Position numbers and translations under genes: made by a program. The notes beneath the pieces are model-generated. The model was not told where the DNA came from, searched no databases, and saw only the letters and a list, made by a program, of their open reading frames with translations. DNA of 46,696 nt. It comes from Acidobacteriota bacterium (GTDB lineage: Bacteria; Acidobacteriota; Vicinamibacteria; Vicinamibacterales; Fen-181). Positions 1 to 46,696 of this stretch are shown piece by piece (position 1 is the first letter of the stretch; each line of letters opens with the position of its first letter). The DNA is taken from NCBI GenBank assembly GCA_017883185.1, contig JADGOB010000015.1, positions 1 to 46,696 on the forward strand, given 5' to 3'.

Positions 1-1
1 G

Positions 2-163
2 CCCCCGGTTGATCTCGGCAACCGTCGCGCCGAGCGACTGGGGTGCCTCGAGAAGACGGGCGGCAACAAGCGCCAGGCTGCGCGGCTGCTCCAGTTGAGC
101 CGCACCACCCTGATCGACAAGCTACACCGGCTGAATCTCAACGAGCGGGTCTCAGCCGCCTGA
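2..163 (+). CDS. C-terminal end of a sigma-54-dependent (NtrC-type) regulator, cut by the window edge
   Basis: Only the last 53 codons are present, in frame from base 2 to the TGA at 161-163. The final 40 residues form a Fis-type helix-turn-helix (GGNKRQAARLLQLSRTTL, then DKLHRLNL), the DNA-binding domain that ends NtrC-family activators. The receiver and AAA+ domains must lie upstream of the window. It would activate a sigma-54 promoter; its target cannot be read here. The family call rests on the HTH alone, so a stand-alone Fis-like protein is possible but less likely. Confidence 0.75.
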   Translation, partial: PPVDLGNRRAERLGCLEKTGGNKRQAARLLQLSRTTLIDKLHRLNLNERVSAA

Positions 164-288
164 TCGCTGAGCGCTGCTCGGGGGGCGCCATCGAACCTTC
201 CGTTCGCCTGCGCTTGCGCAGTACGGTAGGTTGTGCGCGCGGGCTCACGGGACGCGGTCCCCGGGCGCGAGAGGCGCCGATTACCCTT

Positions 289-317
289 GTGTGCGGACGA
301 GTGTCCGTCCCGCACAC
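289..317. repeat. Short inverted repeat in the 164-465 gap
   Basis: GTGTGCGG at 289-296 is matched by CCGCACAC at 310-317, and GGAC/GTCC lies inside the loop. No run of T follows on either strand, so it is not a classical terminator. The rest of the 300-base gap holds only a possible -10 box. Confidence 0.35.
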
Positions 318-412
318 GCGCGCCAGTCGCTGATTGGCGCGCCGAAGCGCTAGCCGGGCCTTCACTTGCCGGGCTCCAGGCCTCCAGCCGTTTCCGCACC
401 ACGACCCTGTAG

Positions 413-418
413 TAGAAT
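413..418 (+). promoter_or_regulatory. Possible -10 box (TAGAAT) for the M14 peptidase gene
   Basis: TAGAAT lies 47 bases upstream of the ATG at 466. A -35 match is poor (TTTCCG at 391-396). The same hexamer appears upstream of the heme sensor kinase at 18092-18097. Inference from position and resemblance only. Confidence 0.3.
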
Positions 419-465
419 CTGGGACACGGTACCGTCCCATAACCGCCCCCCGCGCGAGGAGCACG

Positions 466-3400
466 ATGACCCGAAACTTCAGTATCCGACTCCTGCTTGC
501 CGGCTTGCTGGCGCTGGCGGCCGGTGGTTTCCTGAATGCTCAGCAGTCCAAGTGGGCCCCGGATCCCAAGCAGCCGGTGGACGAGGACTACACGAAGAAG
601 ATCAAGGAATACACCACCGCGCCCTACTTCCTGTCTCCTCTCGTGGACTATCTCCCGGCGTCGAAAACGGTTCCAACCCCCAGGGCGATCATCGGGGACA
701 TCGCGGGAGCACCGGGCAAGCTCCCCTACTCGGCCCAGATCCACGAATACATGCGGATGCTGGAGAAGGCCAGCCCTCGGGTGAAGGTGATATCGGTCGG
801 CAAGTCGGAGGAAGGCCGCGAGATGATCGCGGTCGCGATTGCCGACGCGGCGCTGATCGCTCGGCTCGGCGAGAACACGTCGCGCCTGGCCAAACTCGCG
901 GACCCGCGAACCATCAAGCTCGATGATGCGGAAGCGGACCGCCTGGTCGCAGCCTCGACGCCCATCTACTACATCACCGGGGCGCTGCACTCGCCGGAAA
1001 CCGGCTCACCGACCGCCCTGATGGAGCTGGCATACCGCCTCGCGGTGGACGAGGCGCCCTACATCAAGGCCATTCGCAGCAACGTCATCACCATGATGAC
1101 GCCAGTAGTCGAGGTGGATGGGCGCGACCGCCAGGCGGACATCTACAACTGGCACCTGGCCCACCCGAAGGACAACTGGCCGCCGCTTATCTACTGGGGC
1201 AAGTACCTCGTCCACGACAACAACCGGGACGCGATGGGCGCAACACTGGCCCTCACGAAGAACGTGATCAACTTCTTCGTGGATCAGAACGTCCAGTTGC
1301 TGCACGACCTGCACGAGTCCGTGCCCTACCTCTACGACAACACCGTCGGTGACGGCCCCTACAACGCGTGGGTGGACCCGATCCTGGCCGACGAGTGGCA
1401 ACTGCTCGGCTGGAACAACATGTCGGAGATGACCAAGTTCGGCATGCCTGGCGCCTTTGCCCACGGGCAATTCGACACCTGGTCGCCCGGGTACCTGATG
1501 TTCATCGCCGCGATGCACAACGGGACGAGCCGGTTGTACGAGACGTTTGGCAACGGCGGCGCCGACACCGTGGAGCGGACCCTGCGTCCGGGCGAGTACG
1601 CCCGAACCTGGTATCGCCAGAATCCGCCGCTGCCCAAGGCGATGTGGTCGCAGCGGAACAACAACAACTACACGCAGACGGGCCTGCTGACGTCGCTGTC
1701 CTACTACGCCGCCAACAACAAACTGTTCCTCAAGAACTTCTACCTGAAAGCCAAGCGGTCCGTGCTGAAGGCGAAGACCGAAGGCCCCGCGGCGTACGTG
1801 TTCCCTGCCGACGATCCCCATGCGGGGCTCCAGGCCGACTTGCTCCGCGTGCTCCAGACACAGCGTTGCGAGATCTCTCGCGCCACCGCGCCGTTTACCG
1901 TGACGCTGCCCGCGAAGAAGAAATCCAGCCGTCCGTCTGACGATGCCCCCGGGAACGACCAGGGGAAACCGGCCGACCAGAAGAAGGACGAGAAGGCGCC
2001 CGAGATCCGGCAGTTCCCGGCCGGCACCTTCATCGTGCGGATGGACCAGCCCTACAGCCGCATCGCGGATGCCCTGCTCGACTACCAGTACTGGAGCCCG
2101 AGCGACCCACAGAAGAACCCGTACGACGACACCGGCTGGACGTTTGGCGAGCTGTTCAACGTGCAGGTCGTGCGCGTGACCGACGCGAAGGTGCTCGAGG
2201 CGGCCATGCAGCCGGTCAAGGGCGAGGTGAAGGCCCAGGGCACGGTGAACGGCTTGGGCACGGTCTACGCGGTCAACCACGACACCGACCCGAGACTGAT
2301 CGCCCTGCGCTATCGGCTGAAGGACGTGGCGTTCGAGGCGGCCGAAGAACCGTTCGAAGCGGCAGGGCACAAGTTCAACCGTGGCAGCTTCTTGCTGAAG
2401 GGAAGCCAGGCCGCGGACATCCGGAAGGTGGCCGAAGAACTCGGGCTCCAGGTCCACGCGTTGGCGTCGGCGCCGACGGTGAAGACGCATCAGGTGAAAG
2501 TGCCGCGGATCGGCTACGTTCACACGTGGCTGGGCACGCAGGACGAGGGCTGGTGGCGACTGGCGCTCGACAACCTGAAGATCCCGTACGACTACATCAG
2601 CACCCAGACGGTGGCAAGGACGCCGAACCTGAATGCCAAGTACGACGTGATCCTGTTCCCGCCTGTCGGCCGCAGCGCCCAGCAGGTGGTCGCCGGCATG
2701 CCGATGTGGGGCAATCCCCTCCCCTGGAAAAAGACGGAGCTGACACCCAACATCGGCAACGAGGACTCGACCGACGACATGCGCCCCGGCCTCGGCTGGG
2801 AGGGCGTCGCACGTCTCGAGGGATTCGTCCGGAACGGCGGCCTGCTGATCACCACGGACGATACCACCGACCTCGCGGTGACCTATGGCCTGACGCAGGG
2901 CGTCGCGCTGCAGCGCAGCCAGCGGCTGAAGGCCCCGGGCGCGGTCGTCCGCTCCAGATTCGTCGATCTGGCCAGCCCGATCGCCTACGGCTACGACGAG
3001 AATCTGTCCGTCTACTTGTCAGAGGGCGTGATCCTGTCCGTGAGCAACACACTCGGCGGCCGCGGCGGCCGATTTGGAGGCGACACCGGTCGGCCCACGG
3101 GCCGGGGCACCGTGGACGACCCGGACATGCCGCAAGGGCGCGTGTTCCAGGAACCGCCCGCCGATCCCAAGGTCGAGCCGTGGCAGGCCACTCCGGTCAC
3201 CGACGAACAGTTACGCAACGGCATCAACGTGATCCCGGTGCAGCAGCGGCCCCGCGTCATTCTCCGCTACAGCGACGCGCGCGACCTGCTCGTGTCCGGG
3301 CTGCTCGATGGCGGCAGCGAGATCGCGCAGCGTCCGGCGGTGATCGACGTCCCGCTGAGCAAGGGACACGTCATTCTCTTCTCGCCGAACCCGGTGTGGC

Positions 3401-3492
3401 GCGGAGAGACGAAGGGGAGCTATTCGCTGGTGTTCAACGCGATCTTGAACTTCGACAACCTCGACGCCGGCCGGAAATTCGATGACAGGTAG
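466..3492 (+). CDS. Exported M14-family zinc carboxypeptidase-like protein, 1008 aa
   Basis: The start is ATG 466, which follows a GAGGA ribosome site and opens a signal peptide (MTRNFSIRLLLAGLLALAAG); the frame is open upstream to 334 but that part is not signal-like. The M14 zinc ligands are visible: HSPE (His175, Glu178) and a third His in HDLHES (His283). M14 enzymes remove C-terminal residues from peptides, here in the periplasm or outside the cell. At 1008 residues it is much longer than a simple carboxypeptidase; the extra C-terminal half contains a Lys/Asp/Pro-rich linker around residue 500 and a region resembling the large secreted M14 proteins of Acidobacteriota. It is followed by two unrelated exported proteins on the same strand. 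The exact substrate is unknown. Confidence 0.88.
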   Translation: MTRNFSIRLLLAGLLALAAGGFLNAQQSKWAPDPKQPVDEDYTKKIKEYTTAPYFLSPLVDYLPASKTVPTPRAIIGDIAGAPGKLPYSAQIHEYMRMLEKASPRVKVISVGKSEEGREMIAVAIADAALIARLGENTSRLAKLADPRTIKLDDAEADRLVAASTPIYYITGALHSPETGSPTALMELAYRLAVDEAPYIKAIRSNVITMMTPVVEVDGRDRQADIYNWHLAHPKDNWPPLIYWGKYLVHDNNRDAMGATLALTKNVINFFVDQNVQLLHDLHESVPYLYDNTVGDGPYNAWVDPILADEWQLLGWNNMSEMTKFGMPGAFAHGQFDTWSPGYLMFIAAMHNGTSRLYETFGNGGADTVERTLRPGEYARTWYRQNPPLPKAMWSQRNNNNYTQTGLLTSLSYYAANNKLFLKNFYLKAKRSVLKAKTEGPAAYVFPADDPHAGLQADLLRVLQTQRCEISRATAPFTVTLPAKKKSSRPSDDAPGNDQGKPADQKKDEKAPEIRQFPAGTFIVRMDQPYSRIADALLDYQYWSPSDPQKNPYDDTGWTFGELFNVQVVRVTDAKVLEAAMQPVKGEVKAQGTVNGLGTVYAVNHDTDPRLIALRYRLKDVAFEAAEEPFEAAGHKFNRGSFLLKGSQAADIRKVAEELGLQVHALASAPTVKTHQVKVPRIGYVHTWLGTQDEGWWRLALDNLKIPYDYISTQTVARTPNLNAKYDVILFPPVGRSAQQVVAGMPMWGNPLPWKKTELTPNIGNEDSTDDMRPGLGWEGVARLEGFVRNGGLLITTDDTTDLAVTYGLTQGVALQRSQRLKAPGAVVRSRFVDLASPIAYGYDENLSVYLSEGVILSVSNTLGGRGGRFGGDTGRPTGRGTVDDPDMPQGRVFQEPPADPKVEPWQATPVTDEQLRNGINVIPVQQRPRVILRYSDARDLLVSGLLDGGSEIAQRPAVIDVPLSKGHVILFSPNPVWRGETKGSYSLVFNAILNFDNLDAGRKFDDR

Positions 3493-3540
3493 GGACGTGG
3501 CCCGCCGCGCCGTCAAGATGATGACAACACGCCGATCGAA

Positions 3541-4530
3541 ATGAGGGACGTCGTGCGAACGATTGTGGTCGGCCTCGTCGTGCTCGTGGTCACGCCGGTC
3601 GTCCTCGTGCTGAGCGACCCGGGCCCGAGTGCCCAGCCCCGCGCCACCAGCGGCGCGTCGTTCACCCTCGCGGTCCTCCGCCGCGATGGCATCGTCATCC
3701 CGTTTGCCAGCCATGACGGTGCCCGATGGGTGAACCCGTGGCCTGCCCCGGGCCGTCGCCAGGACATCCCAATCTCGCTGAAGGACTCGCCCGGGGACTG
3801 GTGGCTGCGGGAACGCCGGGCGAGCACGTGGACCGCGTGGCCGATGCGCGGCGAGAGCCAGGTCATTCACGTCAAGAGCCCCGTCAACTTCACGGCGGAA
3901 TGCCAGCCCCATGTCGGTCTGCAGACCGACTACTCCTCTGTCGAACCTCCCGTTCCGCCCGAGATCCAGCCGTATCCCAAGGACGGTCTGGCCACGGCCG
4001 GCGACGTGCTCATCGAGCCGGTGGACATCCTCGAGGCACAGTCGGCCGACTGGAAGACGGTGGCGGGGGCGGTCGCCGCGCGAGTCACGGAGGCCGAAAC
4101 GACGCTCATGGCCGGCGCCCGCTTCGATCCCCCGTTCACCGAACCGCAGCGCGCCAAGAGTGCCTTCACGCTCGAAATCCTGTTCCGATCCCCGGGACCG
4201 AGGCCCGGCACGACACAGCTCTATTTCGAAGGGGTCAAGCGCTACCCCCGCTTCCGCGCCCGCTTCCCTTCCGAGCTGCTGACCTACTCCGTCGGGTATG
4301 TCGTACTCGATCCGCAGGCTCCCCCGAAGGTCCTCGCGACCGTCACGCTGTCCGACAACAAGCGGGAGGGGCTCGTCTACACGATGGTGCTCGGATCGTT
4401 CCGGCTCGACGGCAAACTATTCTGGGCCGTGCAGCGATCCGCGTGGGGCTACGAGAGATTCGAGATCCTCGAGATCGCCGATCCCGCGCTGAAGACGATC
4501 TTCACAACCCAGGGCGGCACCTGTCGCTGA
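3541..4530 (+). CDS. Exported protein of unknown function, 329 aa
   Basis: A hydrophobic N-terminus (about residues 7-27) ending before PSAQP looks like a signal peptide or single anchor. No catalytic motif or known domain is recognisable. The body is rich in beta-type alternation, aromatic and proline residues, with one internal Cys and one at the very end. It begins 48 bases after the M14 peptidase stop on the same strand, so it may be cotranscribed with it; the ribosome site is weak. Codon use is strongly G/C at third positions, as in neighbours, supporting a real gene. Confidence 0.72.
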   Translation: MRDVVRTIVVGLVVLVVTPVVLVLSDPGPSAQPRATSGASFTLAVLRRDGIVIPFASHDGARWVNPWPAPGRRQDIPISLKDSPGDWWLRERRASTWTAWPMRGESQVIHVKSPVNFTAECQPHVGLQTDYSSVEPPVPPEIQPYPKDGLATAGDVLIEPVDILEAQSADWKTVAGAVAARVTEAETTLMAGARFDPPFTEPQRAKSAFTLEILFRSPGPRPGTTQLYFEGVKRYPRFRARFPSELLTYSVGYVVLDPQAPPKVLATVTLSDNKREGLVYTMVLGSFRLDGKLFWAVQRSAWGYERFEILEIADPALKTIFTTQGGTCR

Positions 4531-4627
4531 CAGCGGGCAGCCGCCGGCCAGACGAGAGAGGCAGACGTGGACCGGGCCGCGTCCGCCGCCTCACGGCCTG
4601 TGGCCGGCAACGCGCACGGCTCTTTGG

Positions 4628-4633
4628 TAATAT
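4628..4633 (+). promoter_or_regulatory. Possible -10 box (TAATAT)
   Basis: TAATAT stands out in GC-rich sequence 80 bases before ATG 4713. No convincing -35 partner is seen. It would serve the 343-residue exported protein that follows. Confidence 0.3.
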
Positions 4634-4712
4634 ACCGATCGACCTTCTGCCGCCGAGGCATGGTGCTGCGTGCGGGAGAGGCCGCACGTTCGTTGAAGGG
4701 AAAGGAACTGAA

Positions 4713-5744
4713 ATGATTCGCCTACGATTCGGGGTGGCGCTCGCGTTGACGGGACTGCTGGTGACCGCGGCCGCAGCAGGGGCGGATGTGAAGACGACCG
4801 AGAAGTCACAGCTCAAGTTCGAGGGGGTGCTCGGTCGGATGATGGGGATGTTCGGTGGGAAGGCGACCAAGGAAGGGGTCGTGAGGACCGTGTCGGTGAA
4901 GGGGGACCGCAAGCTCACGGCCACCGACGACAGCGCGACCATCGTCGATCTCGCCGAGGAGAAGATCTACGAACTGAACATCCGCGACAAGAGCTATCGG
5001 GTGACCACGTTCGCCGAGATGAAGCAGCGGATGCAGGAAGCGGCCGCGAAGGCCGAAGAGAACGCCAGCAAGCAGCGCGCGCGCGAGGAGAAGAAGGACC
5101 CGAACCAGAAGGAGATGGAGATCGAGTTCGCCGTCAAGGACACCGGGCAGAAGCGGACGATCAACCTCTTCAACACCCGCCAGGTGATCATGACGATCTC
5201 GACGCACGAGAAGGGCAAGACGCTGGACGAGGCGGGCGGGATGCTGATGACCGTGGACTCCTGGCTGGCCCCGCGCGTGACGGCAATGAAGGAACTCACC
5301 GATTTCGACGTGCGCTACGCGAAGAAGATGGCGGAGAACGCCGTGATGCCGTCCGCCGATCAGCTCGTGCAGGCGTTCGCAATGTATCCCGGGCTGAAGG
5401 CAGGGATGGCCAGGCTCCAGAGTGAAAACGTGAACATGGACGGAACCGCGATTGAAACGGTGATGACCGTCCAGACCGTTCAGACGAAGGAACAGGCCGC
5501 CACCGCGAAGAAGCAGGACAAGGAGGGCAGCGACTCGCCCGCCGGGGCCATCGGCGGGATGTTGGGCCGTTTCGGCCGGAAGAAGGAAGAGCCGAAGCCG
5601 ACCGAGGGGGCGGCACCCAATGCGTCCCCCGACACCGACACGCGCGTGACCTTCATGACGTCCACCCACAGCGTCATGAGCGTGTCAACAACCGTGTCGG
5701 CCGACGAGATGGCCGTCCCCGCCACGTTCAAGCTGAAGAAATAG
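4713..5744 (+). CDS. Exported, charged protein of unknown function, 343 aa
   Basis: ATG 4713 follows AAAGGAACTGAA and opens a clear signal peptide with an Ala-rich cleavage region (about residues 1-24). The frame is open far upstream but that part overlaps the preceding gene. The mature part is Lys/Glu-rich; residues about 105-140 (KAEENASKQRAREEKK) could form a coiled coil, and residues about 270-310 are a low-complexity Lys/Pro/Gly linker. Two stretches with GRMMGMFGG and GGMLGRFGR look like an internally repeated Gly/Met motif. No known domain is recognised. It could be a periplasmic or outer-membrane-associated carrier-type protein, but this is a guess. Confidence 0.75.
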   Translation: MIRLRFGVALALTGLLVTAAAAGADVKTTEKSQLKFEGVLGRMMGMFGGKATKEGVVRTVSVKGDRKLTATDDSATIVDLAEEKIYELNIRDKSYRVTTFAEMKQRMQEAAAKAEENASKQRAREEKKDPNQKEMEIEFAVKDTGQKRTINLFNTRQVIMTISTHEKGKTLDEAGGMLMTVDSWLAPRVTAMKELTDFDVRYAKKMAENAVMPSADQLVQAFAMYPGLKAGMARLQSENVNMDGTAIETVMTVQTVQTKEQAATAKKQDKEGSDSPAGAIGGMLGRFGRKKEEPKPTEGAAPNASPDTDTRVTFMTSTHSVMSVSTTVSADEMAVPATFKLKK

Positions 5745-5823
5745 GAGTCGGGAGTCGGACCGCCGTGACGCCGCGAAAGTGTTCGCTTCTGGGACAGGTC
5801 AGTTCGTCGGGGTACAGCCAGCC

Positions 5824-5842
5824 GGCAATTTGCCGCAAATGC
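5824..5842. promoter_or_regulatory. Palindrome upstream of the sigma-54 promoter, possible activator site
   Basis: TTTGC-C-GCAAA (5829-5839) is a perfect 5-base palindrome inside a wider near-palindrome, GCAATTTGC/GCAAATGC. It lies about 50 bases upstream of the -24 element, a position compatible with an enhancer-type site for the sigma-54 regulator encoded in this operon. Function is inferred. Confidence 0.35.
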
Positions 5843-5891
5843 TTATTCAGCAACTCGCACGGAATCAATCATTTGCAGGCTCCAGTCGTTC

Positions 5892-5906
5892 TGGCACGTT
5901 TCTGGC
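5892..5906 (+). promoter_or_regulatory. Sigma-54 (-24/-12) promoter of the HlyD/ABC/two-component operon
   Basis: TGGCACGTTTCTGGC matches the consensus TGGCACG-N4-TTGC at every fixed base except one (TGGC for TTGC), with GG at 5893-5894 and GC at 5905-5906 separated by exactly 10 bases. Transcription would start near 5918, 80 bases before the adaptor gene. The operon itself encodes a sigma-54 activator, which suggests autoregulation. Confidence 0.65.
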
Positions 5907-5999
5907 CATTCAGTGGGACGTGACAACCCTGGTTCGCGAGGTTCGGCACGCAGGGGCAAAGACCTTTTTCGCGCCCATACACGTCTAAGGCTATCGAGC

Positions 6000-7256
6000 A
6001 TGGATATTCAGCGTCCGTCAAGCGTCGCCAGGAACAAGAAGATCCGCCGCATCATTATCGGTGTGGGGGCGCTGATCGGGATTGCCCTCATCACGGTCGC
6101 GCTCTCCAGACTCAAGCCGGCTGCTCCCACCGTCGAACGCGGAACGGCCTGGCTTGACACCGTCAAGCGGGGGCCGATGGTGCGCCAGGTTCGGGGCCTC
6201 GGCACGCTGGTGCCCGAGGAGATCCGGTGGATCCCTGCGGCGACCGACGGCCGCGTCGAGCGGATCGTCGTGTATCCCGGCACGCCGGTCACGCCCGACA
6301 CCGTCATCCTCGAACTCATCAACCCGAACCAGTCGCAGGCGTTGCTCGAGGCCGAGCAGCAGTTGAACGGCGCGGAAGCCCAGTACAAGAACCTCCAGGT
6401 GACGGTCGCCAACGACCTGCTGGCACAGGAGGCCGGGGCGAACGCCGTCACGGCCGACTACCGGCAGGCCAAGCTCCAGGCAGAAGCGGATGGGCAACTG
6501 GCGAAGGAAGGCCTCGTCTCGTCGTTGACCAGCAGGCTCTCTCAGGTGCGGTCGGACAACCTGGGCGTCCGTGACCAGATCGAGCAGAAGCGGTACACGT
6601 CGATGCGGGATTCGGCGCAGTCGCGCCTCGCGGTGCAGCAGGCCGAGGTGAACAGGCTGCGGGCGCTGCTCGCGCTGCGGCGCAGCCAGGTAAGCCAGCT
6701 CCACGTGCGCGCGGGCATCGCCGGGATGCTGCAGCAGGTCCCGGTGGACGTGGGCCAGCAGGTCGGGCCCGGAACGAACCTGGCGCGGGTCGCCGACCAG
6801 CGCCATCTCAAGGCGCAGCTGAAGATCGCGGAGACGCAGGCCAAGGACATCGTGATCGGGCAGACGGCGTCGGTGGACACGCGCAACGGCATGATCCCCG
6901 GCCACGTGTCGCGCATCGACCCCGCGGTGCAAAACGGCACGGTCACGGTGGACGTCGCGCTGGAAGGGGAACTGCCGAAGGGGGCGCGACCGGATCTGAG
7001 CGTGGACGGTACGATTGAACTCGAGCGGTTGGACGACATCCTCTACGTCGGTCGCCCCACCTACGGGCAGGAGCAGAGCGTCATCAGCCTCTTCAAGCTT
7101 GACGAGGATGGCGTCACCTGCACGCGCACGAAAGTCTCGATCGGCAAGACGTCGGTCAACACGGTGGAAGTGAAGGCGGGGCTGAAGCAGGGGGACCAGG
7201 TCATCCTGTCCGACATGTCCCAGTACGACGCCTTCGACCGGATTCGACTCAAGTAA
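6000..7256 (+). CDS. HlyD/MacA-type periplasmic adaptor protein, 418 aa
   Basis: The start is ATG 6000; the open frame from 5913 would add a non-hydrophobic leader that overlaps the promoter region. Residues about 15-37 form one membrane anchor (IIIGVGALIGIALITVAL). Then come the barrel-sandwich half-motif near residue 95, a long alpha-helical hairpin (about 120-235, rich in Gln/Glu/Ala heptads), the second lipoyl-like half (VRAGIAGMLQQVPVDVGQQV), and a beta-barrel domain. Such adaptors link an inner-membrane transporter to an outer-membrane channel. The two ATPase genes follow within 86 bases, so it probably belongs to a MacAB-like or regulated efflux system, yet no permease gene is next to it. 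Confidence 0.88.
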   Translation: MDIQRPSSVARNKKIRRIIIGVGALIGIALITVALSRLKPAAPTVERGTAWLDTVKRGPMVRQVRGLGTLVPEEIRWIPAATDGRVERIVVYPGTPVTPDTVILELINPNQSQALLEAEQQLNGAEAQYKNLQVTVANDLLAQEAGANAVTADYRQAKLQAEADGQLAKEGLVSSLTSRLSQVRSDNLGVRDQIEQKRYTSMRDSAQSRLAVQQAEVNRLRALLALRRSQVSQLHVRAGIAGMLQQVPVDVGQQVGPGTNLARVADQRHLKAQLKIAETQAKDIVIGQTASVDTRNGMIPGHVSRIDPAVQNGTVTVDVALEGELPKGARPDLSVDGTIELERLDDILYVGRPTYGQEQSVISLFKLDEDGVTCTRTKVSIGKTSVNTVEVKAGLKQGDQVILSDMSQYDAFDRIRLK

Positions 7257-7342
7257 AGAAATCTTTCGGCCACGTGAGCATGCGCGCCGGTATGCTGTCC
7301 GCGCACGCTGAAACGAACAGGCACAGAATTTCTGGAGGCACG

Positions 7343-8056
7343 ATGAACGGCAACGGAACGGAGAAACCGCTCATTCAACTCGAAGGCGTCACCAAGATCT
7401 TCTACACCGACGAAGTTGAGACGCACGCCCTGTCGGGCATCCACATGGATATTCGCAAGGGCGAATACGTGTCCATTGCCGGACCGTCGGGCTGCGGCAA
7501 GTCCACCCTCCTGTCAATCCTCGGCCTGTTGGATACCCCGACCGGTGGCACCTACACGCTGAACGGACAGCCGGTGGCCAACCTCAACATGGCGGAACGC
7601 GCGCGGATCCGGAACCGCGAGATCGGGTTCATCTTCCAGAGCTTCAACCTGATCGGCGATCTCACCGTGTTCGAGAACGTGGAACTTCCCCTCACCTACC
7701 GGGGCATGAAGTCCGCCGAGCGCAAGACCCGCGCCAACGAGGCGCTCGAGAAAGTGGGCATGGCCCACCGCGCCCGTCACCTGCCCAGCCAGCTCTCGGG
7801 CGGTCAGCAGCAGCGCGTAGCGGTCGCCCGGGCCCTGGTCGGGAACCCGCTGATCATGCTCGCAGACGAGCCCACCGGCAACCTCGATTCGCGAAACGGC
7901 GAAGCGGTCATGGACCTGCTGCGCGAACTGCACCGGCAGGGTGCGACCATCTGCATGGTCACGCACGACCCGCGGTTCACGCGCCACGCCGATCGCAACA
8001 TCCACCTCTTCGACGGCCAGGTGGTCGAGGAAAGCATGGAGTCGACCACGGCGTGA
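7343..8056 (+). CDS. ABC transporter ATP-binding protein (MacB/LolD class), 237 aa
   Basis: ATG 7343 follows a strong TCTGGAGGCACG ribosome site. All ATPase motifs are intact: Walker A GPSGCGKST, Q-loop FIFQSFNL, signature LSGGQQQRVAVARAL, Walker B LIMLADEPTGNLD with a normal D-loop, and the switch His in VTHDPR. The sequence is typical of stand-alone ATPases that pair with FtsX-like permeases in lipoprotein export or MacAB efflux. It overlaps the next ATPase gene by four bases (GTGA), so the two are translationally coupled. No transmembrane partner is encoded in the operon. Confidence 0.93.
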   Translation: MNGNGTEKPLIQLEGVTKIFYTDEVETHALSGIHMDIRKGEYVSIAGPSGCGKSTLLSILGLLDTPTGGTYTLNGQPVANLNMAERARIRNREIGFIFQSFNLIGDLTVFENVELPLTYRGMKSAERKTRANEALEKVGMAHRARHLPSQLSGGQQQRVAVARALVGNPLIMLADEPTGNLDSRNGEAVMDLLRELHRQGATICMVTHDPRFTRHADRNIHLFDGQVVEESMESTTA

Positions 8057-8727
8057 CCCCGATCATCGCACTGCGCCACATCGAGAAGTTCTACGAGCAC
8101 GGTGTGAGCCGCTCGTATGTCCTCCGCCGCGTGTCGGCCGACATCCGCGACGGGGAGTTCGTCTCGATCATGGGACCGTCGGGCGCCGGCAAGTCCACGA
8201 TCCTCCACATCATAGGCATGTTCGACAGCGCATGGAGCGGCGAATACGACTTTGTCGGCCAGCCGGTCCACACGCTGAACCAGAAGGCGCGCTCCGCGCT
8301 GCACAAGCAGTACATGGGGTTCGTCTTCCAGAGTTATCACCTGCTGGACAACCTGACGGTCTACGAGAATCTGGAGATCCCGCTCTCCTATCGCGACGTC
8401 AAGAAGAACGACCGCCAGTCGATCGTCTGCGACGTCCTGGACCGCTTCCAGATCGTGGGCAAGAAGGACCTCTACCCCAGTCAGCTCTCCGGCGGACAGC
8501 AGCAACTGGTCGCGGTCGCCCGCGCGGTCGTCGCCAGCCCGAAGGTGATCCTCGCCGACGAGCCGACCGGCAACCTGCACACCGCGCAGGGCAAGGAGAT
8601 CATGGAGCTGTTCAAGCGACTCAACCGCGAGGGCACAACCATCATCCAGGTCACCCACTCCGAGACCAACGCCTCCTACGGCGACCGCGTGATTCAGCTC
8701 CGCGACGGCTGGGTGGTCGAAGACTGA
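8053..8727 (+). CDS. Second ABC transporter ATP-binding protein, 224 aa, with altered D-loop
   Basis: A GTG start at 8053 overlaps the stop of the preceding ATPase. Walker A (GPSGAGKST), Q-loop (FVFQSYHL), signature (LSGGQQQLVAVARAV) and switch His (VTHSE) are present. Two departures are visible: the residue after LSGGQQQ is Leu instead of Arg, and the D-loop reads GNLHTAQG instead of GNLDS. With the first ATPase it could form a heterodimer with one consensus and one degenerate composite site, as in other asymmetric ABC transporters; that is inference. The gene is followed 45 bases later by the regulator. Confidence 0.92.
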   Translation: MTPIIALRHIEKFYEHGVSRSYVLRRVSADIRDGEFVSIMGPSGAGKSTILHIIGMFDSAWSGEYDFVGQPVHTLNQKARSALHKQYMGFVFQSYHLLDNLTVYENLEIPLSYRDVKKNDRQSIVCDVLDRFQIVGKKDLYPSQLSGGQQQLVAVARAVVASPKVILADEPTGNLHTAQGKEIMELFKRLNREGTTIIQVTHSETNASYGDRVIQLRDGWVVED

Positions 8728-8772
8728 CGAGACGTGTGCTGGGGTCCAAACGCATATCGTCACATCCGCGCC

Positions 8773-10139
<1,367 letters not shown>

Positions 10140-10143
<4 letters not shown>

Positions 10144-11540
10144 ACACGACCCGGCGGCGGGCCTGGCTCAGCCACGAGCGGCGCGTGCTGCTGATGGCGA
10201 TGGCCGCCGGCCTGCCCGCCGTGACCGTGGCCTTGTCGCTGCTCTGGACTGGCGGCTACACCCCCAAGGTGGTCTGGACGCTGACCACGCTGATGCTCGT
10301 CTGCTGGTGGGGATTCACCTTCGCCCTCCGCGCTCGCGTCGTCTACCCGCTTCAGACCTTGACCAACCTGCTTGCCGGGCTCCGGGAGGGCGATGCCTCG
10401 ATGCGTGCGCGGGGCGCGGTGCCCAACGACGCGCTCGGGGAAGTGATGCTCGAGGCGAACGTGCTCGCGGAGACGCTGCGCGAGCAGCGCCTGGGCGCCC
10501 TCGAGGCCTCCTCGCTCCTGCGCAAGGTCATGGAGGAGATCGACGTCGCCGTGTTCACGTTCGATGCCGGACACCGGTTGCGGTTGACCAACCGGGCCGG
10601 CGAACGGCTGCTGGGACGGGCGGCCGAACGGCTGCTGGCGGGCACGGCGGAGGAACTCGGGCTGGCGTCCTGCCTCGAGGGCCAGTCGCCGCGCGTGGCC
10701 GACATGTCGTTCCCTGGCGGCGTCGGCCGCTGGGAAGTCCGTCGAACCAGTTTCCGGCAGGGCGGACTCCCCCACCAATTGCTGGTGCTCACCGACGTGA
10801 GCCGCCCCCTCCGCGAAGAAGAGCGCCAGGCGTGGCAACGCCTGATGCGCGTCCTCGGCCACGAGATCAACAACTCGCTCGCCCCGATCAAGTCGATTGC
10901 GGGCAGCCTGGCCCGCCTCCTGCGGCGCGACGAACTCCCCGCCGACTGGCGTGACGATGCGGGCCGCGGCCTCGAGGTGATCGCCTCCCGCGCGGAGGCG
11001 CTGACGCGGTTCACGGCGTCATACGCCCGGCTCGCGCGCCTGCCGCAGCCCAAGCTCGCACCGCTCGATATCGAGGATCTGGTGCGGCGCGTAGCCGGCT
11101 TGGAAACCCGGCTGGCGGTGGAGGTCGATCAAGGACCGGCGATTCGCCTGCCTGGCGACAGCGACCAGCTCGAGCACCTGCTGATCAACCTGATCCATAA
11201 CGCCGTCGATGCGGCGCTCGAGACCGGCGGCGGAGTCAAGGTGGCCTGGACGACCAACGGCGGCTACATGGAACTGCGGGTGGACGACGAGGGGCCCGGG
11301 CTGGCACAGACGGCCAACCTGTTCGTCCCCTTCTTCACGACGAAGCCTGGTGGCTCTGGGATCGGCCTCGTCCTCAGCCGACAGATCGCCGAGGGCCACA
11401 ACGGCCTGTTGTCGCTCGCCAACAGGCCCGACCACCAGGGGTGCCGGGCTCTCTTGCGCCTGCCGCTCATCGGGCTGGGATCTCGTTCAAGGGCTGCCGG
11501 AATTCCGTCAACGAGCGGAGGGGAGACGCCCACTCTCTAG
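10140..11540 (+). CDS. NtrY/PgtB-like sensor histidine kinase, 466 aa
   Basis: Two membrane helices (about residues 15-38 and 45-66) with almost no periplasmic loop are followed by a HAMP-like stretch (VVYPLQTLTNLL), a PAS-like segment (about 130-230), the phosphoacceptor motif LGHEINNSLAPIKS (His about 240) and an ATPase domain with N-box HLLINLIHNAVDAAL, DDEGPGL and GSGIGLVLS. The lack of a large outer domain suggests it senses something in the membrane or cytoplasm. It overlaps the regulator gene by four bases and closes the HlyD/ABC operon. Confidence 0.92.
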
Positions 11541-11737
11541 CCAGAATCCAGAATATCCAGCCAAATCGGGCGGTCGAGGCGGATGGCAATTCCCTTGCTC
11601 AAGATGTCAGATTAATCGAGACTGTCCGGGGCCCCGTTCTCACGTCCGCGAACCTGGCACCTGCAGCGCGCAGGGCCTCCCTGCTTGGCCGCCTGGCTGC
11701 GCGAGGCTGGACGCCTTGGCTGTCCGCTATCAGACAG
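11541..11737. other. Gap between the ABC operon and the nonaheme cytochrome operon
   Basis: This 197-base gap contains no gene. A weak -24/-12-like pair (TGGCACC at 11655, GC at 11668-11669) is present but lacks the TT of the -12 box. A TATCAG hexamer near 11729 is too close to the ATG to be a likely -10 box. No terminator with a T-run is visible. Confidence 0.4.
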
Positions 11738-12787
11738 ATGCTTCATTCAACGCTTCTTTCGCTTCTCGTGGCGGTGGCCGTCCAGGCACCCGTCGCGCCC
11801 CAGCCGAAGCACGAAGACATCGAAACGTGCCTGGCGTGTCACAGCAACACGTCGATGTCGGTGACCCTGCCGAGCGGCGAGACGCGCGGGCTCTTCGTGG
11901 ATCGCGACGAGTTCACGCGTTCGATCCACGGCGGCAAGCTCGGGTGCACCGACTGCCACACCGACATGACCGGCGTACCGCACGCCTCCAAGCCGTTCTC
12001 GACGAAACGCGAGTTCACGATCGCCTACTACGAGGCGTGCAAACGCTGCCATTTCGCCAACTACAGCAAGACGTTGGACAGCGTGCACTACCCCGCGATC
12101 GCCCGCGGCGACCGGATGGCGCCGGTCTGCGTGGACTGCCACGGCGCGCACTACGTGACGCCGCCGAACCAGCCCCGATCGCGCATCTCTCAGACGTGCG
12201 CGACCTGCCACCAGGGCGTGTCGGCCACCTACGCCAAGAGCGTGCACGGGCGCGCCCTGCGAGAGGAGAAGAACGCGGACGTTCCGACCTGCACCGACTG
12301 TCACCGCGCGCATGACATTGGCGGGCCGCACGCGCCGGGCTGGCGACTGAAGAGCCCCGAGTTGTGTGCGAACTGCCATACGCAGTCGGCGATGATGAAG
12401 AAGTACAACCTCTCCACCAGCGTCATGCAGACGTACCTGTCCGACTTCCACGGGATGACGGCCTCGCTGCAGAAGAAGAACGGGACGGAGGGCGGGCAGG
12501 TGGTGGCCCTGTGCATCGACTGCCACGGCGTGCACGACATCACGAAGACCGACGCGCCGAACTCCGGGGTGATCCAGGCGAACCTCCTCAGAACCTGTCA
12601 GCGCTGCCACCCTGGCGCCACGACGAATTTCTCCTCCGCCTGGCTGTCGCACTACGAGCCGACGTTCAAGAACGCGCCGCTCGTGTACGCGGTCAAGGTC
12701 TCCTACAGGATTCTGATCCCGTTCATGATTGGTGGGCTGGTGCTCCAGATTCTCCTCCACCTCTGGCGGGTGGTGGTCAACCGATGA
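11738..12787 (+). CDS. Nonaheme c-type cytochrome with C-terminal membrane anchor, 349 aa
   Basis: Nine CXXCH heme sites are present in order: CLACH, CTDCH, CKRCH, CVDCH, CATCH, CTDCH, CANCH, CIDCH, CQRCH. ATG 11738 opens a short signal peptide (MLHSTLLSLLVAVAVQAP); the frame runs open upstream to 11441 inside the kinase gene. A hydrophobic helix near the C-terminus (about 323-342, LIPFMIGGLVLQILLHLW) holds it to the membrane with the hemes outside. The following gene starts inside its stop codon (ATGA) and encodes a membrane cytochrome b, so together they look like a quinol dehydrogenase that passes electrons to periplasmic carriers, as in multiheme/cytochrome b pairs of metal reducers. Acceptor unknown. 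Confidence 0.92.
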   Translation: MLHSTLLSLLVAVAVQAPVAPQPKHEDIETCLACHSNTSMSVTLPSGETRGLFVDRDEFTRSIHGGKLGCTDCHTDMTGVPHASKPFSTKREFTIAYYEACKRCHFANYSKTLDSVHYPAIARGDRMAPVCVDCHGAHYVTPPNQPRSRISQTCATCHQGVSATYAKSVHGRALREEKNADVPTCTDCHRAHDIGGPHAPGWRLKSPELCANCHTQSAMMKKYNLSTSVMQTYLSDFHGMTASLQKKNGTEGGQVVALCIDCHGVHDITKTDAPNSGVIQANLLRTCQRCHPGATTNFSSAWLSHYEPTFKNAPLVYAVKVSYRILIPFMIGGLVLQILLHLWRVVVNR

Positions 12788-13455
12788 GGAACTACGTCAT
12801 CCGTTTCACGCTCAAGCAGCGCATCGAGCACGCCTCGGTGATGACGCTGTTCCTTCTCCTTGCGCTGACGGGGCTGCCTCAGAAGTTCTACGAGGAGACC
12901 TGGGCGCAGGGCATCATCACGCTGCTCGGCGGCATCGATCGCGTCCGGTGGGTGCATCGGGCGGCGGGGATCGCGTTTACGCTCTTCACCGCGGCGCACC
13001 TGGGCATCATCTCGGCGCTCGTCGTGACAGGGCGGGCGACCATGTCGCTGGTGCCGACGCGCCAGGACTTCCTCGACGCGATGCAGCAGATTCGCTACTA
13101 CCTGGGCACCACCGACGTCCCGGCGAAGTTCGACAAGTTCGACTACAAACAGAAGTTCGAATACTGGGGCCTCGTCCTCGGCGCGGTCATCGTGATCTCG
13201 ACGGGGCTCGTCCTGCTCTACCCGATCCTGGCCACCAGGTTCCTCCCTGGCGAGGTGGTCCCGGCGGCGAAGCTGGCGCACGGCAACGAAGGGCTGATGG
13301 CGTTTTTGGTCGTCATCGTCTGGCACATCTTCAACGCCCACTTCAACCCGGACGTATTCCCCTTCGACGCCACCATCTTCACGGGGACGATCAGCGCCGA
13401 CCGGCTGCACCACGAGCATGAGTTGGAGTACGAACGATTGAAGGAAACGGAATAG
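12784..13455 (+). CDS. Membrane diheme cytochrome b (FdnI/HydC-like), 223 aa
   Basis: The protein has four hydrophobic helices with conserved His at helix positions (HASVMTLFLLLALTG; VHRAAGIAFTLFTAAHLGI; VVIVWHIFNAHFNP), the pattern of the di-heme b subunits of formate dehydrogenase and Ni-Fe hydrogenase. These subunits exchange electrons with the quinone pool. It overlaps the nonaheme gene by four bases, so the two products are very likely partners. The C-terminal tail is His/Glu-rich (HHEHELEYERLKE) and would be cytoplasmic or metal-binding; its role is not known. Confidence 0.9.
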   Translation: MRNYVIRFTLKQRIEHASVMTLFLLLALTGLPQKFYEETWAQGIITLLGGIDRVRWVHRAAGIAFTLFTAAHLGIISALVVTGRATMSLVPTRQDFLDAMQQIRYYLGTTDVPAKFDKFDYKQKFEYWGLVLGAVIVISTGLVLLYPILATRFLPGEVVPAAKLAHGNEGLMAFLVVIVWHIFNAHFNPDVFPFDATIFTGTISADRLHHEHELEYERLKETE

Positions 13456-13471
13456 CCGCGACGGTGAGGTG

Positions 13472-14443
13472 ATGCTGCGCGCCTTCCTCTCCCAGTCGAT
13501 CCTGCACGCGCTCGTCGCGGCGCTCTTCGTTCAAGCGCTCCTGCGCGCCTGGCGAATCGAGGATGGTGCGTGGCGGCTCCGCTTTCGGCTCCTGGCCCTA
13601 GCCGTTCCCGTCGTCTGGCTGCCGGTCCTCTTCGTGGCCGCGCCCTTCCGCAGCGCCCCCACGTTCGTGGTCGGCTGGACGCTTCTAGCCGGCGAGCGGT
13701 GGAATCTCCTGCATCTCGCCGGATTCGGGCTTGGCGACCTCATCCTGCTGCTGGCTGCGGGCCTCGGCTCTGCGTTGTTCCTCCGCGACGCGTTCCCGCC
13801 GCTGTTCGACCTGCTCCGCCGTCCGGCCCGCTTGCCGGACGCCGGTCCGTGGCACCCTGCGGCAGGAGTGCTGACACCGATTGTTCACACACACGCGAAA
13901 GGCCTGAACATCGATCCGCCCCGGATTCGCATGGTCCGGGCATCGACACCGGTGCTGCTCTGCGAGGGCGCCCGCGACTCGGTGCTCGTCGTTTCGCTGC
14001 CCACCCTGCAACGCCTGAACAGCAAGGAACTCGACGTGGCGGTCGCGCACGAACTCGCCCATGTCGCAAGTCGCGATCCCGCTTTGGGCTACCTGTTGAT
14101 CGCGGTGCGGGCGCTCCTCTTCTTCAACCCGGCCGCGCAGTGGACCGCGCGGGTCCTGGTGGACGACATCGAACGCCGCGCCGATCAGGTGGCGGCGCGC
14201 ATCACCGGGAATCCCTCGGCGCTGGCACGGGCGATCGCCGTCCTGTTCGACGCGGGTCATCCACCGCCCGTGGACTCAGACGCCACGTTCGAACGCGTGT
14301 TCTGGCGCGCGCGCAAGGAAGGGGTCGAGCGGCGCTGCGCCCGGCTGCGCCAGGCGGAAGTCGTGCCCCCGATCGAGCACGGGGCCCTGCGCATGACCCT
14401 TGCGGCAGTCGCGGTCCTGGGACTGGTGTTCTTCGTCGTCTGA
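13472..14443 (+). CDS. M56/M48-type membrane zinc metallopeptidase, 323 aa
   Basis: Hydrophobic segments at about residues 1-24, 38-60, 70-100 and near the C-terminus flank a soluble domain with the zinc motif HELAHVASRDP; a following hydrophobic turn and a downstream ERRADQVAARI segment supply the usual third-ligand Glu/Asp region. The arrangement matches BlaR1-like M56 or HtpX-like M48 proteases, which cleave membrane or regulatory proteins. No BlaI-type repressor is adjacent. ATG 13472 is preferred; an in-frame GTG at 13469 is equally possible. It sits 16 bases after the cytochrome b gene, inside an electron-transfer operon, which is an unusual place for such a protease. Confidence 0.8.
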   Translation: MLRAFLSQSILHALVAALFVQALLRAWRIEDGAWRLRFRLLALAVPVVWLPVLFVAAPFRSAPTFVVGWTLLAGERWNLLHLAGFGLGDLILLLAAGLGSALFLRDAFPPLFDLLRRPARLPDAGPWHPAAGVLTPIVHTHAKGLNIDPPRIRMVRASTPVLLCEGARDSVLVVSLPTLQRLNSKELDVAVAHELAHVASRDPALGYLLIAVRALLFFNPAAQWTARVLVDDIERRADQVAARITGNPSALARAIAVLFDAGHPPPVDSDATFERVFWRARKEGVERRCARLRQAEVVPPIEHGALRMTLAAVAVLGLVFFVV

Positions 14444-14447
14444 CCAC

Positions 14448-14990
14448 ATGAGAAGCATCCCGAGAGTCGTCCGATCGTGGCTCCTCCTGGTCGGCGCGTT
14501 TGCCGTCGGCCTCAAGGCGGCCGATCGGGTGCCTGCCCTCATGGCGGGCACGCCTCACGGCGCCCGGATCTACGCCACGGTCGCGGAGGCGGAGCACGCC
14601 GTCGGCGCGAAGATCTGGGTTCCCGCGTACTATCCCGACACGATGGCCTGGCCGCCCGCCCGCATCGACCTGTGGCCGGGTCCCCCGACGTCGGTGGCGT
14701 TACGGATCCTCGGGCGCGCTGACGGACGAGAGCGCCTGGTCCTGGTCCAGTCCCTGCACGCGCCTGCGTCACCGCCAGACGAGTTGCTGCCGGCCGTACA
14801 CGTCCTGACGACCAACGCGGTCACCGTGGGCCGGCACCCGGCCACGTTAACGCGCGTGCTGGCCCCGAGCGGCCAATTGCTGCATGATGTCTGGTGGGAT
14901 CAAGGACCGCGCCGCCTGACGCTGCGCTACAGCGGCCCGGTCGAAGAGTTGATCCTGATTGCCACCAGCCTTGAACGGATGCACCGATGA
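14448..14990 (+). CDS. Membrane-anchored protein of unknown function, 180 aa
   Basis: ATG 14448 lies four bases after the peptidase stop. One N-terminal hydrophobic helix (SWLLLVGAFAVGLKAA) is followed by a compact soluble domain of about 150 residues with a beta-rich pattern. There is no Cys and no heme site. Its stop overlaps the start of the NarX-like kinase by four bases (ATGA), so it is translationally coupled to the kinase and may be an accessory sensor or a partner of the peptidase. No family is recognised. Confidence 0.75.
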   Translation: MRSIPRVVRSWLLLVGAFAVGLKAADRVPALMAGTPHGARIYATVAEAEHAVGAKIWVPAYYPDTMAWPPARIDLWPGPPTSVALRILGRADGRERLVLVQSLHAPASPPDELLPAVHVLTTNAVTVGRHPATLTRVLAPSGQLLHDVWWDQGPRRLTLRYSGPVEELILIATSLERMHR

Positions 14991-16858
14991 CTCCGCTGTC
15001 CGTGGGCCGTGCATGGAGCGGTCGCAGCATCCAGGCGCGTGTCGTCCTGCTGGTCAGCACCGGGATCCTCGCCGCGCTTGCGATCCTTGGCGGCACCGCG
15101 TGGGTGGGTCTCGATCGCATGGCGGAACGGCTGTCCGCCGAGCGCCTGCTGCTGGCGCGCAGCATCGCCGAGCACCTCGATTACATGGTCCAGGCGGACC
15201 TCGAAACCCTGCAGAACGTCTCTGCGGCCCCGCGGCTGGACCTCGCCGACGGCGATCCGCTGCCGGAGCAGTCGGCCCTTCGCGAAGCCTACCTGCGGGG
15301 CCGGCTGGTCGAACGGGTGTTCCTGATCGCCGCGGACCGCGCCCCTGTTCTTTGTGAACCCGAGTCCCGGTCCACAGAAGCGCCGGCCCCTGATGGGCGG
15401 GACGTGGAGTCCGCATTCCGAAGCGGGCGTCCAACGGTCTCGAACCTCACCGGGGCGGGTCCGGCGCGACGGGTCCACCTGCTCGTGCCCATGCGGAACT
15501 GGCGCGGCGAGGTGGTGGCCATCTCGGCCGGTGAGATCGATCCGGCCGGAAGCCGGCTGTCGGCGGCGCTGGCCCCCTTCCAGTTCACACGCACCGGCTC
15601 GATTGACGTGCTCGACGGCACGGGCCGCACCATCGCGAGCACGGATCGATCCCGACGCCTGCGCGCGGACGACAACGCCGTCCGACTGGCCTCGGCGATT
15701 CAGGCGCGACAGGGCTTCGTGGGATCGGGCACCGGCCCCGACGCCCAGATGGTGCTCGCCCTCGCGCCGATGAACTCGGCCCGGTGGGGCGTGTTGATTC
15801 GCCAGGACGAATCGGTCGCGTTCTCACAGGCACGATCCGTCCGCCGCACGATTCTGTGGCTGGGGCCCGTCCTCCTCGCCCTGGCGCTCCTCTTCGCCTG
15901 GGGCGCCGCCCGCAGCGTCCGCGGACCGATTGCCCTCCTGACCGACTCGGCCGAGCGCATCGCACTCGGCAACCTGAATCAGCCGATCCCCGAATTGGGC
16001 CGCGACGAGTTGGGCCGCCTGGGACGGTCATTCGAGCAGATGCGGATGGCGCTCAAGGCGTCGCTCGAAAACGTGGAGCGCGCGAACCAGGAACTGGAGC
16101 AGCACGTCGACGAGCGGACGCACGAGTTGAAGGGGCTGTATCGGCAACTGCAGGAGCGCGAGGAGTGGCGCGAGGAACTGCTGCGCAAGGTGATCTCGGC
16201 GCAGGAGGACGAACGCAAGCGGCTCGCCCGCGAACTGCACGACGAAACCAGCCAGACGCTGAGCGCACTCGCGATGAAGATCGAGACGGCCGTGGCCGCC
16301 TGGCCCGCCGAGGCCTCCCGCGACCGCCTGATCGAGGCGAGGGCGCTGACCGTTCGCACCATCGAGGAACTGCACCGGCTGATCTTCGACCTGCGTCCCT
16401 CGGTGCTCGATGACCTCGGCCTGCTCTCCGCGATCCGCTGGTACGCCGAGCGCCAGCTCGAACGGCGCGGCATCGCCGTGCGCTGCGAGTTCAGCGGCTC
16501 CGGAGGTCGGCTCATGCCAGAACTGGAAACGGCGTTGTTCCGCGTCGTCCAGGAGGCGATTACCAACATCGCCAAGCACTCGCAGGCGGAGACCGTCCTC
16601 ATCCAGTACCTGGAACGCGATGATCGGATTTCCATCGAGATCGAAGACGACGGGAAGGGGTTCTCCCCGGAGAGCCTCCCGCCGCCGGCCGCGCGCGAAC
16701 GCGGCCTGGGTCTCCTCGGGATGCGCGAGCGGGTCGAACTGTTCGGCGGCACGATCGAACTCGACTCCGCGCCAGGAAGCGGGACGCGCATCGCAGTGAC
16801 GGTCCCGGTTGTCCAGGAGGCAGGTCATGAGCAGCATCCGGATCCTGATCGCGGATGA
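14987..16858 (+). CDS. NarX/NreB-class sensor histidine kinase with extracellular sensing domain, 623 aa
   Basis: One N-terminal helix (about 17-40), a large outer domain of about 240 residues of Cache type, a second helix (about 285-306), HAMP, a coiled coil, then the HisKA_3 motif ARELHDETSQTLSALAMKIE and an ATPase domain (VQEAITNIAKHSQAE, DDGKGF, GLGLLGMRERV). This domain order is typical of kinases paired with NarL/FixJ regulators, and such a regulator gene overlaps its 3' end by 32 bases. The outer domain suggests a small ligand sensed outside the cell. It lies in the same run as the nonaheme/cytochrome b pair and may control it. Confidence 0.93.
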   Translation: MTPLSVGRAWSGRSIQARVVLLVSTGILAALAILGGTAWVGLDRMAERLSAERLLLARSIAEHLDYMVQADLETLQNVSAAPRLDLADGDPLPEQSALREAYLRGRLVERVFLIAADRAPVLCEPESRSTEAPAPDGRDVESAFRSGRPTVSNLTGAGPARRVHLLVPMRNWRGEVVAISAGEIDPAGSRLSAALAPFQFTRTGSIDVLDGTGRTIASTDRSRRLRADDNAVRLASAIQARQGFVGSGTGPDAQMVLALAPMNSARWGVLIRQDESVAFSQARSVRRTILWLGPVLLALALLFAWGAARSVRGPIALLTDSAERIALGNLNQPIPELGRDELGRLGRSFEQMRMALKASLENVERANQELEQHVDERTHELKGLYRQLQEREEWREELLRKVISAQEDERKRLARELHDETSQTLSALAMKIETAVAAWPAEASRDRLIEARALTVRTIEELHRLIFDLRPSVLDDLGLLSAIRWYAERQLERRGIAVRCEFSGSGGRLMPELETALFRVVQEAITNIAKHSQAETVLIQYLERDDRISIEIEDDGKGFSPESLPPPAARERGLGLLGMRERVELFGGTIELDSAPGSGTRIAVTVPVVQEAGHEQHPDPDRG

Positions 16859-17486
16859 TCACGCCATCGTGCGCGAAGGCGTTCGCGCGTTGTTGACGCT
16901 GTCGGATGACATCACGGTGGTGGGTGAAGCCGCCAACGGCCACGAGGCCGTTGAACTGGCGCGGAGCCTGTCGCCCGATGTGATCCTGATGGACATCGCG
17001 ATGCCCGGGCTCGGCGGTCTCGAGGCGACCATTGAGATCCGGAAGGACAACCCGCACGCGAAGATCCTGGTGCTCACGCAGTACGAAGACCGCGAGTACA
17101 TCAGGCGCTTTCTGAAGGCGGGGGTGTCGGGATACGTGCTGAAGAAGGCGGCCGGGTCTGAACTGACCTCCGCGATCCGCGCGGTCAACCGCGGCGGGCT
17201 CGTGCTCGATCCGGAGATCGCCCGGGAGGCCATGCGCGAGCAGGCCGGGTCGGCGGCCTCCGGTCGGACCGCCGATCCGTACGACACGCTCACCGACCGC
17301 GAGAAGCAGGTCCTGAAGCTCGTGGCCGAGGGACACTCCAACAAGGAGGTCGCCCAGTTGCTGGACATCAGCGTCAAGACCGCGATGTCACACCGCGAGC
17401 ACATCATGCAGAAGCTCGACCTTCACAGCCGGACTGACCTGATCAAGTTCGCGCTGCAGAAAGGCGTCATCACGCTCGGCCCGTGA
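16827..17486 (+). CDS. NarL/FixJ-family response regulator, 219 aa
   Basis: ATG 16827 follows CCAGGAGGCAGGTC inside the kinase gene. The receiver domain has Asp10/Asp11 and phosphoacceptor Asp56 (VILMDIAMPG); the C-terminal LuxR-type HTH is plain (LTDREKQVLKLVAEGHSNKEVAQLLDIS, split here as LTDREKQVL and HSNKEVAQLLDISVKTAMSH). It is the partner of the overlapping kinase. The palindrome and hairpin region at 17914-18055, just downstream, could contain targets, but this is not shown. Confidence 0.94.
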   Translation: MSSIRILIADDHAIVREGVRALLTLSDDITVVGEAANGHEAVELARSLSPDVILMDIAMPGLGGLEATIEIRKDNPHAKILVLTQYEDREYIRRFLKAGVSGYVLKKAAGSELTSAIRAVNRGGLVLDPEIAREAMREQAGSAASGRTADPYDTLTDREKQVLKLVAEGHSNKEVAQLLDISVKTAMSHREHIMQKLDLHSRTDLIKFALQKGVITLGP

Positions 17487-17500
17487 GAGGCCGGGCGGCG

Positions 17501-17872
17501 CTACGGCTTCTGGCCCTGCTCCTCGTCGGTCTCGTCCTTCTTCTTCTCGGCCAGGTAGGCCTTGCCCGGGCGCCAGCTCGGCGTCATCGTCGCGGCCACG
17601 TCCACCGCGCCCGACCGCCCCATGGCCAAGGCCTTCTTGCCGAGGAACGTGAACAGCATCGCGAATCCGATGAAGGGCAGGAACATCGCATAGACCGCGC
17701 CCATCAGCGGAGCGAGCACGAGGAGCGCGACGACCGGGGCCTTGAGATACCGGTCGCCAGCGCCGCCGGGCAGGATGCCGCCCTGATTGGGGACCATCGT
17801 CATTTCCCACTTGCCGAGGTTCCAGTAGAAGCCATTCTTCGCCGCGGTGCCACCGATTCGCTTCCTCATCAT
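17501..17872 (-). CDS. Small membrane protein of unknown function, 123 aa
   Basis: Read on the minus strand from ATG 17872 (a second ATG follows at once) with AGAGGTGG as ribosome site. A soluble N-terminus with Gly/Asn/Trp (GFYWNLGKWEMTMV) precedes one long or two short hydrophobic helices (about 46-76) and a charged Lys/Glu-rich tail (EKKKDETDEEQ). It converges on the NarL regulator gene, leaving only 14 bases. Nothing identifies its function; the upstream region carries a strong palindrome at 17914-17928 that would regulate it. Confidence 0.7.
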   Translation of the reverse strand: MMRKRIGGTAAKNGFYWNLGKWEMTMVPNQGGILPGGAGDRYLKAPVVALLVLAPLMGAVYAMFLPFIGFAMLFTFLGKKALAMGRSGAVDVAATMTPSWRPGKAYLAEKKKDETDEEQGQKP

Positions 17873-17913
17873 GATCCACCTCTGTATGATTGCCGGGGTG
17901 AGCGTCGCTGTCT

Positions 17914-17928
17914 GACTACAATGTAGTC
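17914..17928. promoter_or_regulatory. Perfect 7-base palindrome, probable repressor operator
   Basis: GACTACA-A-TGTAGTC is a perfect inverted repeat around one central base, 42 bases upstream of the minus-strand small membrane protein. The TACA/TGTA half-sites resemble operators of the BlaI/MecI/CopY repressor family, though those usually have a two-base centre. No such repressor is encoded in this window, but an M56 (BlaR1-like) peptidase is at 13472. Function inferred. Confidence 0.5.
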
Positions 17929-17995
17929 CTGCGTGGGCGCCCCGACAATCAGGAAGCCACCCGATCGTGCAGGGAACTAGTCCCGAGGCCGTATA

Positions 17996-18030
17996 GGGAA
18001 ACCACCCTAACCCTCATGGGGTGCTTTCCC
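17996..18030. repeat. Hairpin with 11-base stem between divergent genes
   Basis: GGGAAA-C-CACCC pairs with GGGTG-C-TTTCCC around an 11-base loop, leaving only a central C/C mismatch. It lies between the divergent genes at 17872 and 18157 and could be a terminator-like stem, part of a leader RNA, or a regulator site. No T-run follows. Confidence 0.45.
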
Positions 18031-18036
18031 GATCGC

Positions 18037-18055
18037 GACACATAAGTTCTGTGTC
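18037..18055. promoter_or_regulatory. Inverted repeat GACACA-N7-TGTGTC
   Basis: Two perfect 6-base arms with a 7-base centre lie immediately right of the hairpin and 37 bases upstream of a TAGAAT -10 box. Arm length and spacing fit a dimeric regulator. Which regulator binds is unknown. Confidence 0.4.
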
Positions 18056-18091
18056 TTCTCAACATCCCCTGGAGCACAGACCCGTTCGCTG

Positions 18092-18097
18092 TAGAAT
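18092..18097 (+). promoter_or_regulatory. Possible -10 box (TAGAAT) of the heme sensor kinase operon
   Basis: TAGAAT lies 59 bases before ATG 18157 with no good -35, as at 413-418. Positional inference. Confidence 0.35.
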
Positions 18098-18156
18098 AGA
18101 CACCGGTCGGATCCACGGCCAGACACCTGCGTCCGGGGCAGGCTTGGAGTGCCACC

Positions 18157-19836
18157 ATGGCTCGCCGCGCTCGAACTGAAGCACCGCAGGCGAGTCTGCA
18201 GCCCCTTCGGGTGCAGTTGTGGAACCGCCTCGGCGTCAAGGCCACCGCCGTCATCACGCTGCTGGCGCTGGTCTCGGGCGCCGCGCTGGTGACCATGAGC
18301 CTCCGGACGCAGCAGGCCTACCTGACCGCGGAGGTCGTCCGCGGGGCGGCGCAGTTCAGCGACACCATCAAGGCCAGCACCTATCACTTCATGTTGAGCG
18401 ACGAGCGCATGGTCGCCTACCGCACGATGGAGATGATTGGCCGGCTCGAGGGGATCGAGCAGGTCCGGATGCTCAATAAGGATGGGCGCGTGACCTTCTC
18501 CACGGACCGCTCCGAGGTCGGCCGGCTCGTGGACAAGCGCGCCGAGGCGTGCTATGCGTGTCATGCAGCCGGCCAGCCCCTCGTGCGGCTGAACGTGCCG
18601 TCGCGCAGCCGCATCTTCACGCGGAACGGACACCGCGTGCTCGCGATGATCACGCCGATCTACAACGAAAAGAGTTGCTCGTCTGCGGTCTGCCACGAAC
18701 ACCCGGCCGAGAAGCAGGTGCTCGGCGTCGTGGACATCGCGATCTCCCTCGAGGACGAGGACCGTGCAGTGGCCGCTCTCGGCCGACGCACGACGCTCGT
18801 CTCCGCGTTCGGCATCCTCTTGCTCGCCACCACCGTCGGCCTCTTCGTGCGCGGCCATGTCATCGGGCCGCTCCGCGAGATCGTGGCCGCGACCGAACGG
18901 ATTTCACAGGGTGACCTCTCGCACGCGGTGGAGATGCGCCGCACCGACGAGATCGGCCTTCTGGCGGCGTCGTTCAACGGCATGACCACCTCGCTGCAGC
19001 AGGCCCGCTCGGACCTCCAGGCGCTGAACGAAAGCCTCGAGCGCCAGGTCGAGGAACGGACGACTGCCTTGAAGAGCGCCCAGGCGCAGCTCGTCCAGTC
19101 GGAGAAGATGTCGTCGCTCGGCAAACTCGCCGCCTCGGTGGCGCACGAGATCAACAACCCGCTCGCCGGCATCCTGACCTACGCCAAGCTCCTGGTCCGG
19201 TTGCACGAGGAAGGCGAACTCACGGAGAAGGCGCGCGAGAGCTGCGTGCGCAACCTCCGCCTGGTGCAGCGGGAAACCGAACGGTGCAGCGCGATCGTGC
19301 GAAACCTGCTCGACTTCGCCCGGCAGCGGCCTCCCAGCCTGAAGGACATCGATGTCAGCGCGGTCGTCGAGGAGGCGCTCTCGCTCCTGTCGCATCGTCT
19401 CCGCATGCAGGATGTCACGCTGCAGAAGGACCTTCCGCCGATGCCGCTCGTCAAGGCGGACTTCGGGCAGTTGCGGCAGTCGTTCGTCAACATCGCCCTG
19501 AACGCCTGCGAAGCGCTGAACAAGGGCGGGACGCTGACCGTCACCTCGCGGGCGGTCGGAAACATGGTAGAGGTCGCGATTGCCGACACGGGGCCGGGCA
19601 TCGCGCCCGAGCACCTGTCGCACATCCTCGACCCGTTCTTCACCACGAAGGAAAAGGGCACGGGGCTCGGGCTCTCGGTGGTCTACGGGCTCATCGACCG
19701 GCACGGTGGCACGCTGGACATCAAGAGCCAGGTCGGACAGGGTACAACCGTCATCGTTCGGCTGCCGGTGGCGACGCCGTCGGCATCGCCGTCACCGACC
19801 GCGTTGCCAGGCGGCGGCGCGGCGCAGGTCGTATAG
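18157..19836 (+). CDS. Sensor histidine kinase with c-type heme motifs in its periplasmic domain, 559 aa
   Basis: Helix 1 (about 29-49) and helix 2 (about 211-232) bracket a periplasmic domain of about 160 residues that holds a CXXCH site (CYACH, 132-136) and a CX4CH site (CSSAVCH, 174-180), followed by HPAEKQVLGVVDI. HAMP, a coiled coil, HisKA (SVAHEINNPLAGI) and an ATPase domain (DTGPGIA, GTGLGLSVVYG) follow. Covalent heme in the outer sensor would let it read redox state, oxygen or nitric oxide near the respiratory chain; similar heme-bearing sensors are known in Geobacter. It is followed by an archaemetzincin and an NtrC regulator on the same strand, and its likely output is the sigma-54 promoter at 22173. 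Confidence 0.92.
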   Translation: MARRARTEAPQASLQPLRVQLWNRLGVKATAVITLLALVSGAALVTMSLRTQQAYLTAEVVRGAAQFSDTIKASTYHFMLSDERMVAYRTMEMIGRLEGIEQVRMLNKDGRVTFSTDRSEVGRLVDKRAEACYACHAAGQPLVRLNVPSRSRIFTRNGHRVLAMITPIYNEKSCSSAVCHEHPAEKQVLGVVDIAISLEDEDRAVAALGRRTTLVSAFGILLLATTVGLFVRGHVIGPLREIVAATERISQGDLSHAVEMRRTDEIGLLAASFNGMTTSLQQARSDLQALNESLERQVEERTTALKSAQAQLVQSEKMSSLGKLAASVAHEINNPLAGILTYAKLLVRLHEEGELTEKARESCVRNLRLVQRETERCSAIVRNLLDFARQRPPSLKDIDVSAVVEEALSLLSHRLRMQDVTLQKDLPPMPLVKADFGQLRQSFVNIALNACEALNKGGTLTVTSRAVGNMVEVAIADTGPGIAPEHLSHILDPFFTTKEKGTGLGLSVVYGLIDRHGGTLDIKSQVGQGTTVIVRLPVATPSASPSPTALPGGGAAQVV

Positions 19837-19938
19837 ACATCTTCCAGGGCTGAGATCGGAACGGTTGAAGCAAGTTTCTGTGGGGTCCCTGGAATCTGTC
19901 TTAGGCGCGGCCTGCCCGGCAGAGGAGAATGGCGCGGC

Positions 19939-20485
19939 GTGGACGTTTGCCTGTGGTGGATCGGCGACGCGGCGGCAGATCACGATCTGCTCGGCACCCT
20001 GCGTCGGCAGACCGAGCAGGTGTTCCACGTCACGGCCCGCGCCTGGCTCGGGCGCGACCGCCCCACCGACTCGTTCGACGGGCGTCGCCAGCAGCACTCC
20101 TCGACGCGCATCCTGAAGTGGCTGATCGACAGCCGCCCGGAGCACGCCACCAAGGTGGTCGGGATCACGGACGTCGACCTGTTCATCCCGATTCTCACGT
20201 TCGTCTATGGCGAGGCACAGCTCGGCGGAACGGCCGCCGTCGTGTCCACCGCGCGGCTCTTGCCAAACAGCGGGTTTCGTCAGGATTTCGACCTTTTCAC
20301 CGCTCGACTGATGAAGGAATGCGTTCACGAGCTCGGGCACACGTTCGGCCTTCTGCACTGCCCGTTGCCCACGTGCGTCATGGCGCGGTCGGTCAACCTG
20401 TTGCACGTGGACACCAAGAACCCGGCACTCTGCCACGACTGCCAGAGCCGCTACGCCGAGATCAGAAAGCAAGGACACGAACACC

Positions 20486-20493
<8 letters not shown>
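19939..20493 (+). CDS. amzA: Archaemetzincin-type zinc metalloprotease, 184 aa
   Basis: The full archaemetzincin signature is present: HELGHTFGLLHCPLPTCVM (His130, Glu131, His134, His140, Cys141, Cys146, Met-turn at 148) and a downstream CHDC pair (Cys165, Cys168) for the second zinc. Start GTG 19939 follows AGAGGAG at 19921-19927. There is no signal peptide, so it acts in the cytoplasm. The length is close to that of known archaemetzincins. It lies between a heme sensor kinase and the NtrC regulator whose start it overlaps by eight bases, an uncommon setting; a role in turnover of a heme-pathway or signalling protein is conceivable but unproven. Confidence 0.93.
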
Positions 20494-21874
<1,381 letters not shown>

Positions 21875-22012
21875 GGCCCCTCGCCCCTCGTCCCTGATTC
21901 GTTGCCTCTGCGCCCCGGTCACTGATCCTTACACCCTGCCTCCTATTGTTGAATCATTCGACACCACGCTGTATTTCTCTACATTCATCTCGTTTAGCCA
22001 TTTTCTAGTGTG

Positions 22013-22046
22013 TTTCCGTATGGTTTCGCATATGGATTCGTTTTGG
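22013..22046 (+). repeat. Three tandem 11-12-base repeats, candidate enhancer for the NtrC regulator
   Basis: TTTCCGTATGG (22013-22023), TTTCGCATATGG (22024-22035) and ATTCGTTTTGG (22036-22046) are adjacent imperfect copies spaced about one helical turn. They lie 127-160 bases upstream of the -24 element, the normal place for sigma-54 activator sites. Binding is inferred. Confidence 0.5.
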
Positions 22047-22172
22047 GCAAGACTGAGGTGCTGAGCATTTCCACACCACTCGAATAAGCATGGGTTCGTC
22101 GTCTCCAGCGATATCAGAGTAAGTGCATGTATTAACAATCACTTACAGCCTCACGCACGTCAGCCTCAGACC

Positions 22173-22188
22173 TGGCAGAGCCCTTGCT
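22173..22188 (+). promoter_or_regulatory. Sigma-54 (-24/-12) promoter of the HybA/HybB-like operon
   Basis: TGGCAGAGCCCTTGCT has TGGCA at -24 and TTGCT at -12, with GG (22174-22175) and GC (22186-22187) exactly 10 bases apart, near the ideal consensus. The start point would be close to 22199, sixteen bases before the first gene. Confidence 0.8.
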
Positions 22189-22214
22189 ATCAAATCGACC
22201 AGAGAAACTATCTA

Positions 22215-22436
22215 ATGTCCTGCCCACACCTCAAAGAAGTCGTGATGTTGTTCTGCCGCGCCTACCCGGTCAAGAAGATGGTTCCTCTTGATCGTCTGGC
22301 CTCGGCGAATCCGTGCCTCGGTGGCGATTTTCAACACTGCCGGCTCTTTCTCGATCTTTCAGAGCGGCTGAAGGCGTGCCCCGAGCACGACGCCATCTTC
22401 GAACCGGTCGAGCCACAGAAGGGGGTGCGGCGATGA
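22215..22436 (+). CDS. Small Cys-containing protein of unknown function, 73 aa
   Basis: First gene after the sigma-54 promoter. It has five Cys (MSCPHLKEV at the start, LFCRAYPVKKM, NPCLGG, HCRLF, ACPEH), no signal peptide and no membrane helix, so it should sit in the cytoplasm. The Cys spacing does not match a ferredoxin; it could bind zinc or one Fe-S cluster, or act as a chaperone or switch for the complex encoded downstream. Its stop overlaps the next start by four bases (ATGA). No family is recognised. Confidence 0.7.
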   Translation: MSCPHLKEVVMLFCRAYPVKKMVPLDRLASANPCLGGDFQHCRLFLDLSERLKACPEHDAIFEPVEPQKGVRR

Positions 22437-22510
22437 TCCTTGCTCTTGCACTGTCACTGGCCGCCGTGGGCTTCCTCTCGCTCTCGTCGTTGGCGGCGCA
22501 CGCTAGCTGA
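22433..22510 (+). CDS. 25-residue single-helix membrane microprotein
   Basis: ATG 22433 overlaps the preceding stop (ATGA) and the reading frame ends at TGA 22510. The product is almost entirely one hydrophobic helix (MILALALSLAAVGFLSLSSL, then AAHAS). The close coupling to its upstream neighbour and the position just before the Fe-S subunit suggest a small subunit or assembly peptide of the membrane complex. It could also be a chance frame; the tight overlap and position argue for a real gene. Confidence 0.5.
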   Translation: MILALALSLAAVGFLSLSSLAAHAS

Positions 22511-22521
22511 GGCGTCGACAC

Positions 22522-23433
22522 ATGGAGACCCGTATGGAGTTGAGTCGGAGAACGTTCATCAAATTCGCGGGCGCCGCCGGGGCGGCAGGCGTGGTGGCCA
22601 GGCCGAAACCGGCTGCCGCTTCGGCCATTCACCCAGTCAATACGCCGGCGGTGCTGGTGGACACCACCCGTTGCGCGGGTTGCCGCGGTTGCGAGGCAGC
22701 CTGCAGTGAGTCGAATCACCTGCCGGGTCCGGCCCTCCAGGGGCAGGATGCGGTGTTCAGCAAGTTCCGGAAGACGGACGTCAAGGTCTACACGGTGGTC
22801 AACCGCGCGAAGGCCGACTCCAAGCAGGGTGAGGCGCGCTACGTCAAGAGCCAGTGCATGCACTGTCTCGATCCCGCGTGCGCGTCGGCGTGCCTGGCCA
22901 AGGCGCTCGAGAAGACCGCGGCCGGCCCCGTGGTCTATCACCCGGAGCGATGCCTCGGCTGCCGCTACTGCATGGTGGCGTGCCAGTTCGACGTGCCGAA
23001 GTTCGAGTTCGACTCGCCCTCGCCCTACATCAACAAGTGCTCGTTCTGCGCCGAGCGCCAGGAGCAGGGACTGCAGCCGGCCTGCGTGTCGGTCTGCCCG
23101 ACCGGTGCCCTCCAGTTCGGCCACCGCGAAGAAGTGATCGAGGACGCGCGGACGCGGATCTACCAGAATCCAGACAAGTACGTGCACCACATCTACGGTG
23201 AGAGCGAAGCGGGCGGCACCAGCTGGCTCTATATCACCGATGTGCCGTTCGAGAAGCTCGGGTTCCGGACGGATCTCGGGGCTACGTCGCCGCCGGAACT
23301 CACCCGGACTGCCTTGGCCGCGGTGCCGTTCGTCCTGACCTTGTGGCCTCCGCTCCTGATGGGGCTCTACACGTTCAGCAAGCGGCGTGCAGAAGCGTCC
23401 AAGGGAACCGACCAGGAGGCGCACCATGACTGA
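22522..23433 (+). CDS. HybA-like four-cluster [4Fe-4S] protein with Tat signal and C-terminal anchor, 303 aa
   Basis: A twin-arginine signal (MELSRRTFIKFAG) is near the start; ATG 22534, preceded by GGAG, is an equally good start. Four Cys clusters follow: CAGCRGCEAAC, CMHCLDPACASAC, CLGCRYCMVAC and CSFC with ACVSVCP. The spacing is that of HybA/DmsB-type electron-transfer subunits. A helix near the C-terminus (about 262-284) anchors it on the periplasmic side, as in HybA. It would move electrons between the NrfD subunit and a periplasmic carrier. Its usual catalytic partner (hydrogenase or molybdoenzyme) is absent from the operon. Confidence 0.93.
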   Translation: METRMELSRRTFIKFAGAAGAAGVVARPKPAAASAIHPVNTPAVLVDTTRCAGCRGCEAACSESNHLPGPALQGQDAVFSKFRKTDVKVYTVVNRAKADSKQGEARYVKSQCMHCLDPACASACLAKALEKTAAGPVVYHPERCLGCRYCMVACQFDVPKFEFDSPSPYINKCSFCAERQEQGLQPACVSVCPTGALQFGHREEVIEDARTRIYQNPDKYVHHIYGESEAGGTSWLYITDVPFEKLGFRTDLGATSPPELTRTALAAVPFVLTLWPPLLMGLYTFSKRRAEASKGTDQEAHHD

Positions 23434-24658
23434 CACCACCACCTTCGATCGCGGCTTCGACACGCGGTCCTGGATCACCGAGAAGATCTTCATGGGGATG
23501 TCGTTTGGCGACTATCTCAAGTCGCTGCTCACCCCCACGAACGCTATCTTTGCGCTCATCCTCATCGTCGGCGTTCCGATCGTAATCTACCGGTTTGCGT
23601 TCGGCCTCGGCGCCGTCACCAACCTCACAGAGGTCAACCCGTGGGGGATCTGGATCGGCATCGACGTGATGAGTGGCGTGGCGCTGGCAGCTGGCGGATT
23701 CACCGTCGCCACCGCGGTCCACGTCCTGGGGTTGAAGGAGTACCAGCCGATCGTCCGCCCCGCGTTGCTGACCGGGTTCCTCGGCTACCTGTTCGCGGTC
23801 ATCGGCCTGTGCGCAGACCTTGGCCGCCCGTGGAAGCTGCCGGTCCCGATGGTGTACTCGTACGGCACCGGGTCGGTGATGTTCGAAGTCGGCTGGTGCG
23901 TGTGCCTCTACCTGATTGTGCTCGGGCTCGAGTTCAGTCCGGCCGCGTTCGAGTGGCTGGGCCTCAGGAAGGCGCGCGAGTGGGCGGTCCGCATGACGCT
24001 CGTGCTCACCATCTTCGGGCTCTGCCTCTCGACGCTCCACCAGTCCTCGCTCGGCGCGCTGTTCCTGATGATGCCGCACCGGGTACACCCGCTCTGGTAC
24101 TCCGGCTACGTGCCGGTCTTCTTCTTCGTGTCTGCCATCATCGCGGGCATGAGCATGGTCATCGTCGAGAGCGGCCTGTCGCACCGGGTGTTCAAGTCGC
24201 AGCTCAACCCGAATGACCACGGCACGGCCGACAAACTGACGCTGGGCCTCGCCAAGGGAGCGGCGGTGGTGCTGTTCGCGTACTTCTTCCTGAAGCTCCA
24301 GGGCCTCGTGGACGGCGGCCGGTTCGACCTGCTGCTGACGCCGTATGGCTTCTGGTTCCTGTTCGAGCTGCTCGGATTCGTCCTCGCGCCGTGTCTGCTC
24401 TACGCGATTGCCGTTCGCCGCCAGAACGCGACGATGGCCCGCTGGGTGGCGGGGTGGACGGTGCTCGGGATCGTCGTCAACCGGCTGAACATCTCGGTGA
24501 TTGCGTTCAACTACAACGCGGCCGAGCGGTATGTGCCGGGCTTCATGGAAATCATGGTGTCGGTCACGATCATCACGATCGGGATCATCACGTTCCGCTG
24601 GATTGTCAACCGGATGCCCGTGCTGCACGAGCACCCGGATTTCCCGCAGGCTCACTAG
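23426..24658 (+). CDS. HybB/NrfD-family integral membrane subunit, 410 aa
   Basis: ATG 23426 follows CAGGAGGCGCACC inside the end of the HybA-like gene (eight-base overlap). About ten hydrophobic helices, long loops with conserved Arg/His/Glu, and the sequence around WGIWIGIDVMSGVALAAGG place it with HybB, a quinone-binding NrfD protein of about the same length. It should exchange electrons between menaquinone and the Fe-S subunit, perhaps coupled to proton movement. Confidence 0.93.
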   Translation: MTDTTTFDRGFDTRSWITEKIFMGMSFGDYLKSLLTPTNAIFALILIVGVPIVIYRFAFGLGAVTNLTEVNPWGIWIGIDVMSGVALAAGGFTVATAVHVLGLKEYQPIVRPALLTGFLGYLFAVIGLCADLGRPWKLPVPMVYSYGTGSVMFEVGWCVCLYLIVLGLEFSPAAFEWLGLRKAREWAVRMTLVLTIFGLCLSTLHQSSLGALFLMMPHRVHPLWYSGYVPVFFFVSAIIAGMSMVIVESGLSHRVFKSQLNPNDHGTADKLTLGLAKGAAVVLFAYFFLKLQGLVDGGRFDLLLTPYGFWFLFELLGFVLAPCLLYAIAVRRQNATMARWVAGWTVLGIVVNRLNISVIAFNYNAAERYVPGFMEIMVSVTIITIGIITFRWIVNRMPVLHEHPDFPQAH

Positions 24659-24676
24659 GGGCGGAGGCATACTTCG

Positions 24677-25396
24677 ATGGGTCACGATCTCATTACCATT
24701 TACTGGCTGAAGGCGCTCGAGTACATCCTCGCCCTGTCCTATCTGCCGTTGTTCATCCTGTTCTGGAAGTTCGCCAGCCCGAAGCGCGAAGCGACCGTTG
24801 CCGTGCATGCCGCAGCGCCCGGTTGGTCCGATCAACTCGCCGGCTACTTCCAGGTGCCCGCCAACCTCTTTTTCCATCGCGGCCACACCTGGGTGCGACT
24901 CGATGGCGGCGACACGGTGACGATCGGCGTCAGCGACTTCGCGCAGAAGCTGGTCGGACCGCTCGGGCGGGTGCAACTGCCGACGGTGGGCACGTCGCTG
25001 GTGCAGGGCGAGCCGGCGCTGGTGCTCGATGCCGATGGCGCTTCGGTGCCGATGCTGGCGCCCGTGGACGGCAAGGTGGTCGCGGTGAATGAGGGTCTCG
25101 CCGCCTCCTCGGACCTGGCGAAGCATGCGCCCTACGGCGACGGCTGGATGCTGAAGGTGAAGAGCACGAAGCTCGCCAGCAACCTGAAACACCTCCTCCC
25201 GGGGCCGCTGGCCATCCGGTGGATGGACACCGTGTGCGAGAGCCTCGGCGCCGAGATGGCACCGATGGAACTGGGCAAGGTGTACCTCGACGGCGGTCAG
25301 ATCGTGGACGGCCTGGCGAGAAGCCTGTCGCCCGAGGCGTGGGACGAGATAGCGCGCCGCTTCTTCCTGACCGGGGACGGAGGCCGCCATGCGTAG
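24677..25396 (+). CDS. Membrane-anchored GcvH-like protein without the lipoyl lysine, 239 aa
   Basis: One N-terminal helix (about 8-30) precedes a domain like the glycine-cleavage H protein: HRGHTWVRLDGG, VTIGVSDFAQKLVGPLG, APVDGKVVAVNEGL and GWMLKVK all match GcvH landmarks. Aligned back from the PV-G turn, the position of the lipoylated Lys is Gly121, so the domain should not carry lipoate. Such a protein is no enzyme of glycine breakdown here; no gcvT or gcvP is near. It stands between the NrfD gene and a triheme cytochrome (eight-base overlap with the latter), which points to a structural or docking part of the complex. Confidence 0.85.
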   Translation: MGHDLITIYWLKALEYILALSYLPLFILFWKFASPKREATVAVHAAAPGWSDQLAGYFQVPANLFFHRGHTWVRLDGGDTVTIGVSDFAQKLVGPLGRVQLPTVGTSLVQGEPALVLDADGASVPMLAPVDGKVVAVNEGLAASSDLAKHAPYGDGWMLKVKSTKLASNLKHLLPGPLAIRWMDTVCESLGAEMAPMELGKVYLDGGQIVDGLARSLSPEAWDEIARRFFLTGDGGRHA

Positions 25397-25742
25397 TCGC
25401 ACCGCAGGGGTTTGCGCGATCGCGCTGGTCGTCACGGTCCTCGTCGCCGGAATCGCGGGGGCCCAAAACCTCTCCAAGCTGCCGCCAGACATCGCGCTGC
25501 CGCAGTCGGGAGACAGCCCTGGGAAGGTGGTCTTCAGCCACCAGAATCACTTGGGCGTCCAGGCAAAGCCTGATTGCACCGTGTGCCATCCGAAGCTCGC
25601 GCCGATCATGAAGGCAACCAAGGGCGCCAAGCGCACCGCGCTGACGCACGCTCTGATGTTGAAGGGCCTGGCGTGCGGCGCATGCCATAACGGGAAAGAC
25701 GCGCACAACTTCGACGACTGCGCAACGTGTCACAAGTCATAG
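25389..25742 (+). CDS. Periplasmic triheme c7-type cytochrome, 117 aa
   Basis: A signal peptide (about 1-25, ending GIAGAQ) is followed by three CXXCH sites, CTVCH, CGACH and CATCH, and by the KVVFSHQNHLG segment that starts the c7/class III triheme fold and supplies the extra His ligands. The length fits the PpcA-like periplasmic shuttles of metal-reducing bacteria. ATG lies inside the end of the preceding GcvH-like gene. It is the likely electron exit (or entry) of the HybA/HybB-like unit toward the outer membrane. Confidence 0.93.
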   Translation: MRSRTAGVCAIALVVTVLVAGIAGAQNLSKLPPDIALPQSGDSPGKVVFSHQNHLGVQAKPDCTVCHPKLAPIMKATKGAKRTALTHALMLKGLACGACHNGKDAHNFDDCATCHKS

Positions 25743-25766
25743 TCATTCCAGGAGAGGGAGTGAGCC

Positions 25767-26474
25767 ATGCAAGCCGTTCTCGAGACGCTCCAGAACATCG
25801 GCATCTTCATCGTGTTCCTCGCCGCGCGGTTCGCGGTGCTGCTGGTCGTACTGGCAGTCCTGACCGTGGTGTTCCTTGCCGGCCTCGCGGTCGTTCGCCT
25901 CGCTGAGCGGGCGCGCCGGCACGCCCTCGGCCTGACCCGTGTCGATGGGTTGATGTGGCGCGCCGGCGTCTACTTCTCCCCAGGGCATTCCTGGCTACAG
26001 GCCCGCGAAGGCGGCACGCTGCGCGTCGGCCTCGATGACCTCGCCCAGCACGTACTCGCCCGCATCACCGAAGTGATGCTGCCCGAGCCCGGGCAAATGG
26101 TGCGAGCGGGTGACCCGGTGACGGTCATCAGGTGCGGCAAGCGGCGCGCGGCGATCCCGGCGCCGGTGACGGGCCGCGTCGTGGCCATCAACCGCCGGGT
26201 CGTCAGCAGCCCCGCACGGCTGCACAACGACCCGTACTCCCGCGGCTGGCTCTACGCAATCCAGCCCGAGGATTCCAGCTATGCCCGGTTGCCGTACGGC
26301 AACGACTCCCGCACATGGTTTTCGCGCGACGCCATCCGGTTGTCCCAGTTCTTCGAGCACCAACTCGGGATGGCGGCGGCCGATGGTGGCGAACTCGTGG
26401 CCCCCGGGCCGTTGCTGCTGACCGAGTCGCAGTGGGCCGAGATGACGCAGACCTTCCTGCAGGCGCCAAAGTAA
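25767..26474 (+). CDS. Second membrane-anchored GcvH-like protein, 235 aa
   Basis: A long N-terminal hydrophobic segment (about 10-43) precedes a GcvH-like domain (PGHSWLQAREGG, LRVGLDDLAQHVLARI, PAPVTGRVVAIN, GWLYAIQP). At the aligned lipoyl position there is Lys125, but in the setting RCGKRR rather than the usual ESVK, so lipoylation is doubtful. It resembles the 24677 protein in layout and probably arose by duplication with strong divergence. ATG 25767 follows AGGAGAGGGAGTGAGCC. It ends the operon. Confidence 0.83.
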   Translation: MQAVLETLQNIGIFIVFLAARFAVLLVVLAVLTVVFLAGLAVVRLAERARRHALGLTRVDGLMWRAGVYFSPGHSWLQAREGGTLRVGLDDLAQHVLARITEVMLPEPGQMVRAGDPVTVIRCGKRRAAIPAPVTGRVVAINRRVVSSPARLHNDPYSRGWLYAIQPEDSSYARLPYGNDSRTWFSRDAIRLSQFFEHQLGMAAADGGELVAPGPLLLTESQWAEMTQTFLQAPK

Positions 26475-26804
26475 GAGTCGTCGGCAGCTCACGTCTCCAG
26501 CCGCAGGGGGTGCACCACGGTGCACTCCTGTTGTGCGCTGCGGCAGTTCCACATCCCTTCCCCGCCTTCCCATCCCCGGCCCAACCGGACGGCCCCGGCA
26601 AGCACTGGCACTCTCCTGTCGTGATGGTCGAAGCGACAGCCCGTGAAATGCCAGTGACCCCCGACCCTCGTGCCACCGCCGGGAACGGGGTTGCACAAGA
26701 TCGACTGGTCTCCCGTTTTGCACGCAACGTCATACCGGGGGCTTGCGCCATCCGCCCTGACGCCCCATCATCGGCTCCAAGCGAACCGTTGAATGGGAGG
26801 CGGC
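26475..26804. other. 330-base gap with a nested hairpin
   Basis: No credible gene is present. Near its start GTGCAC is repeated as an inverted pair (about 26515-26530). The strongest structure is the nested inverted repeat at 26603-26656. A short frame on the minus strand (26489-26698) overlaps this structure and has no ribosome site or family. Confidence 0.4.
26603..26656. repeat. Nested inverted repeats, possible structured RNA or operator
   Basis: CACTGGCA (26603-26610) pairs with TGCCAGTG (26649-26656), and inside it CTGTCG (26616-26621) pairs with CGACAG (26634-26639). The two perfect stems share an axis, giving an interrupted hairpin. It does not match a riboswitch class known to me. 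Confidence 0.45.
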
Positions 26805-27632
26805 ATGGCGAAGAGAGCGCTCCTCGTTGGTCTCAATCGCTACCCGGATCCGGAGAACACTCTCCGAGGATGTCTCAACGACATCCGGCAAGTCAGTGAC
26901 CTGCTGTGCATGCACTTTGGCTTCGCCGCGGATGGCGAGCTCGAGCTCCTCACTGACGCCAGGGCCACGACCTCGGCGATCGTCAACCGCCTGCACTGGC
27001 TGTTGGAAGGCGCCACGGCGGGTGACGTCCTCGTGTTCCACTACTCGGGCCACGGATCGCAGGTGCGCGATCGTCACGGCGACGAACTCGATGACGGACT
27101 CGACGAGATCATCTGCCCGTACGACCTCGACTGGGACGATCCCTTCACGGACGACGACTTCTATGCTCTCGTGAAGGACCTCCCGGAAGGCGTGAACCTG
27201 ACGGTGGTGCTCGACTGCTGCCATTCCGGAACCGGCCTGCGGGACTTCCCATGTGGCCCACGACCGATTCGCGAGCGATTCGTGCGCCCGCCGTCGGGCA
27301 TCGACCATCGACCTCGCGCAGATCGAGCGGTCAGGCGCTTCGGCAGGCGCGCGAGCGAGCATGGGGCACTCCTGATCGCCGGGTGCCGCGCCAACCAGGT
27401 ATCGGCCGATGCCTACATCGACGGTGACTACCATGGCGCGCTGACGTACTACCTCTGCAAGGCCCTCGGCGAACTCCATTACGCCGCGACCTATCGCAAT
27501 CTGGTCGAGTCGGTGCGCCGGCTGTTGCGGCACAACCAGTTCGAGCAGGTACCGCAGCTCGAAGGTCCTGCGAGGCTGCAGCAGGGCCGGGTCTTCGCGC
27601 CTCAGCTCGAAGCCGTCTCCTTGCTGACCTAG
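26805..27632 (+). CDS. Metacaspase-like cysteine peptidase (C14 family), 275 aa
   Basis: ATG 26805 follows GGGAGGCGGC. The caspase-fold dyad is visible: His83 in FHYSGHGSQ and Cys139 in VVLDCCHSG. MAKRALLVGLNRYPDPENTL with RGCLNDIRQV is the usual N-terminal strand and helix of type I metacaspase p20 domains, and the substrate-pocket Asp region (DGLDEIICPYDLDW) is present. Metacaspases cut after Arg or Lys, often calcium-dependent. There is no signal peptide or extra domain, so it acts in the cytoplasm. Its end overlaps the end of the VWFA gene on the other strand. Target unknown. Confidence 0.92.
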   Translation: MAKRALLVGLNRYPDPENTLRGCLNDIRQVSDLLCMHFGFAADGELELLTDARATTSAIVNRLHWLLEGATAGDVLVFHYSGHGSQVRDRHGDELDDGLDEIICPYDLDWDDPFTDDDFYALVKDLPEGVNLTVVLDCCHSGTGLRDFPCGPRPIRERFVRPPSGIDHRPRADRAVRRFGRRASEHGALLIAGCRANQVSADAYIDGDYHGALTYYLCKALGELHYAATYRNLVESVRRLLRHNQFEQVPQLEGPARLQQGRVFAPQLEAVSLLT

Positions 27633-28555
27633 CGGGACGGGCTGCCGGTTCTGGCGCGCTGGTGCGTGTAGCCGTGACGGGACCGGGCCACGTACCGGGG
27701 GTCGCGCATCCTGACGCGAATGCTGTGATACTGGCCGTCAGCGAGGCGCGAGGGCGCGTAGGCGAGGGTGTACTGGTGATTCAGTTCGTAAGCGATCCGC
27801 TCGGTGGCGCCAGCCAGCGCCGAGCTTTCGTGGATGACCTCCGTGTAGCCTCCGGACTGGCTGCTAATCTCGTTGAGCGCTTCGGGTGAGAAGCCGTGGT
27901 TGATCGCCGGTCCACTCGGCGCGTCGATGGCGATGGCGTACACGAAGGCATCGCTCTGATTCACGCGCCGGAGGGCGTCCTGGAGTCTTGCGTCGCTCGC
28001 GGTGTCGGCGCCGTCCGAGACGACGACCAGGCCGCAACGCTGATGCCGGCGCTTCTCGAACATCGGCGCCGCCTTGATGACGGCGTCGTAGATGGCCGTG
28101 CCGCCAAATGGCTTGACCGTGTCAAGGCGTCCCGCCAGGGCGCGCGGCGGAACGGTCCACGGCGCCATGATCAGCTGGGTATGGTTGAACACCATCAGGA
28201 ACGCTTCGTCGCCCTCGTCGAGCAACGACAGCAGGAAGTGATCAATCGCGCTGCGCGCGTCGGCGATGCGCACCCCGAACATGCTGTCGCTCACATCGAC
28301 GGCGATGCCCAGGCTGACCGGCACGCGCTCCCCGGTGAACTGGAGGATCCGCTGCTCGACCCCGTCTTCGAAGACCCCGAAGTCCTCGCGCTGGAGCCCG
28401 GACACCAGGCGGCCGTCGCGGTCCTTCACCGTCACGTCCACCACGACGAGGTCAATAGCAGCGCGGTAGGTCTGACCCGAGGCGTCGGGCTGGAGCACGA
28501 GCGCGAACGTCAGGGTCACGCCAGCCACGATGAGAGTGAGCCACCAAGATCGCAC
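27629..28555 (-). CDS. Exported VWFA-domain protein of the acidobacterial type, 308 aa
   Basis: Start is GTG 28555 on the minus strand. A signal peptide (about 1-28) is followed by the segment VVDVTVKDRDGRLVSGL and LQREDFGVFEDGVEQRI, which is the recurrent opening of the VWFA-related family common in Acidobacteriota. The metal-ion-dependent adhesion motif is DVSDSM (with the later Thr and Asp: FGGTAIYD, VSDGADTAS). The family is presumed to mediate protein contacts outside the cell. It is useful as a taxonomic marker. A TACACT hexamer just upstream of the GTG could be a -10 box. Confidence 0.9.
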   Translation of the reverse strand: MRSWWLTLIVAGVTLTFALVLQPDASGQTYRAAIDLVVVDVTVKDRDGRLVSGLQREDFGVFEDGVEQRILQFTGERVPVSLGIAVDVSDSMFGVRIADARSAIDHFLLSLLDEGDEAFLMVFNHTQLIMAPWTVPPRALAGRLDTVKPFGGTAIYDAVIKAAPMFEKRRHQRCGLVVVSDGADTASDARLQDALRRVNQSDAFVYAIAIDAPSGPAINHGFSPEALNEISSQSGGYTEVIHESSALAGATERIAYELNHQYTLAYAPSRLADGQYHSIRVRMRDPRYVARSRHGYTHQRARTGSPSR

Positions 28556-28581
28556 GATACCAGTGTAGTCCGCGCGCCCCC

Positions 28582-28713
28582 TCAGCGCCTCGACAACTGA
28601 TCGACGGCCTGTCGAGCCAGCGCGTGGTGCGGATTCTGGAGAAGGATGCGCCGGAACTCCTGGAACGCCTCGTCAAGCCGCCACGTCTTCACGAGCGCCC
28701 GCCACGTGCGCAC
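28582..28713 (-). pseudogene. Short TPR-like C-terminal piece, 43 codons
   Basis: The minus-strand frame from GTG 28713 gives a peptide with LDEAFQEFRRILLQNPHHAL and RQAVDQL, which has the spacing of one tetratricopeptide helix pair. It is far too short for a TPR protein, and the frame is closed just upstream. It ends 27 bases before the VWFA start. Probably the tail of a lost gene. Confidence 0.35.
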
Positions 28714-28736
28714 CGACGACAGACCTGTTGCGCCGT

Positions 28737-29068
28737 TTACCTATCCGACGCCCACCGCTCTCCGGCAGCGACCGCACCCGCGAATCTCTCGAAATCGTCA
28801 GCCTCGATCCGGTTCGTCAGGCGGCCGTACACGTAGCACGGGATCCAGATCACCGCGACGAATCCGGCAAACAGCGGCCACAGGGTCACGATCGTCACGT
28901 GATTCCGCAGCCCGGCGACGGCTGACAAGGACCAGACAAACGCGCACTGGATGACGAAGACGAATAGCGAGGTCCGGCCAAAGACCGACGTAAACCAGGC
29001 TAGGCGACCGAACCCAGACGCGCCGTGGCCCAGGCGGATGATCCGGACACCCGATGAGCCGACAGCGA
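28737..29068 (-). pseudogene. C-terminal remnant of a membrane acyltransferase-like protein
   Basis: The minus-strand frame ending at TAA 28737 reads RIIRLGHGASGFGRLAWFTS, then VFGRTSLFVFVIQ and a second hydrophobic helix (TLWPLFAGFVAVIWIPCYVY). The LG-GRTSLFVFVIQ pattern is that of the last helices of acyltransferase-3 or OpgC-type proteins. There is no start codon and the 5' part is missing; the frame runs into the basic-protein gene. Only the similarity of the final two helices supports the call. Confidence 0.45.
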
Positions 29069-29071
29069 GTC

Positions 29072-29458
29072 TCAGGCTTGCTTCTTCGCCCGCTTGGCAG
29101 CTTTGGGCTTGCGCGTCTTCCTGGCCACCTTCTTCGGCGTCGCCTTGGCGGCTTGAACCTGCTCGGCAACTTCGGCCACAGGCTGCGGTGCAGCCCCCTC
29201 ACCCTTCTTCTTCGCCCAATACGCTTTCATCTTCTCAGACTGGGACTTCCGTGCGGCCTCAGTCACAACTCGTCTCTTGAGCTTCGGAGGCTTGGTGGCA
29301 CTTGGCGCAGGCTCCGCAACAGTCTCCGTGGCGTTCTTCAAGTTCGGAAACATCTTCCGCAGCGCAGTGGCCTCTTGGGCGAGTTCGTGTAAACGGATGA
29401 TGGCCCCGAGTCGGGCCAAGCGATGCAGTTCCGCCGTGTCGAGAGTTTTGATTTGCAA
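29072..29458 (-). CDS. Histone-H1-like Lys/Ala-rich basic protein, 128 aa
   Basis: A TTG start at 29458 is preferred because it follows AGAGGAGCACAC at the right distance; an ATG far upstream would add unrelated sequence. A helical N-terminus (LDTAELHRLARLGAIIRLHE) is followed by a Pro/Lys linker, a SEKMKAYWAKKKGE segment and a C-terminal tail of KPKAAKRAKK type. This looks like the DNA-binding, H1-like or SWIB-less tail proteins of bacteria. The KMKAYWAKKK piece also recalls short DNA-binding motifs found in phage and mobile genes. It probably coats or bends DNA. Confidence 0.65.
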   Translation of the reverse strand: MQIKTLDTAELHRLARLGAIIRLHELAQEATALRKMFPNLKNATETVAEPAPSATKPPKLKRRVVTEAARKSQSEKMKAYWAKKKGEGAAPQPVAEVAEQVQAAKATPKKVARKTRKPKAAKRAKKQA

Positions 29459-29552
29459 TGTGTGCTCCTCTTTTCTGAACCTGATGGTATCACGCCGAGT
29501 GTGACGCTGACGATGGTCTCTAGCATTCCATGGTAGCGCGTTCATCTGCTGA

Positions 29553-29831
29553 TGGAAGGACGTCGAGACCTTCGAGGACTTGGCCGACTGGTACCAGAAG
29601 CAGACCACCGCGAAGAAGTCGAAGGCCGAAGAAGCCCGCATCATCAAGCGGGAACTCCTCCCCCGCTGGCGCGACCGCGTCGTCACGTCGGCGGAGGTCC
29701 GTCAGTTGTGGATGGTCTCGGGCATCGCGGGGGCCAGCGTGAAGGATCGGGCGAAGAAGATCGCCGCGACGTTGTCAGGATGGAAGGTGATCAAGAACCT
29801 GCTGTCCACACCCGCGGCCCCGCGCAAATGA
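29553..29831 (+). pseudogene. Tyrosine-recombinase (phage integrase) fragment
   Basis: The plus-strand frame reads DVETFEDLADWYQKQ, then KAEEARIIKRELLPRWRDRV and VTSAEVRQLW, matching the core-binding (SAM-like) domain of P4-type integrases. The catalytic Arg, His-X-X-Arg and Tyr region is absent, and no proper start exists, so it cannot be active. It marks an old mobile-element insertion next to the acyltransferase and TPR remnants. Confidence 0.55.
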
Positions 29832-29936
29832 CCGCCTCATCCGGCGCAGGCCTCGAGGCGGCAGGCCGCCTCGAGCCGCGCGCTCGGAGGTCACCCAAGG
29901 AGCGTCCACGGAATCGGATCACGCCCAGACAGGACA

Positions 29937-32633
29937 CTAGAATTTCACGATGTAGGACACGCTCAACACGTTCACCGCGTAGTTGAACGGTTGCTCGTTG
30001 GTCGGCAAGACGCCGCTGAGCGATCCGAACTGCCTGCCCTCGTACGCCCAGTCGGCCGATTTCATGCGCAGGTAGGCATAGCCCACACGCACCGACTGGG
30101 TCGTGCCGATCGCGTATCGGCCATTCAGGCGCAGTTCGACCGTGTCGGTGGAAACCGTCGGCAGCGGCGTGGCGGGGATGAACCAGGCCGCGATGAGTGT
30201 GGGGACGGCCCCCGGACCGTCGAAGATGTTGTTGGCCCAATTCCCGCCGCTCACGTTGTTATCCCAGCGGGCCCGGGTCAACACGAAATCGCCCGTCAGG
30301 TCCAGGTTGCCGGCCTTCTTTCTCAATCCGAACCCCAGCGTATTCACCTCGTCGAGCATGTTCGCGGACCAGTTCAGGCACGGGTCCAGCTTGTTGTTGT
30401 TGTTCCGCTGCTGCAACGTCGCGTACCCATCGCAGCTGTTTCCGGAAAGACCGACCACTCCAGGTTGGCCGTTGGTCAGGCTGCTGGCGTTGCTGTTGGC
30501 CGTATACGAATTGCCCGCGGTCATGGATCGCTGGGTCTCGTAGGTGTAGAACAGCGTGGCGCTCAGATCCTCGGCCAGCGCGTAACTTCCATCGACGTGC
30601 ACAGCCCAGCCCTTGGCGCTCTGCAAGCCATAGGTCGAGTTGGGGTAGATGTCGTTGTTGAGATCCAGCCCGGCCTGCAACGAGAGTTGCTCGGTTGTCT
30701 GCCAGTCGATCAGGGTGCGGACCTTGTGACGATTCCGATCGGCCACGTAGTCGCGTCGCATGCCCGGCAGCTCGCTGATTCTGTTGTTGTTCGCGTACCA
30801 CAGGTTGGCCAAGGCGTTGTTGCTCGGGAAAAACAGGTTCATGTCGCCCGTCGTGAGCGCGTAGCCAAGCGCCGGCCCCCATCCGCTCCAGCCGTTCGCC
30901 GTCATAAACGAGAGCGCCGTCACGCCCGCCGAGGCCCCCACGGGGCTCACGTTCGCGTACGGCACCAGCGCCAGAAACGCATTCTCGTTGTAGTTCGGCG
31001 CGCTGCGCATGGAATACGCATAACCAACTCTGGCAGTGACCCGCTCGCCGGCGTGCGCTCGCCAGTCGGCGCGCAGCGTATGTTCGTTGGTGGTGGGCAC
31101 ATCCACACAGGCGATCCAGGTACCGGTGCAGGACCGGTCGATCTTCTCGAACTGGTAGCTCCCCTTGATCCACTGTCCCTTCGCCAGCGCATAGTCGGCG
31201 TCGAGATTGACCTGATTGACCCTCCTGCTGTACGGTCGATTGGCGTTCGCGTTCTGTGCAAGTATGGCACCGTAGGGATTATTCGGGCCGGCTGGGAACT
31301 GGATGCTTGGGCTTGCCGCTTCGCCGGCGTCAGCGTATTGGTAGATGCGGACGGGTGTACGGTTGTCGCGGTCGTCGAATTTGTACGCCGCGATGAGGCT
31401 CAGCGACTTCGCCGGCCTGGCCGTCAGCTTCACGTTGAATGCGGTCGTCACCACAAGGCCGTTCAACGAAGTCACGGGCACGACGACCGTCGTGGCATCG
31501 GTGACGAAGGCGTCGTTCTGCGCGTTGCGCGCGTACGATCCGGTGGCGACCAGTTTCGTGGTGGACGAGAGGTTGATGCCGCCCGTCACGCTGAACTGAT
31601 TGAACTGGTTGCCAGGCGTGCTGCTGATGGTATTGAGCGTGCCGGTTCCGGTCGGGCCAGTCGCCCAGTTCTGCCACGACATGAACGGGACGTTGTTCTT
31701 GAAGAACGAGCCGTAGTACCCGGCCTGCGCGAAGCTTTTCTTGCCCTTGAAGTTCAGGCTCACATTAATCTGATCGGTATCGGTGTTGATCAAATCCGGG
31801 ATGACGGTTGAGATGTCGCCCCCAGTGCTTCGAGACACCGTCCCCATCGGCTTCATCCCGTCCTTGTGTTCGGGCCGGACGCTCGCATCGAATCCCCATC
31901 GCTCGTTGAAGATGAGGTTGACACCCGCGTCAAACCTGGTGCGTGTCGTGAACAGATCAACGGTGTGGAACGTGGGCAGGTCGGCGTCGGCTGCGGCGTA
32001 GACTTGGGCCAACTGAGTCGCGTTCGGCGTGAGCAGCGCTCCCATGGTGGGCGAGTTGGTGGCCGTGCTGATGTACGAGGCGCCACCAATCGTCTTGACC
32101 AGGCCTCTCGCGCTCACCACGTTGACGGCGGTGTTGCCGCCGCTGCTTCCTGCCACGGTCGGCACCTGCCATGTGGCGGGCAAGGTGAGGACATTGGTCC
32201 CGGCGCCGCTGTACGGTGTCTGGTAACTGTCCGATCGGTTCTTCCGCAGTTCGTCGTAGCCGAAGGTGAAACGGAACCTGCCCTGCACGCCGACCTGGGC
32301 CGACAAGCTGCGCGTCTCCAGGCCGAGATCGGTACCCTTGATACGCCAGCGCAACCCACTGGCGCCGTCGTAGGAGGGGCCGCCGCGCAGGTCGAGGTTG
32401 CCGACGACGAAGATGCCTTTGTTCTGCAGTCCGTTGTACTCGCCGGCCTTGTACGAACCCTGGCTGACGTCACCGACTCCCACCTCGACCGTGCCGGTCG
32501 GCTTTGGCGTGGGTTTCTGGGTGCTTTGTGCCTCGGCGCTCCCCGCGCAGGCCGCCAGCGCCATCGCGATCAGCCCGCCGCGCACAACCGCCACCGACGC
32601 CCTGACGGTCAACGTGCTCGCATTCGTAATCAT
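29937..32633 (-). CDS. mtrB: MtrB/PioB-family outer-membrane beta-barrel of an electron conduit, 898 aa
   Basis: The N-terminal region (about 1-36) is a signal peptide ending SAEAQS. The rest is made of alternating amphipathic strands with Asn/Tyr/Gly-rich turns, ending in an aromatic residue (SVSYIVKF), as outer-membrane barrels do. The segment VEVGVGDVSQGSYKAGEY with FVVGNLDLRGG and WRIKGTDLG is typical of the decaheme-associated MtrB/PioB family. In Shewanella and Rhodopseudomonas the barrel surrounds a decaheme cytochrome to carry electrons through the outer membrane. It lies 24 bases after the decaheme gene. It is longer than Shewanella MtrB (about 700 residues), suggesting long outer loops. 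Confidence 0.92.
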   Translation of the reverse strand: MITNASTLTVRASVAVVRGGLIAMALAACAGSAEAQSTQKPTPKPTGTVEVGVGDVSQGSYKAGEYNGLQNKGIFVVGNLDLRGGPSYDGASGLRWRIKGTDLGLETRSLSAQVGVQGRFRFTFGYDELRKNRSDSYQTPYSGAGTNVLTLPATWQVPTVAGSSGGNTAVNVVSARGLVKTIGGASYISTATNSPTMGALLTPNATQLAQVYAAADADLPTFHTVDLFTTRTRFDAGVNLIFNERWGFDASVRPEHKDGMKPMGTVSRSTGGDISTVIPDLINTDTDQINVSLNFKGKKSFAQAGYYGSFFKNNVPFMSWQNWATGPTGTGTLNTISSTPGNQFNQFSVTGGINLSSTTKLVATGSYARNAQNDAFVTDATTVVVPVTSLNGLVVTTAFNVKLTARPAKSLSLIAAYKFDDRDNRTPVRIYQYADAGEAASPSIQFPAGPNNPYGAILAQNANANRPYSRRVNQVNLDADYALAKGQWIKGSYQFEKIDRSCTGTWIACVDVPTTNEHTLRADWRAHAGERVTARVGYAYSMRSAPNYNENAFLALVPYANVSPVGASAGVTALSFMTANGWSGWGPALGYALTTGDMNLFFPSNNALANLWYANNNRISELPGMRRDYVADRNRHKVRTLIDWQTTEQLSLQAGLDLNNDIYPNSTYGLQSAKGWAVHVDGSYALAEDLSATLFYTYETQRSMTAGNSYTANSNASSLTNGQPGVVGLSGNSCDGYATLQQRNNNNKLDPCLNWSANMLDEVNTLGFGLRKKAGNLDLTGDFVLTRARWDNNVSGGNWANNIFDGPGAVPTLIAAWFIPATPLPTVSTDTVELRLNGRYAIGTTQSVRVGYAYLRMKSADWAYEGRQFGSLSGVLPTNEQPFNYAVNVLSVSYIVKF

Positions 32634-32657
32634 GACGACGCCCCTGACGCAAAACGG

Positions 32658-33638
32658 TCAGCGCTGGAACTTCGCGCCGGCCGGGTGATTCGAACCATGG
32701 ACCAGCACATGGCAGTTCAGGCAGGCACGACCGCCCAATTGGGCACGCGGGCCGGCCGCTCCCGACTGCTGGGTGCCATTGATGGTTGTCACGTTCCCGC
32801 CCGCCAGATTGGCGCCACTATTGATTTGCGCGCCATGATCCCCGCTGTGACACTCCTGGCAGAGGAACGGGACACGCGTCTTCAGGAGCGGCGCATTGCT
32901 CGAGCCGTGAGGCGAGTGGCAGTTGGTGCAATTGTCCGTGACGGGAGCGTGTTCCCAGAGGAAAGGGCCGCGCTTCTCCGCATGGCAGATGTAGCAGGTC
33001 TCATTGACCGAAGTTTTGACGAGCATCGTCGGACCGGCCGACCCGTGCGGGTTGTGACAGTCCGAACACGCCATCTTGGCCGTGCTCGCGAGGCTGGTCG
33101 CCGTCATCGGGTGGGTCGAGATGCGACGGGCCTGGGCGCGCTGTTCCTTGTGGCAGGTATAGCAGACCTCGGCCTGGGTCGCCTTGCTCAGCACTTTCTG
33201 ATCGGTCGCATGGATATTGTGACAGTCGGTGCAGGCCACGTCCCGGCTTTCGTGCTGGCTGCCGGTCCAGTGCGTGCGGAGGCCCGATTCGTGACAGGAG
33301 AGACACATGCGGTTGCGCTGGGCCACCGGTGACTTCAACGGGCCCTTGTACACCACCGCCACGGGATTGCTCGACACGGCGACATGGTCAGGGCTCGCGC
33401 CGTGGCACGATTCGCACTGGTGCTGGGCGAAGGGCGTGCGTGCATCACTCTTCACCGCGTGGGGCGTCTGCAGCATGATGTTGGCCGGTGGCATGTTGTG
33501 ACACCCGAGGCAGGTTCGCTCGCCGCGCGCGGCATAGGCGGCCTGGGGCGCCTGCCCGCCGTCGGCGGCCCGGCCACTGGCTGCGCCCAGCAGAACGGCG
33601 AGGCCGCACAACAACACGACGCTCAGTTTGCGGCTCAT
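32658..33638 (-). CDS. mtrA: Decaheme c-type cytochrome, MtrA/DmsE family, 326 aa
   Basis: Ten CXXCH sites: CLGCH, CESCH, CLSCH, CTDCH, CYTCH, CSDCH, CYICH, CTNCH, CQECH, CLNCH. A signal peptide (about 1-25, ending GRAAD) exports it. Length and heme number match MtrA (about 333 residues, ten hemes), the wire that sits inside the MtrB barrel. A GGGGGATCAG ribosome site precedes ATG 33638. Its promoter carries site A of the 39-base operator, so the adjacent OmpR-type regulator probably controls it. No outer-surface MtrC/OmcA cytochrome is in the window. Confidence 0.95.
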   Translation of the reverse strand: MSRKLSVVLLCGLAVLLGAASGRAADGGQAPQAAYAARGERTCLGCHNMPPANIMLQTPHAVKSDARTPFAQHQCESCHGASPDHVAVSSNPVAVVYKGPLKSPVAQRNRMCLSCHESGLRTHWTGSQHESRDVACTDCHNIHATDQKVLSKATQAEVCYTCHKEQRAQARRISTHPMTATSLASTAKMACSDCHNPHGSAGPTMLVKTSVNETCYICHAEKRGPFLWEHAPVTDNCTNCHSPHGSSNAPLLKTRVPFLCQECHSGDHGAQINSGANLAGGNVTTINGTQQSGAAGPRAQLGGRACLNCHVLVHGSNHPAGAKFQR

Positions 33639-33698
33639 CTGATCCCCCTGCTGTTAGTCACAATCGAACAACCGCACTCACAGTGCCCCACGAGGGCA

Positions 33699-33704
33699 AC
33701 TATG
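33699..33704 (-). promoter_or_regulatory. -10 box of the mtrAB promoter (CATAGT on the minus strand)
   Basis: CATAGT on the minus strand lies exactly 10 bases after the last operator repeat, the spacing seen in PhoB-type class promoters, and the same spacing occurs at the second operator. The predicted start point near 33692 leaves a 54-base leader before mtrA. Confidence 0.5.
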
Positions 33705-33713
33705 GACACACCA

Positions 33714-33752
33714 GATGAAATGATGGTGAAACTCCGGTGAAGACACCTTCAT
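33714..33752 (-). promoter_or_regulatory. Operator site A: 11-base-spaced direct repeats upstream of mtrA
   Basis: On the minus strand TTCAC (33741-33737), TTCAC (33730-33726) and TTCAT (33719-33715) repeat every 11 bases, preceded by ATGAAG-N3-TCTTCACCGGA. The 39-base site is identical to site B (35977-36015) at 29 positions. Eleven-base direct repeats one step before a -10 box are the hallmark of OmpR/PhoB-type activator sites. It also lies 115 bases upstream of the regulator gene itself, so autoregulation is possible. Confidence 0.75.
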
Positions 33753-33777
33753 CGTGGGAACCGGCTCCCGGCGGCGA

Positions 33778-33807
33778 TTGACTTCGCAGGCGCCAGACGA
33801 CCATACT
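33778..33807 (+). promoter_or_regulatory. Sigma-70-type promoter of the OmpR/kinase pair
   Basis: TTGACT (33778-33783) and CATACT (33802-33807) are separated by 18 bases; start near 33814, 53 bases before ATG 33867. Match to consensus is five of six and four of six. Confidence 0.45.
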
Positions 33808-33866
33808 CCTCGTTGGGTTTCCACTCCTCCAACTTCACTGACTCTCTCCAGGCGGAGATTGCACCA

Positions 33867-34562
33867 ATGCGCGTGCTGGTCGTCGAAGACGAACACCGGA
33901 TGGCGCTGCACGTTGCTCGTGCACTGGAAGAGGATTCGTTTGCGGTCGATGTCGCGTATGACGGCGAGCAGGGGCTTGCCTACGCCCTTGCGCACGACTA
34001 CGACGCCATCGTGCTCGACCTGATGCTCCCCAAGCTCGACGGCATGGCGGTGTGTCGCCGCCTCCGAGATGCCGGGAAGAGGGTTCCGGTGCTGATGCTG
34101 TCAGCCAGAGATCTTGTGGAAGACCGCGTCGGTGGGCTGAATGCGGGAGCGGACGATTATCTGGTCAAGCCGTTCGCCATGCAGGAACTGATGGCGCGAT
34201 TGCGCGCGCTGATGCGCCGGCAGGCCGACGATCCGCGGTCAACCCTCAAGGTCGCGGACCTCGAACTGGATCCCCTGACGCGGCGCGCGCGCCGGGGCAC
34301 GCGCCAGATCATCCTCACGGCGAAGGAATTCGCCGTATTGGAGTACCTGATGCGGCGGCCTTCCATCGTACACACGCGCACCATGATCGCGGAGCACGTG
34401 TGGAATTTCGTCTTCGATCACGCGAGCAACGTGGTCGACGTCTACATCAAGCACCTGCGCGACAAGATCGACGACAAACAGGATCAGGTCAGGCCCAGCT
34501 TCATCCGCTCGGTCCGAGGGGCCGGCTATGTTCTCAGCGATCCGAACGAGGATCAGGCGTAG
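33867..34562 (+). CDS. OmpR/PhoB-family response regulator, 231 aa
   Basis: ATG 33867 opens directly on the receiver domain (MRVLVVEDE), with Asp51 in IVLDLMLP as phosphoacceptor and Lys near 100 (YLVKPF). The C-terminal winged helix is clear (LTAKEFAVLEYLMRRPSIVH, then VDVYIKHLRDKI, IRSVRGAGYVL). It overlaps the kinase gene by 35 bases. It sits between two target-like operators at 33714 and 35977, which makes it the prime candidate regulator of both cytochrome operons. Confidence 0.95.
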   Translation: MRVLVVEDEHRMALHVARALEEDSFAVDVAYDGEQGLAYALAHDYDAIVLDLMLPKLDGMAVCRRLRDAGKRVPVLMLSARDLVEDRVGGLNAGADDYLVKPFAMQELMARLRALMRRQADDPRSTLKVADLELDPLTRRARRGTRQIILTAKEFAVLEYLMRRPSIVHTRTMIAEHVWNFVFDHASNVVDVYIKHLRDKIDDKQDQVRPSFIRSVRGAGYVLSDPNEDQA

Positions 34563-35943
34563 CAGTCTCCCCGCCCGTCTCACCTTCTGGTACGTGCTGA
34601 CGCTTGGCGCCAGCCTGGTGCTCTTCTCCATCTTCGTCTACGCCGTGCGGGCAAACGCGCTCTATAGCGAACTGGATGCAGGCCTGGCGTTGCGCGGACA
34701 TCAACTGCTCGACGAGCTGCGGCCCGCCCTCCTGGGTCTTGATGTGGCCTCGGATCTGACCGCCAGCGGACGCCTCAGGAATGTGGCGGCGATCGTGCTG
34801 GAGGCGCCCGACCGGCTGCTCTTCCGCTCGCCCGCCTTTCCGGCTCTCGACTGGGCCGGCGAACGCATTCTCGGGGCGGCCGCCCGCGAGACAACCCCGA
34901 TTGTCACGGTGCACGATTCCGCCGGCGCTGCCCTGCACGTGCTCACCGTCGGCGTGGATCGGCCCGGAGCCGAGGCGCTCCGTCTCCAGGTGGCCGCCCC
35001 CACTGCACCGGTGCGGCGAGAACTGGCGCAGGAGGCCATCGGGTTGCTGCTGGGCATTGTGCTGGTCCTGTCGGTGGCCGGCGTTGGCAGCACCATCACG
35101 TCGCGCCGCGCCCTTGCGCCTGTCGATGAAATCGTCGCCCGGGTCCGGCGCATCCAGGCGCAGCGGCTGAACGAGCGGCTCGACGTGCAAGCCGACAGCG
35201 ACGAGTTGATCCGGCTGGTCGTGACCCTCAATGAGATGCTCGATCGGATCGAATCGTCGGTGCACGCCGCCCGGCGGTTCGCCGGGGATTCCTCGCACGA
35301 GTTGCAGACGCCGCTTGCCGCGATGCGGGCGGCCGTCGAAGCGTGCCTTGCCGGCGACAGGCCGACCGCCGACTATCGGACGATGGCGAACGAGATCCTG
35401 GCCGAGTTGACGCGGATGTCGATGCTCATCCGCGACTTGCGGCTGCTCGCGCTGGCGGACGCGGGGTATCTGATTACCAGCCCCGACGCGGTGGACCTGG
35501 CCGCGCTGACTATCGAGTGCTGCGAAGTGGCGCGGGCGATCGCGGAAGACAAGCACATCAATGTCGAGGTCGCGATCGACGCGCGGCCAATCGTTCAGGG
35601 CAGCGCGCTCCACTTGCGCCGCGTGTTGCTGAACCTCACCGAGAACGCCATCAAGTACTCGCCGCCGGGCTCGGTCGTCGAGGTGTCGGTCGGCCTCGAT
35701 CACGGGGAAGCCATTGCCGTCGTGCGCGATCATGGCTGCGGCATCCCGGCCGCCGACCTACCGCACATCTTCCAGCCGTTCTATCGAGCCGATCCGGCGC
35801 GCGCGCGCGACACCGGGGGCAGCGGCCTCGGGCTGGCGATTGCCGACCAGGTCGCCAGAGCCCATGGCGGGCGGATCGAGGTCGTCAGCCAGTTGGGTGA
35901 CGGGACCACCTTCACCGTCCGACTTCCCGCAACCTCCCGCTGA
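34528..35943 (+). CDS. Sensor histidine kinase, partner of the OmpR-type regulator, 471 aa
   Basis: ATG 34528 lies within the regulator gene and follows GAGGGGCCGGCT. Helix 1 (about 18-40) and helix 2 (about 170-193) enclose a periplasmic domain of about 130 residues without Cys or heme motifs. HAMP, then HisKA with SSHELQTPLAAM, and an ATPase domain (NLTENAIKYSPPG, DHGCGIP, GGSGLGLAIADQV) complete it. The layout is that of QseC/CusS-type kinases. What it senses cannot be read; its gene position predicts control of extracellular electron transfer. Confidence 0.94.
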   Translation: MFSAIRTRIRRSSLPARLTFWYVLTLGASLVLFSIFVYAVRANALYSELDAGLALRGHQLLDELRPALLGLDVASDLTASGRLRNVAAIVLEAPDRLLFRSPAFPALDWAGERILGAAARETTPIVTVHDSAGAALHVLTVGVDRPGAEALRLQVAAPTAPVRRELAQEAIGLLLGIVLVLSVAGVGSTITSRRALAPVDEIVARVRRIQAQRLNERLDVQADSDELIRLVVTLNEMLDRIESSVHAARRFAGDSSHELQTPLAAMRAAVEACLAGDRPTADYRTMANEILAELTRMSMLIRDLRLLALADAGYLITSPDAVDLAALTIECCEVARAIAEDKHINVEVAIDARPIVQGSALHLRRVLLNLTENAIKYSPPGSVVEVSVGLDHGEAIAVVRDHGCGIPAADLPHIFQPFYRADPARARDTGGSGLGLAIADQVARAHGGRIEVVSQLGDGTTFTVRLPATSR

Positions 35944-35976
35944 TTACGCTGCTGATCAGGCCTCCCCGTCCTTTCC

Positions 35977-36015
35977 ATGAAGACTTCTTCACCGGACTTT
36001 CATGGACACGTCATC
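35977..36015 (+). promoter_or_regulatory. Operator site B: 11-base-spaced direct repeats upstream of the Qrc/ACIII-like operon
   Basis: TTCAC (35988-35992), TTCAT (35999-36003) and GTCAT (36010-36014) repeat every 11 bases, preceded by ATGAAG-N3-TCTTCACCGGA, as at site A. The last repeat is followed after 10 bases by TATCGT. The frame beginning at ATG 35977 therefore looks like operator DNA, not the start of the cytochrome. Confidence 0.75.
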
Positions 36016-36024
36016 CACGCGCCG

Positions 36025-36030
36025 TATCGT
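36025..36030 (+). promoter_or_regulatory. -10 box (TATCGT) of the Qrc/ACIII-like operon
   Basis: TATCGT lies 10 bases after the last site-B repeat, matching the spacing at mtrA. Transcription would begin at or next to the GTG at 36037, giving a leaderless or near-leaderless message. Confidence 0.45.
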
Positions 36031-36036
36031 AGCAAT

Positions 36037-36483
36037 GTGAATCGCGCGCTGCTCTTCGCCCTTCCGGTCGTCGTGCTGGTCGGCGCGAGCCTGTTCAGTC
36101 GATCGCCTTTCCCCGTCGCTCAGCACATCCCCATCGCGGCGGTGCCCGACGCGGTGGCACAGCGAGGGCGGCTCGTCTACGACCGGTACGGGTGTGCATT
36201 GTGCCACGGCTCTGAGGGGAAGGGCGGATTCGCAAACCAGAACGCCGAAACCGACGGCAAGGTGCCGGGCGTCACCCGCGTCGCCGAAGGCTACACCGCG
36301 AGCGAATTGAAGCGACTGATCCTGACGGGCAAGTCGGTCATTGGCAAGGCCAGCGCCGCCGGACCGCGCCCACCGTATCGGATGCCCGGGTGGCAGGATC
36401 GGATGACCGGGCAGGATGCAGAAGACGTCGTGCGATATCTCATGAGCTTGAACCCGAAGTCGGCTGGGGAGAAGTGGCGGTAA
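36037..36483 (+). CDS. Monoheme c-type cytochrome, 148 aa
   Basis: GTG 36037 is chosen because it begins a proper signal peptide (NRALLFALPVVVLVGASLF) and because the upstream ATG at 35977 lies inside operator site B. The single heme site is CALCH (after GRLVYDRYG), with a likely Met ligand in PYRMPGW and a C-terminal helix AEDVVRYLMSL, a normal class I cytochrome c fold. It would be a small periplasmic or anchored electron carrier for the complex encoded downstream, like ActE of alternative complex III. Confidence 0.88.
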   Translation: MNRALLFALPVVVLVGASLFSRSPFPVAQHIPIAAVPDAVAQRGRLVYDRYGCALCHGSEGKGGFANQNAETDGKVPGVTRVAEGYTASELKRLILTGKSVIGKASAAGPRPPYRMPGWQDRMTGQDAEDVVRYLMSLNPKSAGEKWR

Positions 36484-36498
36484 CTTGGAGAACGCGTG

Positions 36499-36897
36499 AT
36501 GAAAAAGACGCTGTCAGTTGTCGTGGTATTCGCCGTCGTTGGCGTGCTCGGCGCCGCCGCCGTGCTGCGCGGCCAGGATGAGCCGCTCGACCCTCGCATC
36601 GCCGCGTACGACAAGGGACCGGCGAAGATCGACGTGTCGAAGTATCCGGCGGAAATACAGAGCAATTACAAGGTCTTCCAGACGAAGTGCAGCAAGTGCC
36701 ACACCGTGGCGCGCGCCATCAACTGCGAATTCGCGCTGGGCGACGAGTGGGAGCGGTACGTGAAGCGCATGATGAACAAGGCGGGCACGTTCATCAGCCC
36801 GGCCGAGGGCAAGCAGATCTACGACTTCGCAGTGTACGACTCCAAGACGCGCAAGAAGGCGCTGTACGACCGCAAGCTTAAAGAAGCGGGCAAGTAG
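36499..36897 (+). CDS. Monoheme c-type cytochrome-like protein, 132 aa
   Basis: ATG 36499 (or GTG 36496) follows TTGGAGAACGC. A signal peptide (about 1-24) is followed by a single heme site CSKCH in KVFQTKCSKCHTVARAI, a charged helix (DEWERYVKRMMNKAG) and a Lys-rich tail. Met residues in the helix after the heme may provide the sixth ligand. It is a compact periplasmic carrier or subunit of the downstream complex. Confidence 0.88.
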   Translation: MKKTLSVVVVFAVVGVLGAAAVLRGQDEPLDPRIAAYDKGPAKIDVSKYPAEIQSNYKVFQTKCSKCHTVARAINCEFALGDEWERYVKRMMNKAGTFISPAEGKQIYDFAVYDSKTRKKALYDRKLKEAGK

Positions 36898-36905
36898 CAC
36901 CCGCC

Positions 36906-37442
36906 ATGTCACCCGACGCGCCCGACACCGAACGCCCCCCGGCGAGCCCCCGGACGACCCGGCGTCAGTGGTGGATCTTTGCCGCCCTGACGCCGGCCGT
37001 CGCTGTTGGGTGGCTGCTTGTCATGCCGTCCGCTCCGGTGGCGCAGCCAGCCGTCTTCAATCACGCGCGCCATAGCGCTCTGGCCTGTGTCGCCTGCCAT
37101 CGAGGCGTCGAATCGCGGGCACGAGCCACCCTGCCTGTCGTCTCCGACTGTGCGAAGTGCCACGCGACCGCTCCCCCCGGCATCTCCGAAGACCAGTGGA
37201 AGTCGTTCAGCGGTCCGCAGGGCTTCGGCTGGGTCCAGGTCACACACGTGCCCGACCATGTCAACTTCTCCCACCGACGCCACGTGGCGTCGGGCAGACT
37301 CGCGTGCGTGTCCTGTCACGCCGACGTCGGTCAGCGGACCACACCGCCTGGAACGGCGCCGATACGGGTTGACATGAAGGCCTGCCTGTCGTGTCACCGG
37401 CAGGAAGGCATCACCGAGGACTGCGCAGCGTGTCACCGATGA
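36906..37442 (+). CDS. Membrane-anchored pentaheme cytochrome (ActA/QrcA-like), 178 aa
   Basis: One N-terminal helix (about 22-42, WWIFAALTPAVAVGWLLV) is followed by five heme sites: CVACH, CAKCH, CVSCH, CLSCH, CAACH. Segments VFNHARHSALAC and VNFSHRRHVASGRLAC have the His pattern of c7/c3 folds. A membrane-bound penta- or hexaheme cytochrome beside a molybdopterin-family protein, an Fe-S protein and an NrfD protein is the arrangement of ActA in alternative complex III and QrcA in Qrc. Its stop overlaps the next start (ATGA). Confidence 0.9.
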   Translation: MSPDAPDTERPPASPRTTRRQWWIFAALTPAVAVGWLLVMPSAPVAQPAVFNHARHSALACVACHRGVESRARATLPVVSDCAKCHATAPPGISEDQWKSFSGPQGFGWVQVTHVPDHVNFSHRRHVASGRLACVSCHADVGQRTTPPGTAPIRVDMKACLSCHRQEGITEDCAACHR

Positions 37443-39673
37443 GCGACATTCTGACCAGACGGGACTTCCTCTTCATTGGCGGCGCCACCGTGGCCGGTGT
37501 CACGCTCGGCGAGGCCGGACGGCGGCTGCTCGCGCGCGCCGACGCGCGTCAGGGGGCGCTGCACGTCACGGGCCAGCAGCGCTTTGTGACGACGGTGTGC
37601 CGCGAGTGCCCGGCCGCCTGCGGCGTTCGTGTCCGGCTCATCGACGAGGTGCCCGTCAAACTCGAAGGCAATCCGCTGTGCCCCTTCGGGCGGGGCCGGC
37701 TGTGCGCGAAGGGCCAGGCGGCCATCGAGGGGTACTTCGATCCCGATCGACTGGTCGGACCCGCCCGCCGCACGGGCAAGCGTGGCGAGCACCGGTGGGA
37801 ACCGATCACGTGGGACGCCGCCATCGCCGAACTCGCCTCCCACGTGACGGCCGCGGCGAGCCAGCCCGCCTCGCAGACCCTGGCATTCGCCGCCGAGGAA
37901 CACGGGCCCCTGGCAAGCGCCTGGGCGCGATTCTGGGAAGCCGCCGGCGCGAAGCCTGTCTGGATGCACGCCGCCACCCCGGCGAGACTGCGTCGACGAT
38001 TCGCGGCGCTCACCGGCGTCGAAGCCGACCCGCAGTTCGATCTCGAACACGCCACCCACGTTGTGTCGTTCGGGGCGCCGATCGCCGAGGACTGGCTGTC
38101 GCCTGTCTGGGCGCAGCGCGCCTACGGCCGATTCCGCCGCAGCCCGTCGCGCACCCGAGGCCGCCTCGTGCAGATTGATGCGCACCGGTCCATCACGGCG
38201 CGCAAAGCCGACGAGTGGCTCGCCGTGTCGCCCGAGCAGCAGGTCACCCTCGCCTACGGTCTGGCGTCGGGCATCCTGCGCGAGAATCGATCCGACCGGA
38301 CGTTTCTCGATGCGTTCGGCGGCAACCAGGCAGCGTTCGAACGCGAGGTGGTCGACACCTACCCGCCCGACGAGGTCGCGACCGCCACCGGTGTCCCGGT
38401 CGTCACTGTGCTCCGGCTCGCGCGTGATCTGGCAGCCAGCCCACGGCCCCTCGTCTTGGTGAACGCCGACGCGCCGGCTGGACTGATCGACGCCGTATTC
38501 GCCTTGAACACGCTGCTCGGGGCGCTGGACCGCGAAGGCGGCGTCGTTGCGTCACCGGCCCCGCCAGCCGAAGAACCCAGCGACGGTGTGGCCGTGCTCG
38601 GCGAGATGGTCGCCGGTACGCGCCAGCCCCGGCTGATCGCGTTGCGGGACGCATCCGCGCTACGAAGCCTGTCGGCGCCGGCCGGCTACAAGGCCGCGAT
38701 CGACAAGGCGGAGTTCATCGTCAGCTTCTCGCCGTACCTGGACGAAACCGCCGACGTGGCGGACCTCCTGCTGCCTGGGCCCACTCCCCTCGAGAGCTGG
38801 CACGCCGTCACGCCCCCGTCAGTGGTGCGCGCGGAGTGTCTGGCGCTGGCCAGGCCGGCCGTCGGGGCACGGCTGGACACGCGCGAGAGCTTGACCGTGC
38901 TCCGAAGCGTCGCGACAAAAGCGGGCGGCGCGATCGCGGACGCCTGCTCGTGGACCTCGTCCGAGAGCATCGCCACAGCTGAAATGGAGCGCCTCTATGC
39001 GGCTCGCCGCGGAGGTCCCTACAGCGACGCGCACGAGACGACCTGGCTCAGCGAACTCGAGCGTGGCGGATGGTGGGTGTCCGCGACGGCGACCAAGGGT
39101 GCGTTCGCGCAAGCGGTGCTCGAAGCCGGAGGCTGGGACGATCCGTTCTTCGCCCCGGATGGCATCCGCGAGGCTCTGAAGGCGCGAGGCGGCGTGTCCT
39201 GGCCCGCCGCCCGTCTGACGCTGGCCTCCGGGACGGCACCGGGGCGGGCCACGGCCGACTCTTTGAATCAGACCCTCGTTGGCGCCGATGACCAATTCCC
39301 TCTCCGGCTGATCACGTTTACGCCTGCGACCGTGGCGCTGCACGGAGGCGAAAACAACCCGTCGCTGTTCGAGTTGCTTGGACAGCCGGAAGGGCAACCC
39401 TGGCGGGTGTGGGCCGAATTGAACCCGGATACGGCCGGGGAATACGGCATCAGCAGCGGATCCGAGATCCGCCTGACCTCCGCGTCCGGCGGCTCGCTCG
39501 ACGCAGTGGCGCTTGTGGTTGAAGGCATGACTCACGGAGCAGTGGCCGTGGCGTTTGTGCCCGCCCTTCCGGCCGGTGGCCGATGGGCGCGGCTCGTGCA
39601 CGCGGATGTGCGATCGCTGATGGGCGGAGACGGTCGTCGTGATCGATTCGCCGTCCGCATGGCGAAGGCGTAG
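37439..39673 (+). CDS. Molybdopterin-oxidoreductase-family subunit (ActB/QrcB-like), 744 aa
   Basis: ATG 37439 opens a twin-arginine signal (TRRDFLFIGGATVAG). An N-terminal [4Fe-4S] site is complete (CRECPAAC, later LCPFGRGRLCAKGQ), followed by DPDRLVGPARR and ITWDAAIAELA, all common to the family. At 744 residues it is of moderate length. A plain Cys, Ser or SeCys ligand for molybdenum could not be identified by eye, and the setting (pentaheme anchor, separate Fe-S protein, NrfD) matches QrcB/ActB, which have lost the cofactor. If molybdenum is bound, a tetrathionate- or polysulfide-reductase-like enzyme is the alternative. Confidence 0.85.
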   Translation: MSDILTRRDFLFIGGATVAGVTLGEAGRRLLARADARQGALHVTGQQRFVTTVCRECPAACGVRVRLIDEVPVKLEGNPLCPFGRGRLCAKGQAAIEGYFDPDRLVGPARRTGKRGEHRWEPITWDAAIAELASHVTAAASQPASQTLAFAAEEHGPLASAWARFWEAAGAKPVWMHAATPARLRRRFAALTGVEADPQFDLEHATHVVSFGAPIAEDWLSPVWAQRAYGRFRRSPSRTRGRLVQIDAHRSITARKADEWLAVSPEQQVTLAYGLASGILRENRSDRTFLDAFGGNQAAFEREVVDTYPPDEVATATGVPVVTVLRLARDLAASPRPLVLVNADAPAGLIDAVFALNTLLGALDREGGVVASPAPPAEEPSDGVAVLGEMVAGTRQPRLIALRDASALRSLSAPAGYKAAIDKAEFIVSFSPYLDETADVADLLLPGPTPLESWHAVTPPSVVRAECLALARPAVGARLDTRESLTVLRSVATKAGGAIADACSWTSSESIATAEMERLYAARRGGPYSDAHETTWLSELERGGWWVSATATKGAFAQAVLEAGGWDDPFFAPDGIREALKARGGVSWPAARLTLASGTAPGRATADSLNQTLVGADDQFPLRLITFTPATVALHGGENNPSLFELLGQPEGQPWRVWAELNPDTAGEYGISSGSEIRLTSASGGSLDAVALVVEGMTHGAVAVAFVPALPAGGRWARLVHADVRSLMGGDGRRDRFAVRMAKA

Positions 39674-39697
39674 CGCCGGGACAACTGGAGGACACGC

Positions 39698-40372
39698 GTG
39701 GCTCGCTGGGGTCTCGTCATCGATCTGGATAGGTGCACGGCGTGTCAGGCCTGCGTGGTGGCCTGCAAGCACGAGAACAATGTGCCGTTTTCAACGCCGG
39801 AGACGTCCGCCCGCGGTCGGTTGATGACCTGGATACAACTGGTTGGTGTGGAGATGCCTGGCGGCACGACCGCCATGATGCCCATGATGTGCCAGCAGTG
39901 CGACCGTCCACCCTGCACGGACGTCTGCCCCACCAGCGCGACCTACCTGAATCCGGAAGGCATTGTCGCCCAGATCTACCCGCGGTGCATCGGGTGCCGG
40001 TACTGCACCAACGCCTGCCCGTACGCCGTCAAGCTCTTCAACTGGACCGCCCCCGAGTGGCCCGAGTCGATGGCGCCCATGCGCAACCCGGACGTGTCGA
40101 TCCGGCCCATGGGCGTCGTGGAGAAGTGCACGTTCTGCCATCACCGCCTGCAACAGGCGCGCGAGGAAGCCCGGGCAGCCGGTCGCGCTCTCGCGGCCGA
40201 AGACTACGTGCCCGCGTGCGTCCAGACGTGTCCCTCGGACGCGATGGTGTTCGGCGATCTCGACGACCCGCACAGCCAGGTGGCCGGTCTCGCCGCGAGC
40301 ACGCGGGCGTTCCGTTGGATGGAGGATCTCGGGACGCGGCCAAAAGTTGTGTATCTACGAGAGGGAGAGTGA
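39698..40372 (+). CDS. Four-cluster [4Fe-4S] subunit (QrcC/DmsB-like), 224 aa
   Basis: GTG 39698 follows TGGAGGACACGC. There is no signal peptide, so it would be co-exported with the Tat-dependent partner. Cys groups: CTACQACVVAC, CQQCDRPPCTDVC, CIGCRYCTNAC, CTFC with ACVQTC. This is the full set for four clusters, as in DmsB, PsrB and QrcC. It links the NrfD subunit to the molybdopterin-type and cytochrome subunits. Confidence 0.94.
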   Translation: MARWGLVIDLDRCTACQACVVACKHENNVPFSTPETSARGRLMTWIQLVGVEMPGGTTAMMPMMCQQCDRPPCTDVCPTSATYLNPEGIVAQIYPRCIGCRYCTNACPYAVKLFNWTAPEWPESMAPMRNPDVSIRPMGVVEKCTFCHHRLQQAREEARAAGRALAAEDYVPACVQTCPSDAMVFGDLDDPHSQVAGLAASTRAFRWMEDLGTRPKVVYLREGE

Positions 40373-40373
40373 C

Positions 40374-41684
40374 ATGGCCCAGCCCGAGATCGAACCCATC
40401 ATCAGCCCTATCCTCTCGGTCGGGCCGAGTTTCAAACGGTGGGCCATGGCGCTCGGCGCGGTCGTGGCGTGGGCGGCCATGGTCTGGGTCTGGCAGCTCT
40501 ACTACGGCCTGGGCGCCACCAACCTCGGCCGGCCGATCTACTGGGGTCTGTACATCACGAATTTCGTCTTCTTCATCGGCGTGTCGCATGCCGGCACCCT
40601 GATCTCGGCGATTCTGCGCATCGTCCACGCCGAGTGGCGGCGGCCGATCACGCGCATGGCCGAGGTGATTACGGTGCTGGTGCTGTTTTTCGGCGTGGGC
40701 AACGTCATTCTGGACCTGGGACGACCCGACCGCGCGCTGAGCGTCATCCTGCACCCGCACTTCCGGTCGCCGTTGCTGTGGGACATCTGCAGCATCTCGG
40801 TCTACCTGGTCTGCAGCACGATCTATCTCTATCTTCCGCTCATTCCGGACATCGCGGTGCTGCGGGACCGCACGTCGGGCTGGCGCCATACGTTCTATCA
40901 CCGATTGGCGATCGGCTGGATCGGCTCGCCCGCTCAATGGCATCGGCTGGAGCGAGCGATCGGGATCATGGCCATCGGGGTCATTCCGGTGGCCGTCTCA
41001 GTGCACACGGTGGTGTCGTGGGTGTTCGCGATGACGATTCAACCGATGTGGCACTCGTCGATCTTCGGCCCCTACTTCGTCGTCGGCGCGATCTTCTCGG
41101 GCATAGCCGCGATCATCACGGCCATGGTGATCGTCAGGAAAGTGTACGGTCTGGAGGCGTACCTCAAGCCCGTGCACTTCAACAACCTCGGCATCCTGCT
41201 CCTCGTCATGACGTGCCTGTGGTTCTACTTCACCTTCGCGGAGCACCTGACCGCGTGGTACGCGCAGGAGCCCAGAGAATTGTCGGTGTTCGACGCCAAG
41301 CTCTACGGACGATTCGCCCCGCTCTTCTGGACGATGATCGCCTGCTGTTTCGTCATTCCGTTTACGATCCTCGCCAACCCGCGGACGCGGACGATTACCG
41401 GAACGCTCGTCGCGTCGATCGCCATCAACATCGGCATGTGGATCGAGCGCTTCACCATCGTCGTGCCCTCGCTGTCGAATCCGAGGGCTCCCGTGCACAC
41501 GTTCATCTACTGGCCCAGTTGGGTCGAGTGGTCGCTGATGGCCGGGTGTTTCGCGGCGTTTACGTTGCTCTACATGGGCTTCACGAAACTGTTTCCGATC
41601 ATTTCGATCTGGGAGCTGGACGAGGAGCCGGCGGCGGAGGCGGCGCCGGCGGCCCGACCCGCCGCAACGCTGGCGGAGGCGTGA
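40374..41684 (+). CDS. NrfD/PsrC/ActC-type quinone-binding membrane subunit, 436 aa
   Basis: ATG 40374 follows GAGAGGGAGAGTGAC. About ten membrane helices are visible, with the family's LGRPIYWGLYITNFVFFIGV, ILDLGRPDRAL and AEHLTAWY landmarks and a late WIERFTIVVPSL segment seen in ActC/ActF and QrcD. It should bind menaquinol and possibly move protons. The C-terminus is a cytoplasmic Ala/Pro/Glu tail. The next gene begins in the stop codon (TGATG). Confidence 0.94.
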   Translation: MAQPEIEPIISPILSVGPSFKRWAMALGAVVAWAAMVWVWQLYYGLGATNLGRPIYWGLYITNFVFFIGVSHAGTLISAILRIVHAEWRRPITRMAEVITVLVLFFGVGNVILDLGRPDRALSVILHPHFRSPLLWDICSISVYLVCSTIYLYLPLIPDIAVLRDRTSGWRHTFYHRLAIGWIGSPAQWHRLERAIGIMAIGVIPVAVSVHTVVSWVFAMTIQPMWHSSIFGPYFVVGAIFSGIAAIITAMVIVRKVYGLEAYLKPVHFNNLGILLLVMTCLWFYFTFAEHLTAWYAQEPRELSVFDAKLYGRFAPLFWTMIACCFVIPFTILANPRTRTITGTLVASIAINIGMWIERFTIVVPSLSNPRAPVHTFIYWPSWVEWSLMAGCFAAFTLLYMGFTKLFPIISIWELDEEPAAEAAPAARPAATLAEA

Positions 41685-42937
41685 TGGAACGCAGGGCCAT
41701 GTGCACACGCGTCGGAGGGTGGCTGATGCTTCTCGGCCTGGGCACGGGCCTGGCCATCACCGTCATCTCGGCACAGACACCCGGATCGGTGGCCCTGACC
41801 GTCGCACTGCCCGATGAACCGACTGCAGGCGCGAGACTCTTCGTCCAGAAGGGCTGTGTGCGGTGCCACGCGCTCGGCGGCGACGAGGTTGGCATGGGCC
41901 CGGACCTCGGCCGCATCCATTTCCCCGGCACCGCCCTCGATCTGGCCGGTTCGTTCTGGAACCATGCGCCGGTGATGGCCGAGAAGATGCGCGAATCGAA
42001 GATCCAGCAGCCGACGCTCGACAGCGGAGAGATGGCGGATCTGCTGGCCTTCCTCACGGCCTACCGTTACTACGTGGCGCAGGTCGGCGGTCCGGCCAAC
42101 CCGGTCGTCGGCAAGAGCCTTTTCGAACAGAAGGGCTGTTCTCTTTGCCACGGCGAAGCCGCCACGTTCGACAAGAAAGGCCCGAGCCTCACCAAGTACC
42201 GCGGGCGAATGTCGGCCATCGTGCTCGCGCAGACCATGTGGAATCACGGCTCGGAGATGGCGCAGGTCATGCGCGCGAGCGGCGTCCCCTGGCCGACGTT
42301 TGCCGGCGGCGAGATGGGCGATCTGCTTGCGTACCTGCAGATCGGCAGCGGTGGAACATCCACGGACCGCGTGTACTTCGAGCCGGGCAGCCCGCGCCGG
42401 GGACAGGGTCTGTTTACGAGCAAGGGTTGCCTCCAATGCCACGCGATCGCCGGGGTCGGTGGCCATCCCGGGCCCGATCTGGGGGACCGGGGCAGAGATT
42501 TGCTCGGGTCTGTGGCGTCAATTGCGGGCCTGATGTGGAATCACAGCCGGCCGATGGAAGCCGAGTCACGCCGCCGAGGCCTGGCGCGTGTGACGTTCTC
42601 GGGCCAGGAGATGGCGGATATTATCGCGTACCTGTACTTCGTCAACTACGCGAATGTGCGGGCCGTGCCCGCGCACGGCGCGCAGATATTCAGCCAGAAG
42701 TGCGCGGTGTGTCATTCGGCAGGAGGCGGGCCGCGTGTCGGTCCAGACCTGACGGCCATCCAGCAACTCGACGACCCGATCGCGCTCTTCGCAGCGATGT
42801 GGAATCACTCCTCCCGCATGGAGCAGGAACTGCGGCGGCGCGGCCTGAGCTGGCCACGGCTGGCACAGGGCGAGGCGGCCGACCTCGCCGCATTTCTCGT
42901 TGCCAGGCGCCCTGCCTCTCAGCCGGCGGTCCGCTGA
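41684..42937 (+). CDS. Tetraheme cytochrome made of four tandem class I domains, 417 aa
   Basis: A signal or anchor helix (about 10-30) precedes four repeats of about 95 residues, each with a heme site and a later WNHxxxM motif: CVRCH/WNHAPVM, CSLCH/WNHGSEM, CLQCH/WNHSRPM and CAVCH/WNHSSRM. The gap from heme Cys to Trp is 33-36 residues in all four. Met in the motif is the natural distal ligand. The repeats then carry a GEMADLLAFL-type helix. The protein likely arose by two rounds of duplication and forms a linear wire at the end of the operon, taking electrons from the complex. Confidence 0.9.
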   Translation: MERRAMCTRVGGWLMLLGLGTGLAITVISAQTPGSVALTVALPDEPTAGARLFVQKGCVRCHALGGDEVGMGPDLGRIHFPGTALDLAGSFWNHAPVMAEKMRESKIQQPTLDSGEMADLLAFLTAYRYYVAQVGGPANPVVGKSLFEQKGCSLCHGEAATFDKKGPSLTKYRGRMSAIVLAQTMWNHGSEMAQVMRASGVPWPTFAGGEMGDLLAYLQIGSGGTSTDRVYFEPGSPRRGQGLFTSKGCLQCHAIAGVGGHPGPDLGDRGRDLLGSVASIAGLMWNHSRPMEAESRRRGLARVTFSGQEMADIIAYLYFVNYANVRAVPAHGAQIFSQKCAVCHSAGGGPRVGPDLTAIQQLDDPIALFAAMWNHSSRMEQELRRRGLSWPRLAQGEAADLAAFLVARRPASQPAVR

Positions 42938-43441
42938 TCTGCTGATCTTCTCCAAAATGGCCGGAACAAAAGGAACCGCCGATGCCCGTCCAAAGGAGCA
43001 ATGGACGTGACGATCAGGCCGGATTAGCGGGGTCTCCGCTCGCCAGGCTAACAGAAGATCCGTTTTCCGACACCGCCCGCCGGCGCCCTCCCTGCGGTAC
43101 CGCGCCCCGGGCACAGCTGGAACGGAACCGGAGCGGACGTCCATCGACCGATCTCCGCGAGCAGGTCGTCGATCCGCACAACGTCTTCACCCGCGACCTC
43201 GACCTGCCGCGCGGACACGAACGCGAACGCGTGTTCGTTCGAGGCCACTCGTACGAGCTGCGCGGCTCGGAGAGCCACGCCCTCGGCCCCCCTCGGCGTC
43301 GTCGTCGCCCGAGCCGATCGACGTACCGCACCCGTGACCATCGCCGCAGCGAACACCTGTAAGTGCTCACGCCTGGCAATCTTGTCCGCGTCGGGGTGGC
43401 AGGTTTCGGGCGGCGTTCTGTGCCGCCTGTTCCGCGTGAGC
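42938..43441. other. Gap with coding-like sequence on the minus strand
   Basis: On the minus strand an open frame from about 43437 to 43048 reads ETCHPDADKIARREHLQVF, then VRVASNEHAFAFVSARQVEV and VVRIDDLLAEIGRW, with high G/C at third positions. The only start in it is GTG 43356, and the frame ends without a recognised domain. It may be a short real gene or a remnant; no family is assigned. No terminator is visible downstream of the tetraheme gene. Confidence 0.3.
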
Positions 43442-43462
43442 AGTCAGGGACAGGTGCACGAA

Positions 43463-43537
43463 CCGGGGCGTGAGCGACCCCCGTCCCACCCGTGCTGCCG
43501 CGTCCCAGGCCGTCCCGGGGGGTCGCTCACGCCCCGG
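43463..43537. repeat. Perfect 20-base inverted repeat around a 35-base loop
   Basis: CCGGGGCGTGAGCGACCCCC (43463-43482) is the exact complement of 43518-43537. The loop is C/G-rich and includes three GTCCC copies. Without a T-run it is no plain terminator. It resembles a REP/MITE-like unit; no second copy is in the window. Confidence 0.7.
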
Positions 43538-43810
43538 CTTGTCGCTGTCGTTGTCTAGAGGAAATGGGAACGTGATTCGGGCGGGCGATGTCGGCCAGAA
43601 TTAGCGGGTTGGCGACGCCGAGATCGTGGCGCCCAACATCCGCATTTCCGATGGCCCGGCCTCTCGTACTGCGTGTCGCCGCCAAGCGCGGATCCGCGGC
43701 TGCGCGGCCGGTCGCGAAACGGCCGGGAACACCAAGTCAACCGTCTCGCAATGCCGTCGCTCCGAACGCGATCGTCCGGGAGCGCTCGGGGCAAGCCGGC
43801 GACAGAAGGC

Positions 43811-44160
43811 ATGTGGGAACTGACGGGGACACCGCTCAGCACCAGCGCGTTCGCCGACCTGCAGTACGCGAAGTGGGTGAACGACCGCCGCGAGATGGTG
43901 GACAGGCTGAGTAGCGGCGAGATCGGCTACCTGCACATCCGCGCGATGGACGCGCCCTCGCTGCAGAAGTTCGAGCTCGATCTGGCGGCGAACCGCACGA
44001 AGAAGGCGCTCATCATCGACCAGCGGGTCGTACACGCTGCTCGACGGATCGAGCATCCGCACGCCCGGCACCGGCATCTGGACCGCGCGCGGCGAGAACA
44101 TGGAGAACTTCGGCGTGCAGCCGGACGTGTCCATCGACAACACGCCGGCCGACTTCGTGA
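43811..44160 (+). pseudogene. Tricorn-type S41 peptidase fragment with internal deletion
   Basis: The plus strand first reads WELTGTPLSTSAFADLQYAK, RREMVDRLSSGEIGYLHIRA and LAANRTKKALIIDQR in one frame, then, after a jump near 44030, SYTLLDGSSIRTPGTGIW, ENMENFGVQPDVSIDN and TPADFV in another. Both parts belong to the C-terminal protease domain of tricorn-like S41 enzymes, but the stretch between them, which carries the catalytic Ser, is gone. The N-terminal propeller is absent. A clear dead fragment. Confidence 0.75.
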
Positions 44161-44314
44161 ACACGTCGAGCGCGTCCTTCGCGGCCTTGATGAGGTCCGG
44201 CTCCTGCGCGAGCGCCGTCATCCAGTCGCGCGGCAGGTGCAGGTACGGGAGCAGCGGGCTCGCGGCGAGGAACCGAAGGAACGCACGGCGGGTGGTCTCT
44301 GGGGCAGCGGCCAT
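44157..44314 (-). pseudogene. 5' end of an alpha-hydroxy-acid oxidase gene, truncated
   Basis: From ATG 44314 (minus) a twin-arginine-like signal (ETTRRAFLRFLAASPLLPYL) and EPDLIKAAKDALDVF match the exported N-terminus of FMN-dependent (lactate-type) alpha-hydroxy-acid oxidases. At about 44157 the sequence changes into the antisense of the S41 fragment, so no catalytic domain remains. Confidence 0.55.
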
Positions 44315-44375
44315 CGATCGCAGTCCTTGGGGAATGACGACCTCCTGTAGTGGGCGGCAGCGTAGTGACGGACAA

Positions 44376-46451
44376 CTAGTGGACGTCGGGCACGGTGGTG
44401 GTCGTGGTCCTTGCCTTCTTCAGATACTTGTCGTACCACGCAAGGTAGCGCCCCAGGCGATCCCGCACGAAACTGGGCCGGCTGATGCCGTGGAACTCGT
44501 TCGGATAGATCACGAGCTGCGTCTCGATGCCGAGGCTGCGCAGCGCCTGGTACATCTGCTGGCCGCCCTGGATCGGCACGTTGAAATCGCGCTCGCCGCC
44601 CAGGAACAGCGTCGGCGTCCTGATGCGGTCGGCGTGCAGGAACGGATAGCTGATCTTGACGTAGGTTTCCCACGATTTCGCGTTCCAGGGCGGGCCGATC
44701 TCGTAGTCGTACTGGATGATGTACTGGTCGGTTCCGTAGAAGGCCGCCGTGAACGCCGTGCCCGCACCGCTCGTCGCAGCCTTGAAGCGCGGATCGCTCG
44801 CGATCATGTAGTCGGTCAGGATGCCGCCGTAGCTCCAGCCACCGACGCCCAGGCGATCCGGATCGGCCACCCCCATCTTGATGACGGAATCGACGCCCGC
44901 CTGCAGGTCCTCCACCTCGTAGTGGCCCCAATCGGCGAAGATCGCTCGCGAGTATTTCGTGCCGCGGCCGGCACTGCCCCGATAGTTGACCGCCAGCACG
45001 CCGTATCCGTGGGCCGCGAACCACTGCCGCTCGGTGCTGAACGAATGCTGGTCCTGTCCGTTGGGCCCGCCGTGGATGCGCAGCAGCAGCGGGACCCTCG
45101 TCCCCGCCACGTAGCCGGCCGGTTTCGTCAGCAGGCCGTGCACCTCGGTGCCGTCCTTGCTCGTGAAGGTGACCTCCTCGGTCGGCGCGATCTCGAGTTC
45201 GGCGAAGAGCGCGTCGTTCTGATGGGTGAGCGGCCGCAGCTCGTTGGCGTCCATCGCGTACACTTCCGTGGCCTTCGCATCGCCGCCGGAAAGCACCGCA
45301 GAGCACGCTCCTTCGGAGGTCCAGCTCGACACGACGACGGGTGGCGTCAACAGGCGCTGCACGGCGCCACCAGCCAGGTTCACGCGGACCGGGTACACCG
45401 ATCGATCGTCGGTCACCATGAAGGCGATGGATTTGCCATCGAGGCTGAACTGCGGCGCGCTGACGCCGCGATCGAGATCTTCGACCGCCTTCACGCGTGC
45501 CGGCGCCGCGCTGCCATCAGAGGGCACGAGCGCGAGATGCTCCAGGCTGTAGGCCCCGTACTTCCTCTCGTCGCCCTCGAGCAACGCGATCCACTTCCCA
45601 TCCGGGCTCCATTCGAGGCGGGAGCGTCCGCCGCGGCTGGTCTCCGGTGTGAGCGCCTTGTCGGCGGAGCCCGGCCTCGCCTCAGCCACGAACACCCGGC
45701 TGGAGGGGTCGCGGTCCGGATCTGCCGCGTGGTTGCTCATGAAGGCGATGCGCGTGCCGTCGGGCGACCATGACGGTCCCGACTCGTCCCATGTGCCGGC
45801 CGTCAGCCGATCCAGCTTCTTCGTCGCCACATCGAACAGGTAGATGTAGCTGTGGCGCTCCGACAGCAGGTACCCCTGCACGTCCTGCTTGTACTTGTAA
45901 CGGTCGATCACGATCGGCTTCGGCGGCTTCGGCCGGCCGCCCGCTTCCGCCGCTGCCGATCCCGGGGTCTCCGCCTCGGGATCCGGATCCCCGACGACCA
46001 GCGCAAGCCGCTTCGAGTCGGGCGACCACTCATAGCTCTGCAGACGCCCTTTCACGTCCGTGAGCTGCGTCGCATCTCCTCCGTTGCGATCGAGCAGCCA
46101 CACCTGGCTGCCCTTGGCCGGGCCGGGCCGGCCTGAGGTGAACGACAGGTACTTTCGGTCCGGACTCCACCGCGGCGAGGATTCGCTGTCCTGGCTCGAC
46201 GTCACCTGGCGATCGCCCTTGCCATCGGCGCCGACCATCCAGATGTGCGAGCTGCTCTTGTCTTCCTTCACGTCAATGCTCGAGACGACGTAGGCGATCG
46301 ACCGGCCGTCGGGGGAACAGTGCGGATCGCGCACGTCGCGAATCCGCGCGACGTCGTCAAGCTTGAGCGGATGCCTCGCGGGCTGCGCGAGCGCCGCCGC
46401 GGTCGACGCCAGAACGAAGGCCAGAATCAGGGATCGTCGGGAGGTGAACAT
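44376..46451 (-). CDS. Exported S9-family prolyl oligopeptidase-like peptidase, 691 aa
   Basis: ATG 46451 follows AAGGAGGCAGTGCGCTC and opens a signal peptide (about 1-22, ending AAALAQ). A beta-propeller built of repeated SPDG/SWSPD motifs (about 40-400) is followed by the alpha/beta hydrolase domain with nucleophile GWSYGG, acid in GERDFNVP and catalytic His in NEFHGIS. These are DPP4/acylaminoacyl-peptidase-type enzymes that cut short peptides, here in the periplasm or outside. With the M14 protein at the other end of the window it fits a peptide-scavenging lifestyle. Confidence 0.93.
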   Translation of the reverse strand: MFTSRRSLILAFVLASTAAALAQPARHPLKLDDVARIRDVRDPHCSPDGRSIAYVVSSIDVKEDKSSSHIWMVGADGKGDRQVTSSQDSESSPRWSPDRKYLSFTSGRPGPAKGSQVWLLDRNGGDATQLTDVKGRLQSYEWSPDSKRLALVVGDPDPEAETPGSAAAEAGGRPKPPKPIVIDRYKYKQDVQGYLLSERHSYIYLFDVATKKLDRLTAGTWDESGPSWSPDGTRIAFMSNHAADPDRDPSSRVFVAEARPGSADKALTPETSRGGRSRLEWSPDGKWIALLEGDERKYGAYSLEHLALVPSDGSAAPARVKAVEDLDRGVSAPQFSLDGKSIAFMVTDDRSVYPVRVNLAGGAVQRLLTPPVVVSSWTSEGACSAVLSGGDAKATEVYAMDANELRPLTHQNDALFAELEIAPTEEVTFTSKDGTEVHGLLTKPAGYVAGTRVPLLLRIHGGPNGQDQHSFSTERQWFAAHGYGVLAVNYRGSAGRGTKYSRAIFADWGHYEVEDLQAGVDSVIKMGVADPDRLGVGGWSYGGILTDYMIASDPRFKAATSGAGTAFTAAFYGTDQYIIQYDYEIGPPWNAKSWETYVKISYPFLHADRIRTPTLFLGGERDFNVPIQGGQQMYQALRSLGIETQLVIYPNEFHGISRPSFVRDRLGRYLAWYDKYLKKARTTTTTVPDVH

Positions 46452-46490
46452 GAGCGCACTGCCTCCTTGCACTCGGGAGTCGGAACTCCA

Positions 46491-46583
46491 TCGTTGGCGA
46501 TTGATCAGGTAGGCCTGGAGCTGGCCGGGCTGCGCGCCTGCGGCAAAACCATAGGTGGCACCAAGAACCAGGTACGTCACCAT
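46491..46583 (-). pseudogene. N-terminal scrap of a LysE-family transporter
   Basis: The minus-strand sequence from ATG 46583 reads MVTYLVLGATYGFAAGAQPG then QLQAYLINRQ, the first helix and conserved QPG turn of LysE-type exporters. After about 31 codons similarity stops and the frame runs on into the S9 gene. It should not be used as the start of that gene. Confidence 0.5.
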
Positions 46584-46609
46584 CGCGCGCGGCCCTGGCA
46601 GCTCACGGT

Positions 46610-46696
46610 TCAGCGTTTCGTCTTGCCGGTCATCGGCACGAACCGCACGGGAAGCGTGCGGATTGTCTCGGTACCGGTTGCCGTGCGGCGCAGGAT
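46610..46696 (-). CDS. pcm: C-terminal end of protein-L-isoaspartate O-methyltransferase (partial)
   Basis: The last 28 codons, read on the minus strand to TGA 46612-46610, give RTLPVRFVPMTGKTKR, the characteristic VRFVPM(T)G terminus of Pcm. Pcm repairs isoaspartyl residues in aged proteins. The rest lies beyond the window. The call relies on this short terminal motif. Confidence 0.6.
   Translation of the reverse strand: MLRRTATGTETIRTLPVRFVPMTGKTKR

Follow-up and report, generated by a model that had tools for sequence, protein, structure and literature searches.

A conserved OmpR/PhoB-type operator very probably places an MtrAB conduit and a Qrc-like complex under one two-component system in Acidobacteriota

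Introduction

Can an inner-membrane electron-transfer complex and an outer-membrane electron conduit, encoded by separate operons, answer to a single switch? The question is raised by a contig of an acidobacterial genome (JADGOB010000015.1; 'the window' means the whole stretch of 46,696 nucleotides that was analysed), in which two similar 39-bp sites, here termed A and B, lie on either side of the genes for a response regulator and a sensor kinase. The first-pass annotation of this DNA had proposed that the sites face a decahaem/porin operon on the minus strand and a seven-gene cytochrome operon on the plus strand, and that they tie an MtrAB conduit and a quinol-oxidising complex to the OmpR-type system between them. 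The flanking arrangement was confirmed, and the shared operator also found support, being conserved, moving with its operons and tracking the regulator; quinol oxidation was not supported. On the basis of sequence comparison, we conclude that one sensor-regulator pair very probably turns on both the inner-membrane electron-transfer complex and the outer-membrane wire.

Genes around the two sites

The regulator and kinase genes are located between A and B, and mtrAB is divergent from the regulator gene (Table 1). The best NCBIfam model for the regulator is the heavy-metal regulator TIGR01387, with a score of 243 bits that is below the cut-off of 279; its best match among solved DNA-binding domains is PcoR (2jzy), and its recognition helix reads SNVVDVYIKHLRDKI. 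The kinase likewise stays below the cut-off of its best NCBIfam model, the heavy-metal sensor kinase TIGR01386 (233 bits against 293), and no conserved cluster of Cys, His or Met residues, as possible metal or haem ligands, was found in the sensor region of the aligned kinases, where the G384 row is in the wrong reading frame. The decahaem MtrA and the MtrB-type porin each exceed their curated cut-offs, which identifies the minus-strand pair as an MtrAB conduit. In the seven-gene operon, the small 133-aa cytochrome is mostly 60-71% identical in relatives, and the open frame of the NrfD/QrcD-like gene extends up to 39963.

Table 1. Coordinates of the operators, promoter elements and genes (positions in the window unless a locus is named)
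Feature	Position	Strand	Basis or remark
Operator A, mtrAB operon, 39 bp	33714..33752	-	29/39 identical to B
Units of operator A	TGAA 33748-33751, TTCA 33738-33741, TTCA 33727-33730, TTCA 33716-33719	-	Minus-strand reading
Operator B, cytochrome/Qrc-like operon, 39 bp	35977..36015	+	29/39 identical to A
Units of operator B	TGAA 35978-35981, TTCA 35988-35991, TTCA 35999-36002, GTCA 36010-36013	+	
-10-like hexamer CATAGT, mtrA promoter	33699..33704	-	Position and sequence equal the consensus of 15 promoters, 7 genomes
-10-like hexamer TATCGT, cytochrome operon promoter	36025..36030	+	Aligned promoters
MtrB/PioB outer-membrane porin	29937..32633	-	PF11854 and TIGR03509 (381 bits, cut-off 240)
MtrA-type decahaem cytochrome, 10 CXXCH	32658..33638	-	TIGR03508 DmsE family (294 bits, cut-off 192)
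OmpR/PhoB-family response regulator, CusR/CopR-like	33867..34562	+	Pfam Response_reg and Trans_reg_C
Sensor histidine kinase	34528..35943	+	HAMP, HisKA with SSHELQTP, HATPase_c
cytc1, mono-haem cytochrome c, operon gene 1	36037..36483	+	PF00034; start from conservation
Small mono-haem cytochrome, 133 aa	36496..36897	+	Weak cytochrome matches, one CXXCH
QrcA-like multihaem cytochrome, 5 CXXCH	36906..37442	+	NF041781, E 9e-18 (64 bits, equivalog cut-off 180)
QrcB-like molybdopterin-oxidoreductase-fold subunit	37391..39673	+	NF041783 (234 bits, equivalog cut-off 440)
QrcC-like iron-sulfur subunit	39698..40372	+	NF041782 (270 bits, equivalog cut-off 400)
NrfD/QrcD-like membrane subunit	40374..41684	+	PF03916, E 2e-31; start deduced from translation
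Cytochrome with four mono-haem c domains, 4 CXXCH	41684..42937	+	PF00034 in four stretches; start deduced from sequence
Sites at TonB-receptor-like genes	L122 and L121 near 1500; L119 near 1050		

The encoded complex had been labelled 'Qrc/ACIII-like', and only the Qrc part of this label describes the whole. The operon shares with QrcABCD the presence and order of QrcA-, QrcB-, QrcC- and NrfD-type genes and a single NrfD (PMC13059093). It differs in that the QrcA-, QrcB- and QrcC-like subunits all fall under the equivalog cut-offs, in the five CXXCH motifs of the A subunit and in three extra mono- or multi-domain cytochromes. In alternative complex III, ActB is a fusion of the B and iron-sulfur parts and there are two NrfD-type subunits, whereas the QrcB-like and QrcC-like genes here are separate and accompanied by one NrfD in the operon; the likeness to that complex is confined to the five-haem A subunit. 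The activity of Qrc itself is that of a cytochrome c3:menaquinone reductase (PMC13059093), and the description of a Qrc-like complex as quinol-oxidising is thus not supported.

Other parts of the window contain a pair of apparent paralogues of about 465 aa each (8734-10143 and 20486-21874), the second matching RtcR/NtrC-type AAA-HTH models in its C-terminal part, and two neighbouring genes (7274-8056 and 8053-8727) whose DNA is repeated at a 692-base offset, probably through tandem duplication. A GcvH-like (lipoyl carrier) domain protein, under the GcvH cut-off, is encoded at 25767-26474, and a caspase-fold peptidase gene, which also matches a PADLOC caspase model, is convergent with an acidobacterial VWA-domain gene (26793-27632 and 27629-28555).

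Architecture of the operator-promoters

Direct comparison of A and B bore out both the identity at 29 of 39 positions and the coordinates first assigned to the sites, while two details had to be corrected. The three repeats are indeed 11 bp apart, with TTCA-type units that begin at positions 12, 23 and 34 of the site across the aligned promoters, but instead of being uniformly TTCAC-type they read TTCA(C/T), and the last unit in B is GTCA. A -10-like hexamer does follow each site, starting 9 rather than 10 bases past the 39-mer. A fourth half-site in inverted orientation, TGAA at site positions 2-5, had been overlooked. From 15 aligned copies in seven genomes of the same order, the consensus of the promoter unit is TGAA-N6-TTCA-N7-TTCA-N7-TTCA-N11-CATAGT. 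Inverted half-sites in 6-4-6 geometry, TGAA-N6-TT(C/A)A, are present in 11 of the 15 promoters, with the TTAA variant in two and a one-base shift in two. The second and last bases of the hexamer (A50 and T54) are invariant in all 15, and none of these promoters has a TTGACA-like sequence at the -35 position. Direct half-sites at a period of about 11 bp, together with a fixed distance to the -10 element and no good -35, assign the sites by sequence to the OmpR/PhoB type of operator.

The resemblance between A and B is in itself weak evidence, because the window contains many pairs of this kind: an all-against-all comparison gave 31 pair clusters with at least 29 of 39 identities, against 0-4 in composition-matched surrogates, and many of them are paralogous coding repeats. 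An argument from the pair by itself was rejected for this reason, and the significance of A and B comes from their position at promoters and their conservation in other genomes. A and B are the only significant matches in this genome; weaker ones elsewhere were set aside, and C77, the single one inspected, overlaps coding frames.

Conservation in related genomes

A search upstream of mtrA and Qrc-like homologues, which the first-pass annotation had put forward as a check, showed that related genomes keep the motif ahead of the same genes; all genomes compared are draft metagenome-assembled genomes. At the level of the phylum, the search for MtrA led to a 67% identical relative in G229, whose promoter carries the site, as does that of the cytc1/Qrc operon of the same genome. 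A search of the named genomes with the QrcC-like subunit returned 29 loci, of which six (L058-L063) proved on scanning to carry sites. None of the loci from the deeper Qrc-like clade gave a convincing one, and operons of that clade have neither the regulator nor the motif. Sites precede both mtrA and the cytc1/Qrc operon in G305 as in G229, cytc1 in G327 and G384, and two mtrA-type genes, cytc1 and a porin gene in G383. The order in G229 and G305 is regulator, kinase, site, mtrA, site, cytc1, Qrc, and in G385 (L059:6700-6830) the mtrA and Qrc-like genes diverge from one overlapping operator with a common central TGAA-N6-TTCA, a long near-perfect palindrome with three half-sites each way and CATAGT at both ends. 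Gene order thus varies between genomes, and the sites remain with their operons.

Conservation is concentrated in the site itself, with 26-31 of 40 positions kept in the site block (35 of 40 between the two sites of G229), whereas most of the blocks to either side keep about 6-17 of 40. As the model (R1) had been trained on sites that it then found, a leave-one-genome-out test was performed, in which held-out sites scored 43.5-70.5 bits and the background maximum in 6 Mb of composition-matched sequence was 9.2-15.9. A and B reached 48.9 and 56.1 bits as held-out sites, against a background maximum of 9.2. An earlier version of the test, in which two sites from other genomes were offset by one base, gave 43.3 and 52.2 for the two window sites and 2.3 for the best-scoring position elsewhere in the window.

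Co-occurrence of operator and regulator

A census of the order (162 genomes) found the strong motif (E below 1e-10) in seven of nine genomes with the regulator and in 0 of 153 without it (Fisher's exact p = 7e-11), where the regulator is defined by at least 64% identity, a cut-off chosen after the hits were seen. The strong motif is present in G000, G229, G305, G327, G383, G384 and G385, and the regulator in these seven plus G306 and G397. No strong motif was found in the latter two, whose Qrc-like contigs begin inside the cluster, so that the promoter is missing. The same Qrc-like clade is found in all nine regulator-bearing genomes and in two more with no regulator match (completeness 74% and 85%); regulator and motif are both missing from about 54 genomes whose Qrc-like subunits are more distant. 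In the phylum set of 396 genomes, both the strong match and the regulator are restricted to G000 and G229. The motif-bearing genomes have in common the recognition helix SNVVDVY(I/V)KHLR(D/G)K, from which the paralogues differ.

The regulator/kinase pair adjoins a site in G000, G229, G305, G383 and G385. The regulator of G327 is encoded on the same contig as its target but about 20 kb away, which indicates that close linkage is not required. In the order census, regulator and motif are absent from the genus-mates of this genome; the module is therefore patchy and may move as a unit, and the genomes cannot be counted as fully independent.

Comparison with known regulators

AgrR of Cupriavidus metallidurans, a CzcR/CopR-like regulator of the OmpR family, activates most of the promoters studied in the type II mode, and its footprinted box likewise consists of a 6-4-6 inverted pair with in-phase direct repeats (PMC7380067). 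The AgrR half-site, however, is ATTACA, in contrast to (C/T)TTCA(C/T) here, its targets are metal resistance genes, and the present sites have two extra, conserved direct repeats on the side of the promoter, at a spacing of 11 bp. Mycobacterium tuberculosis PhoP binds 7-bp direct repeats with a 4-bp spacer, an 11-bp period and a TCAC core, extendable to three or four subunits; the tandem 7+4 bp repeats and the TCAC core recur here, and the residues corresponding to the base contacts Asn212, Val213 and Tyr217 are conserved in the regulator, with Glu215 replaced by Asp (PMC4832192). Nevertheless, PhoP sites are tandem and the present site adds an inverted half-site, and the regulator is closer overall to PcoR/CusR. 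Likeness to CusR and CopR of Escherichia coli and Pseudomonas extends from the heavy-metal regulator and kinase models, which rank best for this pair, to the boxes, with palindromic half-sites at similar spacing and divergent intergenic operators (PMC11195947). Regulator and kinase nonetheless score under the curated cut-offs, and the targets here are electron-transfer genes rather than metal efflux genes.

Alternative explanations

It is scarcely credible that the likeness of A and B is functionless and due to chance or a small duplication: pairs with at least 29 of 39 identities are frequent in the window, but the held-out scores, the conservation in seven genomes, the invariant position of the -10 element and the close co-occurrence with the regulator refute this explanation. 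More weight, if still little, belongs to the idea that the operators are real and conserved and have as their cognate factor a paralogue from the OmpR family whose gene is elsewhere, with the adjacent pair as a mere neighbour. The genome has at least three paralogues of the regulator, with 45-52% identity, and in G312 (L056:12681-12719, minus strand) a similar site stands before the gene of a DUF5916/CBM9 outer-membrane protein, followed by a 55% identical regulator, a case suggesting that related regulators may read related sites. What makes this improbable is that the strong motif accompanies only the clade of at least 64% identity (seven of nine against 0 of 153), that paralogues of about 50% identity are widespread in genomes without the strong motif, and that the pair adjoins the site in the five genomes listed above.

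It also seems improbable, slightly more so than the involvement of a paralogue, that the adjacent regulator binds A and B and represses or co-represses both operons. The operator covers the -35 region and the computed evidence does not distinguish the sign of regulation, yet the lack of a TTGACA-like -35, the fixed spacing to the -10 element and the usual type II activation by AgrR, which has the same layout (PMC7380067), speak against repression.

Proposed mechanism

Activation by the adjacent system is the preferred reading: with high confidence, A and B are predicted to be operator-promoters of the adjacent OmpR/CusR-type regulator, activated so as to co-produce mtrAB and the seven-gene cytochrome/Qrc-like operon. 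The phosphorylated regulator would most likely load four subunits per operator: an inverted pair would occupy TGAA-N6-TTCA in 6-4-6 geometry, and two further subunits would sit head to tail on the TTCA repeats, which are spaced by 11 bp. The array would reach down to about -24, close to the end of the last repeat if +1 is set at position 61. Since a TTGACA-like -35 is lacking, the regulator most likely stands in for it and brings RNA polymerase to the fixed CATAGT -10, a mode that would correspond to type II activation; the position of the last repeat and the missing -35 hexamer make activation the likelier sign. The same switch would transcribe mtrAB in one direction and the seven-gene operon in the other, so that the quinone module of the inner membrane, the cytochromes of the periplasm and the conduit of the outer membrane would be made together. 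The role of the inverted half-site may be auxiliary, as it is shifted in two of the 15 promoters and absent at weaker sites of TonB-receptor-like genes. Autoregulation was considered and is not indicated, as no site was found upstream of the regulator gene in the genomes examined.

Start of the cytochrome operon

The open frame of cytc1 reaches ATG 35977, which was rejected as the start because the conserved start is GTG 36037, at site position 61/62; operator B is consequently outside the coding sequence. In all six cytc1 promoters the start codon falls at site position 61 or 62, and the predicted +1 at 36037 coincides with the GTG start codon. This coincidence in six of six genomes predicts a leaderless mRNA for the cytochrome operon.

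Wider regulon

Further sites are found upstream of genes for four-domain cytochromes in G229, G383 and G385, and upstream of a mono-haem outer-membrane porin gene in G383. In G383 and G385, sites without the inverted half-site lie ahead of TonB-receptor-like genes that encode carboxypeptidase-regulatory domains. A separate observation concerns L058:5313-6779 (plus strand), which encodes a 488-aa outer-membrane protein with a single CXXCH behind a site, in a layout resembling fused cytochrome-porins; the mono-haem outer-membrane porin, considered as a possible marker of iron oxidation, has no family match and was found only in G383 and G384.

Significance

OmpR/PhoB-family regulons are a known kind, and the target set of this one is apparently undescribed: a literature search, with subscription journals mostly outside its coverage, returned no description of this regulon or of the control of extracellular electron transfer in uncultured Acidobacteria. 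On balance, we favour the broader view that in Acidobacteria an entire transmembrane chain for extracellular electron transfer is switched as a unit by a dedicated two-component system, with operators that travel with their operons, a patchy and possibly horizontal spread, and a cytochrome operon that is leaderless exactly at +1. The placement of the operators yields the prediction, open to test, that the Qrc-like complex and the MtrAB conduit belong to a single pathway, and is silent on the direction of the electrons. The defined operator would also offer a handle for spotting genes of the chain in metagenomes and for finding the inducing signal.
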